Below, piece by piece: positions 1 through 64,000 of a DNA stretch of 64,000 bases. A model generated the notes under the pieces. That model made no database searches, was not told the origin of the DNA, and was given only the letters and a program-made list of their open reading frames with translations. The position numbers and the translations under genes are program-made. Position 1 is the stretch's first letter; each line of letters starts with the position of its first letter. Origin of the DNA: Arcanobacterium phocae (lineage in GTDB: Bacteria; Actinomycetota; Actinomycetes; Actinomycetales; Actinomycetaceae); the NCBI RefSeq assembly GCF_900105865.1, contig NZ_LT629804.1, positions 558,001 through 622,000 on the forward strand. The letters are read 5' to 3'.

Positions 1-2898
1 ACAAAATCATCATGGCTGGGTACCGGGAAAAACGAGATCATGAATTCCGTATTCCTGAATTATCGATGGGCTGGAAGCGCAAATAACACAATTGCTGGAG
101 CTGCGGCGGGCGGATACGATCCACACCACGATTTGTTCTTCGGCGTCGAAGCGAATCAGGGAAGGCTTGATAATCGTCATAACACAGCCTCCAGCGTCCC
201 GGAGCTGTACGTCAGTGATGAAAACCATTCTCCAAAAGCATCGATAGCGCTGTTTACTCCGTCGGATTATTATCATCGGGGGCTCGACGACGATTTCCGC
301 GATTTGAGCAAAGCTGATGATCCAGTGCATCAGCGTGATGGTTTCCAATGGATGGTAGACGCACGCCAGCGCCTCTATTTCTCTGGTGGTTCGAACAATC
401 CACTAAAGAGTGGATTTAATAAGAATGAAGATATTTCTGATGTAACTAATACTCAGACAATGAAGTGGGGTGGAGTAGCTGATTTCACTCCGGCTCGTTC
501 AGTTATTAAAGGGGATTCCTTTGCCAGTAGTTTCAATATTGGCCGTGGTCTAAGCTGGTGGACTGATGGAGTTAAAACCGGTAATGAGCAATGGGCGAAT
601 ATGGATTCCCAAGACATCCTTCCGTCATGGCAGTGGCTAGTAAAAACCGAGGACAGTAACGCTACGCTAACTGCAGACTGGGATATGGGAAACCAAGAAA
701 CCCGAGTGCAAAAAGACGGATCTAGTGCAGCTCAAATTCCATTCACTCCAATTGGAGCATATAACGGGGGAAACTCGTTAGCAATCCATGGGTCGAGTAA
801 TAAAGAAGCGACTTTCGGTCTGTACAAGACACAACTTGAAATAAACACAAAATCAAAGCTCAATCTTGTTACTCGTCAAGTTTCTGGAGATGCTGGCAAA
901 GTATATGTTGAGCTAACATTCAAGGACGAACAAAACCCAGTTGATGTTGAACTTACCGATATTAATAAGGAAACTTGGTCCGTTCAGAACATAGATCTTG
1001 CCAGCTATGCTGGCAAAACGTTAACCTCGATCAATCTAAAGTTCGAAAAAGCTCAAAACTATCAACTCAATCTCGGAGCCCTATCAGTGAATGCGGGTGA
1101 TCCGGCGCCGAAGGCCCCTAAAAATATTCATATCGACCATGTCTATGAGGATGGTCAGCTTGTACTGGGTTGGGACGAAGCTGAATACGGTGATGTTGTC
1201 AACTATCGAGTAAGTGCTCTCGAAAACGGTGTTGAAAGCCATTTATATAAGGGATTTACAAACCTTGCCTACATCAAGAATGCACCACATAACGACGTCG
1301 TCTACCGGGTACAAGCAATCGGTAAAGATGGACAGCTATCAGCACCAGCAGAAGTGAAGTTTACGATGGCTGGTTTGCCGAGTGATGTAAAAATTGCGAG
1401 CAAGGCTGTCACCGAAGTTCATGTCGGAGATAATGTTATTTCTGGACATGAACCGCTTCGAGTTTTTGCTGATGGGGACAAGAACCTGACTGTGACGTGG
1501 AAAAATACTGCAGTTACTGCCGAACGGTGTGTCATTTTTGCTCAACTTGCTGATCGTGCACAAGGGATGTTGACAGATTTCCATAAGATCGTTTCGTGCG
1601 CTGATCAGCATGCAACGATTGATATTCCGGTTTCTGAGGGTTATCCAGTAGACGTGACACTAACGCCGGTTGGAAGTCCACTGGGATTAACCGTTCACGG
1701 CGAAACGGCTGATACTTTAGCTCGTCCGATGCCGATCAGTGACCTAAAGATTCAGGAGGAACAAGGAAAGAAAGTCTATCGGTTCTTTAATCCTTCAACG
1801 CCAGACTGGGCAGGACTTGAAGTTAGCTGGAAAGATGGTTCAGGCAAGCTAACAAAGATTTCCACTCATGTTCGTGGAGACACTACCCAAGCAAAATTCG
1901 GGTATGCGCCAAAGACAGACTCGATTGTGAAATGGCGTGATCTGCCAGCTGACAACGGAACAATTGTCGCTCGTTTGACCGATACCGCAGGCAATGTGAC
2001 GGAACAAGAATTTGTTATTAAAAATGGCGAGGTTACCTCGGTTTCATCCCAACCAGAGGAAAGCGAACCGAAATATGCGGATGTGTTAGATCTAGCTTAT
2101 AGTGATGTCGAAGTTTCGCAAGGAGAGACTCTAGAGCTGAGGATAACCGACTCAGAAATAATTCCAGCACCTACGGGAACAAAGTTCGCTTCAGCTGATC
2201 TTCCGGATTTTATAGCCATTGATGAAACCGACGGCAAGCTTACTATTATGCCAACTGCTGATACTAAGCCAGGGGATTTAACAGGACATGTAGATGTAAC
2301 TTACCCGGATGGTTCTGCTGCCAAATTGGTTCTCAAGGTGACAGTCAAAGAAGTAGCAAAGCCAGAACAAAAACTAACTCCGGAATCTCCGATGTTTGTT
2401 GATCCGAAAGCTGACGATCCAGCAGCCTGCTCAACCAAGCCATTTGCAACGGTAACGGAGCAACAGGGTGTAGAGTACACAGTTTTTGTTGACGGAAAAG
2501 GCATTAAACCGAACGATGAAGGAAAGTTTGTCTATGACTATGGTCAAACCATCGTTGTTAAAGCTACCCCAGCTGACGGTGCCCATTTCGTGCCAGAAGC
2601 AACAGTACAGTGGTCATGGACAGCACCGACGCGCGAAAAGCTCAAGTGCTCTGTACCCTGGACAAAACTAATCCCAGCTGTTCCTGCCGCGCCCCAAGAT
2701 AAACCTGGAGTGAAAAATCCGAACCCAACAGAACAGAAGCATGCAGATACGGATGCCAAACCACAGAAGCCAACTGTTAAAGCAGCTGGATCTGATTTAG
2801 CGAAGACGGGTATTCAGATTCATACTCTCGCAGTGTTGAGTTTAGGAAGTGCACTAGCTGGTGCAGTTGTTGCACTCCGTCGTCGCCAACACAGCTGA
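1..2898 (+). CDS. Endo-beta-N-acetylglucosaminidase (GH85), cell-wall anchored, 5' end missing
   Basis: The frame is open to the first base, so the gene starts before the window; the Met at 40 is internal. The first ~210 visible residues resemble the C-terminal part of GH85 (EndoD/EndoS-type) enzymes, with motifs such as FLNYRWAG, FFGVEANQG and DILPSWQWLV. The catalytic Glu region lies upstream and is not visible. These enzymes cut the chitobiose core of N-glycans. A galactose-binding-like beta domain, an Fn3-like domain (about 370-460) and further beta domains follow. The C-terminus is a sortase signal: LAKTG (2797-2811), a hydrophobic helix and an RRRQHS tail. LAXTG is the variant associated with class E sortases in actinobacteria. 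Inferred role: surface enzyme harvesting host glycans. Confidence 0.8.
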   Translation, partial: TKSSWLGTGKNEIMNSVFLNYRWAGSANNTIAGAAAGGYDPHHDLFFGVEANQGRLDNRHNTASSVPELYVSDENHSPKASIALFTPSDYYHRGLDDDFRDLSKADDPVHQRDGFQWMVDARQRLYFSGGSNNPLKSGFNKNEDISDVTNTQTMKWGGVADFTPARSVIKGDSFASSFNIGRGLSWWTDGVKTGNEQWANMDSQDILPSWQWLVKTEDSNATLTADWDMGNQETRVQKDGSSAAQIPFTPIGAYNGGNSLAIHGSSNKEATFGLYKTQLEINTKSKLNLVTRQVSGDAGKVYVELTFKDEQNPVDVELTDINKETWSVQNIDLASYAGKTLTSINLKFEKAQNYQLNLGALSVNAGDPAPKAPKNIHIDHVYEDGQLVLGWDEAEYGDVVNYRVSALENGVESHLYKGFTNLAYIKNAPHNDVVYRVQAIGKDGQLSAPAEVKFTMAGLPSDVKIASKAVTEVHVGDNVISGHEPLRVFADGDKNLTVTWKNTAVTAERCVIFAQLADRAQGMLTDFHKIVSCADQHATIDIPVSEGYPVDVTLTPVGSPLGLTVHGETADTLARPMPISDLKIQEEQGKKVYRFFNPSTPDWAGLEVSWKDGSGKLTKISTHVRGDTTQAKFGYAPKTDSIVKWRDLPADNGTIVARLTDTAGNVTEQEFVIKNGEVTSVSSQPEESEPKYADVLDLAYSDVEVSQGETLELRITDSEIIPAPTGTKFASADLPDFIAIDETDGKLTIMPTADTKPGDLTGHVDVTYPDGSAAKLVLKVTVKEVAKPEQKLTPESPMFVDPKADDPAACSTKPFATVTEQQGVEYTVFVDGKGIKPNDEGKFVYDYGQTIVVKATPADGAHFVPEATVQWSWTAPTREKLKCSVPWTKLIPAVPAAPQDKPGVKNPNPTEQKHADTDAKPQKPTVKAAGSDLAKTGIQIHTLAVLSLGSALAGAVVALRRRQHS

Positions 2899-2932
2899 AC
2901 TCCATAGCGGCATAATGTAACAGACGCGAAAT

Positions 2933-2965
2933 AAGAGAGGGCACGAACCGTTCGTGCCCTCTCTT
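2933..2965. terminator. Bidirectional terminator hairpin
   Basis: A perfect 15-bp stem (2933-2947 with 2951-2965, 3-base loop CCG) lies between the convergent GH85 and MATE genes. It has no long T-run on the plus side, so efficiency is uncertain, but the position suits both genes. Confidence 0.75.
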
Positions 2966-2992
2966 GCACCAACAATCAGCAGGCAAACGTAT

Positions 2993-4324
2993 CTACAAAT
3001 GCATCCACGCGGTACCACGAGTACGAGCAAACTGCGTGCCAGCACGAACAGCCATAGTCACGCCACCATAGCCCAGCCATAGCGTCACCATTCCCCAGGT
3101 CTGTCCAAAGGATTCCGGCCACCACAAAACTGCACCGGCAATCGGAGCGAACGCAGCCAACGTAATGAGCATGTACCATGCCAACCGGCGCGTATCACCA
3201 GCACCAATCAAAACCCCATCGAGCATGAAAGCTAATGATGCTAACGGCAAGGCCGCAGCAGCTACCCATAGGACAGTCCTGGAAAGGGCACGAACGTCGT
3301 CGTCGCCACTCATAATCCACGGGACCACAAAAGAAAGTCCTACCATAATCACGCCGAGGCCCACACCAACCCACAGTCCCCACAGCACACATCGGTCTAA
3401 AATGTGGCGAACACGGGCCGGCTCACCTGACCCAAGCGCCTGCCCAACCAGGATTTGGGCGGCTGTTGCGAGTGAGTCTAAACCATAGGACATGAAGTTC
3501 CAGAGTGTCATCACGATCTGATTTGTTGCTAGCGCGATCGCTCCCAGCCCGGACGTGCCCGCAATCAGTAAGAGGATTGCCGCGCGCAACGAAACAGTCC
3601 GGATAATAAGCGGGACTGCTTCAGACAAGGACCGTAGCACCCCACCGCCAGACGGAATAATGGCCGCTCCGGAGTGCCGTGCTCGGCTCACGATTATCCA
3701 CGTCAGTGCACCTGCCATAAGTGTCTGTGCAGTTGCTGTGCCGAGTCCTGCGCCGACGATTCCTAAGCCTAGCCCGTAGATTAAGAACGCGTTGAGCGGA
3801 ATGTTTGCCAGCGCACCAGCAGTTGCGACGACGAACGGCGTTTTTGTGTCGCCGAAGCCGCGCAAGGTTCCGGTCGCTGCGAGCACGAGGAGCATTCCGG
3901 GTAGCCCCCAAGAACTTGCGTGCAGATAGGCTTGGGCTTGGTTTGATACCGACGACGACGGACCGAACCAGCCAATAATTATCTCGCCAGCAAAGAATAG
4001 AACGAGACCTAAAATGATGCCGATTCCGACGGCGAGCCACATGCCGTCAAGACCAAGACGGTAAGCATGTTTCTTATCCCCGCTACCGACTGACCGTGCC
4101 GTTGCTGCCGTGGTGGCGTAGGTGAGGAAAATGCACAGACCTACGAGGGTGGTCAGGATCGTGGATGCTAACGATAAACCAGCAAGGGGGGAGACGCCTG
4201 GAAGGCGGCCAATCATCGTGGTATCTACCGCAACTAAGAGGGGCTCAGCTAGGAGGGCTCCCAGAGAAGGCAATGCTAGTCGGAGAATAGATGAATCAAC
4301 ATGGGGTAGGTCGTTATTAGCCAC
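2993..4324 (-). CDS. MATE family efflux transporter (DinF-like)
   Basis: 443 aa, the normal size for MATE exporters, with about 12 hydrophobic segments in two homologous halves. The N-terminal stretch LALPSLGALLAEPLLVAVDT followed by MIGRLPG is typical of the DinF branch, as is LRGFGDTKTP near the middle. It should export cationic or toxic compounds in exchange for Na+ or H+. The start is GTG at 4324, preceded by an AAGGA Shine-Dalgarno. It is transcribed away from the toxin-antitoxin pair and ends at the shared hairpin. Substrate cannot be told from sequence. Confidence 0.85.
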   Translation of the reverse strand: MANNDLPHVDSSILRLALPSLGALLAEPLLVAVDTTMIGRLPGVSPLAGLSLASTILTTLVGLCIFLTYATTAATARSVGSGDKKHAYRLGLDGMWLAVGIGIILGLVLFFAGEIIIGWFGPSSSVSNQAQAYLHASSWGLPGMLLVLAATGTLRGFGDTKTPFVVATAGALANIPLNAFLIYGLGLGIVGAGLGTATAQTLMAGALTWIIVSRARHSGAAIIPSGGGVLRSLSEAVPLIIRTVSLRAAILLLIAGTSGLGAIALATNQIVMTLWNFMSYGLDSLATAAQILVGQALGSGEPARVRHILDRCVLWGLWVGVGLGVIMVGLSFVVPWIMSGDDDVRALSRTVLWVAAAALPLASLAFMLDGVLIGAGDTRRLAWYMLITLAAFAPIAGAVLWWPESFGQTWGMVTLWLGYGGVTMAVRAGTQFARTRGTAWMHL

Positions 4325-4435
4325 GACAGTTCCTTATATCTGAAAATATGAGTATAAAATGACAAACCTTAGTATTAAGTGAAATAGCTAAGAATTGGAT
4401 TTTTGCATAATAGCGCTATATGTTTCGTTCTCCAC

Positions 4436-4861
4436 CTAGGTACAGTAGGACAAAAGAAGCAAATTTTGGACAACCTGCCTGTTTGAGTTTGGTGCATATA
4501 TCGATAGTGTTAGTACGCTTTTTGGTGACCCAGTAATCGCAGCGGCGTGAACATGATAATCGTTTTGATCGGTGCCAGTAAAACTTTCAAGTTTGCTGTC
4601 AAAACTGTCTTCGAGGACTTCATTGATAAGCTTGCGTATTAGGTCTATTCGTTTCTTAATTATCTCGTCGCTTTCCTTCGGGTAGTCTCGACGTGTCGTA
4701 TACCAAACTTCGTTGAGCACATCTTGTGAGGTTTGTAGCGAGAACATTCCATGCGCAGCGTTATGAAGATGAAAAAGCCAATCCATGAGGCAACGACTGC
4801 GTAAGATGTTAGCATCGAGAAAAACTAAATGGACCATGCTTGATATTATAGCGTGGTCCAT
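4436..4861 (-). CDS. PIN-domain toxin, C-terminus possibly degenerate
   Basis: 141 aa as read. The core begins LVFLDANIL, has a VLNEVW segment and then DQNDYHVHAAAI, matching the acidic residues of PIN RNases that pair with helix-turn-helix antitoxins. Family members I recall are near 190 aa and end with a segment like LLTxNxxDF. Here the chain ends soon after VLTLSIYAPNS, so a 3' truncation or frameshift is likely. Translation may start at the internal ATG at 4837 (MVHLVFLD), which better fits the family. It lies 6 nt after the antitoxin stop, so the two genes form an operon. Confidence 0.65.
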   Translation of the reverse strand: MDHAIISSMVHLVFLDANILRSRCLMDWLFHLHNAAHGMFSLQTSQDVLNEVWYTTRRDYPKESDEIIKKRIDLIRKLINEVLEDSFDSKLESFTGTDQNDYHVHAAAITGSPKSVLTLSIYAPNSNRQVVQNLLLLSYCT

Positions 4862-4867
4862 TTAGGC

Positions 4868-5308
4868 TTAATCGTCGAAGATAGAGCCCTCGTTATCGTA
4901 GAATTCGTGAAGTTGGGCGAGTGCTTGAGCTTGAGTTTTCAAAGTCTGCTTGCGTATAGCAAGAATATCTTCTCGCCTAAACCGTGTGTGAGTGCCGACT
5001 TTAAAAGACGGGATTTCATGACTTGTTGCCCGCTTCATGAGAGTGGGCCGTGAAATTCCAAGAAGTTCAGCGGCAGACGTAGATGAGAGTATCTCCGGTA
5101 ATGTTGATACTGTCACTTGCCCGTTATTCTTAAGTGATTCAAGTATTTTCTGTAATAGATGGGCAATTTCTTGGGGAAATCCTGCGAAGGCATCTGCCGC
5201 AGGATTGTTTTGTGAAACATAAGAATCGTTGTTATGAGGTAACTGACGAATTTGTTGCAGGAGCTGTTCATTAATCGTGATCTTATTATCAACGCATGTT
5301 GTGGACAT
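4868..5308 (-). CDS. Helix-turn-helix (excisionase-type) antitoxin
   Basis: 146 aa. An excisionase/MerR-like winged HTH lies at about 75-115 (SAAELLGISRPTLMKRATS, then FRREDILAIRKQ), followed by an acidic C-terminal helix ending in DNEGSIFDD that could wrap the toxin. It lies directly upstream of the PIN gene, the usual antitoxin-first order. The ATG at 5308 has an AAGGA motif upstream. Inferred: it binds its own promoter and neutralises the PIN RNase. The assignment rests on domain type and gene order. Confidence 0.7.
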   Translation of the reverse strand: MSTTCVDNKITINEQLLQQIRQLPHNNDSYVSQNNPAADAFAGFPQEIAHLLQKILESLKNNGQVTVSTLPEILSSTSAAELLGISRPTLMKRATSHEIPSFKVGTHTRFRREDILAIRKQTLKTQAQALAQLHEFYDNEGSIFDD

Positions 5309-5455
5309 GAATTTATCCTTTCCAAGCTTACGTCAATGGTTATTGATCTACACTGTACTGTTATTTCGAACTTTCAGATATAAGTGTAATATTGATTGTT
5401 GGATATGACAAGTAGGATCAAGACACACCGATAGTTAAAGTGGTTGACATCTAGT

Positions 5456-5709
5456 TGTGGTTAACTTTTGCAACGATAAAGAAGATAATCGCAGGTTATC
5501 CACAATAGTGGAAAAAACAATCGCGGATTTCCAGCCGATTTTGAATAATTCTCCACTGTAGTGGATAACATCGTGAAAACCTGTGGATAACCTATTGAGT
5601 TATCCTCAGAGTTATGCACAAATCCACCTTATTTATCCACAGTAATAGTTAAAGTAATCGCAGGGCTGTGGGTAAGTTAGGTGCATAGGGTATTAATCAA
5701 TGTGGATAA
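5456..5709. other. Cluster of DnaA boxes (candidate replication origin or DnaA-binding control region)
   Basis: The 479-bp gap 5309-5787 holds no gene but many DnaA boxes. Perfect TTATCCACA or its complement occurs at 5496-5504, 5582-5590, 5633-5641 and 5701-5709; TTATGCACA at 5612-5620; one-mismatch versions at 5456-5464, 5560-5568, 5600-5608 and 5667-5675. AATCGCAGG occurs twice (about 5487 and 5656). Box density and AT-richness resemble an actinobacterial oriC. No dnaA or dnaN is in view, so it could instead be a DnaA-titration or dnaB-control region. Confidence 0.6.
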
Positions 5710-5787
5710 CACCAGCATATGGGCGCAAAATGCGCCATAATTACCTGTGAACTACCAGCAAATAGAAGAACACCGTAAGGAATTCTC

Positions 5788-7143
5788 GTGAGTGATATGT
5801 CAAATTCCCAATTCGAACGTACCCCGCCACACGATATTGAGGCTGAACGTTCCGTCTTGGGCGGCATGATGCTCAGCAAAGACGCATTAGCTGACGTGCT
5901 AGAAATGCTTGATGCACAAGACTTTTACCGTCCAGCACATGCCACAATCTTCACTACGATTCTTGACCTCTTCGGTGCGGGACAGCCTGCAGACGCCATC
6001 ACGGTAGCCGCCGAACTACAACGCCAAGGAAAACTCGAACAAATAGGTGGACGCGCAGTTCTCCATGATCTCGTTTCAGCTGTTCCAACTGCTGCTAATG
6101 CCTCGTATTATGCACAAATCGTCCACGATCAAGCTGTGTTGCGACGGCTGGTTGAAACCGGAACACGAATCGCACAGCTGGGCTACACAACTGACGGCGG
6201 GGATGTAGCCGAACTCCTCAACCTTGCCCAGTCCGAAGTGTATGCCATGAGCGACACGAAAACTACCAACGATTACGCCTCGCTTTATGAGATTATTCCG
6301 GGGCTTGTGGAAGAACTCGAACTGAACTCTGCACGTGACGGCCAACTAGCCGGATTAGCTACTGGCTTCCACGATTTAGATAAAGTTTTGCTAGGGTTAC
6401 GCCCGAACCAGATGATTATTGTGGCCGCCCGCCCAGGTATGGGTAAAACAACGCTTGCGATGGACTTCTGCCGTCATATCGCGATTAAAGATGGCAAACC
6501 AGTTGCATTCTTCTCCCTCGAAATGAACCGCAACGAACTAGCAATGCGTATGCTTGCTGCCGAATCAGAGGTTTGGCTCTCGAAACTCATCGCTGGTGAA
6601 CTCGAACAGCGTGATTGGGAACGTATTTCGCGAACCTTGGAACGAGTAGCGTCTGCTCCGCTCTATGTTGACGATTCCCCGAATCTCACCATGATGGAGA
6701 TTCGGTCCAAAGCCCGCCGAATGCGCCAGCAACAAAAAATCGAGCTCATTGTGATCGACTACCTGCAGCTGCTCACCTCAGGTGGACGCAGTCCCGAATC
6801 ACGCCAGCAAGAAGTCTCCGAATTTTCCCGTTCCATCAAGCTTCTTGCAAAAGAACTGGAGATACCTATTATTGCGATCGCCCAGCTCAACCGTGAAACC
6901 GAACGGCGAGATTCTAAGAAACCACAAGTATCGGACTTGCGCGAATCCGGTTCGCTCGAGCAGGATGCCGACGTCGTTATCCTCATTAACCGGCCGAAAG
7001 ACCGGGACGAAATGGGTGCGCTTCCGCCAGCGCAAATCATTGTGGGTAAGAACCGTTCCGGCCCAACCGCAGATGATATCGAGCTCGAATTCCAAGGCTC
7101 GCTCACGCGCTTTGCGAACTATGCGGCCGCAGAAGATTATTAA
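5788..7143 (+). CDS. dnaB: Replicative DNA helicase DnaB
   Basis: 451 aa, full length and without an intein. The N-terminal domain begins near PPHDIEAERSVLGGMM, the standard DnaB opening. The RecA-like ATPase has Walker A ARPGMGKTT near residue 215 and Walker B LIVIDYLQLL near 320. DnaB is the hexameric 5'-3' fork helicase. The GTG start at 5788 has AAGGA about 7 nt upstream. It follows directly on the DnaA-box cluster, so its expression may respond to DnaA. It ends convergently with a 4-nt overlap on the HD-domain gene. Confidence 0.97.
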   Translation: MSDMSNSQFERTPPHDIEAERSVLGGMMLSKDALADVLEMLDAQDFYRPAHATIFTTILDLFGAGQPADAITVAAELQRQGKLEQIGGRAVLHDLVSAVPTAANASYYAQIVHDQAVLRRLVETGTRIAQLGYTTDGGDVAELLNLAQSEVYAMSDTKTTNDYASLYEIIPGLVEELELNSARDGQLAGLATGFHDLDKVLLGLRPNQMIIVAARPGMGKTTLAMDFCRHIAIKDGKPVAFFSLEMNRNELAMRMLAAESEVWLSKLIAGELEQRDWERISRTLERVASAPLYVDDSPNLTMMEIRSKARRMRQQQKIELIVIDYLQLLTSGGRSPESRQQEVSEFSRSIKLLAKELEIPIIAIAQLNRETERRDSKKPQVSDLRESGSLEQDADVVILINRPKDRDEMGALPPAQIIVGKNRSGPTADDIELEFQGSLTRFANYAAAEDY

Positions 7144-7841
7144 GCTGTCACCTCGGTAGCTAGCCGGCCAAAGAATGCACGTTGCACATCCACTGCTTCA
7201 CGCCACAACCGCGTAGCAGTAGCAGTGGAGCATTCCTGTTCCCACAGCCGATCAAGTTTCGTTTGGTAAGACGAGAGCCACGAGCGTTGCTGATCTGTGG
7301 ATAATTCCAAGAACTTCACATATTTGAGAGTATCCGCTACTCGGTAAGCCCCGAACCGATCAATATTGTCGCAGTCTCCGATAGATTGTGCCAAAACGCT
7401 TGGTTCGTGATCGAATACGAGATATGGCCGCCCAGTGCTATCACAACACGTACCTTCATCATCCGGACGTGGATTCCACAGATCATCCGTGTGCATCGCA
7501 ATGCCTTGGACGATTTCGAGACGCTGGCTATCGGCGAGTCCTAATTCCTGCAAAAAATCATTTGCCGAAAGGGCGCCCGCCCGGCCGTGATCGACTGGAC
7601 GTTGGGCATCGAACTTGCCCACATCATGAAGTAGGCATCCCAATGCGAGAAGATGTTCGTCAAGCCCTTCGCCCTGTGCTACTAACCGCCCGATTCGAGC
7701 CACCCGAAGGCTATGCTCAAACCGGTACCGGCGTGAGCTAGCACTAACAGTTTTTCCGTCTACTACGCGTTCGTCGCTGAGCAGATGCCGGCGCACAAAC
7801 TCCAATGCCGGCTCGAAAGCCTCGTGCGCACTGACCATCAT
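7140..7841 (-). CDS. HD-domain phosphohydrolase
   Basis: About 233 aa. The HD signature is clear: RFEHSLRVA, then LLHDVGK, then HTDD and a later SIGDCDNID, giving the metal-binding His/Asp set. Substrate is unknown (nucleotide or cyclic nucleotide likely). The start is one of several in-frame codons inside an ATGTGATGATG string overlapping the aldo/keto reductase stop, so translational coupling is likely. It is the last gene of the minus-strand run that includes the reductase and acyltransferase. Confidence 0.8.
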   Translation of the reverse strand: MMVSAHEAFEPALEFVRRHLLSDERVVDGKTVSASSRRYRFEHSLRVARIGRLVAQGEGLDEHLLALGCLLHDVGKFDAQRPVDHGRAGALSANDFLQELGLADSQRLEIVQGIAMHTDDLWNPRPDDEGTCCDSTGRPYLVFDHEPSVLAQSIGDCDNIDRFGAYRVADTLKYVKFLELSTDQQRSWLSSYQTKLDRLWEQECSTATATRLWREAVDVQRAFFGRLATEVTA

Positions 7842-8668
7842 CACATCTTCGCGAATACGTCAGGGTTTGGTCCCATTCGGCCGTCTTCGCCGCGATCAAG
7901 AGCGCGGATAGCAGCCAGATCGTCGTCGTCCAAAACCACGCCCAACGAATTGAAATTCTCGCGCTGACGAGCCAAACTCGACGCTTTCGGAATCGCCACG
8001 AAACCTTCCAAACGATGCCAAGCTAACACAACCTGTGCCGGGGTGGCGTCATGCTTTTTCGCGATCTCGATAATAACCGGATCCAACAAATCCTTGCCCC
8101 GGCCCAACGGCGACCACGACTCAACCACAATTCCGGCAGTCCGGCAGTATTCAACCACCTGACGGTTCTGGAAATACGGGTGAATCTCTATCTGGTTAAT
8201 CACCGGAACCCCAGTGCCGGCGGCAACCAACTGCTCCAAGTGCGAAATCTGGAAATTCGAGACACCAACTGAACGCAGATGACCCTCAGCTACTAGGTCC
8301 TCCATCGTGGCAAAGGTCTGCATAAAATCGCCGTCGTAATGCATCGGCAGTGGCCAGTGCATCAAAAACAAATCTACGTAATCGGTACGCAATTTTGCCA
8401 GCGACTGAGCGAAGGAAGTGTAGACCTGCTCGGGTTCATGGTTCGGGTTGTCGAGCTTCGTGGTAATAAAAAGGCTCTGGCGTGGAATGCCGGATTCGAC
8501 GATTGCCCGGCCCACCCCATCTTCGTTGCCGTACATTTGTGCCGTGTCAATATGACGGTATCCGATGGCAAAAGCCTGCTGGACTAGGTCGGCTGCGTCT
8601 TTTTGTGTAACCTGATAGGTTCCGAATCCTAGTTCGGGAATATTAAAACCAGATCGAAGATGAGTCAT
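7841..8668 (-). CDS. Aldo/keto reductase (2,5-diketogluconate reductase-like)
   Basis: 275 aa, normal for AKR family members. The catalytic tetrad is present: Asp41, Tyr46 (in IDTAQMYGNEDG), Lys71 (TTKL) and His104 (LMHWP). NADPH-binding residues lie near the C-terminus (IPKASSLARQRENFNS). It should reduce carbonyls with NADPH; the substrate is not deducible. It overlaps the acyltransferase stop by 4 nt and the HD gene start by a few bases, so the three form a tightly packed operon. Confidence 0.9.
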   Translation of the reverse strand: MTHLRSGFNIPELGFGTYQVTQKDAADLVQQAFAIGYRHIDTAQMYGNEDGVGRAIVESGIPRQSLFITTKLDNPNHEPEQVYTSFAQSLAKLRTDYVDLFLMHWPLPMHYDGDFMQTFATMEDLVAEGHLRSVGVSNFQISHLEQLVAAGTGVPVINQIEIHPYFQNRQVVEYCRTAGIVVESWSPLGRGKDLLDPVIIEIAKKHDATPAQVVLAWHRLEGFVAIPKASSLARQRENFNSLGVVLDDDDLAAIRALDRGEDGRMGPNPDVFAKM

Positions 8669-9252
8669 TGGTTTATTTCTCCTTCTTCAATTTCGGCACG
8701 CAACCGTGGAACTGAGGTTAGCTCCGGATGGATGCCAACTTTGTCGGCATAAAACTCACGAATCTTTGCCATGTCCGCTGCGACATCTCCGGTGAGCATC
8801 ATTGACCCACGCCAGCCATACGTTTTGGTTGCCGAATCGACGAAGCCGAAAACCACCGGGATGCCAGCTTCTAATGCAATATAGTAGAAGCCGGATTTCC
8901 AGGTGTCACGGTGTCCACGAGTGCCTTTAGGCGCCACGCAGAGAGCAAAGTGTTCAACAGATTGTGCATGTTCAACAATGTTGTGGACCATGCCATGTGA
9001 CGAATTACGATCGACGCCTACGCCGCCTACCGCACGAATAAAAGAGCCAACTGGCTGACGCATGTACGAGCTTTTGATGAGGAATCGAAGATTGCGGTCC
9101 GCGTGCCAAAATGCCATGAGCATGTAGAGCGCATCCCAGTTCGAGGTGTGTGGTGCACCGATCACTACAGCCTTTGGCGGTAACGTGTCCACATCAATTG
9201 TCCAACGAGAAAACCGTTGAAATGTTCGCGCGATAAACCGTTTGAATGACAT
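8665..9252 (-). CDS. PlsC-like 1-acyl-glycerol-3-phosphate acyltransferase family protein
   Basis: 195 aa. The HX4D catalytic motif is H35-TSNW-D40 in GAPHTSNWD, and the glycerol-phosphate binding motif appears as APKGTRG (EGTR-like with Lys replacing Glu). It is shorter than typical PlsC (about 240 aa) and lacks a strong membrane helix, like the small acyltransferase subgroup of actinobacteria. Likely acts in phospholipid or glycolipid acylation at the membrane face. ATG at 9252 has AAGGA just upstream. Its stop overlaps the next gene. Confidence 0.8.
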   Translation of the reverse strand: MSFKRFIARTFQRFSRWTIDVDTLPPKAVVIGAPHTSNWDALYMLMAFWHADRNLRFLIKSSYMRQPVGSFIRAVGGVGVDRNSSHGMVHNIVEHAQSVEHFALCVAPKGTRGHRDTWKSGFYYIALEAGIPVVFGFVDSATKTYGWRGSMMLTGDVAADMAKIREFYADKVGIHPELTSVPRLRAEIEEGEINQ

Positions 9253-9264
9253 AGGAATCCTTAT

Positions 9265-9990
9265 TCACTTCTGATTTTCTGGGCGTTTAAGTTCTGCGTT
9301 AATGATCTGGTTAAACTGATCGATAGGGTAGGCGCCGGCAAGGAACGAGTAGCCAACGATAAATGACGGCGTACTCGAAATACCAAGGGCCTGGCCGTGG
9401 GTGCGTTCCTCATTCACTGCTTTCACGGTTTCTTCGGATTGCAGATCGGCAGTGAATTTGTCAGTGTCCATTCCAACTTTTCCAGCTAGCTCAGTGAGGG
9501 CTTCGGCAGTTGGTTCTGGCGGGTTAGCAAAAAGTTCGTGGTGGTATTCCCAGAATTTGTTTTGTAGCGCGGCTGCGTGGGACGCTTGCGCAATAAGTAC
9601 CGACTCGTCGCCAAGAATTGGTAGTGAGTTGTATTCGATGCGAACCGTGCCGTCGTCAATGAAACTTTGGAGTTCAGGCAGAGTTTTTAGTGACCAGTCT
9701 CGGCAGTGTCCGCAACGATAGTCGGAATACATTTCGATTACGACGGGTGCGTCAAGCGAACCGAGTGCACGCGGATCATCTGGGTTGAGGCGATGCTGTT
9801 GCTCGATGAGTTTCTTTACTTCTGGGGAAAGTTCGGCTGGTTTTTGTGGTTCGCTGGTTGACGACGACGAATCTGCCTTCGGAGCGGCCGGAGTTTTAGA
9901 CGAAAAAACTCCGGCAACAATCATGCTGATAACGAGTGCTGCCACAGTTAGTAGGGCAACAAGTGAAGCAATTACTTTACGTTGGTTCAT
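9265..9990 (-). CDS. Membrane-anchored DsbA-family thiol-disulfide oxidoreductase
   Basis: 241 aa from the ATG at 9990. Residues 7-30 form a signal-anchor helix, followed by a Ser/Pro-rich linker and a thioredoxin fold with the active-site pair C93-GH-C96 (DYRCGHC) and a cis-Pro loop (GISSTPSF). Such proteins oxidise or isomerise disulfides in exported proteins outside the membrane. It starts a few bases after the stop of the DUF4862-like gene, so the two are probably cotranscribed. The partner (VKOR or similar) is not in the window. Confidence 0.85.
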   Translation of the reverse strand: MNQRKVIASLVALLTVAALVISMIVAGVFSSKTPAAPKADSSSSTSEPQKPAELSPEVKKLIEQQHRLNPDDPRALGSLDAPVVIEMYSDYRCGHCRDWSLKTLPELQSFIDDGTVRIEYNSLPILGDESVLIAQASHAAALQNKFWEYHHELFANPPEPTAEALTELAGKVGMDTDKFTADLQSEETVKAVNEERTHGQALGISSTPSFIVGYSFLAGAYPIDQFNQIINAELKRPENQK

Positions 9991-9994
9991 CAAT

Positions 9995-10915
9995 TCAACC
10001 TATCTGCGAACCGGTCTCTACCCGGGCTGCCGCCGCAATTCGACGGATCATGTCCAGCCTAGTAGATAACGACACCTCGGGACGAATGCTGACCTTAGCT
10101 CCGAGGAAGTTAACAGGATATTGCCGGGTGGCGTTGGCGGCGGTAGCGACATTCTGAACCGTCATTAATGACGATGGTTCATCGTCATGCAACGGCATAT
10201 GGTCATCATTCCAAGCTGGGCCGAAACTGTTGGTTTTACTGTGTGCTCCCGAGAAAATAACACCGCCGAGAACGCCAGCCGCGCCGGCTTGTTGGATGTG
10301 CGCTAGTGGAGTATCGGTACTCCGGCCTTCAATAACTGACCGTCCCCAGTTAATCACGATAGGCATATTTCGTTCAGTTGCTGCCTGGATTTCATCGGTT
10401 AAACTCAGGAACCCTTTCTGTGCCAACTGTCCCGGGATGAATTCGTCTTGATGCTCGATGACGAGTTGAGCGCCGTCCCAATCCCACTGTGAAATGATGT
10501 CTAGCGAATGTAAGAAAGGATCGAGGTGTGCGTTTCCTGTTGGGGCTGAGTGTAACTCTACGTGGGTAAAGATTTGCCGACCGGCAGCATCGTTGACTTC
10601 CTTGATCGCCCACGAAGCGTTGAGGAGGAAATCGAGGGCGGTAGCCTGTCCGGCGTCGTCAGGCGAAGCCAATCCAAAAGTGGGATCGGAGCTGACGCGT
10701 TGCATCGTTCCCGGAATAGGGGTTAAAACGTTGACGTGGAAATGGTCGGGGAGCTGGGCTGCGAACCAAGCCGGATCGTCAGTGATCGCGTTACGGAACG
10801 GAATTTCTAGTCCGTCAACCCATGACTGTGCGCCTAACGTTGCATAATATTCTTCTTGCTCCGGCAAAGTTGCAGGTAGCGAGGCGTAAGCGCCAACAAT
10901 AAACGGAACCGACAT
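9995..10915 (-). CDS. DUF4862-like protein
   Basis: About 306 aa. The chain (SVPFIVGAYASLP, VNVLTPIPGTM, FTHVELHSAP, LVIEHQDE, VINWGRSVIEGRS) resembles the uncharacterised actinobacterial DUF4862 family, probably a TIM-barrel-like fold. No catalytic residues can be assigned. Starts at 10930, 10921 and 10915 are in frame; 10915 (MSVPFIVG) is preferred because the divergent gene starts nearby. Function unknown; family assignment is from memory of the motif pattern. Confidence 0.55.
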   Translation of the reverse strand: MSVPFIVGAYASLPATLPEQEEYYATLGAQSWVDGLEIPFRNAITDDPAWFAAQLPDHFHVNVLTPIPGTMQRVSSDPTFGLASPDDAGQATALDFLLNASWAIKEVNDAAGRQIFTHVELHSAPTGNAHLDPFLHSLDIISQWDWDGAQLVIEHQDEFIPGQLAQKGFLSLTDEIQAATERNMPIVINWGRSVIEGRSTDTPLAHIQQAGAAGVLGGVIFSGAHSKTNSFGPAWNDDHMPLHDDEPSSLMTVQNVATAANATRQYPVNFLGAKVSIRPEVSLSTRLDMIRRIAAAARVETGSQIG

Positions 10916-10986
10916 AATCATACCTTCCAATGGCTAAGCGCGATAAACACTTCTCAGTTTACGGCTCGCAACGGAAAGGTGGTATT

Positions 10987-11571
10987 TTGACAAGCATGAG
11001 GGTTGGTTTTTCTCATTGGCGTACAATCGCTAGTTTGGTCATTGTTGTAATTATCGTTTCGGCCGCATTCTGGGGCGTCTATCGTTTGGTATCGAGCAAG
11101 CAATTTCGGATGGATAGCGAACCAAAATCTACACTGTCATACCGCACTCACAATATTGCTGATTCGCGCATTTATGTGTCCGATTATATTGGTGATCAGG
11201 CCAATACGTTTGCGCTTATGCGTACACTGCCATTAAACGACAGGATTGTTAATATCGGAATTGCAGACCAAGGTATCAATATTAATCTCCGAAAAACAAA
11301 CTTGACTGAAGAAGATGTGCAGCGTGACGCTCTTTATTCGGCTTCTGTAGTTATGGCAGTAATTAAAGACGCGAAATATGTATCCTTCCGCAGTGGAATG
11401 TCGTTGATTGAAGTGACACGTTTCGACGTCGAATCCTTCATCCCCGAAGGTGCGCTGACAACAACCAAACAGCAAGTGTGGGATCGTGTTCGACGCGCAA
11501 TACCGGAAGCTGTCCCGCAACTGATCGAAGTCCGCAACACAGCAGCAGTGCTGAGACCGTCTTCCCAATGA
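10987..11571 (+). CDS. Unknown single-pass membrane protein
   Basis: About 194 aa from a TTG at 10987; an ATG at 10996 is the alternative, and the frame stays open to 10930. The GGAAAGGTGG stretch just upstream fits either inner start better than the outer ATG, which overlaps the divergent gene's promoter region. One hydrophobic segment (SLVIVVIIVSAAFWGVYRLV) is followed by a soluble domain rich in beta and helix. I do not recognise a family. Divergent from the DUF4862-like gene and 20 bp before the DUF4261-like gene. Confidence 0.5.
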   Translation: MTSMRVGFSHWRTIASLVIVVIIVSAAFWGVYRLVSSKQFRMDSEPKSTLSYRTHNIADSRIYVSDYIGDQANTFALMRTLPLNDRIVNIGIADQGININLRKTNLTEEDVQRDALYSASVVMAVIKDAKYVSFRSGMSLIEVTRFDVESFIPEGALTTTKQQVWDRVRRAIPEAVPQLIEVRNTAAVLRPSSQ

Positions 11572-11591
11572 AGCTCCCGTAGAATTATCGT

Positions 11592-12422
11592 ATGAATCAT
11601 CTTGAAATCGACGCTATTCATCCAACCGCACCCGAATATCTCACTGCGGCCGCTTTGTTCTCTGCTCCTATCGATGTGGGAGCAGCGATGCAGCGAATCC
11701 GTGACGTGTGGGGCGAAGATGTGGACCCGCAATGGGTGAGTGTGGATGCGGCAGCTACTGGCGGGCTCAGCGGGGAACTCCTGACGTTCCGGCTACAAGG
11801 TGTCCAAGTGATGATCACTCCGGTTACTGGCCAGCTCGAAATAGATAAAGGCCAGCTACCAGAACATCATACCCATGTGGCGATGACCTTCTATGCGCCG
11901 CTGGCTGGGATGGTTGAAGGTACGCTTGCCGGGGAACAAGAGCTCCATGGCGATAATGCGCCTGAGCTGATGCGCCGGCACCGAATGGTATCAGCACATA
12001 TTGCTTACACTCAGGTAGCCGATGCGTTGATGTGTGAGCCGGCCGCGATCGGGGTATACCGGCATGAGCTCGGGGTGATCCATCCGCCGCAGATGGTTCA
12101 AGCACTCGCGGAATCCTTGACTTCTGGGCAAGCACCGCTTCCGTTGTGGATTAATATCCGGTTGGCTGACGGGCCGACGAGCCGGGCTCGCACGCTGGGT
12201 TTGCCGTTGTTTGGTCATTTAGATGTGGAAGTTACCGGCGGGCCGGCTCTTGAGAAGACGGCTGCTTTTATCGAAAACACGGCTAACTATATTGTGATGG
12301 GTGATAGTTATTTGTTGCCGGGGCAGACGATTGGCGTTAGTGACGGCAGTAGTTATCCAGTGACGCAAGAGATTTCGGTAGCCGATGGCTCTACTGTTAT
12401 TGCAATTGATGTGCAGGGCTAA
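11592..12422 (+). CDS. DUF4261-like protein
   Basis: 276 aa, soluble. The C-terminal third (TLGLPLFGHLDVEV, FIENTANYIV, PGQTIGVSDGSSYPV) resembles DUF4261 proteins of unknown function, which share a GFGHPEIE-like and a DGDTIG-like segment. No catalytic residues can be proposed. It starts 20 bp after the upstream membrane protein and ends 24 bp before tgt, so it may be in one transcript with tgt. Confidence 0.5.
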   Translation: MNHLEIDAIHPTAPEYLTAAALFSAPIDVGAAMQRIRDVWGEDVDPQWVSVDAAATGGLSGELLTFRLQGVQVMITPVTGQLEIDKGQLPEHHTHVAMTFYAPLAGMVEGTLAGEQELHGDNAPELMRRHRMVSAHIAYTQVADALMCEPAAIGVYRHELGVIHPPQMVQALAESLTSGQAPLPLWINIRLADGPTSRARTLGLPLFGHLDVEVTGGPALEKTAAFIENTANYIVMGDSYLLPGQTIGVSDGSSYPVTQEISVADGSTVIAIDVQG

Positions 12423-12446
12423 TAGTTAGCTTTGAGGGAGAAGAAC

Positions 12447-13667
12447 ATGTTTGATATTAAGACCCGGCTTGAAGGTCATCTTGGCCGTACTGGCACGATT
12501 CACACGCCGCATGGCGATATTCAGACTCCGGCGTTTATCCCGGTTGCGACGAAGGCGACCGTGAAGGCGGTGCTTCCGGAAACGATGCGGGAGATTGGTG
12601 CGCAGGCGTTGTTGTCTAACGCTTATCATCTGTATCTGCAGCCTGGTTCGGACATTGTTGACGAGGCTGGTGGCGTTGCTGCGTTTGAGAACTGGCACGG
12701 ACCGACGTTCACGGATTCGGGCGGTTTTCAGGTGTTGAGCCTGGGCTCTGGCTTCAAGAAAGTTCTTTCGGAAGAGTTTAACGGCAAGGCTCATGTTGAT
12801 GGTCAGGTTGCGGGAAAGAAAGAACGTCTCGCTAATGTTGACGACGACGGCGTCTGGTTCCGTTCGCATTTGAACGGTTCGAAGCATCGTTTTACGCCGG
12901 AAGTTTCGATGCGTATTCAGCATGAGCTGGGTGCGGATATTATTTTTGCTTTCGATGAGCTCACAACCTTGTTAAATTCGCGTGGTTATCAAGAAGAGGC
13001 TTTGGAGCGTACCCGGTTGTGGGCACAGCGGTGTTTGCGGGCGCATAAACAGCTCACCGAAGAGCGCGAGGGTAAGCCGTATCAGCAGTTGTTCGGCGTG
13101 ATTCAGGGCGCTCAATATGAGGATTTGCGCCGTAAAGCGGCACGCGATCTGGGGAATATGGAGATCGATGGCCAGCGTTTTGATGGATTCGGTGTTGGCG
13201 GTGCGTTAGAGAAGGAAAACCTGGGCACAATTGTGGGCTGGGTGAATGAGGAGCTTCCGGAGGATCGGGCACGTCATCTGCTAGGTATTTCGGAACCTGA
13301 CGATTTGTTTGTTGGGGTGGAAAACGGGATCGATACGTTTGATTGCGTTAATCCGTCCCGGGTGGCGCGCAATGCGGCGATCTATTCGCCAGATGGCCGG
13401 TTTAATGTTAACCGTGCGCGGCATCGGCGTGACTTTACTCCGCTGGTTGACGGGTGTGAATGCTACACCTGTACGCATTACACGAAGGCCTATCTCCATC
13501 ACTTGTTTAAGGCGAAGGAAATGGTTGTGAATACGTTGACGACTATCCACAACGAGTACTTCACAATCAAGCTCGTTGACGATATCCGTCACCATATGGA
13601 GGCGGGAACATATTGGGAGTTTAAGGAAGAGACTCTGGGCCGGTTTTACGACAAGCGCGATATCTAA
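12447..13667 (+). CDS. tgt: Queuine tRNA-ribosyltransferase (tRNA-guanine transglycosylase)
   Basis: 406 aa from the ATG at 12447, which has a GAGGGAG Shine-Dalgarno; an upstream TTG is in frame but lacks one. Motifs: TDSGGFQVLSL (substrate pocket), FAFDE, GGALEKENLGTIV, and the nucleophile Asp in GVENGIDTFDCVNPSR. The zinc site is CECYTC with a later His (TIHNEYF). It swaps guanine-34 of GUN-anticodon tRNAs for preQ1 or queuine. An insertion of about 20 residues follows the GGFQVLSL motif compared with E. coli Tgt. No other queuosine gene is nearby, so base salvage is likely. Confidence 0.95.
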   Translation: MFDIKTRLEGHLGRTGTIHTPHGDIQTPAFIPVATKATVKAVLPETMREIGAQALLSNAYHLYLQPGSDIVDEAGGVAAFENWHGPTFTDSGGFQVLSLGSGFKKVLSEEFNGKAHVDGQVAGKKERLANVDDDGVWFRSHLNGSKHRFTPEVSMRIQHELGADIIFAFDELTTLLNSRGYQEEALERTRLWAQRCLRAHKQLTEEREGKPYQQLFGVIQGAQYEDLRRKAARDLGNMEIDGQRFDGFGVGGALEKENLGTIVGWVNEELPEDRARHLLGISEPDDLFVGVENGIDTFDCVNPSRVARNAAIYSPDGRFNVNRARHRRDFTPLVDGCECYTCTHYTKAYLHHLFKAKEMVVNTLTTIHNEYFTIKLVDDIRHHMEAGTYWEFKEETLGRFYDKRDI

Positions 13668-13676
13668 GAGCGTGGT

Positions 13677-14984
13677 CTAGAACTCGCGATCGGTTGCTCG
13701 GCGTAACTGCTCGATGGTGTCAGCATCGGGGAATCCGGTAATTTTCCAGCGCGGTGGCCACGCATCTGGGTCGCGTTCGAAACCATCTGACCATATTTCG
13801 CGTGCCACGTGTGACCGGAGAGTGATCGATAATTCAGGTGCGTCTTCCCACGGGTGTGGGGAGGCTTGCCGAGTGAAGGTGATCATGTCTGTGTCTGGAA
13901 CCGAGCCGTGACCATCGGTGGCATCCCAGGCGGCTAGGCCGACAGATTCGCCAGTTGGTATGTGGGTGATGCGGTAGCTTTTCAGACTGCCGAAGTCTCC
14001 CCAACGATTCATAAGATCGACTTGGGCATTATAGATTGCTTGGCGGTATTGGGTTCGTAGCTGACTAAGTGCCTGAGAGAGCTCGTCTCCTGGGAAAGGA
14101 ACCCATTCGCGCCAGCCGTCAGCGGCGAGAGTGTGTGGCAACGGATAAACCATCGTGGATGTGTCGCTAGTTTCGAGTAGAGCATTAACGACGTCGATCA
14201 GATGCGGATCGTCCGCGAAAACGATATAGAACTGGGTGCGAGAAATCGGGATGAAGAGTGGAATATCGCCGGGCCGATCAGCGGTGATGTGTTCAGAGAT
14301 CTTATGCATCATCTCTACGTCGCACCACCAGGAAAGCTGGTAGCCTTCGGGTTTCATGAAAGACATGACTTGCCCGTTGCCGATGGTGGCAACACCCATC
14401 TCAATCATGTGCCGTTCCTCCCCAGTAAAAGAGCGGAGGTTCATGACTGCTTCACTCATGACTTCGCCAACGTCACGCATACTATCTGCTAAATGCGAAT
14501 AGTAGATGGGACGTTCATAGTTCTTGGTGTCATTAACTAGCCCGACGGCGATGAAGTCCGTCAGTGGTAAGTAGACGATGGAATCGCCGTCGTGATGCGA
14601 ATGTAGGAAGAACGGGGCAGCATCAACGATAGGTAGGAGGCGAGGTTCGCCGTCGTCCTCATCCTCGTCTGGTTCTGGCGCAAGCGGAAGCGTATCTGTT
14701 CCGTGGTCAGTGTTCATCAGGCTAGGATGCGGTGATATCTCTGGCGTATTGGTAGGGGTAGCCGGGGGAACCGCTTGCTCAATGCCGATGGTGAGGAGTC
14801 GGTTGAGGATATCGGTACGCGTGGACTCAGGGGAATCTTGGCGGATTAGCGCCCCGGGACGAAAACGAAAAGAACGCCCATCAGACAATAGGATATCTAG
14901 CCATTCGTCATTTGTTGTCACAATCGCGTCTTGAAGCTGCGGATGAGCTGAAGCTACGTTGTGTGCCCACGTCATAAAGTCCAT
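13677..14984 (-). CDS. Hypothetical protein with acidic linker
   Basis: 435 aa. An N-terminal helical/beta domain (1-75) is joined by a Pro/Thr-rich and then highly acidic linker (EPDEDEDDGEP) to a larger domain. That domain contains LTDFIAVGLVNDTKNYERPIYY, then a mixed alpha/beta region, and ends with a Trp-rich beta segment (WKITGFPDADTIEQL). No signal peptide or membrane helix. The middle vaguely recalls DUF1444-type proteins, but this is weak. Convergent with tgt, divergent from the TetR regulator. Function unknown. Confidence 0.6.
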   Translation of the reverse strand: MDFMTWAHNVASAHPQLQDAIVTTNDEWLDILLSDGRSFRFRPGALIRQDSPESTRTDILNRLLTIGIEQAVPPATPTNTPEISPHPSLMNTDHGTDTLPLAPEPDEDEDDGEPRLLPIVDAAPFFLHSHHDGDSIVYLPLTDFIAVGLVNDTKNYERPIYYSHLADSMRDVGEVMSEAVMNLRSFTGEERHMIEMGVATIGNGQVMSFMKPEGYQLSWWCDVEMMHKISEHITADRPGDIPLFIPISRTQFYIVFADDPHLIDVVNALLETSDTSTMVYPLPHTLAADGWREWVPFPGDELSQALSQLRTQYRQAIYNAQVDLMNRWGDFGSLKSYRITHIPTGESVGLAAWDATDGHGSVPDTDMITFTRQASPHPWEDAPELSITLRSHVAREIWSDGFERDPDAWPPRWKITGFPDADTIEQLRRATDREF

Positions 14985-15098
14985 AAAAGTATTGTCCCAC
15001 GAACCTCCACCACACCCAAAGAAATAACGCGGGACTTTGGGGAGATGAACATGAATTAAAACAGGGTACCCTTGTATGTAGATTTTAAAACTGCAGAA

Positions 15099-15111
15099 AC
15101 GCCATTGGCGT
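15099..15111. promoter_or_regulatory. 13-bp palindrome, candidate TetR operator
   Basis: ACGCCA-T-TGGCGT is a perfect inverted repeat 24 bp before the tetR start, in the intergenic region shared with the divergent hypothetical gene. Autoregulation from such a site is common for TetR proteins. Function is inferred. Confidence 0.35.
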
Positions 15112-15135
15112 CATAACGGTAAGAAAGGACGCTCA

Positions 15136-15735
15136 ATGCCACGGATTTCAGCGCCGACAGTTAAAGAACATCACGATATCGTGTTTGAAAAACTGGTGAA
15201 TTCTGCTGAGGAAATTTTGCGTTCCCCCAATAACCTTCCCTTTACTGCCGGTGCTGTTGCGAAAAAAGCTGGGATCGCACGTAATTCTATTTACCGCTAT
15301 GTTCCGTCCGTGGATCATCTACGGTTGCTGGTGCTCGAACGCTATCTGCCAGCGTGGAAAGAGCGGGCGACGGCGGCGATGGAATCCGCAGATACTCCCT
15401 CGGAGAAACTTATCGCCTTGGTTGACGTAAGCATGGAACTAGGCGCGGAAACCGGACACCAGTGGCTTATTAACGTATTGAAAACGACTAAGCTCACGCC
15501 AGAAGCATTTGAATCGATGGAGAGTTTGCCGCCGGCGGTAGTGAATTTTCATCGTGAGCTGGCGATGCAGATCGTGAAGCTGTGGGATCAAATCGATCCG
15601 GTTGCTGCGCCGATGAATGCGCGTATCACCCGTAGTCTGATGGATTGTGGATTGCGGGCATTGGATGATGGGCTGGAACTACATGAGGTACGCTCATCCG
15701 TTCTGGGTGCGGTCCAATCGCTAATTAAAGCGTGA
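15136..15735 (+). CDS. TetR/AcrR family transcriptional regulator
   Basis: 199 aa. The N-terminal HTH is clear: FTAGAVAKKAGIARNSIYRYV at about 36-57, followed by a helical ligand-binding domain. The ATG at 15136 has GGTAAGAAAGGA upstream. Its stop overlaps the hrpB GTG start by 4 nt, so it is translationally coupled to the helicase, an unusual partnership. A 13-bp palindrome upstream may be its operator. Ligand unknown. Confidence 0.88.
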   Translation: MPRISAPTVKEHHDIVFEKLVNSAEEILRSPNNLPFTAGAVAKKAGIARNSIYRYVPSVDHLRLLVLERYLPAWKERATAAMESADTPSEKLIALVDVSMELGAETGHQWLINVLKTTKLTPEAFESMESLPPAVVNFHRELAMQIVKLWDQIDPVAAPMNARITRSLMDCGLRALDDGLELHEVRSSVLGAVQSLIKA

Positions 15736-18155
15736 ATCTTTCAGATATTTGTGCCAATCCGCCAGCGCTGCCGGTAGCTGAGGCACTAGCTGATATTGCG
15801 GCAACAGATGGAAACCTCGTTATCGCAGCCCCTCCCGGTAGCGGTAAAACAACGCTCGTCCCAATAGTTATTGCAGAACAACTGACAAAATCTGATGCTC
15901 CCAAAGTCTTGGTTGTGCAACCGCGACGGGTAGCCGCCCGGGCAGCTGCCCGGCGGATAGCCTCACTCCTCGGTGAACCGGTTGGCAAACAGATAGGCTA
16001 CCGTGTTCGCGGCGAAACTCAGCCCGGCAGTGCCATCGAAATGATTACGCCAGGCGTACTGCTACGCATGCTACACAGCGATCCGGAACTGCCCGGCGTC
16101 GGCTGCGTAATCATCGACGAAATCCACGAACGCGACGTCGATACTGATATAGCCTGCGCCTTCGCCCTCGATGTACAAACCGCGTTGCGTCCCGATCTGC
16201 GCATTATCGCCATGTCCGCCACCATCGCGCTAGAACAAACAGCTCAGCTACTCGACGGCTCGATAATCAACGTTCCCGGTGCAATCCATCCGGTAGACGT
16301 CCGAGATACTCCCGGCCCACAGGCCCTCACTGCAACCCGCGCGGGCGCAATCGTCGTCGCCGACGAATTCCTCAACCATATCGCCAACGTTGTGTTCCAA
16401 GCCCGGCGCGAGTGCACCGGCTCGATCCTCGTGTTTGTACCCGGAGTGCGTGAAATACATGCCGGCATAGACCGGCTCTCCGGGATAGACCTGCCAGTTA
16501 TGGCGTTACACGGGCAGTTGAGCGCCACCGAACAAGACCGCGTCCTCGACGCCCACGAAGACCGAATCATTGTTGCCACCGCCTTAGCCGAATCATCACT
16601 CACAGTTCCCGGGGTGCGAGTTGTGGTAGACAGCGGGCTCGCCCGCCAAGCCCGAGTCGACGCTGGCGTAGGTGGACTAGTAACCGTACATGCCTCCCAA
16701 GCGTCGATGACCCAACGCTCCGGTCGCGCCGGACGCGAAGGCCCCGGCGTCGCCTATCGCTGTATTCCCGCCGCGCGCGCACCACAATACTCACCTCCCG
16801 AAATCCGCACCGCTGACCTGACCGACGTCCTGCTCCAATGCGCAGCGTGGGGTGCGCCAAACATGGCCGGGTTGCGTCTGCTTGACGAACCGAACCCTGA
16901 CAATCTTGCACACGCCCACACCCAGCTACATGCGTTAGGACTGATCGACGACGACGGTGCTATCACCTCCCGCGGACGCCTCGTCTCGCAACTGCCCCTT
17001 GGAGCTCATCTAGCCCGTGCCCTCATTGACGGCAGTACCCTGGTTGGGATGAGCGTGGCTACCGACGTCGTCGGACTCCTCTCCGTCAATATGCGAATCT
17101 CAAACGCAGATCTCGCCAGTGGGCTACGCGCCAACCGGCACCAGCGTGACGTCACCAGAGAAACACGCCGGTTGCGCGCCTTGACCACCCAACTCATCCC
17201 GGATGCACCGCACGAGACCGGAAACTGGACCTGGGACGATGCCGTGGGCGCAGTCGTCGGACTAGCACACCCGCAATGGGTGGCACACGCTCGCGGGCAA
17301 GGATACGTGTTAGCGAACGGGCGCGGCGCGATTCTGCCGCCCGGGTCGCCGTTAGCCGGTGAAGAATGGCTCGCAATCGCAGACCTCGGGCAGACCCAAG
17401 GACGTGCCGATGCCATGATTTATGCGGCTGCGCCGATCGATGCGGATATTGCGCAAGAGGTAGCACACCACCTCGTTACCAACGAAACCGTGATTGACAA
17501 CGAAACTATGCGCGGATATCGGGTCACCCGGCTCGGCGCGATCGAACTCACCCGCACCTCAGTCACGCTCACCGATGAGGACAAAGTGCAGACGCGAATC
17601 GAGCGGATTCGATCAGCTGGGCTCGATAGCCTGCCGTGGACTGACACACTTAATGCAACTCGGCAGCGGTTAGCATTCCTTCACCGAGCGCTCGGACAAC
17701 CTTGGCCGGACGTCTCCGACCAAGCGTTAACCGACACTCTCGACGCTTGGTTACTGCCCTTCGTCACCGCCCATGGAATCGATCTCGTCGGCGCGCTCGC
17801 GAGCCTGAAACCCTGGGAACAAGCACATATGTTTGACGAACTCGCCCCCGAACGCATCCCAACCCCGCTCGGCACTGTACGAGTTGACTATTCTGATTCT
17901 GGCCCGCGCGCTCGAATGCGGATCCAAGAAGCATTCGGGTGGGAGAGCACCCCGCAAATCTGCGGCATTCCGATCACGTTAGAACTCCTGTCACCGGCAC
18001 AGCGACCATTAGCGATCACCAGCGATCTAGCCTCATTCTGGGCCGGGCCATATGCGGGCGTGCGAGCCGACATGCGCGGACGCTACCCACGCCACCCCTG
18101 GCCCGAAGACCCCGCTCACGCCGAACCCACTCGCCGGGCGAAGAAGCGGAAATGA
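15732..18155 (+). CDS. hrpB: ATP-dependent helicase HrpB (DEAH/RHA family)
   Basis: 807 aa, full length for HrpB. Walker A is PPGSGKTT (about 34-41), then VQPRRVAARAAARR, the DEIH box (VIIDEIHERD near 127), motif III MSATI, and motif VI SMTQRSGRAGREGPG. The C-terminal HrpB domain carries GVRADMRGRYPRHPWPEDP. It is an RNA helicase-like NTPase whose role in bacteria is poorly defined. The start is a GTG overlapping the tetR stop. It converges on the GH13 gene with 165 bp between them, where no convincing terminator was seen. Confidence 0.93.
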   Translation: MNLSDICANPPALPVAEALADIAATDGNLVIAAPPGSGKTTLVPIVIAEQLTKSDAPKVLVVQPRRVAARAAARRIASLLGEPVGKQIGYRVRGETQPGSAIEMITPGVLLRMLHSDPELPGVGCVIIDEIHERDVDTDIACAFALDVQTALRPDLRIIAMSATIALEQTAQLLDGSIINVPGAIHPVDVRDTPGPQALTATRAGAIVVADEFLNHIANVVFQARRECTGSILVFVPGVREIHAGIDRLSGIDLPVMALHGQLSATEQDRVLDAHEDRIIVATALAESSLTVPGVRVVVDSGLARQARVDAGVGGLVTVHASQASMTQRSGRAGREGPGVAYRCIPAARAPQYSPPEIRTADLTDVLLQCAAWGAPNMAGLRLLDEPNPDNLAHAHTQLHALGLIDDDGAITSRGRLVSQLPLGAHLARALIDGSTLVGMSVATDVVGLLSVNMRISNADLASGLRANRHQRDVTRETRRLRALTTQLIPDAPHETGNWTWDDAVGAVVGLAHPQWVAHARGQGYVLANGRGAILPPGSPLAGEEWLAIADLGQTQGRADAMIYAAAPIDADIAQEVAHHLVTNETVIDNETMRGYRVTRLGAIELTRTSVTLTDEDKVQTRIERIRSAGLDSLPWTDTLNATRQRLAFLHRALGQPWPDVSDQALTDTLDAWLLPFVTAHGIDLVGALASLKPWEQAHMFDELAPERIPTPLGTVRVDYSDSGPRARMRIQEAFGWESTPQICGIPITLELLSPAQRPLAITSDLASFWAGPYAGVRADMRGRYPRHPWPEDPAHAEPTRRAKKRK

Positions 18156-18320
18156 GACATTGAAATAACTATAGGTGGAGTAAAATCTTATGTGCATTAT
18201 GCAGGTAAAAATCGTTGAGTGATGCGATCAGCAGGATAACGCCACTGATAAAAGACATGATCTCTAATCAGTCAAAAAAGAACGTAATAGCAGGTAACGC
18301 ATGGTGGTGATTGTGTCGGA

Positions 18321-20114
18321 TTACTCCACCTTCCACATGTTGAACCCGCACGATAACTCAGGCATAAGTTTCCCAGCAGTGAGATCGGCTCCCTCCAACA
18401 AGCTGGATCCGTTTACGCTAGAAACAAGAGGGTCGTGGGAGGCGCGAGAAACCTCAATAAGTAGCGTTTCTTCACGGTTGGCCCGCTCGAAGATTACGTA
18501 ATCATCACCAGTGGAGAACCAACGTAAACCACCAGATCGTAATGCAGAATGAGTGTGGCGCAATCGGATCAACGTCCTATATAGGTCATAGATATCATGA
18601 TCCCACTCAGCTTCATTCCACAAGAATGGCTTGCGAGAAGCCTCCATGCCTAAGCCATCAATCCCGATCTCATCACCTGAAAAAATCATTGGCATACCGG
18701 GGAGAGTGAGTAAGAGTGCGATTCCCAGAGGCTGGAAATCGCCGGACACAGAACGAAAGCGTGACGAATCGTGGGAGTCAAGGAGATTCATATTTGCCAG
18801 CAGGTTCTTCCACGGAATCAATGAGGAAAATTCGGTCATCATCTCGGCTAACTGGGTGCCATTAAGTCGAGGCGAAGGAAGTGGAGCACCCCACTGATCT
18901 CGTTCAATATTCTTCCCCAGCCAGCCCCAAATTGGCTTGGTGAATCCGGCATAGGCCATGGTTCCATGCCAGCCGTCGCCCTGAAGATCCACCGACGCAT
19001 CAAACTGATGCTCTGCTAATAACAAACGATCGGTTCCAAACTCAGCCATGGTCCGCCGAGTTTTCTGCGCAATCTCCCGGCTCAGATCCGTTTCACGATA
19101 TCGTCCGGCAGCCTGGGCAACATCGATCCGCCATCCGTCAAGATCAAAATCGGAGATATATCGCGAAATAACGGAGTCTGGACCGTTGTAGAGTTTTTTC
19201 TGAAGAGCACCCGAACGATGATCGAACTTCGGTAGCGAAGGAACATCTGCGAAAGAAACGTAGGACTGGCGATCCGCAGATGTAAAGAGGTAGAAATCGC
19301 TCTTCGGGGAATCTGGCTGAATTTGAGCCTCAACAAACCACGGATGTTCATTCCCAGAATGATTCAAGGTGAGATCACCGATTACACGAATACCTGCTTG
19401 GTGAGCCGTCTCAATAAGAGAGCGCAACGCTTCATCGCCACCCAAGAAAGGATCGACGGTATCGAAGGAGCTGGCATCATATCGGTGGTTCGAATTCGCC
19501 GGGAAGAAAGGAGTGAGATAGAGAGCATTGACGCCTAGATCGGCAAGGTAATCGATGTGTTCGGCGATTCCCCAAAGCGAACCGCCGTACCACTGCTTCA
19601 CCCCAGCAGGAGTTTCGGCTGCCACCGGAGTTTCCCACCTTGCAGGGATAGCCCATTCTGGCGACGACGTTGCCACATGGTCGATTGACCGTGCGAAACG
19701 ATCGGGAAAAATTTGGTAGAAGATGGCGTCATCAACCCAAGCAGGAACAGAATAGGTTGTGAGAAGAAAATCGTGAGCGTCAGAAACATCCCTATCATGA
19801 AGCCCGAGCCCATTGAACCAATAAGTACGATCGGCACTCTGGAGTGCGAAACGATAATTAACACGATGGTTAGTTTGCGTGATCATAGCAGACCACCATG
19901 TTTCATTATCGCTCTCAGACTGAAGTTCCGCGCGAATAAAGTGCGGATCGCCGTCGAAAATAACACGAACGAACACCTCATCAACCGCGAGCGAATGATC
20001 GACGCGGATAGATAGCGTCACCTCATCCCCGATCTTGGGAACCATAGTGCTGACGTAAAGTTCAGAACCGTCGTGGTGAACGCGGGGTGGGGCAAGCATA
20101 CTAGCGTTAAACAT
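18321..20114 (-). CDS. GH13 cyclomaltodextrinase/neopullulanase-type amylase
   Basis: 597 aa from the ATG at 20114, which has AGAAGGA upstream; the longer frame from 20216 lacks support. An N-terminal CBM34-like beta domain (1-120) precedes the GH13 barrel. Barrel motifs: GDLTLNHSG, the nucleophile Asp in DLDGWRIDVA, the acid Glu in LLAEHQFDAS, and the transition-state Asp in LLDSHDSSR. No signal peptide, so it acts in the cytoplasm on imported maltodextrins. Divergent from the LacI regulator, with operator-like repeats between them. Confidence 0.88.
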   Translation of the reverse strand: MFNASMLAPPRVHHDGSELYVSTMVPKIGDEVTLSIRVDHSLAVDEVFVRVIFDGDPHFIRAELQSESDNETWWSAMITQTNHRVNYRFALQSADRTYWFNGLGLHDRDVSDAHDFLLTTYSVPAWVDDAIFYQIFPDRFARSIDHVATSSPEWAIPARWETPVAAETPAGVKQWYGGSLWGIAEHIDYLADLGVNALYLTPFFPANSNHRYDASSFDTVDPFLGGDEALRSLIETAHQAGIRVIGDLTLNHSGNEHPWFVEAQIQPDSPKSDFYLFTSADRQSYVSFADVPSLPKFDHRSGALQKKLYNGPDSVISRYISDFDLDGWRIDVAQAAGRYRETDLSREIAQKTRRTMAEFGTDRLLLAEHQFDASVDLQGDGWHGTMAYAGFTKPIWGWLGKNIERDQWGAPLPSPRLNGTQLAEMMTEFSSLIPWKNLLANMNLLDSHDSSRFRSVSGDFQPLGIALLLTLPGMPMIFSGDEIGIDGLGMEASRKPFLWNEAEWDHDIYDLYRTLIRLRHTHSALRSGGLRWFSTGDDYVIFERANREETLLIEVSRASHDPLVSSVNGSSLLEGADLTAGKLMPELSCGFNMWKVE

Positions 20115-20175
20115 GTTGTTCCTTCTAATCGGTGTTAAGCACAATCGTAAGAACGAAAATTTGTGAATCATGATG

Positions 20176-20224
20176 GTTTCAGAAGAGAGCGTTAACGTTT
20201 CAGTCTTTTGCGTCACCGTTTCAG
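20176..20224. promoter_or_regulatory. Three GTTTCAG direct repeats with 21-bp period
   Basis: GTTTCAG occurs at 20176-20182, 20197-20203 and 20218-20224, exactly 21 bp apart (two DNA turns), between the divergent GH13 and lacI starts. The same half-site in inverted form flanks malE. This is probably the binding array of the LacI-type regulator for both promoters. Confidence 0.5.
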
Positions 20225-20243
20225 ATGTTGCACAATTTATGTT

Positions 20244-21263
20244 ATGGTGTCACGCATAGATCAGATTGCTCAGCAAGCATCGGTGAGTAAAGCAACGGTG
20301 TCGCGCGTGCTGAATAATCGGCCGGGTGTTAGCCCACAAATGCGACGCCTCGTGATAGATGCTATCGATAATCTCGGGATTGAACGGCCGCAAAGTTTGC
20401 GTGCTCGGAGTTTCGGAGTGATCGGTCTGGTTGTACCAGAATCGGAAGAACCGTGTGATCGTTTGTTTGTCAAAGTTGCGCAATCTACCCTGGCGAAAAG
20501 TGGTTATACTCCGGTTTTGTGCACTCACAGCAAAGACGGAATTAGTGAAGAAGACTACATCGGGATGCTCTGTGAAAAGGGGGCCGCTGGGATTATTCTC
20601 GCGGGTGGGACACACGCCAAAATAGGCAGTGATGTAACACGATATGCCGATCTAGTTGCTCGGGAGGTTCCCATTGTGTTTTCTGACGGTTTCAATCCGA
20701 CGTTACGGGCGCCATTCTTTTCTCACGACGATCATGCGGCAAGCGATATAGCTGTTCGACACCTCAAAAACCTAGGTCATACCCGAATCGGATTGCTGAT
20801 TTCCTCAGTTTCTACTGTACCCATACGCCGTTTTATCGACGGCTACAAGGCTGCGATGGAACGTGAATGCGGATTGTATAAACCGGAATGGATCGTGATG
20901 AGCCACAACCGGGAAGAAACAGGATATGTTGCTGCGCTGCGGTTGCTGAGATGTGGCGTGACTGCAGTGGTATGCGGGTCTGACATGTTGGCATTGGGGG
21001 CGATGCATTCGGTTACCCAACACGGAAAACTAGTGCCGGGTGATATTTCGATCATCGGGTATGGCGATTCGAATTTGCTTGCCTATACAGCGCCGCCACT
21101 TACTACGGTGCGAAAGGCAATGCTGTCAATGGGGACGGCTGTTGCCCACACGCTAATTGACAGCATTGAAGGCGAAGAAACAATCATGGGTGAATCACTT
21201 TTTTCTCCCGAACTCGTTATCCGTGAAACAACAGCACCTCCATGCAGTAAAATAGACACCTGA
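20244..21263 (+). CDS. LacI family regulator of the maltodextrin locus
   Basis: 339 aa from ATG 20244 (MVSRIDQIAQ); the frame from 20208 would add an atypical N-terminus. HTH: IDQIAQQASVSKATVSRVLNN, then the hinge helix. The effector domain is PBP1-like (FGVIGLVVPESEEP, GIILAGG, TAVVCGSDMLALG, SIIGYGDSNLL). It is divergent from the cytoplasmic amylase and upstream of malEFG, so it most likely represses both, released by maltose or a maltodextrin. Operator-like repeats sit at both promoters. Confidence 0.9.
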   Translation: MVSRIDQIAQQASVSKATVSRVLNNRPGVSPQMRRLVIDAIDNLGIERPQSLRARSFGVIGLVVPESEEPCDRLFVKVAQSTLAKSGYTPVLCTHSKDGISEEDYIGMLCEKGAAGIILAGGTHAKIGSDVTRYADLVAREVPIVFSDGFNPTLRAPFFSHDDHAASDIAVRHLKNLGHTRIGLLISSVSTVPIRRFIDGYKAAMERECGLYKPEWIVMSHNREETGYVAALRLLRCGVTAVVCGSDMLALGAMHSVTQHGKLVPGDISIIGYGDSNLLAYTAPPLTTVRKAMLSMGTAVAHTLIDSIEGEETIMGESLFSPELVIRETTAPPCSKIDT

Positions 21264-21294
21264 AACTGAAACATTGTTTCATCATTTTGAAACA
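21260..21294. promoter_or_regulatory. Operator-like palindromes upstream of malE
   Basis: CTGAAAC (21260-21266) is followed by the palindrome TGAAACA-T-TGTTTCA (21267-21281); this TGTTTCA also pairs with TGAAACA at 21288-21294 across 6 bp. These half-sites are the complement of the GTTTCAG repeats at 20176-20224. Likely LacI/MalR-type binding sites controlling malE; not experimentally known. Confidence 0.55.
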
Positions 21295-21403
21295 ACTGAG
21301 CGAGCCTAAGAAACTCGGATTTCTCTCACGTGTTACCTGTTAGCCTGTGGCTAAATGTGAATCCACAAAGTAGTGGGATCGCACAGAGTATGGAGGTAAT
21401 ACG

Positions 21404-22639
21404 ATGTTTGGTACGTCGTTCCGAAAAATGACATTCTTATGTTTAGCGGCAGCCGTTACACTGAGCGGAGTTGGAGCATGTTCTCAGGGACAAAGCGCGG
21501 AGCAGGGCGAAAAGAAGACTGGTGGCGAACTCACCGTGTGGGTAGATGCGGGCCATATCGATGCGATTAAAACAGCCGCTACCAGTTTCACTAAGAAAAC
21601 TGGTGTGGACGTCAAACTTGTTCAAAAAGATTTCGGTTCCCTGCAACAAGATTTAATAACTCAGGTTCCAGCAGGAAAAGGCCCAGATATTTCGATCGGT
21701 CCAGACGATTGGACTGGATTGCTGGCCGCAGATGGTGTTATTCAGACTATCGAATTAGGCGCTTCCGAAGCCAAATATGAAAAAGTTGCCGTTGACGCAT
21801 TCAAGTATGAAGGAAAGACCTACGGTGTCCCGTATTCAATTGAAAATGTTGCCCTTATTCGCAATAAGAAACTAGCTCCAGAGGCCCCTAAGGATTGGGC
21901 AGATATGAAGGCTATGGGTAAGGCCGCTGGAACAGAATACCCCTACCTCGTTCAGGTTGGCGATAAGGGTGATCCTTACACGTTGTATCCTGTGCAAACG
22001 TCGTTTGGCTCATTCGTTTTCGGGCAAAATGACGACGGAAGCTACAATCCATCGCAACTGACAATCGGCGATCAGCACGGAACAGATTTCGCGAACTGGA
22101 TGAAGCAAGAAACTGAGGAAGGTCTGCTGAGCACCTCCATGTCTGCTGATATTGCGATTTCGAAGTTCACCGAAGGTGCGTCGCCATTCATCATTAGTGG
22201 CCCATGGAACATCCAAGCAATTCAAAAGGCCGAGATGGATTTCGCGGTTGAACCGGTCCCAAGCGCAGGCGGTATGCCTGCCCGCCCATTTGTTGGGGTA
22301 CAGGGCTTTTTCCTCACCGCAAAAACTCAAAACAAGATCGCTGCAACAAACTTCCTTACCAACTACATCGGAACGAAAGACATCCAAGTAGATCTCTTCA
22401 AGGCAGGTGGAAACCCACCAGCTTTGAAGGACGCTCTGGCTGAAGTTGCATCGGATCCAATTGTTCAAGGCTTCGCTGAAGCGGGGAAAAACGGCGTTCC
22501 GTTGCCAAATATTACGGAAATGTCGGCCGTATGGGAATCCTGGAACTCTGCAGAAGTTGCCATAGTCAACAAGCAGGGCGAAGCACAAGAAATCTGGGCA
22601 AAGATGGCTGACGATATCGCCAAGACTCTAAAGAAATAG
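21404..22639 (+). CDS. malE: Maltose/maltodextrin ABC transporter substrate-binding lipoprotein
   Basis: 411 aa. The signal peptide ends in a lipobox (SGVGAC, Cys near 26). The mature protein has the MalE-type fold: ELTVWVDAGHIDAIKTAA, GKGPDISIGPDDWTG, AFKYEGKTYGVPYSIENVAL, and PSAGGMPARPFVGVQG. It captures maltodextrins outside the membrane and delivers them to MalFG. ATG 21404 has GGAGG upstream. First gene of the malEFG operon, preceded by operator-like palindromes. Confidence 0.92.
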   Translation: MFGTSFRKMTFLCLAAAVTLSGVGACSQGQSAEQGEKKTGGELTVWVDAGHIDAIKTAATSFTKKTGVDVKLVQKDFGSLQQDLITQVPAGKGPDISIGPDDWTGLLAADGVIQTIELGASEAKYEKVAVDAFKYEGKTYGVPYSIENVALIRNKKLAPEAPKDWADMKAMGKAAGTEYPYLVQVGDKGDPYTLYPVQTSFGSFVFGQNDDGSYNPSQLTIGDQHGTDFANWMKQETEEGLLSTSMSADIAISKFTEGASPFIISGPWNIQAIQKAEMDFAVEPVPSAGGMPARPFVGVQGFFLTAKTQNKIAATNFLTNYIGTKDIQVDLFKAGGNPPALKDALAEVASDPIVQGFAEAGKNGVPLPNITEMSAVWESWNSAEVAIVNKQGEAQEIWAKMADDIAKTLKK

Positions 22640-22686
22640 CGTAACCCTAGATACAGCATGACGGGTAGAGGCTGGAAGAAAGAACA

Positions 22687-24276
22687 ATGACACACGATTC
22701 GCGATCCTCAGTGCAACACAAGCGAGCGAAACGCCTATGTGCGCATGCAGATATTCGAATAACCCCCATGATTATCAAAATCATCATCCTGGGTTTCTTG
22801 GACGCTTTTAGCCTCTACTCCGCATTTCTCCTTCTATCCAGCCAGCGCTGGCTACTATTCACGGCGTTAATTACGATCACCGTCGTCGTCAACTGGGTGT
22901 ACTGGAGCAAAAACAAACTCCCCGCAAAATACCTTATCCCGGGGCTTGTTTTTCTCTTCATTTTCCAAATGTTCGCAATTGTCTACTCCAGCTACGTGGC
23001 GTTCACCAACTACGGAACCGGGCACAACGTGGATAAAAGCCACGCAATATCGTCGATCGTGCAAGCCTCGCTAGAAAAAGTTCCCGAATCTGCCACTGTG
23101 CCGATCACGGTTGTGAAATGCGGCGGTGACTACGGATTTTTGTACTCTGACAGTGAAGGAAACTACCTGCTTGGAACAGCGGAAACTCCCTCACAAAAAG
23201 TTGACGTCGAAACGGATGCCAACGGGCTTCCTGCTGTACCTGGCTGCGAATCACTTGATTTCGCTGGACTCTTAGAACATCAGAATGACATCACTGAGCT
23301 GAGCGTACCTGTGAGTACCGATCTTCGTGATGGAATGCTCCGCACCTCAGACGGTACTTCCGCGTTCGTCTTCCGTTCTACCCTAGAATACGATGCGAAA
23401 AACGATACCTTCACTGATACCCAAACCGGCGAAGTATATAGAGATACTGGTTCCGGATCCTTTGTTTCCGCCTCCGGAAAACAGCTGAGCCCAGGCTGGA
23501 AAATCAACGTAGGCTTCGCCAACTTCGTGAAAGCCTTCAGCGCGAAAGAAATACGCGGATCTTTCGTCAACGTTTTCCTGTGGACCATTGAATATTCGCT
23601 CATCTCCGTGGCCTCGACCTTCGCACTCGGCCTTTTCCTGGCCGTAGCTTTTAACAATTCGCGCATGAAAGGACGGCGCTTCTACCGTTCGATACTCATT
23701 TTGCCGTATGCATTTCCTGGGTTCCTATCGGCACTTGTGTGGGCCGGATTGTTGAATGAGAAATTTGGGTTTATCAACCAGGTTCTACTCGGAGGAGCGG
23801 ATATCCCATGGCTCCAATCGCCCGTGCTGGCTAAGGTGTCTGTTCTTGTAGTTAATTTGTGGCTGGGTTTCCCGTATATGTTTTTGGTGTGTATGGGGGC
23901 ATTGCAGTCTATTCCTGAGGATATTTCTGAAGCTGCAAAGTTGGACGGAGCCTCCGCATGGCAGATTTTCCGGCTGATCAAGTTTCCTCTGTTGTTGGTT
24001 TCGGTTGCTCCGTTGCTGATTTCATCTTTCGCGATGACCTTCAACAACTTCAACCTCATTTATATGCTGACGTCTGGCGGCCCGGTGAATTCCGAATCTC
24101 AGCTAAATGTTGGTAGCACAGACATTCTCATCTCGATGGTGTACAAGCTGGCATTCGTAGGGGCCAACCGAGATTACGGTTTAGCCAGCGCGTTTGCGAT
24201 CATCATTTTCTTTATTGTTGCGTTGATTTCCGCAATTGGTTTCCGGATGTCGAAGTCGCTTGAGGAGGTTAACTAA
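22687..24276 (+). CDS. malF: Maltose ABC transporter permease MalF
   Basis: 529 aa, close to E. coli MalF. Three N-terminal TM helices are followed by a large external domain of about 170 residues (roughly 110-280, the MalF P2 region) and the transporter core. The EAA loop is SEAAKLDGASAWQIFRLIKFP, which contacts the ATPase. It lies 47 bp after malE. The intact external domain supports maltodextrin specificity rather than a generic sugar permease. Confidence 0.92.
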   Translation: MTHDSRSSVQHKRAKRLCAHADIRITPMIIKIIILGFLDAFSLYSAFLLLSSQRWLLFTALITITVVVNWVYWSKNKLPAKYLIPGLVFLFIFQMFAIVYSSYVAFTNYGTGHNVDKSHAISSIVQASLEKVPESATVPITVVKCGGDYGFLYSDSEGNYLLGTAETPSQKVDVETDANGLPAVPGCESLDFAGLLEHQNDITELSVPVSTDLRDGMLRTSDGTSAFVFRSTLEYDAKNDTFTDTQTGEVYRDTGSGSFVSASGKQLSPGWKINVGFANFVKAFSAKEIRGSFVNVFLWTIEYSLISVASTFALGLFLAVAFNNSRMKGRRFYRSILILPYAFPGFLSALVWAGLLNEKFGFINQVLLGGADIPWLQSPVLAKVSVLVVNLWLGFPYMFLVCMGALQSIPEDISEAAKLDGASAWQIFRLIKFPLLLVSVAPLLISSFAMTFNNFNLIYMLTSGGPVNSESQLNVGSTDILISMVYKLAFVGANRDYGLASAFAIIIFFIVALISAIGFRMSKSLEEVN

Positions 24277-24277
24277 C

Positions 24278-25144
24278 ATGGAATTCTTTGGTCGTGCTAA
24301 GCGGTGGCTTTTGGATACTGGATGGCGGCACATCGTTGGGGTGTTTGCGTCTGTTTTCGCGGCGTTCCCAATTTGTTATATTCTTTCTGCCTCGCTGAAC
24401 CGAAGCGGCACGTTGTTATCCGCAAACAGTCTTTTCGCAGAGCCAACCATCGACAATTACATTGGCTTGTTCTCCATTCCGCACCAGCCATACGGGAATT
24501 GGTACGTTAATACGGTTGTGATTGGATTGACGACGGCGGTACTGTCAGTTTTCTTGGGAGCCTTGGCTGCGTATGCGTTTTCTCGGATGAGGTTTTATGG
24601 ACGACGTGCCGGGTTGCTTTCGCTGATCTTGGTGCAGTTGTTCCCTCAACTTTTATCGATCGTAGCTATCTATTTGCTGCTGGATACATTCGGGGATTTT
24701 GTTCCTGCGTTGGGAATTAACAGTCGATTAGCACTGATCCTGGTGTATTTAGGGGGAGCACTAGGGACGAACACGTATCTAATGTACGGGTTTTTCAACA
24801 CGGTGCCGAAGGAAATCGACGAGGCGGCAAAGATCGACGGAGCTGGGCATGCACGGACTTTCTTCATGATCATCCTTCCGTTGGTGACCCCAATTTTGGC
24901 TGTGGTGGCATTGCTATCTTTTATTGGAACCGTGAGCGAATACGCGGTGGCAAGCACCGTGCTGGTATCACCAGAAAAACAGACCTTGGCTGTGGGGTTA
25001 TTTAGTTTCGTTTCGCAAAAGTTCTCCCAAAATTGGGGACTTTTTGCCGCGGGTGCTGTGCTGGCGGCTATTCCAGTAATGGTTGTGTTCTTTGCTTTGC
25101 AAAAATACATCGTTTCTGGGCTAACCGCGGGTTCGGTGAAGTAG
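24278..25144 (+). CDS. malG: Maltose ABC transporter permease MalG
   Basis: 288 aa from ATG 24278, one base after the malF stop, with GAGGAGG upstream; the frame open from 24236 overlaps malF and is not needed. Six TM helices and the EAA motif EIDEAAKIDGAGHARTFFMI. It pairs with MalF in the membrane. No malK-type ATPase gene follows, so a shared ATPase encoded elsewhere (MsiK-like, as known in streptomycetes) is inferred. Confidence 0.92.
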   Translation: MEFFGRAKRWLLDTGWRHIVGVFASVFAAFPICYILSASLNRSGTLLSANSLFAEPTIDNYIGLFSIPHQPYGNWYVNTVVIGLTTAVLSVFLGALAAYAFSRMRFYGRRAGLLSLILVQLFPQLLSIVAIYLLLDTFGDFVPALGINSRLALILVYLGGALGTNTYLMYGFFNTVPKEIDEAAKIDGAGHARTFFMIILPLVTPILAVVALLSFIGTVSEYAVASTVLVSPEKQTLAVGLFSFVSQKFSQNWGLFAAGAVLAAIPVMVVFFALQKYIVSGLTAGSVK

Positions 25145-25249
25145 GAAGAGAAAAATATCTTTAAAAAACAACGCTGTATGGCTAAAAGAAACTATATGGC
25201 TTACCAAGAATAGTGGTACGCAAATAGCTAGTTTTCAAAGGAGAAAACG

Positions 25250-27445
25250 GTGAAAATCAATTCAAGAAAAGCTATGACAGGTATTATCGCAGGTGCTCTT
25301 GCGGTTGCTATGTCGTGCGTAGTTCCTTCGGCTTCTGCTGCTTCTAGTGAGGGAAGTAGAAGCTCAGTTGGATACTCTAGCGATTTGGCAGGAGATGTTA
25401 TTTATCAGATAGTTGTTGATCGTTTTTATGATGGTAATCCGGGGAATAACGATCCAGCTTCTGCGCCAGGGATGTTTAGTCAAGATAAGTCCAATTGGCA
25501 ACTGTACTGGGGCGGTGATTTTGCTGGAATTACAGCAAAAATTGACTATTTAAAGAAAATGGGAGTGGGAGCTATCTGGATTTCTCCTCCGGTAAAAAAT
25601 ATGAGTGTTCCTGCAATTGATCAAAACGGAACCAAGCTTGCTGGATATCACGGGTATTGGGGAATGGATTTCTTTGTGCCAGACCCCCATTTTGGTACGT
25701 GGAAAGAGTTTGATGCCATGGTTAAAGCGGCCCATAAGGCAGGCATCAAAGTGGTGATGGATTGGGCAATGAACCACACGTCTCCAGAAGACGTTAATAA
25801 TGTTAATTATGGAGTCAATGGTGCCCTGGAGAAGAACGGCGAACGGATCAGTTCTTATAACTCCGATCCAGCAGGGTACTTTCATCATAATGGCGGTGTC
25901 TCTGACTACAATCATCGTTACCAAATGCGGTATCAAAACTTGTTTAATCTAGCCGATTTAGCTCAAGAAAATCCGGCAACGGAAGCGTACCTTAAAGAAG
26001 CTGTAGATACGTGGATTCAGCATGGTGTTGATGGTATCCGGATGGATGCGGTTAAACACATGTCTCAAGGATTCCAGAAAGCCTACGTCGATCATATTTA
26101 TTCTCAAAAAGGAATGTTCGTCTTCGGAGAATGGGCTGATACTGCAACAGCACCGTTGTGGCAAGACGAAATTAACTTCGCAAATGCAAGTGGCCAATCG
26201 GTTGAAAATTTTGATCTCAATGCCAGCTTACATAAAGCATTCGGCCAGAATATGTCGATTAAAGAAGTAGATGCTGTGATTGGCCGTCAGCAGGAGAAGT
26301 TTAACTGGCCAAATCACCTAATTAATTTCGTCGATGGACACGATGTCTCACGTCTTTTATCCATACGAAATGACACAAATAAGCTGGATCAAGCAACTAT
26401 TATTGCGATGACTGCCCCAGGTATTCCGTCTATCTACTATGGAGATGAGCAGTATTCGCATAATGACGAGACTAACTTTTCGCAGCAACGTGGCGGGGAC
26501 CCGTTCAATCGTCAGCAGATGCCAAAATTCGATACAGAAACGAAGAATTTCAAGGTCATTCGTGCTCTTTCAGATCTACGAAAAGACAATCCTGCTTTAA
26601 GATACGGAATCTCGCAACAACGGTGGATAAATGATGATGTTTATGTGTATGAACGTCACTTCTTCAACGACGTCGTTCTTGTAGCAGTTAATAAAGGACA
26701 ACAAGATCAAAAACTTGACGGTCTTAGAACACGCTTACCTCAGGGGAAATACGATGACAGGTTAAAGAAGATGCTCGGTGGCGGTACACTTTCTGTTATG
26801 TCGGGTACCGGTGAAGATCGTGCTACTGGAGAATATATTCTGAAGGCCGGTCAGGCTGCTGTGTGGTCGTATGTTTCTGATAAGAAAGATGACGCTCCAA
26901 AAATTGGAAACATCGGGCCGACAATGGGACGTCAAGGAAACATGGTAGTGGTATCTGGAAAGGACTTTGGAACAGATAAAGGAGCCGTCACAGTTGCTGG
27001 AACACCTGCAACCGTAAAACAATGGACTTCTCAATCGATTGAGTTTGTTATCCCTAATACAGGATCTTCAGGTATTAAGCAGGTTACTGTTACAAGTAAG
27101 ACAGGAAAAGAATCCAACGCAATCAATTATGAGATTCTTTCAGGTCCTCAAACCCAAGCAACTTTCTCGATAGATGGAATATCGATGACCATGGGTGACG
27201 AATTGTACCTCTCAGGAGATGTTCCAGAGCTTGGGGATAACAATGCCGATCGTGCAATGATTAATGGTCCTGCCGCGTGCCCACAGTTCCCTAAGTGTTT
27301 TATTAACGTTAGTGTTCCACAAAATAAAGAGATTAACTACAAGTTCTTTATTAAACGGAAGACCGGCGAGGTCGAATGGCAACAGCAAAGCCACAGGGCC
27401 ACAATTTCTTCACCACAGGCGATGTCTTTTGACGTTTCTTGGTGA
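25250..27445 (+). CDS. Secreted GH13 alpha-amylase/CGTase-like enzyme with IPT and CBM20 domains
   Basis: 731 aa from GTG 25250 with AAAGGAG upstream. A signal peptide (1-30, ending SASA) is followed by a barrel very like cyclodextrin glucanotransferases: ALWIS-like GAIWISPPV, YHGYWGMDF, MNHTSP, nucleophile Asp in DGIRMDAVKHM, acid Glu in FGEWAD, and FVDGHDVSR. After domain C come an IPT/TIG fold (about 555-625, IGPTMGRQGNMVVVSG) and a C-terminal starch-binding CBM20-like domain (TFSIDGISMTMGDELYLSG to the end). It degrades or cyclises starch outside the cell, feeding MalEFG. Confidence 0.88.
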   Translation: MKINSRKAMTGIIAGALAVAMSCVVPSASAASSEGSRSSVGYSSDLAGDVIYQIVVDRFYDGNPGNNDPASAPGMFSQDKSNWQLYWGGDFAGITAKIDYLKKMGVGAIWISPPVKNMSVPAIDQNGTKLAGYHGYWGMDFFVPDPHFGTWKEFDAMVKAAHKAGIKVVMDWAMNHTSPEDVNNVNYGVNGALEKNGERISSYNSDPAGYFHHNGGVSDYNHRYQMRYQNLFNLADLAQENPATEAYLKEAVDTWIQHGVDGIRMDAVKHMSQGFQKAYVDHIYSQKGMFVFGEWADTATAPLWQDEINFANASGQSVENFDLNASLHKAFGQNMSIKEVDAVIGRQQEKFNWPNHLINFVDGHDVSRLLSIRNDTNKLDQATIIAMTAPGIPSIYYGDEQYSHNDETNFSQQRGGDPFNRQQMPKFDTETKNFKVIRALSDLRKDNPALRYGISQQRWINDDVYVYERHFFNDVVLVAVNKGQQDQKLDGLRTRLPQGKYDDRLKKMLGGGTLSVMSGTGEDRATGEYILKAGQAAVWSYVSDKKDDAPKIGNIGPTMGRQGNMVVVSGKDFGTDKGAVTVAGTPATVKQWTSQSIEFVIPNTGSSGIKQVTVTSKTGKESNAINYEILSGPQTQATFSIDGISMTMGDELYLSGDVPELGDNNADRAMINGPAACPQFPKCFINVSVPQNKEINYKFFIKRKTGEVEWQQQSHRATISSPQAMSFDVSW

Positions 27446-27484
27446 AACTACTTGATCCTCAAGCAAGTAGAGAATAAATAATGG

Positions 27485-27528
27485 GGTGTGTCGTGTTTAG
27501 CGTGATGCACGTATAAACACGGCACACC
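27485..27528 (+). terminator. Terminator hairpin after the amylase gene
   Basis: GGTGTGTCGTGTTTA (27485-27499) pairs with TAAACACGGCACACC (27514-27528) with one G-U pair, giving a 15-bp stem whose loop holds a smaller inverted repeat. An AT-rich stretch follows. It closes the maltodextrin locus. Confidence 0.7.
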
Positions 27529-27565
27529 ACTATATTTATATGCTTAAAAATGGGAAACTAAGACC

Positions 27566-28210
27566 ATGCGCAAACTATTATTTGATCTGTTCGGTCTGTT
27601 TATGAAAATCCAAAACGACGCCGGAGTGGCTGGCATTCACCAAGCCGCACAGCTCGACGAGCTCGGCGTGGATGTGAATCGTTTCGATGTTCTCTACCGG
27701 CAACTGCGGGACCCGCTCGATGCCGGCACCCAAAACTATGCGCAATATTTGGCAGCAATCGGCCAAGAACTAGACGTCGATTTCCTCGCGATACCGGGAC
27801 TCGTTGACGCAACCGAGCAGGCCGACGTCGAATCGTGGACTGATCATCATGACGATATGGTCGCCTGGCTCGAACAACTCCACGCCCAAGGCAAGAAACC
27901 CGCAGTGTTATCCAATGTACCTCACACTCATTTAGCATGGCTCAAAGAAAACAAGCCGTGGCTCGCGCTTTTTGAACCGGCGCTCTTCTCCTGTAATCTC
28001 GGCCTAGCCAAACCAGACCCGGCGATTTATCAGGCAGCTATCGATGCGCTCGGTGGGGACGGCGATGAGATTTTGTTCTTTGACGACACGTACGCGAACG
28101 TCGTCGGCGCCCGCGAAGCCGGACTACGTGCCGTTCACTTCACTGGTCTAGCACAAGCACAACGTGACGCCGAAGCGTTCCTTGCCGGCGCAGACATCGG
28201 CCACGCATAA
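27566..28210 (+). CDS. HAD-superfamily hydrolase (YihX-like)
   Basis: 214 aa. Motif I is LLFDLFGLFM: the nucleophile Asp is present, but the usual second Asp two residues on is Phe. Motif II LSNVPHTH, motif III Lys in LGLAKPDPAIY, motif IV LFFDDTYANVVGA. The overall pattern resembles YihX-type sugar-phosphate phosphatases, whose motif I also departs from DxD. A role on glucose-1-phosphate next to maltodextrin genes is a guess. Independent transcript after the terminator, followed 27 bp later by rlmC. Confidence 0.75.
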   Translation: MRKLLFDLFGLFMKIQNDAGVAGIHQAAQLDELGVDVNRFDVLYRQLRDPLDAGTQNYAQYLAAIGQELDVDFLAIPGLVDATEQADVESWTDHHDDMVAWLEQLHAQGKKPAVLSNVPHTHLAWLKENKPWLALFEPALFSCNLGLAKPDPAIYQAAIDALGGDGDEILFFDDTYANVVGAREAGLRAVHFTGLAQAQRDAEAFLAGADIGHA

Positions 28211-28237
28211 CAGTCGGGGAACAAGTAGAGTAGACAG

Positions 28238-29470
28238 GTGAAACCTCAAACCCTCATGCTAGACGCCACCGCCCACCGCTCACTACCGGCCCCGCCGACT
28301 TCCCAGATTCTGGACTGTCACTATTTTCAGGCGGGCGAATGCCGGTCATGCACCGAGCTTTTAACGCCGTACCTGCAGCAGATCGACGCTAAGAACAAGC
28401 GCGTCCAGGAGCTGATTGAGGCTGGGCAGTGGGACGAGCCGTTCGCCTCGCGCCCGCAAGCCTTCCGCAACAAGGTCAAGCTTGTTGTTACCGGAACAGT
28501 AGGGCGCCCGAAGTTGGGGATTTTAGGTGACGATGGACGCGGAGTCGACCTGAGTGACTGTCCGTTGCCAACCCCCGGTATCCGTGGTGCAATCCCTGCA
28601 ATCTCGCGATTTATCACCGCGTGCCGGTTGGAGCCGTATTCGCCGGCGACCAATATTGGGGTGCTCAAGTACGTTATTATCACCGAGTCTGACGACGGCG
28701 AACTCATGGTTCGATTCGTGGCTCGCCGACGCGGCGTCCAAGGCGTCTTATTTAAGCGGCAGACTGAACTGCGGGCGATGTTGCCCAATATCCGCGTTAT
28801 CTCGCTCAACGTGCAACCGGAACATAAGGCAGTTATCGAAGGCGCTGAAGAAATTCTGATCACCGAAACGGACGTCTTGCCAATGGTCTTGGACATTCCA
28901 GCACTGCCAGAGCCGTTGACGCTCAACTTGCGGCCACAATCGTTCTTCCAAACCAACACCGACGCTGCCACCACGCTCTACCATAATGCGGTTACCTGGC
29001 TAGCCGACGCGGGTAATGTGTGGGATTTGTATTGCGGTGTTGGCGGGTTTGCGCTCGCGTTAGCTGCAGCGCGCACCCACGGACACATTGTTGGCGTGGA
29101 AACTTCCGAACAAGCAGTTCAGGCGGCATCCCAGACTGCCAAACAGATGGGATGCGCTGACCGCGTGCACTTTATTGCCGACGACGCCACCGCATGGGCA
29201 GCTCGCGCCGGCGAGATGCCGGACGCCGTCGTCGTCAATCCGCCACGACGCGGACTAAGCGCAGAACTGTGCCAGTGGCTCAACGAATCTGGTGTATCAC
29301 ACGTGGTCTACTCATCGTGCAACCCGGAAACGTTAGCGCGAGATATAGCGCGGATGCCGGAATATGAGGTGACGCGCGGGCAGGTTGTGGACATGTTCCC
29401 GCATACGAAGCACTGCGAGGTAATCGTGTTGTTAGTGTCCCGCTCAAAATCTCGCCCAGCGAAACGGTAG
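28238..29470 (+). CDS. rlmC: 23S rRNA (uracil-C5)-methyltransferase RlmC-like
   Basis: 410 aa from GTG 28238. The N-terminal CHYFQAGECRSC holds the Fe-S cluster cysteines typical of RlmC (RumB), without a TRAM domain. SAM-binding motif DLYCGVGGFAL, motif IV VVNPPRRGL, and the catalytic Cys in VYSSCNPETLARD. It methylates U747-type uridine of 23S rRNA, and in Gram-positives one enzyme may also serve U1939. It converges on the exonuclease gene. Confidence 0.9.
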   Translation: MKPQTLMLDATAHRSLPAPPTSQILDCHYFQAGECRSCTELLTPYLQQIDAKNKRVQELIEAGQWDEPFASRPQAFRNKVKLVVTGTVGRPKLGILGDDGRGVDLSDCPLPTPGIRGAIPAISRFITACRLEPYSPATNIGVLKYVIITESDDGELMVRFVARRRGVQGVLFKRQTELRAMLPNIRVISLNVQPEHKAVIEGAEEILITETDVLPMVLDIPALPEPLTLNLRPQSFFQTNTDAATTLYHNAVTWLADAGNVWDLYCGVGGFALALAAARTHGHIVGVETSEQAVQAASQTAKQMGCADRVHFIADDATAWAARAGEMPDAVVVNPPRRGLSAELCQWLNESGVSHVVYSSCNPETLARDIARMPEYEVTRGQVVDMFPHTKHCEVIVLLVSRSKSRPAKR

Positions 29471-29519
29471 CGGTCTATGGCGGGCTACCGTGCTGGATTT
29501 CGAGATTTTGTGCAGGGAT

Positions 29520-29535
29520 CCCCGGCGGGCCGGGG
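29520..29535. terminator. Weak GC-rich hairpin between convergent genes
   Basis: CCCCGG-CGGG-CCGGGG forms a 6-bp GC stem in the 124-bp gap between rlmC and the exonuclease gene. There is no T-tract, so a terminator role is only possible. Confidence 0.3.
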
Positions 29536-29594
29536 CAATCGGACTGGATGACCGGGGCGATGGCGGTTCGCCCGCTAACATATGCGGCGGTGAG

Positions 29595-30500
29595 CTAAGC
29601 AAGTAGACGGTTAAAGAATTCTTCTTCGCTGAGTACTTGAATTGGTGATCCTTGCTCACGTAGTTTTGTGGCTTTTATTAGTTTCTTTGAGGCAGAGGAA
29701 CCTTCTGCCCATGCGCCTGGATTGGGAATGCCAACCACAAGCAATGTGGTTTTCCTAGTCAGATTACTGTCACAAATTCCACCTACAGCAGTAATAAGTT
29801 GTTGGACTGCGGAGCGTTGTCCGTGTTTAAGTGTGCCGGTAATAGCTACATGTTCGCCTGCAAGTGCCTGACTACTACCATATTGGTTGATAAGCGAAGT
29901 AGCATCTGTTTGAGAACCTCGTACTCCTGGATTCTGAATTGAGCGGTGCGTCGTTGGCGGGCATTGTTCCTTCAGTTTTTCGTAGGAGTTTTCAATTTGC
30001 ATTCGGGCGAAGATCCGCCCACAAGCTTGAGCATCGGCAACAGCGTTGTGATGGACGAATGATTCACCGGGAAAGTAGTAATCGTAAACGTTATCAAGGG
30101 TTTTACGTTCGATACGGTCAGCTAATATATGCCTAGCAAGGCGCAAGGTGCAGAATCGGTAGTTTTCGACCGCTGGAGTGCCATATAGTTGCGTGAGATC
30201 CGAAAGTACGGAACCATCGAACGCCATATTATGAGCAACGATAGGCGCATCTCCAATAAAAGCAGTAACTGTCTCAGTTAGTTTGTCCCACTGCGGAGCA
30301 TCTGCCACATCTTCAGGGGTAATGCCATGTACCCATGTGTTAATCGGATTGAAATAATTAACATCTGGGTGAGGTTGAATTAATGCTTCATAGGTATCGG
30401 TGACTGCTCCTTCTTCGTCAAACCGAGCCATCCCGATCATGCATGCGGAACGGCGTTGTTCATTTGCAGTCTCGAAGTCAATCGCTACAAAAGAATGCAT
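29595..30500 (-). CDS. DEDD-family 3'-5' exonuclease with C-terminal BRCT domain
   Basis: 301 aa. The exonuclease domain (1-175) has ExoI VAIDFETA, ExoII VAHNMAFDGSVL, and ExoIII HHNAVADAQACG, i.e. a DEDDh DnaQ-like set. A BRCT domain follows (about 215-300; EHVAITGTLKHGQRSAVQQLI, TTLLVVG). This arrangement occurs in actinobacterial and firmicute exonucleases of the DNA polymerase III epsilon type, likely for DNA repair. ATG 30500 has GAAAGG upstream. Confidence 0.88.
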   Translation of the reverse strand: MHSFVAIDFETANEQRRSACMIGMARFDEEGAVTDTYEALIQPHPDVNYFNPINTWVHGITPEDVADAPQWDKLTETVTAFIGDAPIVAHNMAFDGSVLSDLTQLYGTPAVENYRFCTLRLARHILADRIERKTLDNVYDYYFPGESFVHHNAVADAQACGRIFARMQIENSYEKLKEQCPPTTHRSIQNPGVRGSQTDATSLINQYGSSQALAGEHVAITGTLKHGQRSAVQQLITAVGGICDSNLTRKTTLLVVGIPNPGAWAEGSSASKKLIKATKLREQGSPIQVLSEEEFFNRLLA

Positions 30501-30634
30501 GTCTAGCGCCTTTCATGCGTGATTAGTCCATACGTATTCTAATGAATTGAGTATGTGTTTTTATCCTAGTACTTTCACCAAGAGTAATATCGTTTAAATA
30601 AATATCAGCGTTGATACACAAGGATGTGTTTTTC

Positions 30635-31402
30635 ATGCTTAGCAATGATCAGAAGGAACAGCTAATTGAGCTCTTGAAAGCTCCTATTGTTAGGAATCGG
30701 GAAATTAAAATTAGAAAAGATAGTGGTGAAATAGAATCGCCACAACAATATCGTTCTAATTTTGATCCGGATATGTCAGATTTTGCTGTTGGCTATTACA
30801 AGGTTATCTATCGCAATATTTTAGCCAGTTCAATACTGGAAAGCGCGGAATTTGAAAATAAGATGTTTGCCGGCGACACGATGAACTCTTTCAATCGTGT
30901 TGCCAACCAAATCGCTACAGCGGGTAGATCGGCAAGCGAAAGAACTCCGCAAAACGAGTGGCCAGAATGTTTACGGGACTATTACGAAAAGTATCATTGT
31001 TTAGCTAATTTTTGGATTTTGCCGAGTGAGCTTGGGAGATCTAGCAACCGTCAGTCTTTAAATAAAAATCAACGTTCGTGGGACTACATGGATCGCTACT
31101 TGAAGCGTGTTCAAGCGGCTTATAGCGGTAAATATCAAGAGGACTTCGAAAAATATCGGGACTATTTTGAAAAATTTGATGGTTTTGAAGACTTTTGCGA
31201 TAAACATTTCCTTCGGGGAGTTTATGTCGATAATAACTATGGCATTATGGAGTATAGTAAACAAGGTTCGCCAGAAAAAGTGGTTGAAGATATACTGATG
31301 CGGATTAATCAGCGAGCAGAAGTTATCGCTAGGTCTCAGTATGCCAAGAAATTATGGGATTATTTCGGTAAATGTTCAGTGGTTAATACTGCAACCGCGT
31401 GA
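30635..31402 (+). CDS. Hypothetical protein (possibly DUF6994-like)
   Basis: 255 aa from the ATG at 30635, which has AAGGA 10 nt upstream; a TTG at 30611 is in frame. The protein is charged and soluble, with NFDPDMSDFAVGYYKVIYRNIL, NFWILPSELGR and a C-terminal YFEKFDGFEDFCDKHFL. The pattern faintly recalls DUF6994 proteins; I cannot confirm this. It is the last gene before the Rhs accessory locus and has a lower GC content than the genes to its left. Function unknown. Confidence 0.55.
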   Translation: MLSNDQKEQLIELLKAPIVRNREIKIRKDSGEIESPQQYRSNFDPDMSDFAVGYYKVIYRNILASSILESAEFENKMFAGDTMNSFNRVANQIATAGRSASERTPQNEWPECLRDYYEKYHCLANFWILPSELGRSSNRQSLNKNQRSWDYMDRYLKRVQAAYSGKYQEDFEKYRDYFEKFDGFEDFCDKHFLRGVYVDNNYGIMEYSKQGSPEKVVEDILMRINQRAEVIARSQYAKKLWDYFGKCSVVNTATA

Positions 31403-31574
31403 AGTTTTTACGTTTGTACACCTTCCATACATTAATTTACGCATTCCGCTGGCGTTTAGCTGTGCCAATAATCAAAATAGAGTGTGCCTCTTGAGGAGTT
31501 CTTTAATGCTCATTGCCGTGGATAACGCTGTGCTCTGGTCTCCTTTGGCTTTAAGTTAACGCAGGTTCATGTTT

Positions 31575-32242
31575 TTAGTTGTCGTAGTGGGTAGGAATTT
31601 CGGTTAGCGATTTTAAGCAGACCAGGGCTTCAGGGGTGTTATTATAAAAATCTTGATGATATGCGTAGAGCATTTTTTGCAAAGTTTGTGCGCCAGCGCT
31701 GAGCAGCTACTTCCCAGGCCGGATCCTCAACAGGAAATTTCGGTAAATCAAAGCGGCGGTGTTGGAGTTCTTCTAAAAGACGTAAATACACAAGTGCATA
31801 ATTAAACCGACTAAAGTCGATATCAACTTTTGTTTCGCCAGCATAAACTCTAAACTGCTGCATTCCAAATGCCTAGTCGTGTTACCTCGTCAAACCGAAC
31901 TTCACGATAAAACAAGGCGCCAAACTTCGTCCACACCTTATCGTGATCGACTCCAAACCGGCACCATAAACTGTAAGCGAAAAAACTGAACGTAAAAATC
32001 AATGAATACATAAGTATCGTGGCAGAATCTACTGGTTGCCCAGAAGATAATTTATCAAAAACGGCTATAATACCGATACCTGTCAAGATGTATCCTATCG
32101 CACTAATAGGGACGAGTAACTTTGTTGGGGAAAAGACATGGTTTTTGCTTGGATCCTTATCGGTCTTTGGAGGTTTGCCCATCAGCTTTTTGATAACTAA
32201 AATGAACGTCAAGATTACACAGGTAAATACGAGCAGATACAT
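31575..32242 (-). pseudogene. PH-like two-TM putative immunity gene, frameshifted copy
   Basis: The 5' part (to ~31850) encodes two TM helices and RFGVDHDKVWTKFGALFYREVRFDEV, as in the intact copies at 33130, 48341 and 54295. The frame then shifts and continues with FRVYAGETKVDIDFSRFN and LRLLEELQHRRFDL. A second shift near 31660 is needed to reach the family ending SLTEIPTHYDN (stop at 31575). Two frameshifts make it a pseudogene, unless one is a sequencing error. It marks the left edge of the Rhs locus. Confidence 0.75.
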
Positions 32243-32298
32243 TCTTCTGAGTCTTTCTTGATAGTCCTTAAAGATTTATACAATTGCGGTGCGAGAAC

Positions 32299-33066
32299 TT
32301 AATGGAAAACTCGCAGGATCCATTGTTGGAAAACAGGTACCTCATCCGGGTAAATAGTTCCCAACAAGTTTACGTAGTCCGTTATGATGAGAGACCCGGC
32401 CGGAACCAGATTCTTCTCGGCAACCTCAGTTATTTGGCTACCTTCGAACCCGAGACCGCATAGCACAGGCTCATCGTCGGTCAAGAAAAAGCTAGGGTCG
32501 TCCAGCAAGGACTTGATGGCTTCATAGGTGAAGTCGTCTGAGGTGAAGCGTATTTTTCGGCCGTTAACCTCACAGTAAATACACATGTCGTTGTAGGTGA
32601 TCGGAGAGCGGAAAAATCGATACCGAGTGCGAGGAAACTTCTTGGCATAGATCCTCATCTGACGTAGCTGAAGGGGCGGAGTGTCTGTGCCGAACGGACC
32701 GCCGTCGACAAGCGGTGTTAACGGCGGAAGCGACGTTGGACTGAGCGAAGCTCCTACAGCAAATCCTAAACCTGCGGAAATAGTATAGAGAAGCGCCAAA
32801 CGAGGGTCGTATATTCCCCAGGTAAGATATGCGCCACCAAGAATAATTCCGATTCCTATTAAGAAAATTTTTTGTTTCCGACGACGAGCAAGGTAACTGC
32901 AGATAATTGAGATAGAAAATATCACTGCCGACGCTACTATCCGGTCCAGCGAAACGTGTCGGGCTGACGTTAAGGGGTATATGCAAAATCGACCCCAGAG
33001 GATTAATAAGCCCAATATGAGGAACGGGTCAACATGATTTTTTGAGAACGCATTATTGGTCAGCAA
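32299..33066 (-). CDS. Membrane protein of the Rhs locus (immunity family 2)
   Basis: 255 aa. About four TM helices in the first 115 residues, then a soluble domain (125-255) with TDTPPLQLRQMRIYAKKF, VNGRKIRFTSDDF, and a C-terminal ILGTIYPDE-like LLGTIYPDEVPVFQQWILRVFH. A 5'-truncated relative lies at 53735-54244 and a soluble, TM-less relative at 33997-34392. Not a known family to me. Position among toxin tips and immunity-type genes suggests an immunity or accessory role. Confidence 0.65.
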   Translation of the reverse strand: MLTNNAFSKNHVDPFLILGLLILWGRFCIYPLTSARHVSLDRIVASAVIFSISIICSYLARRRKQKIFLIGIGIILGGAYLTWGIYDPRLALLYTISAGLGFAVGASLSPTSLPPLTPLVDGGPFGTDTPPLQLRQMRIYAKKFPRTRYRFFRSPITYNDMCIYCEVNGRKIRFTSDDFTYEAIKSLLDDPSFFLTDDEPVLCGLGFEGSQITEVAEKNLVPAGSLIITDYVNLLGTIYPDEVPVFQQWILRVFH

Positions 33067-33129
33067 CTTCTGTATTTCCGTTGTGTTATTTGGCGATTGT
33101 TATTGCGCGGAACGCTAATTTCGTTCTAG

Positions 33130-33810
33130 CTAATTGTCGTAATGAGTAGGGGTTTCGGTTAACGAGTTTAAATACGCGAGGGCTTGCGGGTTATTGGCAT
33201 AAAACTCTTGATGCTCAGTGTAAATCCTTTCCGCGAAACCGTTACGCGTTATCTGAGCATTTTCATCCCACTCAGGATCATCAATAGGACACCTGAGTAA
33301 TTCAAACCGGCGGTGTTGGAGTTCTTCTAACAAACGTAAATACACCAGCGAGTAATCGAATCGATTATAGTCAATATTGATCTTTTTCCGACCCGCATAC
33401 AGCTTATACCGGTTCACACCATAACCAAGCTTAGTCACCTCATCAAAGCGGACCTCACGGTAAAACAAGAACCCAAACTTCGTCCACACCTTATCACGAT
33501 CAACCCCAAACCGACGCACTAACCCATACACAAGAAAGAAAAGGGGAATGAGAAGGAAAACAGAACCACCTACCATGGCATTTTCGATAGCGCGTGGGCT
33601 ATCTGGCGATTTTAAGATGCTATCAACAATAGATCCAAGTATTAAAAGGCACCCTAACCCGCCAACAGGCACGAGTATCTTTGCTTGGGAAAACACGCGT
33701 TCTTCGGCAGGATCTTTACTCATCTTCCGCAACGCACGCTGCATACTCGCACTACCAGCCCCCGCACTAAACGCCAGCCCCTCACCAAACTTCGCCGGTT
33801 CAATTATCAC
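33130..33810 (-). CDS. PH-like two-TM putative immunity protein
   Basis: 226 aa from GTG 33810. N-terminal soluble stretch (1-45), a two-helix hydrophobic hairpin (about 50-90), then a bacterial-PH-like beta domain (FGFLFYREVRFDEVTKLGYGVNRYKLYAGRKK split around residue 115) and a helical tail ending PTHYDN. Residues 1-57 and 97-226 are essentially identical to the 48341 copy, but the TM hairpin is different, so the gene is a mosaic. Inferred to protect against a membrane-acting Rhs tip. Confidence 0.65.
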   Translation of the reverse strand: MIIEPAKFGEGLAFSAGAGSASMQRALRKMSKDPAEERVFSQAKILVPVGGLGCLLILGSIVDSILKSPDSPRAIENAMVGGSVFLLIPLFFLVYGLVRRFGVDRDKVWTKFGFLFYREVRFDEVTKLGYGVNRYKLYAGRKKINIDYNRFDYSLVYLRLLEELQHRRFELLRCPIDDPEWDENAQITRNGFAERIYTEHQEFYANNPQALAYLNSLTETPTHYDN

Positions 33811-33996
33811 GATTTAGCCTTACTCTAGCAATGAAACCAACCGGGGTAATCTTACCAATAAGAAGACCACCACAACGACATAAACGGAACGAATAATCGA
33901 TCATGCTCTTATCAGTGGTATACAATTTAAATCGCCCATAAGAATAACTAATCTTATAAAGTGCAACGTTGAAGTTTTGACAGGAAAGGGTGTGGC

Positions 33997-34392
33997 ATGA
34001 GCGTCGATATAGCTCCACTACATTTACGCGACGTGGTTTTAAGTGCCCGGTTTCGTAGAATTACTCGACGTCATTTATTCCGGGCTGATTCTTATCGTCA
34101 GGTATTGGAAGTTCAGTTGTCAATCGGTGACCATGTCATTGTTTTCCAGGAAAATGATTTTTCAGCTGACATGATTTCTTTATTATTGACTGAACCAGGG
34201 AAAGTAATTTTTGGTAATGACCCCTTCTTGTGCGGTGTGGACTATCCAGGTAGCGCTGTAGCGGAAATCGCACGTGCTTATCATGTAGATGTTCGCAACT
34301 TGGTTGTGATCACCAAACAGCAGGTTTTGGCGACTATTTATCAAGATGAAATTCCGGCTTTGCACCGGTGGTTGGATAATGTTTTTAGTTAG
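33997..34392 (+). CDS. Soluble homologue of immunity family 2
   Basis: 131 aa, no TM segment. It aligns along its length with the C-terminal domain of the 255-aa protein at 32299: ITRRHLFRAD, SIGDHVIVFQENDF, GNDPFLCGVDYPGSAVAEIA, and LATIYQDEIPALHRWLDNVF. GGAAAGGG-type Shine-Dalgarno before ATG 33997. It is on the opposite strand to its neighbours, in the minus-strand left half of the locus. Likely an immunity or regulatory relative; function unknown. Confidence 0.6.
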   Translation: MSVDIAPLHLRDVVLSARFRRITRRHLFRADSYRQVLEVQLSIGDHVIVFQENDFSADMISLLLTEPGKVIFGNDPFLCGVDYPGSAVAEIARAYHVDVRNLVVITKQQVLATIYQDEIPALHRWLDNVFS

Positions 34393-34677
34393 ACGCTTAC
34401 TAACCAACAAATAAGTTGGTCGCGTCCCGAGGTTGAAATGGTGCAACTATCTCATCATTAGGGTGCAAGAGCAATTGTTCTTCCCACTTTTCTGCTGGCT
34501 GTTGTTACCAGATGGATGATCAAGATAGTGTGCTTCGAGGGCGATGGGATATGATCGTGTAATGCCAGGGGTTGTGATTAAGACGGGTAACGTCGTCGTA
34601 CAAAACCCAGCAAGATACCCAAGTATTGACACGCTAACCCATACGACGTGGTTGGCCCCGTCGTGCAAGCCAACCAG

Positions 34678-35295
34678 TTACCAGCTTGCGCTGGGTTTCT
34701 TCGTCGTCGACGACGGCGAAACGATGCCTGGATCTCGCATTAGGCAGGCGGCAATATAGGCGTACATCCAGATCGAAGTCGCTAAACAGATCTGGTGAAG
34801 CGGTTTATCGAAAACGAGTAACGGAACTAGTAGTGAGGCAGTAAGAAAATAAAATTTATATCCGCCGGTATATGCACTGGTGAGGCCTATCAGTGCCGCG
34901 GAAAAAATGATTAAGAAGAGCGTGTCGAGATGAACGTGGAAATATAGCGGAATTAAGAGAGAATACCCTAAACCTAGCGTTCCGACGAGCAGAAGTGAAG
35001 GCAAAACAGCTTTCATAAATGCCAGATAAGAAGCAGACGTTGTTGGTGAATAGTCCTTGAGCGCTCGACTGAACCATACTTGGGGCCGTGGTTGTGCGAT
35101 TGCCGAAAAGATGACCACCACTAGGGCGTTATATATCATCCATACCTTTGGTTCTAATGGAATATTAAAAATAGCGATGACGGGGGTGCTTCCTAGAAGA
35201 CTGACTCCGAATATGATCAATGCCCAATGTGGCTGCGTATAACGAAAGAGCAGATAGAAAATTAGTGGAGTCGTACAAGCTACTATCCACACCAT
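34678..35295 (-). CDS. Polytopic membrane protein next to orphan Rhs tip (candidate immunity)
   Basis: 205 aa with about six TM helices (for example IFYLLFRYTQPHWALIIFG, LLLVGTLGLGYSLLIPLYF) and a short basic/Ser-rich tail. The ATG at 35295 has a strong GGGAGGG Shine-Dalgarno. It starts 46 bp after the orphan tip cassette ends, on the same strand, the usual place for a cognate immunity gene. No family recognised; immunity role inferred from position. Confidence 0.6.
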   Translation of the reverse strand: MVWIVACTTPLIFYLLFRYTQPHWALIIFGVSLLGSTPVIAIFNIPLEPKVWMIYNALVVVIFSAIAQPRPQVWFSRALKDYSPTTSASYLAFMKAVLPSLLLVGTLGLGYSLLIPLYFHVHLDTLFLIIFSAALIGLTSAYTGGYKFYFLTASLLVPLLVFDKPLHQICLATSIWMYAYIAACLMRDPGIVSPSSTTKKPSASW

Positions 35296-35341
35296 GTTAA
35301 TCCCTCCCTAGTAACTATTAGATGGTCAACATCTCTATCAA

Positions 35342-36715
35342 TCACTCCATGAATTCAAGTATTTTTCCTGGAAGTTCTCCGATCGCTGCCCCTGCAAGTG
35401 ACGACTTAATTAATCTAGACCCATTTGGTCCAGTTGGACGAACAAGGCCATGGCTAGAGCGAACACTAAAGTAGGACGCTTGTTCTAGCGTATGAGTTCC
35501 TTGCTGTCCAGGCATCCTATCGGCAATAGGAGATAAGATACCCGAAAAGGCTCCATTCATAGTTGCGTTAGCTATCGAAAGTTCTTTACTATTCATCAGA
35601 TCATTTGTTATTGACGCCGCAAATCCTCCTCCAAAATTGATAGTAGCAGTGATGCCACTGGCCAAAGCTGAAGTGGAACGTTGTCCTATAGTTCTAGCGA
35701 TAGTTCCACCAGCAGGTCCTGATAATCCACCAATTCCCCCGGCAACTCCTCCTGAAATAAAGCTTGCAATATACCCCTGAGCCGTTTTTTCATCTTCACT
35801 GAAAGTATAAGATATAATGGAAGATGTACCACCTGCAGCAGCATTTGTTCCTGTCATAGCGAAAAGGCCTTTTACTCCATTAGCGGCTTTAGAAACATTC
35901 ATACTCCATCCCAATAAAGATCCTGTCGCCAGGCCTGTCATTCCAGCAATAGCTACTTCTTTCAAAGAAACGTCTTCGCCAAAAAATTTTTGTACAGCAA
36001 TTGTACTTCCAGCATTAAACAGTCCTTGCCCTGCTGCTACCGCCATAACCAATGCGGGACCAGATAGAGGAGAAAGCATCAATGCAACCCCAGCAACAAC
36101 CGCTAATCCAGCAACGAGGTATGCATGGTCGTTAACAAAATTTCCAGCACGTTCCCAGAACGACACTGACCGGGTGTTGTTATAAGCAGCGAGTTCTTTA
36201 TCCGTTACTGGTTTCAGGCCTAACGGGTCGGATAACGACAACGGGTTGTTTGCCGCATAGTTATACGGGTTTGCCTCCCACACCACACCAGGCAATGCCG
36301 GCAACGGGTCACGGGTAAGGAAACCATACGTGGTGGGGTCATAAACACGTGCCCTCAACCAAGCCAGACCACCAACAAACAGGCTCCCACTACCAACACC
36401 TATCCCATCAGGCAGACTGGGAAGATGATGATGAGTTATCTGATACGGGTTATCTAACCGCATATTCACCGATTCACGCCAACTACCGGTATTTGTGGGG
36501 ATTCCTAGATCGATACCACCAGTGATACTAAAGAATGGTTGATGATCTACACCAACAAGACTATGAAAGGGGCGTCCATAATCCCATTCAATATCCGTAT
36601 CATTAACCCGGTCAAGGAAACCCTAAAGCGTTAACATGAACATCAGTACGGGTTGTGTGTCCATGACCATCACGCTCAACAATGGCCTGTAGCCAGCCTC
36701 GTTCATCCCACACGC
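35342..36715 (-). pseudogene. Silent orphan Rhs toxin-tip cassette (left)
   Basis: From 36715 the sequence matches the Rhs core of the flanking genes (DTDIEWDYGRP, SITGGIDLGIPTNTG, DNPYQITHHHLPSLP, RVYDPTTYGFLTRDPLP, NNPLSLSDPLGL). A 1-nt insertion near 36625 creates a stop, and no good start codon exists; the longest frame (from 36469) begins at a GTG inside the core. After LAAYNNTRS a unique tip of about 250 aa follows, rich in Gly/Ala hydrophobic segments, ending ELPGKILEFME. Lying in the same orientation as the left Rhs gene, it looks like a donor cassette for tip exchange. Confidence 0.75.
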
Positions 36716-36754
36716 AAAGGTATAGGATAAAGAAAGCCCGTCCTACCCAGCCGC

Positions 36755-37843
36755 TAACCTATAACGACGACGGTGTAGGGGTTTACGTGACCATCACCAG
36801 GTGAAGTCGGTGAGGGTGAAAATACTACGACGCGGAAGTACTTGTGGACCACCCTCGAGCAAGTGTGTGGGTGGGCTAAGTGGGATGGTGAGTTTATTGG
36901 TGAAAAACTCATCAACCACCTCATCATCAATACCGGGCGTATGAGCACGTGCTTCTTTCCAATCTACTGGAGAACGCAACCGTAACCCTTCCGTACGTGG
37001 CACAACCAACGCTGGGTAACACATAAACCAGCCCTCAAACGGACGCGACTGCCACCCCTTATTACGGCAATCACCACGTAAATCAATCGATAACCAATCA
37101 CTAAGCGTGGCATCAACATTCTTATACCAGCCTGTGATTTGGTAATGCCAGACTTTGTTTCCCTCACTATCAACCATCAACAACTCGTAGGTGTTTTTCG
37201 TTATGTGGCGTGCCCATAAACACCCAAACGGACCATACTTATTCGCCCGATACTGACATATCTTGTACGCATAATGATTCGCAAGAACAAAACCAACAAT
37301 AGCGCCGCTACTCCATGACCAGATCACTCCGCGTGACATGACCTCGGTGAGATAGATTAATGGTAACCCGCCAATAACCCATCCAAGAATCTGCACACTA
37401 ATACTAATAATGCCGTTTAAATGCCGGCCTGTGTAATACGACCAGGCACACATTAAACCCATATATACTGGCGGAACAAGCCGATACCAGCCAGTAGATA
37501 ACCAGATAGGAACCAGCAAACCAATCAAGACCAACGCAACAGAAAAGAATGCTTGCACAAACTTAAACTCGGCAATATCTACAAACCGGTAGACGCCTTT
37601 AGACCCACGTTCACGCCAATCATGGGACATATCAAACCATAAATTAATCAATCCAGCGCGTTGACGGCGAGCATTACCTGCCATCAACAAATACCGATAC
37701 CGGTGCAGATAATCCTTATACGGGCTGGGATCAAAATTAGTCGAAGCGACCTTTTCTTCCACACTCATTACCACCGATAACGCCGTGGTTTGATCCCCAC
37801 CCTCAACAGCCGTAATACCTTGAGCAAACAACCGGTCAACCTC
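36755..37843. repeat. 1.09-kb inverted repeat, left copy
   Basis: Inverted match to 49308-50396: coordinates sum to 87151 at both ends, so it is gap-free, with patches of divergence. It covers most of the multi-TM genes and 39 bp past their stops, where the near-identity is strongest. Confidence 0.75.
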
Positions 37844-38059
37844 ACCCGCATCATACTCATGAGGAAAGGTGAAAAACTTGATAATCGGATCCCACAAGAA
37901 ACGCAACGGGCGATACAACACCCCAAGTTTTTCCGCACTAATCGTAGGATCCTCATCCAAATCACGTAGCCGTACGCACTCAACCCGCAACCACCACATA
38001 CACCAGGCCAGCAACCGCGAATTATCCACCGTAAACCGACCATAACGATCAGTATCCAT
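36794..38059 (-). CDS. Multi-TM Rhs-associated protein (left copy)
   Basis: 421 aa from ATG 38059; a GTG at 38086 overlapping the Rhs stop is the alternative. Soluble N-terminal region (DTDRYGRFTVDNSRLLAWCMWWLRVE), about four to five TM helices in the middle (roughly 185-285), and a C-terminal soluble part ending RRSIFTLTDFTW. It follows the complete Rhs gene immediately. A paralogue at 49089 is nearly identical except in patches (residues about 25-65, the first TM helices, and a short segment near 330). Unknown family; tip-specific immunity or a secretion accessory role is inferred. Confidence 0.6.
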   Translation of the reverse strand: MDTDRYGRFTVDNSRLLAWCMWWLRVECVRLRDLDEDPTISAEKLGVLYRPLRFLWDPIIKFFTFPHEYDAGEVDRLFAQGITAVEGGDQTTALSVVMSVEEKVASTNFDPSPYKDYLHRYRYLLMAGNARRQRAGLINLWFDMSHDWRERGSKGVYRFVDIAEFKFVQAFFSVALVLIGLLVPIWLSTGWYRLVPPVYMGLMCAWSYYTGRHLNGIISISVQILGWVIGGLPLIYLTEVMSRGVIWSWSSGAIVGFVLANHYAYKICQYRANKYGPFGCLWARHITKNTYELLMVDSEGNKVWHYQITGWYKNVDATLSDWLSIDLRGDCRNKGWQSRPFEGWFMCYPALVVPRTEGLRLRSPVDWKEARAHTPGIDDEVVDEFFTNKLTIPLSPPTHLLEGGPQVLPRRSIFTLTDFTW

Positions 38060-38073
38060 AACTTCTTTCACTT

Positions 38074-41000
38074 TTACTTCTCCCACGGCAAACCAATAAT
38101 ATGAACATCACGAGAACGAACCGGACTCGTAGGACCAGCTTGATACTCATACGTCGCTATTTCTTTACCATCAACAGCTTTATCAAAATTCATCATCCGA
38201 ACCTCACCAGTTTCCACATACTTCTCACCTATCGCAAAAATCTTATCCGGATTTTCTATCGACGTTCGAGGATCATACCCAAACGTTTCAGAACCTAAAT
38301 AATCATCAATATTGTCATATCCCTTTTGACCAAACTGGAATGGCGATACCCCATATAAATCACCATAATAAGCCCTACCCCGAGCTTTAATCCCAGAACC
38401 CACACCACGCATGAGCATATTACGCGGATTAAACATCCCATCTTTAATAGTCCCACCAAACCCCTGGTCGTTTTCACGGCCTACCAAACCATTCAGGCCA
38501 TACTCAAGCACACTAGAGGCACCATCTTCTACCGTATCCCCAACAAAAGACACCCCAAAACGAGCCACACGCCCACCAGCCCCAGACAGCGCATTCAAAC
38601 CATCCTTCGCACCTTTAACAAGCTTTCCTACCCGCTTTATTTTAGTAAGGCCTTTACCGAACCAACCGAGTGCCGCTCCGGCACCTAAACCAGCTAGAAC
38701 ACCAATGCCAACACCTAACCAGTCAACCGACCCGCTAAGAGTTTTCTCAGCAACGACCTGAACCCCAGCACCAAGCAATACCCCAGCAACCGGAAGGCCC
38801 ACACCGGTAAACATCAGTCCTACACCAACACCTATAGCAAGACCGCCTACTACGTTTTCCCAACTCAATCCGTTCTGTTGAACCTTGTGCCATAGGCTTG
38901 TTGACCGGTTGTTGTTATAAGCAGCGAGTTCTTGATCGGTGACTGGTTTCAGGCCTAACGGGTCGGATAAAGACAACGGGTTGTTCGCCGCATAGTTATA
39001 CGGGTTTGCTTCCCATACCACGCCTGGTAGCGGGGGTAGGGGGTCGTGGGTAAGGAAACCATACGTGGTGGGGTCATACACGCGTGCTCCTAACCATGCT
39101 AGGCCGCCAATATGTAGGCTCCCACTACCAACACCTATCCCATCAGGCAGACTGGGAAGATGATGATGAGTTATCTGATACGGGTTATCTAACCGTATAT
39201 TCACCGACTCACGCCAACTACCGGTATTTGTGGGGATTCCTAGATCGATACCACCAGTGATACTAAAGAATGGTTGATGGTCTACACCAACAAGATTGTA
39301 TACCGGGCGTCCATAATCCCATTCAATATCCGTATCACCCACCCGGTCAAGGAAACCCAGAGAGTTAACATGAACATCAGTACGGGTTGTGTGTCCATGA
39401 CCATCACGCTCAACAATAGTCTGTAACCAGCCTCGTTCATCCCACACATATTCGTGAGTCTTACCATTACTAGCAACACGTGTTAAGCGTTGACCTTGAC
39501 CACTATAGGTATACCCCCACTCGGTAGCGTGACCATCACGTGTTGTACTCACACGCGTTAGTTCACTTGCCTGGTTATAGGTAAAACGTGTTGATTCACT
39601 ATGACCATCAGGAGTGTTAGCATGGTTAATGTTGATGATTCGGCCAGCGCAATCGTATTCATAGGTTGTAGAATTACCATCTAGCTGGCGAACTTTTACT
39701 AGCCAGCCAGCATCGTTATACGTATAAGTATAAGAACCATGTTCGTTTCTAATACTCGTTATCCGACCGAACGCGTCACGAGTAATACTCGTGGATTGAC
39801 CATGATAATGATGAGAGATGAAACCATCAACATAGGCCCACGTATGGTTCTCATCTGCACAATCACACGATACGACCCGTCCAGCATTATCGTATCCAAA
39901 ACGCACTTTACCTAAAACACTATGATCAACACCCTCTAGGCGGCCATGCTCATCATAAGAATAGCCTACCTGGTGACCGTCTTCTGTTGTATAACAAATG
40001 CGTTGACCATCTTTGTTATACGCCCAACGAGATTGCACAGAAACCTGGCTGGAACCACCATGAGCTACGTGACGTGTTTGAGATACCAGGCGGCCTTGCC
40101 GGTCATACTCTAATACATGTTCAACTGGTTTAGTTTGGTTTTTATCAGTCCAATCACTCACCACAAGCCGGTGATTATCTCGATCCCTCTCAACACGGCT
40201 CAATAGCCGACCATCACCATAACAAGCCACCAAGTCACCATTATTGTCATACTCAACAGATCGGCGGCGACCATCTGGATCAACCTGACTCAACACGCGA
40301 CCTGCTTGATCATACCCCCACGAGGTAACCCGCCCGAGTTGATCTTTTACACCAACAATATTACCTGCAGCATCGTATGACCTTTCACTGACTGTCCCAC
40401 TAGGATCACACACACGAATAAGCCGGCCACGTTCATCATACGAATAGCGTGTTTTACCACCCACACCGTTAGTCACGCTCACCAATTGACCGGCAGCATC
40501 ATAGGCGAATTTACGGATACCAGTTTTAATATCCGAACTATATGTTACCCGCCCGCACTTATCATATTTACGAACAATCTGACCGATGCCGGGCACCCAT
40601 GCACGAGTTAAACGCCCCAGACCATCATACGAGTACGTTGCTTTTTCTCCGACCGCGTTCACGCGTTCAACCACCCGTGAATCAGCATCATAACCAAACC
40701 GCGTTAGCCCACTCCCAGGCTCATCAACACTAGATAACCGGCCACACTCATCATACGTATAAGTAGTGTGCCGGCCTTCAGGACTAACCACCTGCGTGAC
40801 ACGCCCAGCAAGATCACGCGTCATAACAGTTAGCCCGCCATCACCATCAAGTAGTTCAACAGGCCGACCCAACGCATCATACGTCACAATACTCGCCCCA
40901 CCAAAAGGATCACTACTCTTTACCGGCCGGCCATACTCATCAAACTCAATAACACCATCAACACGACCACGACTATCATAAGCAACACTTTGCTTAAGGC

Positions 41001-43629
41001 CATGGCGAACCGTATTTTTCACCCCGGTAGGATCTTCAACCCCAACCAAAAAACCATTCTTACTATACGTATATGACCAGCTTCCCCCAACCGGATCAAC
41101 AATCGACGTCAAACGAGACAACCCGTCATGAACAAACGAATACCCAGCACCATCAGGCAAAACAAGAACGCTGAGATTCCCTAAATCATCAAACTCACGC
41201 CGGACAGTACGCCCAAGCGCATCAGTATAACTATCAACATCCCCCGCATCATTATACGAATAATGGATTTTCGCATGATACGGATCATCCACAACACTCA
41301 ACCGACCCGAACCATCATACTCAAACCGCCACATGGCACCATCAGGATCACGCCGCGAAACCAACAACCCACGATCATCATACCGATACTCAGTCACATA
41401 ACCCAAAGCAGTACTCACTTTAGTAACACGACCGGCATCATCACGTTCTAGATAAACCTTATCGCCAACAGCATTAGTGATAGAAACAAGATCACCATGA
41501 ACGTCATAACCAAAATCAATCCGAACACCCATCGGATCAATAACATACTCAATCAACCCTTGCCGCCACGAAAGCCGGGTAACACCCCCACACCCATCTA
41601 TAATCCGGCAAGGATAACGCACATCATCATCCGCATACTCATAAGCTAACGTTGACCCATCACCATTAACCAGTAGCGTTAACCGATCAAACCCATCCCA
41701 CTCATAATCAACACGACCACCCGCAGGTAACACATCACGCACAACACGAGACCGCTCATCATACAAATGAATCGTCGCATTACCCTCACGATCACGCACC
41801 TGAACAAGATTGCCATACTTATCATAAGACATCGACTGACGGTTACCATCACAATCAATAACCCCAACCGTTCGCCCAAGCCCATCACCAATCCACGTAT
41901 TACTACGCGAACCATCCTCATCACTCACAGCCGTCACCCCACCAGGCAAATAAGAAAAACGAGTCGTGCGCCCATGCGGTGAAACCTGCGAGAGAACCCG
42001 ACCGTCGTCGTCAAACGTATTCACACACTCAACCACACCCGAAACATCACTCACAGAAACAATAAAATCACGCCCATCCCACGCATAAGAACGTGAACCA
42101 TGAGGCAAACACACTTCTACTAAACGCCGTAAACCATCATAAATATACTCAATTCTTTGCCCACCACTATCACGAACAACAGCCAAACGATCTTCACAAT
42201 ACTCACACTCAAACCAACGACCCCAATGATTTTCACAGCGACTCACACGCCCATCACCATCACGGTAAACCCACACCGAATCAACAAACCCAGAACCATA
42301 CGCAACCAACAAACCCGCAACATCAAAAACCCACCGGTTTCCCTGATTATCGTTAACCACCCACACATCATCCACACGCACTTCGGCCGGAACACCCAAC
42401 AACTCTAATTCACGGACACTACCAGATTGAACCCAAAACGACTCCCGCAACGCACGCCACTGATCGCTTCCCGAAACCACAGGGAAAACAATCCGACGAC
42501 CATCATCACGAACCCACACAATCTCCGTATCACCAACAATAAGACGCTGATCGACAACGGACCACCAACCAACACCACACACACCCACATCAACACTCTT
42601 ATCCGTACGCTGCAAAGCAGACAACACAGAATTAAACATACGGGAAAATACCAGCGAAGAACTAACACCCGCAAAACCCAAATCAACCTCAGGCTCAACA
42701 AAATTACCCGTCACAGTATTCACCGGATCATCCGAATACCCCGTCGTCGGAACCATACCAACAAAAGCCAACGGACCAAGAACCACATGCTCACGCGTAA
42801 TACGAGAATTTTGCAACACAGCAGCCAACGCAGCATCAGATAACGTCACAACACCACCACTACCATCAGCCTCACGAAACGCAGCAGCAACCAACGAAAT
42901 CCAGTCCGCATCATTCATATTCGCGTCAATATGCCGGCGCATAGAAGATATAAAATCAGCCATACCCGCGATGGTCGATTCGCTCTCCTCCTTCCACGTC
43001 CACCCAGCTTCAAAATCATTGTAAGCATTCTCAAAACGCTGAACTGCTGCAGACAAGTCATCACACACCCCACGGCATGCTACAACCCACGAATCCAAAT
43101 CACCTGGACGAGCTGAAGAAACCGGTGCTGTGCCAGCACTACTCCCTAAAACAGGATTATCTCGACCACTCCTAGGCGCATCCACAGATATATTCGGAGC
43201 ATCGAAAGGTTCTTGCTGGAAATCAATAACCGGCTCAGACCACGACCAGCGATATACGAAATCTGGTCCCCACCAATCTTCACGCGCATTTTCCCACTCA
43301 GCATGTTCTTTTTCCCACGCCCGAGCCTTCTCTCGGCGGGCCTGCTCTTCTTTCGCTACTTCCGCTGCCCTATTAATCGACGACACCAGCGAATAAAGCA
43401 TTGCGCGAATATTCGTACTATCCGTACGCTGAACTGATAAATTATTAACAAACTGCTGAGCAAAAACCCCACGAAAATCCACATTAGCCTGCTCACCAAC
43501 TGAATCAATACGACTCATAGCATCAGCAAAAGCATTAATCGAATTCAAGCACTGAGTACGTAAACCCGCACAGACAGCCTCTTGGGAAGGACCCCAAACA
43601 TCCTCTTCAGCACCATGCAACTTACTCAC
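38074..43629 (-). CDS. Complete Rhs/YD-repeat polymorphic toxin, candidate T7SS effector
   Basis: 1851 aa from GTG 43629. Residues 1-120 and about 185-290 are helical, with FENAYNDFEAGW in the second region; this resembles WXG/LXG-type substrate domains. A DUF6531-like start follows (DDPVNTVTGNFVEPEVDLGF, about 308-330), then roughly 25 YD repeats, the Rhs core (about 1505-1558, RVYDPTTYGFL to LSLSDPLGL) and a variable tip (1560-1851). The tip opens with a Gly-rich hydrophobic stretch (IGVGVGLMFTGVGLPVAG) and ends DVHIIGLPWEK; I recognise no catalytic family. Residues from about 416 on lie in the inverted repeat. Followed directly by the multi-TM gene. Confidence 0.85.
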   Translation of the reverse strand: MSKLHGAEEDVWGPSQEAVCAGLRTQCLNSINAFADAMSRIDSVGEQANVDFRGVFAQQFVNNLSVQRTDSTNIRAMLYSLVSSINRAAEVAKEEQARREKARAWEKEHAEWENAREDWWGPDFVYRWSWSEPVIDFQQEPFDAPNISVDAPRSGRDNPVLGSSAGTAPVSSARPGDLDSWVVACRGVCDDLSAAVQRFENAYNDFEAGWTWKEESESTIAGMADFISSMRRHIDANMNDADWISLVAAAFREADGSGGVVTLSDAALAAVLQNSRITREHVVLGPLAFVGMVPTTGYSDDPVNTVTGNFVEPEVDLGFAGVSSSLVFSRMFNSVLSALQRTDKSVDVGVCGVGWWSVVDQRLIVGDTEIVWVRDDGRRIVFPVVSGSDQWRALRESFWVQSGSVRELELLGVPAEVRVDDVWVVNDNQGNRWVFDVAGLLVAYGSGFVDSVWVYRDGDGRVSRCENHWGRWFECEYCEDRLAVVRDSGGQRIEYIYDGLRRLVEVCLPHGSRSYAWDGRDFIVSVSDVSGVVECVNTFDDDGRVLSQVSPHGRTTRFSYLPGGVTAVSDEDGSRSNTWIGDGLGRTVGVIDCDGNRQSMSYDKYGNLVQVRDREGNATIHLYDERSRVVRDVLPAGGRVDYEWDGFDRLTLLVNGDGSTLAYEYADDDVRYPCRIIDGCGGVTRLSWRQGLIEYVIDPMGVRIDFGYDVHGDLVSITNAVGDKVYLERDDAGRVTKVSTALGYVTEYRYDDRGLLVSRRDPDGAMWRFEYDGSGRLSVVDDPYHAKIHYSYNDAGDVDSYTDALGRTVRREFDDLGNLSVLVLPDGAGYSFVHDGLSRLTSIVDPVGGSWSYTYSKNGFLVGVEDPTGVKNTVRHGLKQSVAYDSRGRVDGVIEFDEYGRPVKSSDPFGGASIVTYDALGRPVELLDGDGGLTVMTRDLAGRVTQVVSPEGRHTTYTYDECGRLSSVDEPGSGLTRFGYDADSRVVERVNAVGEKATYSYDGLGRLTRAWVPGIGQIVRKYDKCGRVTYSSDIKTGIRKFAYDAAGQLVSVTNGVGGKTRYSYDERGRLIRVCDPSGTVSERSYDAAGNIVGVKDQLGRVTSWGYDQAGRVLSQVDPDGRRRSVEYDNNGDLVACYGDGRLLSRVERDRDNHRLVVSDWTDKNQTKPVEHVLEYDRQGRLVSQTRHVAHGGSSQVSVQSRWAYNKDGQRICYTTEDGHQVGYSYDEHGRLEGVDHSVLGKVRFGYDNAGRVVSCDCADENHTWAYVDGFISHHYHGQSTSITRDAFGRITSIRNEHGSYTYTYNDAGWLVKVRQLDGNSTTYEYDCAGRIININHANTPDGHSESTRFTYNQASELTRVSTTRDGHATEWGYTYSGQGQRLTRVASNGKTHEYVWDERGWLQTIVERDGHGHTTRTDVHVNSLGFLDRVGDTDIEWDYGRPVYNLVGVDHQPFFSITGGIDLGIPTNTGSWRESVNIRLDNPYQITHHHLPSLPDGIGVGSGSLHIGGLAWLGARVYDPTTYGFLTHDPLPPLPGVVWEANPYNYAANNPLSLSDPLGLKPVTDQELAAYNNNRSTSLWHKVQQNGLSWENVVGGLAIGVGVGLMFTGVGLPVAGVLLGAGVQVVAEKTLSGSVDWLGVGIGVLAGLGAGAALGWFGKGLTKIKRVGKLVKGAKDGLNALSGAGGRVARFGVSFVGDTVEDGASSVLEYGLNGLVGRENDQGFGGTIKDGMFNPRNMLMRGVGSGIKARGRAYYGDLYGVSPFQFGQKGYDNIDDYLGSETFGYDPRTSIENPDKIFAIGEKYVETGEVRMMNFDKAVDGKEIATYEYQAGPTSPVRSRDVHIIGLPWEK
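39071..42382 (-). repeat. 3.3-kb inverted repeat, left arm (Rhs core)
   Basis: Near-identical to 43972-47283 in inverted orientation. Coordinates of matching bases sum to 86354 at both ends and at interior check points, so no gaps are apparent. Encoded proteins differ at only about 9-10 of ~1104 residues. Identity stops abruptly at the start of the Rhs core signature on one side and at codon ~416 on the other. Confidence 0.92.
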
Positions 43630-43971
43630 AACAAACCGCCAATCACATCAAAATCAACATGCTAGAGGTATAAAACTAGCGAAAAGCAACCTGACAACAC
43701 AACGTTAACCACATATCAACCAATATTCTACCCACAACTACCATATTTGGAATATTACCCTATGGTCATACTGACATGACTCCAATGATGTGCAGCACTT
43801 AGTGCCCTACAGTTCCCCATAATTAATGCTCCGACAATGTCTGTTCGCTATTACAATATAAACCGTTATCCTTTGTACCGATAGTGCCTATAGGTCTGTA
43901 TTTTATAAACAGAAGCTAAGCGTTTTTAGATGCGGTATGCATGAGATGGAGTCGTTAAATATTCCTGGCTT
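42383..43971. other. Candidate invertible segment carrying the Rhs N-terminus
   Basis: This 1,589-bp spacer between the arms holds the start, secretion-type N-terminus and DUF6531-like part of the left Rhs gene (minus strand), plus 307 bp of AT-rich noncoding DNA (43630-43936). No gene or clear terminator is seen in the noncoding part; the promoter of the Rhs gene must lie there. Recombination between the arms would flip the segment and join this N-terminus in frame to the right-hand gene. Confidence 0.6.
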
Positions 43972-46900
43972 AGTGCGTGTGGATGATGTGTGGGTGGTTA
44001 ACGATAATCAGGGAAACCGGTGGGTTTTTGATGTTGCGGGTTTGTTGGTTGCGTATGGTTCTGGGTTTGTTGATTCGGTGTGGGTTTACCGTGATGGTGA
44101 TGGGCGTGTGAGTCGCTGTGAAAATCATTGGGGTCGTTGGTTTGAGTGTGAGTATTGTGAAGATCGTTTGGCTGTTGTTCGTGATAGTGGTGGGCAAAGA
44201 ATTGAGTATATTTATGATGGTTTACGGCGTTTAGTAGAAGTGTGTTTGCCTCATGGTTCACGTTCTTATGCGTGGGATGGGCGTGATTTTATTGTTTCTG
44301 TGAGTGATGTTTCGGGTGTGGTTGAGTGTGTGAATACGTTTGACGACGACGGTCGGGTTCTCTCGCAGGTTTCACCGCATGGGCGCACGACTCGTTTTTC
44401 TTATTTGCCTGGTGGGGTGACGGCTGTGAGTGATGAGGATGGTTCGCGTAGTAATACGTGGATTGGTGATGGGTTTGGGCGAACGGTTGGGGTTATTGAT
44501 TGTGATGGTAACCGTCAGTCGATGTCTTATGATAAGTATGGCAATCTTGTTCAGGTGCGTGATCGTGAGGGTAATGCGACGATTCATTTGTATGATGAGC
44601 GGTCTCGTGTTGTGCGTGATGTGTTACCTGCGGGTGGTCGTGTTGATTATGAGTGGGATGGGTTTGATCGGTTAACGCTACTGGTTAATGGTGATGGGTC
44701 AACGTTAGCTTATGAGTATGCGGATGATGATGTGCGTTATCCTTGCCGGATTATAGATGGGTGTGGGGGTGTTACCCGGCTTTCGTGGCGGCAAGGGTTG
44801 ATTGAGTATGTTATTGATCCGATGGGTGTTCGGATTGATTTTGGTTATGACGTTCATGGTGATCTTGTTTCTATCACTAATGCTGTTGGCGATAAGGTTT
44901 ATCTAGAACGTGATGATGCCGGTCGTGTTACTAAAGTGAGTACTGCTTTGGGTTATGTGACTGAGTATCGGTATGATGATCGTGGGTTGTTGGTTTCGCG
45001 GCGTGATCCTGATGGTGCCATGTGGCGGTTTGAGTATGATGGTTCGGGTCGGTTGAGTGTTGTGGATGATCCGTATCATGCGAAAATCCATTATTCGTAT
45101 AATGATGCGGGGGATGTTGATAGTTATACTGATGCGCTTGGGCGTACTGTCCGGCGTGAGTTTGATGATTTAGGGAATCTCAGCGTTCTTGTTTTGCCTG
45201 ATGGTGCTGGGTATTCGTTTGTTCATGACGGGTTGTCTCGTTTGACGTCGATTGTTGATCCGGTTGGGGGAAGCTGGTCATATACGTATAGTAAGAATGG
45301 TTTTTTGGTTGGGGTTGAAGATCCTACCGGGGTGAAAAATACGGTTCGCCATGGCCTTAAGCAAAGTGTTGCTTATGATAGTCGTGGTCGTGTTGATGGT
45401 GTTATTGAGTTTGATGAGTATGGCCGGCCGGTAAAGAGTAGTGATCCTTTTGGTGGGGCGAGTATTGTGACGTATGATGCGTTGGGTCGGCCTGTTGAAC
45501 TACTTGATGGTGATGGCGGGCTAACTGTTATGACGCGTGATCTTGCTGGGCGTGTCACGCAGGTGGTTAGTCCTGAAGGCCGGCACACTACTTATACGTA
45601 TGATGAGTGTGGCCGGTTATCTAGTGTTGATGAGCCTGGGAGTGGGCTAACGCGGTTTGGTTATGATGCTGATTCACGGGTGGTTGAACGCGTGAACGCG
45701 GTCGGAGAAAAAGCAACGTACTCGTATGATGGTCTGGGGCGTTTAACTCGTGCATGGGTGCCCGGCATCGGTCAGATTGTTCGTAAATATGATAAGTGCG
45801 GGCGGGTAACATATAGTTCGGATATTAAAACTGGTATCCGTAAATTCGCCTATGATGCTGCCGGTCAATTGGTGAGCGTGACTAACGGTGTGGGTGGTAA
45901 AACACGCTATTCGTATGATGAACGTGGCCGGCTTATTAGTGTGTGTGATCCTAGTGGGACAGTCAGTGAAAGGTCATACGATGCTGCAGGTAATATTGTT
46001 GGTGTAAAAGATCAACTCGGGCGGGTTACCTCGTGGGGGTATGATCAAGCAGGTCGCGTGTTGAGTCAGGTTGATCCAGATGGTCGCCGCCGATCTGTTG
46101 AGTATGACAATAATGGTGACTTGGTGGCTTGTTATGGTGATGGTCGGCTATTGAGCCGTGTTGAGAGGGATCGAGATAATCACCGGCTTGTGGTGAGTGA
46201 TTGGACTGATAAAAACCAAACTAAACCAGTTGAACATGTATTAGAGTATGACCGGCAAGGCCGCCTGGTATCTCAAACACGTCACGTAGCTCATGGTGGT
46301 TCCAGCCAGGTTTCTGTGCAATCTCGTTGGGCGTATAACAAAGATGGTCAACGCATTTGTTATACAACAGAAGACGGTCACCAGGTAGGCTATTCTTATG
46401 ATGAGCATGGCCGCCTAGAGGGTGTTGATCATAGTGTTTTAGGTAAAGTGCGTTTTGGATACGATAATGCTGGACGGGTCGTATCGTGTGATTGTGCAGA
46501 TGAGAACCATACGTGGGCCTATGTTGATGGTTTCATCTCTCATCATTATCATGGTCAATCCACGAGTATTACTCGTGACGCGTTCGGTTGGATAACGAGT
46601 ATTAGAAACGAACATGGTTCTTATACTTATACGTATAACGATGCTGGCTGGCTAGTAAAAGTTCGCCAGCTAGATGGTAATTCTACAACCTATGAATACG
46701 ATTGCGCTGGCCGAATCATCAACATTAACCATGCTAACACTCCTGATGGTCATAGTGAATCAACACGTTTTACCTATAACCAGGCAAGTGAACTAACGCG
46801 TGTGAGTACAACACGTGATGGTCACGCTACCGAGTGGGGGTATACCTATAGTGGTCAAGGTCAACGCTTAACACGTGTTGCTAGTAATGGTAAGACTCAC

Positions 46901-48307
46901 GAATATGTGTGGGATGAACGAGGCTGGCTGCAAGAGGTTATTGAGCGTGATGGTCATGGACACACAACCCGTACTGATGTTCATGTCAACGCTTTAGGGT
47001 TTTTGGACCGGGTTAATGATACGGATATTGAATGGGATTATGGACGCCCGGTATACAATCTTGTTGGTGTAGACCATCAACCATTCTTTAGTATCACTGG
47101 TGGTATCGATCTAGGAATCCCTACAAATACCGGTAGTTGGCGTGAATCGGTGAATATGCGGTTAGATAACCCGTATCAGATAACTCATCATCATCTTCCC
47201 AGTCTGCCTGATGGGATAGGTGTTGGTAGTGGGAGCCTACATATTGGCGGCCTAGCATGGTTAGGAGCACGCGTGTATGACCCTACCACCTACAGTTTCC
47301 TTACCCGTGACCCGTTGCCGGCATTGCCTGGCGTGGTATGGGAAGCAAACCCGTATAATTACGCGGCGAACAACCCGTTGTCTTTATCCGACCCACTCGG
47401 ACTCAAACCAGTCACCGATCAAGAACTGGCCGCATACAACGCAAACCGATCAACATCTTTCTGGGAGGATACTACTAGTTTCTTTGCAAATAACTGGGAA
47501 TATATTGCTGCTGGAGTGGCGGTTGTTGTTGGAATAGGTGTTGCTGCTACGGGTGTTGGTGGTCCGTTGGGTGCTGCGATTATTTCTGGTGCGTTGATAT
47601 CTGGTGGTGTTTCTATTGGGTCGCAAAAATATTCCACTGGTAGTGTCGATTTTTGGCAGGTTGGTAAAGAGGCGTTGGTTGGTGGTGTTCTTGGTGGTAT
47701 CGGTGCGGGTGCGTCAAATCTTGTATCGTCGAAACTCTTGCAGTATTCGTCAACAGCTAGGTCTGCTTTAGCAGAAAATCTAGGCAATGAGGCGGTTAAG
47801 AAGGCTGGTAGTGGTGTGTTGGCGATGGTTAAAGGTCAAACGAAGTTATCAGTTGCAACTAAGATAGCAGCTGAAAGTGATGTTTTTGCGAAAAGTAGCC
47901 TTGCCCTTTCCAATATAGGGGGCGAAGTGGCATCGAATTTTGCTACGGCAAACGCGGGGTATGTGATTGACGTGGTCAGTGATCCGGCTCGTGATTTTAG
48001 TGCTCATGATCTCCTCCTCACGAATATTAATGCAGGTGTCTCTAGTGGAGTTAGTGCATATGGAAATCTGTTTAAAGTAAGCGAGACCGCTAATCTTGGG
48101 AATACTTTTGATGACAATGCGGTAAAACTTATCATCAATGGTGGGACAACAGCCGTTACGAGTGGAGTAAATATGAGTGTTGATGCTAGCGTGAATTATC
48201 TCATGGGTGAAGACTATCAAATCGGTACTGAACTTACTAAAACTGGAGTAACAGACATGGGTGATGTGCTACATGAGAGTATCCCTCAGATCAACATTGG
48301 CAATTAA
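43937..48307 (+). pseudogene. Rhs gene lacking its N-terminal domain (silent alternative toxin)
   Basis: 1456 codons. Only 11-12 residues precede the shared part (EMESLNIPGLV, a diverged version of ELELLGVPAEV in the left gene), so the helical and DUF6531-like domains are absent. No convincing Shine-Dalgarno precedes the ATG at 43937. YD repeats and core match the left gene, but the tip (about 1160-1456) is different: a Gly/Ala-rich hydrophobic region (VAVVVGIGVAATGVGGPLG) and a tail ending SIPQINIGN. Intact from residue 13 to the end, so it would be functional if the N-terminus were joined by inversion. Immunity-type genes follow at once. Confidence 0.75.
43972..47283 (+). repeat. 3.3-kb inverted repeat, right arm (Rhs core)
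   Basis: Partner of 39071-42382. Visible protein-level differences include Leu/Phe in IGDG(L/F)GRT, Arg/Ser in RLI(R/S)VCD, Arg/Trp in DAFG(R/W)ITS and a small cluster near 46930-47020. Beyond 47283 synonymous differences accumulate and the tips become unrelated after LAAYN. Confidence 0.92.
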
Positions 48308-48340
48308 GCACAATAATGATAATGCTTACGAAAGGATGAA

Positions 48341-49024
48341 ATGATGATGATTGAACCGGCGAAGTTTGGTGAGGGGCTGGCGTTTAGTGCGGGGGCTGGT
48401 AGTGCGAGTATGCAGCGTGCGTTGCGGAAGATGAGTAAAGATCCTGCCGAAGAACGCGTGTTTTCCCAAGCAAAGATACTCGTGCCTGTTGGCGGGTTAG
48501 GGTGCCTTTTAATGGGTCTTATTATTTTTGTAGGTTTGCAGTCCATGTATGTGGGAGAGCCAGTAGACCCTGCTATGGTGCCTGCATGTTCAGTTGGTTT
48601 CGCGATTAGTTTCGTTTTATTGTCGCATGGTTTGTGGCGTCGGTTTGGGGTTGATCGTGATAAGGTGTGGACGAAGTTTGGGTTCTTGTTTTATCGTGAG
48701 GTCCGCTTTGATGAGGTGACTAAGCTTGGTTATGGTGTGAACCGGTATAAGCTGTATGCGGGTCGGAAAAAGATCAATATTGACTATAATCGATTCGATT
48801 ACTCGCTGGTGTATTTACGTCTGTTAGAAGAACTCCAACACCGCCGGTTTGAATTGCTCAGGTGTCCTATTGATGATCCTGAGTGGGATGAAAATGCTCA
48901 GATAACGCGTAACGGTTTCGCGGAAAGGATTTACACTGAGCATCAAGAGTTTTATGCCAATAACCCGCAAGCCCTCGCGTATTTAAACTCGTTAACCGAA
49001 ACCCCCACCCACTACGACAACTAG
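48341..49024 (+). CDS. PH-like two-TM putative immunity protein (mosaic)
   Basis: 227 aa. The start (ATGATGATG at 48341) has AAAGGA upstream and lies 34 bp after the silent Rhs gene. N-terminal 58 residues and the PH-like domain plus tail are essentially identical to the 33130 copy, but the TM hairpin (LMGLIIFVGLQSMYVGEPVD to VGFAISF) matches the 54295 copy instead. So the gene is a recombinant of two family members. Likely immunity to the right-hand tip. Confidence 0.65.
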   Translation: MMMIEPAKFGEGLAFSAGAGSASMQRALRKMSKDPAEERVFSQAKILVPVGGLGCLLMGLIIFVGLQSMYVGEPVDPAMVPACSVGFAISFVLLSHGLWRRFGVDRDKVWTKFGFLFYREVRFDEVTKLGYGVNRYKLYAGRKKINIDYNRFDYSLVYLRLLEELQHRRFELLRCPIDDPEWDENAQITRNGFAERIYTEHQEFYANNPQALAYLNSLTETPTHYDN

Positions 49025-49088
49025 TGTTTATATGACTAGCGCGTAGCTCATGCGTGTAGCACACATGAGCTGGTTTGGGAGGATGCAC

Positions 49089-50357
49089 ATGTCAGAGTCT
49101 GATCGTTATGGTCGGTTTACGGTGGATAATTCGCGGTTGCTGGCCTGGTGTATGTGGTGGTTGCGGGTTGAGTGTGTGCGGATGCGTGGGTTGCGGGAGT
49201 CTCCGGTATTAACACCAAAGATGCTTGGGGTGTTGTATCGTCCGTTACGTGTTGTGTGGGACCCAATTATCAAGTTTCTTACGTTCCGGTTTAAGTATGA
49301 TTCTGCTGAGGTTGACCGGTTGTTTGCTCAAGGTATTACGGCTGTTGAGGGTGGGGATCAAACCACGGCGTTATCGGTGGTGATGAGTGTGGAAGAAAAG
49401 GTCGCTTCGACTAATTTTGATCCCAGCCCGTATAAGGATTATCTGCACCGGTATCGGTATTTGTTGATGGCAGGTAATGCTCGCCGTCAACGCGCTGGAT
49501 TGATTAATTTATGGTTTGATATGTCCCATGATTGGCGTGAACGTGGGTCTAAAGGTGTGTACCGGTTTGTAGATATTGCCGAGTTTAATATTGTTCTGGG
49601 TTTCTTTTCTGTGGTGTTTATTTTTATTGGCTTGTTCTTCCCTATTTGGCTTTCTTCTGGCTGGTATCGGCTTGTTCCGCCAGTATATATGGGTTTAATG
49701 TGTGCCTGGTCGTATTACACAGGCCGACATTTGAACGGCATTATTAGTATTAGTGTGCAGATTCTTGGCTGTGTTATTGGCGGGTTACCATTAATCTATC
49801 TCACCGAGGTCATGTCACGCGGAGTGATCTGGTCATGGAGTAGTGGCGCTATTGTTGGTTTTGTTCTTGCGAATCATTATGCGTACAAGATATGTCAGTA
49901 TCGAGCGAATAAGTATGGTCCGTTTGGATGTTTATGGGCACGCCACATAACGAAAAACACCTACGAGTTGTTGATGGTTGATAGTGAGGGAAACAAAGTC
50001 TGGCATTACCAAATCACAGGCTGGGATAAGAATATTGAGCCTACTCTTGCTATTGGTTTAACGACTAACCTGTGGGGGGCGTGCCGTAATAAGGGGTGGC
50101 AGTCGCGTCCGTTTGAGGGCTGGTTTATGTGTTATCCGGCGTTGGTTGTGTCACGTACGGAAGGAATGCGATTACGATCACCCGTTGATTGGAAAGAAGC
50201 ACGTGCTCATACGCCCGGTATTGATGATGAGGTGGTTGATGAGTTTTTCACCAATAAACTCACCATCCCACTTAGCCCACCCACACACTTGCTCGAGGGT
50301 GGTCCACAAGTACTTCCACGTCGTAGTATTTTCACCCTCACCGACTTCACCTGGTGA
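49089..50357 (+). CDS. Multi-TM Rhs-associated protein (right copy)
   Basis: 422 aa from ATG 49089, which has GGGAGG 6 nt upstream; earlier in-frame ATGs lack a site. Same layout as the left copy: DRYGRFTVDNSRLLAW, a four-to-five-TM middle and the ending RRSIFTLTDFTW. Differences cluster (RMRGLRESPVLTPKML, NIVLGFFSVVFIFIG, DKNIEPTLAIGLTTNLWGA), suggesting diversifying segments that could match specific partners. Third gene of the right-hand plus-strand run (Rhs, PH-like, multi-TM). Confidence 0.6.
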   Translation: MSESDRYGRFTVDNSRLLAWCMWWLRVECVRMRGLRESPVLTPKMLGVLYRPLRVVWDPIIKFLTFRFKYDSAEVDRLFAQGITAVEGGDQTTALSVVMSVEEKVASTNFDPSPYKDYLHRYRYLLMAGNARRQRAGLINLWFDMSHDWRERGSKGVYRFVDIAEFNIVLGFFSVVFIFIGLFFPIWLSSGWYRLVPPVYMGLMCAWSYYTGRHLNGIISISVQILGCVIGGLPLIYLTEVMSRGVIWSWSSGAIVGFVLANHYAYKICQYRANKYGPFGCLWARHITKNTYELLMVDSEGNKVWHYQITGWDKNIEPTLAIGLTTNLWGACRNKGWQSRPFEGWFMCYPALVVSRTEGMRLRSPVDWKEARAHTPGIDDEVVDEFFTNKLTIPLSPPTHLLEGGPQVLPRRSIFTLTDFTW

Positions 50358-50396
50358 TGGTCACGTAAACCCCTACACCGTCGTCGTTATAGGTTA
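49308..50396. repeat. 1.09-kb inverted repeat, right copy
   Basis: Partner of 36755-37843, gap-free, with local divergent patches. A second pair of homology arms outside the 3.3-kb pair. Confidence 0.75.
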
Positions 50397-50998
50397 ATGG
50401 TTGGAGTAAGGGACAGGTTTTCTTGACCGGGTTAATGATACGGATATTGAATGGGATTATGCTTGCCCCTTTCATAGTCTTGTTGGTGTTGATCATCAAC
50501 CATTCTTTAGTATCACTGGTGGTATCGATCTAGGAATCCCCACAAATACCGGTAGTTGGCGTGAGTCGGTGAATATGCGGTTAGATAACCCGTATCAGGT
50601 GGTAGGCCGTCTCGTGCCTGGGTTGCCTGAAGGCCTTGAGATTGGTAGTGGAAGTATACATATTCATGGTCTGGCCTGGTTGAGAGCACGTGTTTATGAC
50701 CCCACCACGTATAGTTTCCTTACTCGTGACCCGCTGCCTGCTTACCCGGGCGTGGTGTGGGAGGCAAACCCGTATAATTACGCGGCAAACAACCCATTGT
50801 CTTTATCCGACCCACTCGGACTCAAACCAGTCACCGATCAAGAACTCGCTGCTTATAACAACACCCGGTCAACAAGCCTATGGCATAAAGTTAAACAGAA
50901 CGGGTTGAGTTGGGAAAACGCGGTAGGTGTTGGTGCCATGATCGTTGGTGGCGCACTGATGTTTACTGGTGTGGGTGCTGGATTTGGTGGGGCTGGAG

Positions 50999-52237
50999 TG
51001 CCCTAAGTTTTTAGGGCCAGGTGGCTTGAGTGTTGTCTATTGATGCTCTGCCTATGGGTAGGGAGAATAGATCAATGGTGAAAAAGTTTAGTAAACACAC
51101 CTCCTTAAACAGATTGTTCGTAAGCTGGAAAAGGCTCGGGAACTTAAAGATGATGGGGCGAGTACAGCCCAGATTCTGAGCGAGCTAGGAATCAGCGAAG
51201 CGACGCTACACCGGTGGCAGGCTACCTACGGGGCAATGACGAGGAGCGAGGCTAAAGAACTCCAGCGGTTACGTGAAGAGAACTCACGCTTGAAGCGCCT
51301 TTTAGGCCAGGCCGAGTTGGAAAAGCAACGTGGAAGGAACTGTCGGAGGGAAACTTTTAAGCCCAGCTCGTCGCCACGATGCAGTATGGCATCTGATCGA
51401 GTTGGGCTATTGGCAAAGACTTGCTTGTTCGTTTGTGGGGCTCTCACGTAGCGCTTACCAACGAGCTCGAGCAAGTGATATCAAGCTGGATAAGTATGCG
51501 TCTTTGCGCCAGTGGATGCACCAGTTCGCTAAGGATTACCGCCGGTGGAGACACCGGCGCGCCTGGGTTACAGCCCTAGCGCAAGGATATGGGGTATGTC
51601 GGGAAACATTTCGCAGAATCTGGCGCGAGGAAGGCCTACGTGTGCTGCTAGGTAAGAAACGTAAGCGTTTAACTGGTAAAGATCACCGTAAGGTTGCCCC
51701 TGGTTAATACCCTAAAGACGTGCGGTCTTTAGATTTTCAGTTTGATTCGACTTGGCATGGGAAGATGATCAAGATGTGTAACATCATCGATGAATATACC
51801 CGTGAACATGTTGCCTTCGCTATCGATGACAGACTTGATGCGGCTTGAAGTCATCGAGTTACTCGATCTGGCATCACTCGAACATGGTGGCAGGCCACGG
51901 GTGATCCGGATGGATAACGGACCTGAATTCATCTCTCAAGCCTTACATGAATGGGCTGGTGAGGATGAGACGATTCAGGCGTTTATTCCACCGGGCCAGC
52001 CTTGGCATAACGGGTTTGTTGAATCTTTCCACAACCGAATGCGAGACGAGCTTCTTGAAGATAACAGCATCGAGAACCTAGAACACGCCCACACGTTGGT
52101 AGCTCACTGGTCACAACGCTACAATAACTTCCATCCACATTCCTCACTGGGCTACCTCAGCCCACGACAATATGCGGAACAATGGAAACAAAAAACACGG
52201 TCAACTCTTAAGTCAACTGGCCCGAAAAACTAGGCCA
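50999..52237 (+). mobile_element. Degenerate IS3-family insertion sequence
   Basis: Ends TGCCCTAAGTTTTT and, on the other side, the complement of TGGCCTAGTTTTT form imperfect terminal inverted repeats that extend further inward (GGGCCAG, GTTG). It carries IS3-type orfA and orfB remnants. No clear target-site duplication is visible, as expected for an old insertion. Inserted inside the orphan Rhs tip. Confidence 0.75.
51075..52233 (+). pseudogene. IS3-family transposase remnants (orfA/orfB)
   Basis: OrfA HTH (KARELKDDGASTAQILSELG, then LHRWQATYG) and its leucine-zipper end (KELQRLREENSRLKRLLGQ) are read only after a frameshift near 51105. OrfB pieces show LDFQFDSTWHGKMIKMCNII, VIRMDNGPEF, GQPWHNGFVESF and a final HSSLGYLSPRQY, i.e. 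the DDE integrase core. An in-frame TAA near 51705 and a frameshift near 51840 make it inactive. Confidence 0.8.
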
Positions 52238-52446
52238 CACCAGGGCGTTACTCGGTGCAGGACTACAAATCGTTGCTGAGCAAACGTTTACCGGATCAGT
52301 TGACTGGGCAGGTGTTGGCATTGGTGTTCTAGCTGGTTTAGGTGCCGGAGTGGCAGTCGGTTGGTTCGGTAAAGGCCTTATGAAGTTCGACTGGATTAAA
52401 AATACCGTTTCCATTGCGAAGGATGGTTTGAATTCGCTGTCTGGGG

Positions 52447-53734
52447 TGAACCGTCCTGGGTTTTGTTCCTAGGTGGTGGGTATTAGTATACTGGGTTGGT
52501 TGGCCCAGTGGTGGTCTTCGATTTCTTGCGGGGTGCGGTATCCCAGTTCGCAGTGGAGGCCGGTGGTGTTCCACCAGTGAACCCAGCATAAGGTTTCCCA
52601 CTCGACTTCGGTTAATCCTTCCCAAGTTTGGGAGTAGATCAGTTCACTTTTGTATAGGCCGTTGACGGTCTCGGCTAGGGCATTGTCGTAGGAGTCTCCC
52701 ACGCTACCAGTGGACTCATCAATCCCCAGTAGGTGTTCGTGGTAGGCGATGGAAACGTATTGGCTACCGTGATCACTATGATGTACCAGGCCCTTCAGGC
52801 TTCCTTTAGCGGTTACAGCATGATTGGCCGCTTCTAAGGGCAAAGCCTCGGTGGTCAGGCGGCTCTTGGTTGCCCAGCCCACGATCTTCTTGGAGTACAC
52901 GTCGGTGACGAACGCGGTGTAGACGAATCCAGACTGGGTGCGCACATAGGTAATATCCGCAACCCACAAACGGTTCGGCGCTGGTGCGCGGAAGTTACGC
53001 TGAACCTAAGTCAGGGGCCACATCTGGCGTTCTAGCGGGCTTGGTAGTGATGGGCTTCCTGCCTCGGATCGCCGTGAAGTCCAGCGATCTTCATTAACCG
53101 GGCAACCTGATCGCGGCCAATGTTATGGCCTGCCCGAGCCATGGCGTGCCACATCTGACCCTCCCCATACACGCCGTAATTGTTCCGGTGGATATCGATC
53201 ATGATGGGGATCAATTCGCAAGTCCCGCAACGAACGCTTGGAAGGCAAACGCCTCTTAGCAGCACGGGTATCCGCGCGCGGTTATAAACCCACCTTCGCG
53301 GTAGCGAGCCAATGTAGTGCAGATGAACTCTACCCCGAAACGATCACGATACGCATCGATGAACACGACCATTTCTTAGCTCGGGGATCGAGTTCGGACG
53401 CGAAAAAAGCCGACGCCTCTTTGAGTAGCTCATTGACCCGCCGAAGCTCCAAATTTTCCGCACGAAGCCGAGCATTTTCCGCCTCGTAATCGATCGCGCT
53501 GCCTTGCCCGGCTTTAGCCGAAGCGGCGTCCTTTTTCATCCAATCCAAGATCGAATGCGGTGACATACCAAGTTTAACCGCAATCGCTTGGGCTGCTACC
53601 CAACATGAACACTCATGAATCCTGATGCTCAAACAGCAAACGAACAGCCCGATCCATCAACTCCTGCGTAAATTTCCGTGCCATAACAACAATCCTTCCT
53701 CAAAACAACACGGAACAAAAGTCAGGGCGGTTCA
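52447..53734 (-). mobile_element. Degenerate IS3-family insertion sequence (second element)
   Basis: Terminal inverted repeats: TGAACCGTCCTGGGTTTTG at the left and, on the minus strand at the right, TGAACCGCCCTGACTTTTG. Left junction splits the orphan Rhs tip at the Leu-Ser-Gly codons conserved in the left gene. Right junction lies in the TM region of a different gene, so material between was deleted. Different from the element at 50999. Confidence 0.8.
52469..53685 (-). pseudogene. IS3-family transposase remnants (second element)
   Basis: OrfA starts at 53685 (MARKFTQELMDRAVRLLFEH), breaks near 53620 and continues with a coiled coil (AENARLRAENLELRRVNELL). OrfB lies 52469 to about 53265 in pieces: IMIDIHRNNYGVYGEGQMWH, then after a 1-nt insertion near 53005 the DDE core WVADITYVRTQ, LVHHSDHGSQYVS, SYDNALAETVNGLYK and the end GYRTPQEIEDHHW. 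Several frameshifts indicate it is not active. Confidence 0.8.
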
Positions 53735-54244
53735 AAACAACTTGGCTCTACCTGGTTTTTAGCTGGGGTACTGGGTATGCTTCTTGGCATGTTTTTACTC
53801 CATTACCGGACACCTGTTAGTAAGGTGTCGGTTGGAATTGATGGGGTCTGTGGTGAAGATACTCCTCCTCTTGACTTACGTGAGATGAGGATTTACGCCA
53901 AAGAGGTTCGTCGTACTCGGGATCGTTTGTTGCGTGCTCCTGTGACGTACGAAGAAGTATGTGTATATTTTGAGATTAAAGAACGTACGATACGGTTTAC
54001 TGCGTTTGATTTTGAGCCTGATCGGGTTAAGCTTTTGGTTAATTTCCCGCAACAGTTTATTGCTGGGAGTGGACCGTTCTTAAGTGGTCTTGATTTTCCA
54101 GATAGCCAAATAGCTGAGATTGCTGAGAAGAATTTGGTTCCAGCTGGGTGCCTAATCATAATGGACTATGAAAACTTACTGGGAACGATTTATCCAGATG
54201 AGGTACCTGTTTTTCAGCAATGGGTCTTGCGAGTTTTTCATTAA
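53735..54244 (+). pseudogene. 5'-truncated immunity family 2 gene
   Basis: The frame is open from the IS junction; the first ATG is 53777. It aligns with residues from about 100 to the end of the 255-aa protein at 32299: EDTPPLDLREMRIYAKEV, KERTIRFTAFDFE, SGPFLSGLDFPDSQIAEIAE, NLLGTIYPDEVPVFQQWVLR. The N-terminal TM helices were removed by the IS and its adjacent deletion. Whether the remaining soluble domain is made is unknown; the 131-aa relative at 33997 shows that a TM-less form may work. Confidence 0.7.
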
Positions 54245-54294
54245 TTATTACGACAAGTTTTATCTATATGGTCGTTGTTTAGAAAGGTTATAAA

Positions 54295-54966
54295 ATGTAT
54301 CCTGCATTGATCACCCTTGGGATTGTGTTGTGTGTAAATCTCATCAAAGGTCTTATTCGTGTACTAGGAAAAACGGACAAAGATCCGAGTGACGAACGCG
54401 TATTTTCTCAAGCAAAGATACTCGTGCCTATCGGCGGGTTGGGGTGTCTTTTGATGGGTCTTATTATTTTTGTAGGTTTGCAGTCTATGTATGTGGGAGA
54501 GCCAGTAGATCCTGCTATGGTGCCTGCGTGTTCAGTTGGTTTCGCGATTAGTTTTATTTTGTTGTCTTATGGCTTGTGGTATCGAGCAGGAATTGACCGG
54601 GATAAGATCTGGTCGAAATTTGGAAAAATCTATTCCCGCGAGATCCGCTTTAGTGACGTGACCCGCCTTGATAAAGGCATCCTGTTATACAAGCTGTATG
54701 TGGGTAAGAAAAAAGTGAATATTGATCTGAATTCCTCAAAGGTCACATTGATTCATTTACGTCTGTTAGAAGAACTCCAACACCGCAGATTTGATTTGCC
54801 AAAATTCACTATTGACGATCCAGGATGGGAAGAAGCTGCCGGCTATTGGCGTAAATGGTTATCCCAAAGGCTCTACCATAATCATCAAATGTTTTACGAT
54901 AACAACCCTGAAGCCCTCGCGTATTTAAACTCGTTAACCGAAACTCCCACCCATTACGACAACTAA
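54295..54966 (+). CDS. PH-like two-TM putative immunity protein (right outer copy)
   Basis: 223 aa, GAAAGG before ATG 54295. An N-terminal TM helix (ALITLGIVLCVNLIKGLIRV), then the TM hairpin shared with the 48341 copy, a diverged PH-like domain (WSKFGKIYSREIRFSDVTRL, YKLYVGKKKVNIDL) and the common tail ending ETPTHYDN. Its start resembles the pseudogene at 31575 (KTDKDPS), so these two are mirror-image partners at the outer edges of the locus. Likely immunity-type. Confidence 0.65.
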   Translation: MYPALITLGIVLCVNLIKGLIRVLGKTDKDPSDERVFSQAKILVPIGGLGCLLMGLIIFVGLQSMYVGEPVDPAMVPACSVGFAISFILLSYGLWYRAGIDRDKIWSKFGKIYSREIRFSDVTRLDKGILLYKLYVGKKKVNIDLNSSKVTLIHLRLLEELQHRRFDLPKFTIDDPGWEEAAGYWRKWLSQRLYHNHQMFYDNNPEALAYLNSLTETPTHYDN

Positions 54967-55012
54967 TTCATACAAAACTCTGCATGGTTACAAAACTTCT
55001 AATTTGATAACG

Positions 55013-55067
55013 GAAAGCGCTTCTTGATTACACGATTTGCATAGTTGAGTAATCAAGAAGCGCTTTC
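55013..55067. terminator. Strong bidirectional terminator
   Basis: A perfect 19-bp stem (55013-55031 with 55049-55067), 17-base loop, followed by TTTT. It separates the end of the Rhs locus from the convergent WXG100 gene. Confidence 0.85.
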
Positions 55068-55141
55068 TTTTAAGGAAACTGCTTCTAATAATGATGCTAC
55101 TTAGCGTAGCAATCAGTTTACAGCAGGTCAGGAACCTACTC

Positions 55142-55423
55142 TTACTGACCACCGCCAGCAGTGAAGATATTCGTGGAAATCTGCTGAAGATTGTTGCGCA
55201 GTTGCTCTAATTCTTGCTTTGCCTTCTCTAATGCTTGACGGGTCGCAGGCCAAGTCTCACCGCGGAACCTTTCGGCAAGTGGACCATCCCAAACGTTAGG
55301 ATCTGAAAGGGTCTGACCCTGGTGATCCAATGCTTGGATCTGATCAGTTAAACCACCGTTAATGATCGATTGCATTTGATTAATTGCAGACTTTGCTTCT
55401 TCAGTTGATAGTACGCGAGACAT
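55142..55423 (-). CDS. WXG100 family type VII secretion protein (EsxA-like)
   Basis: 93 aa from ATG 55423 with AAGGAG upstream; the longer frame to 55507 lacks a start site. A helix-turn-helix hairpin with VWDGPLAERFRG at the turn (the WxG motif) and a C-terminal helix rich in Glu/Gln (KAKQELEQLRNNLQQI). Such proteins are exported as dimers by the EssC/EccC machine and are needed for export of other substrates. It is on the opposite strand to the secretion operon, with a shared 170-bp divergent region. Confidence 0.92.
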   Translation of the reverse strand: MSRVLSTEEAKSAINQMQSIINGGLTDQIQALDHQGQTLSDPNVWDGPLAERFRGETWPATRQALEKAKQELEQLRNNLQQISTNIFTAGGGQ

Positions 55424-55593
55424 GCAGTAGCTCCTTGAAATAGATAAGAACCCGCACTGATGCACAGGCCCATATAAACATAAATAGGTCAATAATGAAT
55501 TTAACACGGATAGATCCGATCTGCCTATATTTGGAAGGTGTTTAATGGTAAAATGCGCTCTGGTTATAGTTTGTAAAATGCTACTGTGCGGAG

Positions 55594-58347
55594 ATGGTTA
55601 TGGGGAAAATACGGCAACTCAAAAGTAAATATGTGGTGATGATATTGTCTATATGTCTGGCTTCGTTGGTGGTGGTCTGCGCTCCTCCTAGCTATGCTCA
55701 AAAGCCAACAGATGAATTGTCAGGTATAAATGTGACCATTGCAGAAGACGGAACAGTCACTGGGATCGAAAAATCAACGGGGAAGATATTTACCCCAAAC
55801 GATGATGTGTCCAGTCTGCCATTCCGGATAGTTGTTACCTACTCTCGAGATGGAAAAGTTTCATCGGATCCGCGCATCATCAATGGGTATTCCGGGCCTG
55901 TGCGCATGGATGTAGCAGTTTACAACACTACCGGGAAAACTGAAACAATCAGTGCAGACATTGACGGTAAGGAAGTCGCTCGTCGGGCAGTAATCTCAAC
56001 TCCTCTGACAATTGCAGGTAGTGCAGAACTGTCTGACGTCGATCCAGATCGCGTATACACAGAAGCCAATCATCCTGCTGGTCAGGATATTATCGGCAAT
56101 GGTATTTTAGGGAAAAATGACGAAGGAACAACTACCGTGCAGTGGGCGGCGTTGACTGGAATAGATCCTTTGGGGTCAGTCGCTCGTTTCTCTCTCGTTG
56201 TGGATGCAGATAAGTTCACGATACCTGTTGTGAATCTTGCAATAGCGCCCGGGTTTGGAGTGCAGGGTGTTTCTTCTCAAGATGAAAACGACTTGGTTAT
56301 ATCAACCCTCCAAACGCTATCTCAGGCAGGGAAAATCCTTGACGAATCGGGCCAAGCGCTAGAACAAGCACATAACCAATTGACACAAGCTGGATCGCGG
56401 ATTGGATCCCAAACAATTAATGATTTACAGATTTCAAATTCACGTATTGAAGAAAATGCTCGAGCAACAGTAGCGACACTTTCGCAGGTTAGTCAGCAGG
56501 CATCGGCGACATTTGAAAATACCGGTTCTGTGGTGGCACAACAGCTAGCCCAGACCACACAAACAGTTAAAGAATTATTGGGTGATCCAGAAGATGTTCA
56601 GGAGATTGTTCACGTTGATGGTGCTAAATGTCAAGTGACAACAAAGGATAACGCAGAAATATCTGATGGTGAAAGTGAAAAAACCAACGGGCAAGCCACT
56701 ACTGTTTTAGCCGTGATACGAAACGTATCGCAACGTCTTGAAGGATTAGCTCAGACTACCGGGGAGTGCCAAGCAATCCTTCTGCAAAATTTTCAAAATT
56801 CCCTTGGAACAGAAGCGCCTGATGAGGACAAATGTGACGGCGAAGCGCACAACTTAACGTGCGCATTGTATAAAAATCAGAAAAAGTTCCAAGAAGAATT
56901 TCACAATCTGACGGCACGAAATAGCGAATTAGCTCAGCGTTTACGTGCAGATTCGCGAGGAAGCTCATTTTCTAGTATTGCTCTCCTCGAAGGAAAAATT
57001 AGAACACTGCAAGATGCTATTAGTACACTTGGGCAGCAAGGAGCTGAGCTGGATGTTATAGAACGTCTAGGAAAAGTTGACGCATCTATTACTGACGTAA
57101 AGCAAAATATTGGTGCTGTTAGAAATCAAGTGGGAGATATTCATAAAAATGTGAATAGTATATTGGAAACCACCGGTAAGCAAACAAGCAAAATAGATGA
57201 ATTGAAAAAAGAAATATGTCTAGCTTCTGGCTTGACACAGCAGGAAGGAAAGTCGAGTAATAAGACGCCTACCATCGACAAAAAAGAAGCACAAAAGCTT
57301 GTAGGGCTACTTTCTGACACAGATTGTCCACAGGACGATCCTGGGAAAAATAACTCATACATTGGGAAAAATCCTACAAAAAATAACAATAATCTGGCTG
57401 TATATAGCTCTGAAACGCGCGCGCTTCTGCAAGAGATGTACAGCGAGACAAATACAGAGTTGACACAGGCTGAGCAAGAAGCGTTCGGATCTGATTTGGT
57501 TCGTGCAATGAACGATACGGATAGCACCCTCGCAGAGATGGCTACTGACATCGAGTTAATTAAGAATTCGTATGTAAGTGACACACAAACATTTGAAAAG
57601 CTTATTACAAACCTTAAATCTGCAGCAGATGATGTATCTGACTCGTACCAAACCGTACAGAAGTCGACAACAAGTTTGCAGGAAGAACTACAAAAAGTTG
57701 CTGCTGACCTTGAAGAATATGTTGATTCGGTAACTCAACTATCGCAAGAAAAATCAAGTGAGCAGATGAATGGTTCACTCAAGTCCATCAAGGAAACAAA
57801 GCAGCATGTTAACGAATTATCAAACACTATCTTTGGTCGATACAGTCAGCAGCTGAAAGCTCAAGCACCTTTACTCTCTGAATTTGGCACTAAGGTTGTT
57901 GATGAAACAAATGGGCGGGTACAGGAACAAAGTCAGCAGCTTGCAACAAAGACGCAAACTCTGATGAAGAATAATTCCGCTCATGTACAAGAAGTTGCTG
58001 CCAAAGCAGTAGCTGATTCTGACGCTGTTGCAGTGTTGCTTTCGCAAGACATTGCTAAAGTTTTGGTAGATATTGGAAATAACACAAACAACGGTGGCGG
58101 TCTTCTCGGTGTTATTAGTACATCTTCGGGCTATCTCAAGGTTGCTGATAGCAAGATGTCAGATGCCAGTAGTCATGCTGCACTAGCTCGATCTCACCAA
58201 CGTGCATCGTACGGTGATTCATTATTCGCAGATATACGCTTACGTGCCAGCTTAGCCCGGTTAGAAAAACCACTGACTCTTGTTATGTCTGATGAAAAAA
58301 CGACCTCAACATGGATGAATGTTTGGTTGAAAGGAAGCAACAAGTGA
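55594..58347 (+). CDS. Large secreted coiled-coil protein of the T7SS operon
   Basis: 917 aa. A signal sequence (about 8-36: VVMILSICLASLVVVCAPPSYAQ) is followed by a beta-rich domain (about 40-225; FRIVVTYSRDG, VRMDVAVYNTTG) and a long Gln/Ser/Thr-rich coiled coil (about 230-860) with few hydrophobic segments. Eight or so Cys are scattered, several in pairs. No C-terminal TM helix, so unlike EsaA it is not polytopic. First gene of the plus-strand operon; its stop overlaps the next start. I do not recognise a named family; a structural extracellular part of the machine is plausible. Confidence 0.65.
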   Translation: MVMGKIRQLKSKYVVMILSICLASLVVVCAPPSYAQKPTDELSGINVTIAEDGTVTGIEKSTGKIFTPNDDVSSLPFRIVVTYSRDGKVSSDPRIINGYSGPVRMDVAVYNTTGKTETISADIDGKEVARRAVISTPLTIAGSAELSDVDPDRVYTEANHPAGQDIIGNGILGKNDEGTTTVQWAALTGIDPLGSVARFSLVVDADKFTIPVVNLAIAPGFGVQGVSSQDENDLVISTLQTLSQAGKILDESGQALEQAHNQLTQAGSRIGSQTINDLQISNSRIEENARATVATLSQVSQQASATFENTGSVVAQQLAQTTQTVKELLGDPEDVQEIVHVDGAKCQVTTKDNAEISDGESEKTNGQATTVLAVIRNVSQRLEGLAQTTGECQAILLQNFQNSLGTEAPDEDKCDGEAHNLTCALYKNQKKFQEEFHNLTARNSELAQRLRADSRGSSFSSIALLEGKIRTLQDAISTLGQQGAELDVIERLGKVDASITDVKQNIGAVRNQVGDIHKNVNSILETTGKQTSKIDELKKEICLASGLTQQEGKSSNKTPTIDKKEAQKLVGLLSDTDCPQDDPGKNNSYIGKNPTKNNNNLAVYSSETRALLQEMYSETNTELTQAEQEAFGSDLVRAMNDTDSTLAEMATDIELIKNSYVSDTQTFEKLITNLKSAADDVSDSYQTVQKSTTSLQEELQKVAADLEEYVDSVTQLSQEKSSEQMNGSLKSIKETKQHVNELSNTIFGRYSQQLKAQAPLLSEFGTKVVDETNGRVQEQSQQLATKTQTLMKNNSAHVQEVAAKAVADSDAVAVLLSQDIAKVLVDIGNNTNNGGGLLGVISTSSGYLKVADSKMSDASSHAALARSHQRASYGDSLFADIRLRASLARLEKPLTLVMSDEKTTSTWMNVWLKGSNK

Positions 58348-59573
58348 TGGCTCTCAATCAGTCAGTTAGCAAACGTAAAATATGGACACTTATTGCATCA
58401 GTTGCTGCCCTCAGCTTGGTTGTTACTTTTATCGTGCTTTGGTGGATTTTTAAAGATGCACCTAAAACTGAGCCTTTCGCAAGCTCAAAAGTCGAACTAG
58501 AAATAGGCGAAGTTCCGAATGATTTACGCATAGGATTAGTAGTTTCCCAGACAGAAAACTACGCCGAAGGCGGACAATGGCTAGCTAATGCGCACGGAGT
58601 CAGTGTAGCTGCGTGGCGACTAGAACAGGCAGGGGTGCACGTAGAAACCATTGCGGTATCGGATCAAGGAAGCAGTGAAGGTGCTCAACAAGCGGTAGAA
58701 GAACTCAAGAAACAGAACGTTTCCGGCATTATAGCAGTCACAAGTGGCCCTCATACACAAGTTCTTGTGGAGGCTGCACAAAAAGCGAATATTCCAATTA
58801 TCCTTCCTTATGCTAGCGGAACGAGTGATGCAAAGAAAGGTACTTGGTATGGGCAACCACTACAAGCAGACATCGATAGTATTCTTCTTTCACATGCCCA
58901 AAAACTACATTGCTCGACGATGGCAACTACGAGAAAAATTGAAGGAATTAACAATGTTGAGGTGTCGATAAAAGAATCTGGAGAGTTATCGGCGAACTTG
59001 GCAGAAAACCTAGCCAACAATTCTAGTATGTGCGTTTTCCTTGATATGCGCACTCCGCAAATGGCAAATGTTGTATATGCTATCAAAGCAATACGATCTG
59101 ACATTCCAGTATTTTTGGATGCTAGTGCCAACTCTTGGGATATCACTAAAGAGTTGATGCGGGATAATGGTGTTCCTACACAAGTTTTTACTTATGGAAC
59201 CTCGTCGTTTAGGGCACGCGTATCTAGCCCAGAAACTTCAGAAAGTATTCGAGGATTTAATGAATCTATTGAGCAGATGAAAAAGATTAATGTTGCATCG
59301 ATAGTAGATGACACCAAAAAGTTTAGGGATTTTGCTGAAGGTGTAGATACGCGTGGCTACGATGCTTTTATCGCTCTTGTTGGTGCAAGTGTTCATCAGC
59401 ACTCATCGAATCCCCGTGAGGTAATGAACGGACTGGCGGAGATTAACTCGCAAGATCTACCGTTGCTGAGCCGTTATGATAATGATGCAGGGCAGAGTAG
59501 CAGCTATGTCAGCGGAAATCTTTTAGAGCTTAGCAGCGTACAAAGCCACCCAGTGTGGATCTCGCTAGACTAA
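58347..59573 (+). CDS. Membrane-anchored periplasmic-binding-fold (type 1) protein
   Basis: 408 aa from ATG 58347 overlapping the previous TGA (TGATG). One TM helix (13-34) and then an external two-lobe type-1 PBP fold like branched-chain amino-acid receptors: LRIGLVVSQTENYAEGGQWL, GVSVAAWRLEQAGV, SGIIAVTSGPHTQVLVEAAQ, NIPIILPYASGTS, and the second lobe VFLDASANSWD. No permease genes accompany it. Its place before the EssC-like ATPase and kinase suggests an external sensor or scaffold in the secretion locus. Ligand unknown. Confidence 0.75.
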   Translation: MALNQSVSKRKIWTLIASVAALSLVVTFIVLWWIFKDAPKTEPFASSKVELEIGEVPNDLRIGLVVSQTENYAEGGQWLANAHGVSVAAWRLEQAGVHVETIAVSDQGSSEGAQQAVEELKKQNVSGIIAVTSGPHTQVLVEAAQKANIPIILPYASGTSDAKKGTWYGQPLQADIDSILLSHAQKLHCSTMATTRKIEGINNVEVSIKESGELSANLAENLANNSSMCVFLDMRTPQMANVVYAIKAIRSDIPVFLDASANSWDITKELMRDNGVPTQVFTYGTSSFRARVSSPETSESIRGFNESIEQMKKINVASIVDDTKKFRDFAEGVDTRGYDAFIALVGASVHQHSSNPREVMNGLAEINSQDLPLLSRYDNDAGQSSSYVSGNLLELSSVQSHPVWISLD

Positions 59574-59622
59574 TTGGTACACTGCCGGAAAACTTATTCA
59601 GAATCTAGACGAAAAGATAATA

Positions 59623-62600
59623 ATGCGAATAGTTATTGGGCAATCAAACAATGAACACGTTTATTTTGCGTCCAATATGGACCAAGAAACTACATTGCAT
59701 GAAATTATCTTCACATCAGGTAATGATGTTCGAGATTTTGAAGAGATCTGGGTAGATGGTATCGCTAGTAGCCTTTCACAGACTGTTAAAGAGGCACACC
59801 TATATGAAGGATCCACAATAACGAACTATCCGACCTTGGGTGGTAGCGTAACGACTGCTAGTCCTTCACTAGAAAGCCAGTGGGAACTGCGGTGTATAGG
59901 TGGATTATCCAGTACTGAATCTTACCCGCTATGCGCTGGTCAAGTTCTTCGTATTGGAAGGTCAGATCAAGCAGACATTACACTTCACTCAGCTTCTGTG
60001 TCATGGTCGCACGCAGTGCTCAGCATTGATGAGCGTGGTGTGTGGATAGCGGACGATTCGTCGTCGAACGGAACTTTCGTTGACGGGCAACGTATTAATA
60101 CCGAATCGACCGAACCAATTTTACTTACCGAAGGGAGCATCCTCGGATTAGGTGGAATTTGTTTGATACTTCAACGGCCTCAACCAGTTCCAACTCAGCC
60201 AGATCTTCCCTACACTGCTGGCGGTCTAATCGCATTCAATCGTCCACCTCGTGTGGCTTTACCGCCGCATAGTGAGCCAGTGAGTGTACCGGTAAAGAAA
60301 GATTCTCAAGGAAAAGCGCATTTTTCGTGGATTAGTGTCCTTGCGCCATTATTTATGGCGATGGGTATGGTGGCGGTTATGGGGTCGGCACGATACGCGC
60401 TCATCGCGTTATTATCCCCCGTTATGGCTGTTGGATCGTGGTTAGAGCAAAAACGACGGAATAAAGACAACGAAAAAGAAAACGAAGAAAACTATTGCCG
60501 CGATCTAGAAATAACTCGGCAAGAAATTATTGATGCAAGCGAAGCAGAACGGGTTCGTGATCGATTACAAACACCCTATCCACACGAACTAATAGAGACC
60601 GTTCAGCATGCCACACCTGCCCTATGGCAGGTACGGGCAAGTGACGAAGATTTTCTTACCGCCACCATGGGAACCACAAACCGGGAATTCACTCCACTTC
60701 GAAAATCATATAGTGGCCAATTGCAAGCACGAACACAAGAAGTATTCGACGAAGCAACAATCTTTGCTACACCCCAGATTGTTGACTTATGTAAAGGCCC
60801 TGTCGGCATATGGGGGCCACGAGAATCTAGTATGGCATTAGCTCGTTCGTTGCTCTGCCAGTTGGCTACTTCTTCTGGGCCAGGAGATTATCGGGTCGTT
60901 GTGCTAACCGACAAGGCACGTAGCGAAGATTGGCGATTTACCGCATGGCTACCGCATACTCAAACTGGTAATACTAATCCACATGAGCGTTTCATAGCTT
61001 TAGATTCCACTCAAGCTACAACAATGGCACGAATGTTACGGGATCAGCTAAACCAACCAGAAGCTGATGCAATGCTACTAGTGGTAGACGATATTTCTTT
61101 ACTCCAAGGAAGAGATTGTCCCGTCCGAGACATACTCGAATATGATCGCAATGTTAACCAGCAACGACGTCGTAAACGACCCGTCACGGCAATTATTTTA
61201 GCTGCACAAGCTAACGAACTACCTTCCATATGCCACAGCGTCATCGAAGTGAAATATGACAACGACGCAACACTGATGATTCCTTCCCAAGCAAAGACTA
61301 CTGAGTCGATCACCATATCTGGGATTAGTGCAAGTGAAGCTCAAGAATGGTCGCGCATGTTGGCTAGATTTGACGATCCGAATGCGTCTGCGGGCGGTGG
61401 TGGATTACCAAGCCTAGTTCACTTATTTGATCTATTAGGATTCAACCGGAGCACTATTGATGGCTCAACAATAACGAAGTCGTGGGATTCTTTTGATGGA
61501 TACAATGTTCCATTGGGTGTTTACGAGGACGGAATATATACCTTTGATTTAGTCAAGGACGGTCCACACGGACTGGTTGGAGGAACTACAGGATCGGGTA
61601 AATCTGAGCTACTGCGTTCCCTTGTTGCTGGTTTGGCAGCAAAAATTGATCCGGAACATTTGACGTTTATTCTTATAGATTTTAAGGGAGGGGCCGCATT
61701 CGCCTCACTTGATCAATTGCCACACACCATTGGCACACTTTCTAATCTAGAATCATCATTAGCCTATCGAGCCTTGAAAGCACTCGAAGCAGAACTGGCG
61801 TGGCGGCAAAAATGTTTTTCCGAAGCCGGAGAAAACGTAGATAATATTGATGCCTATCTTGCAACCCGCCCGGCTCAGCCAATGCCACGATTACTGGTAG
61901 TTGTTGACGAATTTGCGCAATTAGCAAAAGAGTATCCAGATGTACTGACATCATTGGTGTCGATCGGTGCGGTAGGGCGAACACTGGGCGTACATATGAT
62001 TCTTGCGACGCAGCGTCCGGCAGGTGTTGTTAATGACGATATCTTAGCGAATACTAATATGCGTGCAGCGCTTCGTGTTCAAAGCCGCGAAGATTCTTCA
62101 AATGTTATCGGAGTGCCGCTAGCTGCAAGTATTGGGCGCAACCAACGCGGGCGAGCATATATCAAGCTTGGAGAGGAAGACATAACACCAATCCAGACTG
62201 CACTAGTTACCGGTGTGAGTGGAATTAAACAGACAAACGATCTTTTTGTTGATCCGATGATTTTAGGAATGCCCCCTCAAGATCACACTGTCACCACTAG
62301 CACAGATAGCAACAATGACATGGAAGTATTGATTGAAGCTATTAAAGAGGCGAACAAAAAGAAAGGCTTCAAACCGGCTCGAAAAGTATGGCCAGATCCG
62401 TTAGAAGAACATGTGCGGTTGCGTCTTGAACATGCTTTGGACGACGACGAACATGCACAGCTCCAAGAAATACGTGCAGATAATAGAGCGAAATCAGTGA
62501 TACAAGTAGGCCTATATGATGATCCGGATCATCAACAACAGTATGTATCTGGCTGGGATATTTCCGATGGCAACCTTGTGATCGCAGGCATACCAGGTTC

Positions 62601-63912
62601 TGGAACGTCGAGTGCGCTGGTGTCGCTGGCATTGCGGATAGCAGACACGTATGCTCCCGATGAGGCTGACATACTTGTTCTAGATGCGGGAACATCGTCG
62701 TTGAGTGCACTTGAAGAGTTATCGCACGTTCGCGGGTTTGCTGGAGCAGGAACAGCAAACCGGGAACTCCAAACACGGTTGTTGCGTTACTTGCATAATG
62801 AGTTAGAGAAGAGGACTGCCGATTCGCAGCAAAAATATCCTAAAGTTTTTGTTCTTATCGACGGTTTAACAGTGCTAAAAGAAGAATATAATGACATTGA
62901 CGGAACGCAGTTGCTAGAACAGTTCTATCGAGTGTGGGCAAAAGGACCTGCATTGGGGATCCATTGTGCCGCAACCACTAATCGCCTCAAGGCGCTACCC
63001 ACGGCAATTAATGAGATAACAAGCCAAAAGTGGCTTTTCCGATTGGCGGATAGCTACGATTACTCACTCGCCGAAATTGCTAGGGACAACCATCCAGCGC
63101 CGCTGCCAGGGCGATATGTTGATGCGTTGCGGTCACATCAAGCTCACATCGGATTAGCGCAAGATGCTCAACGCAGTATTGAGGAGATTAACAAGTCGTG
63201 GGGTCTTGAATACGCCCACAGACCGTTATTAGTGCAAAAGCTTCCGACGTTCGTTGAGCCGACTTTGCTAGCAGATTATGCACGTATTGGGACAGAACCA
63301 TGGAATATTCCGATTGGAATGAGTGAAGCTGATCTGCAACCGCATATGCTTCACGCATATGGTGGAGAACATGTGTTAATTGCGGGGCCAGCACGATCTG
63401 GTAAATCAACAATGCTAGGGGCGATTCGTTCTGTTTTTGCTGCTGCTGCAAAGAAGAACAATATTGATTTGACCATTTTTACAGTGGCATCTCGACGTTC
63501 TACATTACATACGTTATTTGATGATGTTCGAGAGCATGATGAGATTTCAGCCGTTGTTGCAAGTGCTCAAGCATTATCTGGTCCATGTGTCATTTTAATT
63601 GACGATGGACACCTTGTTACTGATTCTGACCAGTCGTTATTCTCGCTGATCAAGAAGTCAGATCCGCGAATTCTCATTGTTGTTACCGGAAGAAATGAGG
63701 ATTTACGAAACATGTACGACAATTGGATAAAAGAATTACGCAAATCTCGCTTGGGTGTTTTGCTGGCACCTAACGTTGATTTCGATGGACCTCTATTGGG
63801 TGCTCAGATACCGCGACGTTCGCCGGTGAATCTAAGTATTGGCCGTGGGTATGCTTGTCAAAATGGGGTAGTATCATTGATTCAAGCAGCTACGTTGTGG
63901 AAGGATCAGTAA
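59623..63912 (+). CDS. Type VII secretion FtsK/SpoIIIE ATPase with FHA domain (EssC/EccC-like)
   Basis: 1429 aa. Residues 1-85 form an EssC-type N-terminal beta domain and 88-185 an FHA domain (LRIGRSDQADITL, SWSHAVL, SSSNGTFVDG). Two TM helices lie at 236-273. Three ATPase domains follow: D1 with Walker A GGTTGSGKSE (about 651) and Walker B LLVVVDEFAQL (about 758); D2 with a degenerate Walker A (GIPGSGTSS, Lys replaced by Thr, about 988); D3 with GPARSGKST (about 1254). It powers export of WXG100-type substrates. The FHA suggests control by the following kinase. Confidence 0.93.
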   Translation: MRIVIGQSNNEHVYFASNMDQETTLHEIIFTSGNDVRDFEEIWVDGIASSLSQTVKEAHLYEGSTITNYPTLGGSVTTASPSLESQWELRCIGGLSSTESYPLCAGQVLRIGRSDQADITLHSASVSWSHAVLSIDERGVWIADDSSSNGTFVDGQRINTESTEPILLTEGSILGLGGICLILQRPQPVPTQPDLPYTAGGLIAFNRPPRVALPPHSEPVSVPVKKDSQGKAHFSWISVLAPLFMAMGMVAVMGSARYALIALLSPVMAVGSWLEQKRRNKDNEKENEENYCRDLEITRQEIIDASEAERVRDRLQTPYPHELIETVQHATPALWQVRASDEDFLTATMGTTNREFTPLRKSYSGQLQARTQEVFDEATIFATPQIVDLCKGPVGIWGPRESSMALARSLLCQLATSSGPGDYRVVVLTDKARSEDWRFTAWLPHTQTGNTNPHERFIALDSTQATTMARMLRDQLNQPEADAMLLVVDDISLLQGRDCPVRDILEYDRNVNQQRRRKRPVTAIILAAQANELPSICHSVIEVKYDNDATLMIPSQAKTTESITISGISASEAQEWSRMLARFDDPNASAGGGGLPSLVHLFDLLGFNRSTIDGSTITKSWDSFDGYNVPLGVYEDGIYTFDLVKDGPHGLVGGTTGSGKSELLRSLVAGLAAKIDPEHLTFILIDFKGGAAFASLDQLPHTIGTLSNLESSLAYRALKALEAELAWRQKCFSEAGENVDNIDAYLATRPAQPMPRLLVVVDEFAQLAKEYPDVLTSLVSIGAVGRTLGVHMILATQRPAGVVNDDILANTNMRAALRVQSREDSSNVIGVPLAASIGRNQRGRAYIKLGEEDITPIQTALVTGVSGIKQTNDLFVDPMILGMPPQDHTVTTSTDSNNDMEVLIEAIKEANKKKGFKPARKVWPDPLEEHVRLRLEHALDDDEHAQLQEIRADNRAKSVIQVGLYDDPDHQQQYVSGWDISDGNLVIAGIPGSGTSSALVSLALRIADTYAPDEADILVLDAGTSSLSALEELSHVRGFAGAGTANRELQTRLLRYLHNELEKRTADSQQKYPKVFVLIDGLTVLKEEYNDIDGTQLLEQFYRVWAKGPALGIHCAATTNRLKALPTAINEITSQKWLFRLADSYDYSLAEIARDNHPAPLPGRYVDALRSHQAHIGLAQDAQRSIEEINKSWGLEYAHRPLLVQKLPTFVEPTLLADYARIGTEPWNIPIGMSEADLQPHMLHAYGGEHVLIAGPARSGKSTMLGAIRSVFAAAAKKNNIDLTIFTVASRRSTLHTLFDDVREHDEISAVVASAQALSGPCVILIDDGHLVTDSDQSLFSLIKKSDPRILIVVTGRNEDLRNMYDNWIKELRKSRLGVLLAPNVDFDGPLLGAQIPRRSPVNLSIGRGYACQNGVVSLIQAATLWKDQ

Positions 63913-64000
63913 TGACTATCAAATCGCTACCGTGCGATTTTGGGTCAGCATACCGTATTGACAGCGAGATTGGGCAAGGGGCATCTGGCACAGTTTACCG
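63912..64000 (+). CDS. Serine/threonine protein kinase, 3' end beyond the window
   Basis: The ATG overlaps the upstream TAA (TAATG). Only 29 residues are visible; they contain YRIDSEIGQGASGTVYR, the glycine-rich ATP loop of Hanks-type (PknB-like) kinases. Tight coupling to the FHA-bearing ATPase suggests that it phosphorylates a partner in the secretion machine. Confidence 0.8.
   Translation, partial: MTIKSLPCDFGSAYRIDSEIGQGASGTVY

What the first reader, a model, noticed from the sequence alone, without database searches (positions are those of the whole stretch)
39071..47283. Candidate invertible toxin selector: two Rhs tips share one N-terminus through a 3.3-kb inverted repeat
Two head-to-head Rhs genes share gap-free, nearly identical 3,312-bp arms. 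The 1,589-bp spacer holds the only secretion-type N-terminus and start codon. Flipping the spacer by homologous recombination within the arms would keep the reading frame and join that N-terminus to the other toxin tip. Only one tip would be exported at a time and the population would be mixed. Rhs tip exchange by recombination is known; a reversible N-terminal switch in a T7SS-linked Rhs locus is, as far as I know, not a described system.
Basis: partly seen in the sequence, partly recalled or inferred. Interest (0 to 1): 0.9.

Follow-up and report, generated by a model that had tools for sequence, protein, structure and literature searches.

The report
Rhs toxin pair sharing one start
Two bacterial toxin genes lie head to head and share a 3.3-kb near-identical body, but only one has the front end thought to be needed for export; flipping the short DNA between them should swap which toxin is made while keeping both presumed antidote genes, but flipping itself has not been seen.

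Summary
Observation confirmed: 39071-42382 and 43972-47283 are gap-free inverted arms of 3,312 bp with 25 mismatches. The inner 2,956 bp differ at 3 sites. The 1,589-bp spacer holds this locus's only Rhs N-terminus; codon phase is equal on both sides, so an inversion keeps the frame. Each arm ends in a different tip with its own downstream gene; tip1/430-aa and tip2/227-aa pairs recur at other Rhs genes, so tip2 looks like a stored toxin-immunity module. Patchy identity among the copies points to past recombination. recA is present; no resolvase-type recombinase was found in the genome and no tyrosine recombinase in the window.

Not shown: flipped molecules, a mixed population, selection for switching. 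Against a maintained switch: a close head-to-head pair was seen in 1 of 213 family genomes (few candidates scored per genome), and 3 of 3 interior differences change amino acids. Best reading: a headless Rhs cassette exchangeable by RecA-type inversion, a new variant of the known main/orphan Rhs recombination.

The parts
38074..43629 (-). ORF1: complete Rhs gene, 1,851 aa, N-terminus + RHS core + tip1
   Evidence: ORF; DUF6531 and 15 RHS_repeat stretches
43937..48307 (+). ORF2: headless Rhs gene, 1,456 aa, RHS core + tip2
   Evidence: ORF; RHS_repeat, no DUF6531
38899..42382 (-). Left arm of the inverted repeat (core of ORF1)
   Evidence: 3,484 bp gap-free, 55 mismatches to the right arm; longest perfect tract 40417-41879, 1,463 bp
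43972..47455 (+). Right arm of the inverted repeat (core of ORF2)
   Evidence: as for the left arm
42383..43971 (.). Spacer, 1,589 bp: the segment that inversion would turn round
   Evidence: between the arms; equal codon phase at both ends
42383..43629 (-). N-terminal coding part with long helices and DUF6531
43937..43971 (+). 35 bp of diverged similarity to ORF1 just inside the right arm
   Evidence: 20 of 35 identical, shuffle p 5.5e-5
38077..38898 (-). Tip1
   Evidence: homologues over residues 3-272 (39%) at two other Rhs genes
47456..48307 (+). Tip2
   Evidence: homologue over residues 10-200 of 282 (47%) in G210, in a 1,857-aa frame that also holds the core
36794..38086 (-). 430-aa membrane protein, presumed partner (immunity) of tip1
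   Evidence: overlaps the end of ORF1; relatives follow tip1-like tips in L027, L029, L031; two hydrophobic stretches
48341..49024 (+). 227-aa membrane protein, presumed partner (immunity) of tip2
   Evidence: relatives follow tip2-like stretches in L041 and L051; two hydrophobic stretches
49050..50357 (+). 435-aa paralogue of the 430-aa protein
   Evidence: 89% identical
35342..36713 (-). Orphan core end + tip3, same direction as ORF1
   Evidence: tip3 homologue in L034
34678..35295 (-). 205-aa membrane protein, presumed partner of tip3
   Evidence: weak relative (25%, E 4.8e-6) follows the tip3-like tip in L034
50415..52451 (+). Orphan core end + tip1-like tip4, interrupted by an insertion sequence
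   Evidence: tip1-like pieces at 50875-50997 and 52245-52451; integrase core domain at 51790-52230
59623..63912 (+). EssC/EccC-like type VII secretion ATPase
   Evidence: TIGR03928 514 bits, below its cut-off of 778.4; FtsK_SpoIIIE and FHA over cut-off

Best explanation
This is a polymorphic Rhs toxin locus, probably served by a type VII secretion system, in which one N-terminal cassette sits between two inverted Rhs cores with different tips. RecA-type crossing over in the 3.3-kb arms would invert the spacer and join the same N-terminus, in frame, to the other core and tip; the gene armed before becomes headless. The genes following both tips lie outside the arms and are kept in either state. 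Tip2 is thus a stored, exchangeable module rather than debris, and exchange is probably infrequent and unregulated. Shown: geometry, frame, recurrence of the tip-partner pairs, patchwork among the copies, presence of recA. Inferred: that inversion happens in growing cells, that the partner genes are immunity genes, that the type VII system exports the protein, and that selection keeps the option.
For: Arms of 3,484 bp with 55 mismatches, 3 in the inner 2,956 bp, longest perfect tract 1,463 bp; equal codon phase; tip1/430-aa and tip2/227-aa pairs recur elsewhere; both tip frames are open; patchwork of identity among five core ends and within the outer arm (3 of 267 vs 49 of 261, p 3.8e-13); recA present. 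Recombination over 522 bp at 95% identity was shown for Salmonella rhs (PMC3967940 passages).
Against: No flipped molecule was seen. 3 of 3 interior differences change amino acids, and the one with a clear direction (R to W at a site where 10 of 11 relatives with a letter have R) is in the headless copy, as expected of a copy seldom exposed to selection. No promoter-like site in 42383-44100 (0 found, 2.8 expected in shuffles).
Confidence: 0.55

Rival explanations
1. Passive inverted duplication: the headless copy is an orphan Rhs remnant, lengthened or homogenised once by recombination with the main gene. It may flip by accident but has no role as a switch and is decaying.
For: Unique in the genomes seen (with its cap); 3 of 3 interior differences change amino acids; orphan pieces are common in this locus and in the sister genome's syntenic place; another orphan here is broken by an insertion sequence.
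Against: ORF2 is open over 1,456 codons and its tip has a homologue followed by the same kind of partner gene in G210; the inner edge and the outer arm look older than the inner 3 kb, which suggests homogenisation of an older pair.
Confidence: 0.35
2. Assembly error: the inverted arrangement or the spacer orientation was made by the assembler.
For: Spacer orientation between 3.3-kb near-identical arms cannot be fixed by short reads; the sequencing method is unknown to me and no reads were available.
Against: The arms differ at 55 sites and have different tips, inner edges and flanks, so this is not one contig used twice; the genome is one contig of 1,998,242 bp. A wrongly oriented spacer would still leave the same two-state locus.
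Confidence: 0.05

Closest known systems
Main/orphan rhs recombination of Salmonella Typhimurium LT2 (PMC3967940; abstract and passages seen)
   Same: A headless rhs fragment with its own tip and immunity gene is fused to the main gene by homologous recombination in the shared core.
   Different: There 522 bp at 95%, orphan downstream of the main gene, and the recombination would delete the main immunity gene unless the locus is first duplicated. Here 3.3-kb inverted arms, with the product predicted to be an inversion that loses nothing. PMC4927057 (passage) notes that reversion of the Salmonella event can restore the ancestral locus, so reversibility as such is not new.
Headless T7SS Rhs genes (truncated lrhA) of Listeria seeligeri (PMC10327511; section 21 read)
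   Same: Rhs genes linked to a type VII system that lack the helical N-terminus and DUF6531 and keep core and a divergent toxin end; proposed as templates for diversification.
   Different: Described downstream of truncated essC variants; no shared inverted N-terminal cassette is described in the section read.
Mycoplasma pulmonis vsa inversion (review PMC4534519; passage)
   Same: DNA inversion moves the promoter and N-terminal coding DNA of one expression site onto silent genes.
   Different: Site-specific inversion and surface antigens; here long homologous arms and toxins, no local invertase found.
Pneumococcal hsdS switch SpnD39III (PMC4190663; passages)
   Same: Active gene shares inverted repeats with truncated copies that lack 5' ends, ribosome sites and promoters.
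   Different: Repeats of 85, 333 and 15 bp with a recombinase gene in the locus; specificity subunit, not a toxin.
Orphan cdiA-CT and mafB-CT cassettes (PMC4927057 and PMC4287609; passages)
   Same: Silent toxin-immunity modules that may be fused to the full-length gene by recombination.
Campylobacter fetus sap S-layer inversion (recalled; key paper not held; passages of PMC4943207 seen do not describe the inversion)
   Same: From recall: inversion between homologous genes puts one promoter before alternative genes.
   Different: Surface proteins; not checked here.

Membership tests
Rhs polymorphic toxin | RHS/YD repeat core | tested here: met
   PF05593 360 bits in ORF1 and 374 bits in ORF2, cut-off 22; sequence relatives of solved Rhs proteins
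Rhs polymorphic toxin | N-terminal region before the core (here DUF6531 type) | tested here: met
   met by ORF1 (59.6 bits, cut-off 24.1), not by ORF2
Rhs polymorphic toxin | Divergent tip after a DPxGL-type motif | tested here: met
   DPLGL in all four aligned sequences, divergence after it; the motif as border is from PMC3967940
Rhs polymorphic toxin | Cognate immunity gene next to the tip | tested here: inconclusive
   tip-partner pairs recur in other genomes, protection untested
Rhs polymorphic toxin | Toxic activity of the tip | not testable with these tools
   no known toxin domain matched; no convincing solved relative
Type VII secretion substrate | ESX-like helical N-terminal fold | tested here: inconclusive
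Type VII secretion substrate | Type VII ATPase encoded nearby | tested here: inconclusive
   EssC/EccC-like protein at 59623-63912, E 8e-154 but below the NCBIfam cut-offs; weak WXG100 match at 55142-55507 (20.9 bits, cut-off 27.3)
Type VII secretion substrate | Export by the system | not testable with these tools
   needs an experiment
Orphan rhs-CT module (Salmonella type) | Lacks the N-terminal region of the main gene but shares core sequence with it | tested here: met
Orphan rhs-CT module (Salmonella type) | Lies downstream of the main gene | tested here: not met
   ORF2 lies upstream of ORF1 and on the other strand; tip3 does lie downstream of ORF1
Phase-variable inversion system | Invertible segment between inverted repeats | tested here: met
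   as geometry only
Phase-variable inversion system | Both orientations observed | not testable with these tools
Site-specific invertase system | Recombinase gene in or beside the locus | tested here: not met
   resolvase family 0 matches in the genome; 3 tyrosine-recombinase matches, none in the window

The most novel reading that the evidence does not exclude
A reversible two-weapon selector: one type VII Rhs N-terminal cassette is flipped by homologous recombination between two long core arms to arm either of two tips, while both immunity genes are kept throughout, so the switch avoids the loss of immunity that direct main/orphan recombination entails.
Probability: 0.35. Interest if true: 0.8.

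Novelty: new variant of a known kind. Interest (0 to 1): 0.6.

Why it matters
Main/orphan rhs recombination arms a new toxin but was described as deleting the old immunity gene unless the locus is first duplicated (PMC3967940 and PMC4927057, passages). An inverted reserve copy would remove that cost: the exchange loses nothing and can go back. If both orientations are found in cultures, it would be a case of toxin heterogeneity within a clone at a Gram-positive Rhs locus, and long reads can test it directly. My ten literature searches listed no paper whose title or shown abstract describes an inversion switch of an Rhs toxin; the library holds open-licence PMC papers only, and I opened ten papers, nine in passages and one with a section as well.

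Tried and rejected
The one scan of named genomes found a single distant relative, an Acidipropionibacterium MAG, 36%. No solved relative of tip2 at E <= 1; for tip1 only weak gamma carbonic anhydrase matches (best E 0.017), taken as chance. Foldseek on the N-terminal model: nothing at E <= 0.001. Promoter scan of 42383-44100: none. tRNA scan: none. Class survey: 6 of 394 genomes, own included, had core matches at E <= 1e-60, no other opposite-strand pair on one contig (at most 2 candidates scored per genome in the rows shown).

Considered and rejected: a site-specific invertase; one contig used twice (55 differences, different flanks). G044 has a headless Rhs stretch facing away from a longer Rhs gene, but about 14 kb apart, the longest DNA match 343 bp at 71%, so not a comparable switch.

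Limits and dropped rows: at most 3 candidate stretches per genome were scored in the rows shown (for example 13 candidates, 3 scored), so further core copies may be missed; in G000 itself that call left out the orphans. One search used 47 of 261 in a Fisher test; the recount is 49 of 261. Of the 16 stretches, 12 went into the alignment; of those 12, L029 and L030 (wrong frame in the extracted stretch) were left out of alignment A1 and L002 was added, A1 holding 12 sequences with the window's own. A first try at handing in this report was garbled by my formatting of the fields; odds for interest and the novel case are unchanged, and the odds in the explanation sections are the intended ones.

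Full report
What is there. Two Rhs genes face away from each other. ORF1 (43629 to 38074, minus strand, 1,851 aa) is complete; ORF2 (43937 to 48307, plus strand, 1,456 aa) lacks the N-terminal 400 or so residues. The inner 2,956 bp differ at 3 sites, with a longest perfect tract of 1,463 bp; the outer 528 bp differ at 52 (Fisher p 4.5e-40). The 1,589-bp spacer holds the N-terminal coding part of ORF1 and the DNA upstream of it.

Frame. 1,247 coding bases of ORF1 and 35 of ORF2 lie in the spacer before the arm; both leave remainder 2 on division by three. A crossover in register therefore keeps the frame. I did not build the flipped gene.

The tips. After the DPLGL motif the proteins diverge. 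Tip1 has homologues over residues 3-272 of 274 (39%) at the end of another Rhs gene of this genome, which carries one in-frame TAG, and of a G006 Rhs gene that is split over two frames; both are followed by relatives of the 430-aa protein (33%), and weaker relatives of tip1 (24%) and of the 430-aa protein (28%) follow one another in G082. Tip2 has a homologue (47% over residues 10-200 of 282) in G210, in a 1,857-aa frame that also holds the core, followed by a relative of the 227-aa protein (40%); a second, weaker case is G121 (27% and 48%). Tip3 and the 205-aa protein recur together in G143 (42% and 25%). These recurrent pairs argue that tip2 is a real toxin-immunity module rather than debris. 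No tip matched a known toxin domain or a convincing solved relative. The 227-aa protein has further paralogues in the window (85%, 70% and 52%), so immunity to tip2 may not depend on the adjacent copy alone.

History. Five core ends (left arm, right arm, orphan 3, orphan 4, G006 orphan) show a patchwork in 60-column blocks. At 39330 both arms equal the G006 copy (0 of 60) and differ from orphan 3 (7 of 60). In the next block the left arm equals orphans 3 and 4 (0 of 60), differs from the right arm at 1 of 60 and from G006 at 9. At 39150 the arms are identical and orphan 3 differs at 9. Inside the outer arm 3 of 267 sites differ in one stretch and 49 of 261 in the rest (p 3.8e-13). At the inner edge, 35 bp of ORF2 still resemble ORF1 (20 of 35, shuffle p 5.5e-5) in a part that varies widely among relatives. 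The simplest reading is that the inner 3 kb were recently homogenised between two older inverted copies. A recent partial duplication is not excluded. The syntenic place of the sister genome G006 has orphan core and tip pieces, 430-like and 227-like genes and transposase genes, and no N-terminus.

Mechanism. The genome has recA, no resolvase-type recombinase, and three tyrosine-recombinase matches, all outside the window. Recombination over 522 bp at 95% was reported for Salmonella rhs (PMC3967940, passages). In Burkholderia thailandensis, RecA-dependent duplication rose from 1e-7 to 1e-4 with homology from 50 to 500 bp (PMC9946442, passages). By that standard these arms should recombine readily; as they are inverted, the product would be inversion. 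This step is inference.

Against. No flipped molecule was seen. In the family survey 23 of 213 genomes had the core, and G000 alone had opposite-strand core matches within 10 kb; at most 3 candidates per genome were scored in the rows shown, so other pairs may be missed. All three interior differences change amino acids (L/F, R/S, R/W). Only R/W has a clear direction: 10 of the 11 relatives with a letter there have R, and the W is in the headless copy. That fits a copy seldom exposed to selection, though three sites decide little. No promoter-like site was found in 42383-44100. PMC4927057 (passage) already notes that the Salmonella fusion can revert, so reversibility alone is not new.

Known relatives. 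It works like the M. pulmonis vsa inversion (passage in review PMC4534519) and the pneumococcal hsdS switch (PMC4190663, passages), both of which use site-specific recombination or a recombinase gene. By content it belongs with Rhs main/orphan loci (PMC3967940) and with the headless T7SS lrhA genes of L. seeligeri (PMC10327511, section 21). It departs from the described orphan layout, downstream of and in line with the main gene (PMC3967940, PMC4927057), by being inverted and upstream, the feature that would make the exchange loss-free.

Organism. Unnamed: one contig of 1,998,242 bp, nine genomes of its genus in this collection, own included. From recall, size and composition suggest an Arcanobacterium-like actinomycete; no call shows this.

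Noticed in passing
50415-52451: Orphan core end with a tip1-like tip, interrupted by an insertion sequence (tip1-like pieces at 50875-50997 and 52245-52451).
   Followed up: partly
G000:C1:359255-364669 (L029): A further Rhs gene of full length, 43% identical to ORF1, with one in-frame TAG, a tip1-like tip (39%) and a 430-like gene after it.
   Followed up: partly
31850-32242, 33130-33810, 48341-49024, 54295-54966: A string of paralogous membrane proteins of the 227-aa kind (52-85% to the 227-aa protein), perhaps spare immunity genes.
   Followed up: partly
36730-38052 and 49099-50424: A second, outer inverted repeat (91% over 1.33 kb) that spans the whole Rhs pair and could allow a larger inversion.
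   Followed up: no
L024 and L025 (G044): A headless Rhs stretch on the strand opposite to a longer Rhs gene, about 14 kb away; longest DNA match 343 bp at 71%.
   Followed up: partly
40-2898: Protein with a YPDG domain and a weak Rib/alpha-like repeat match, probably a surface protein.
   Followed up: no
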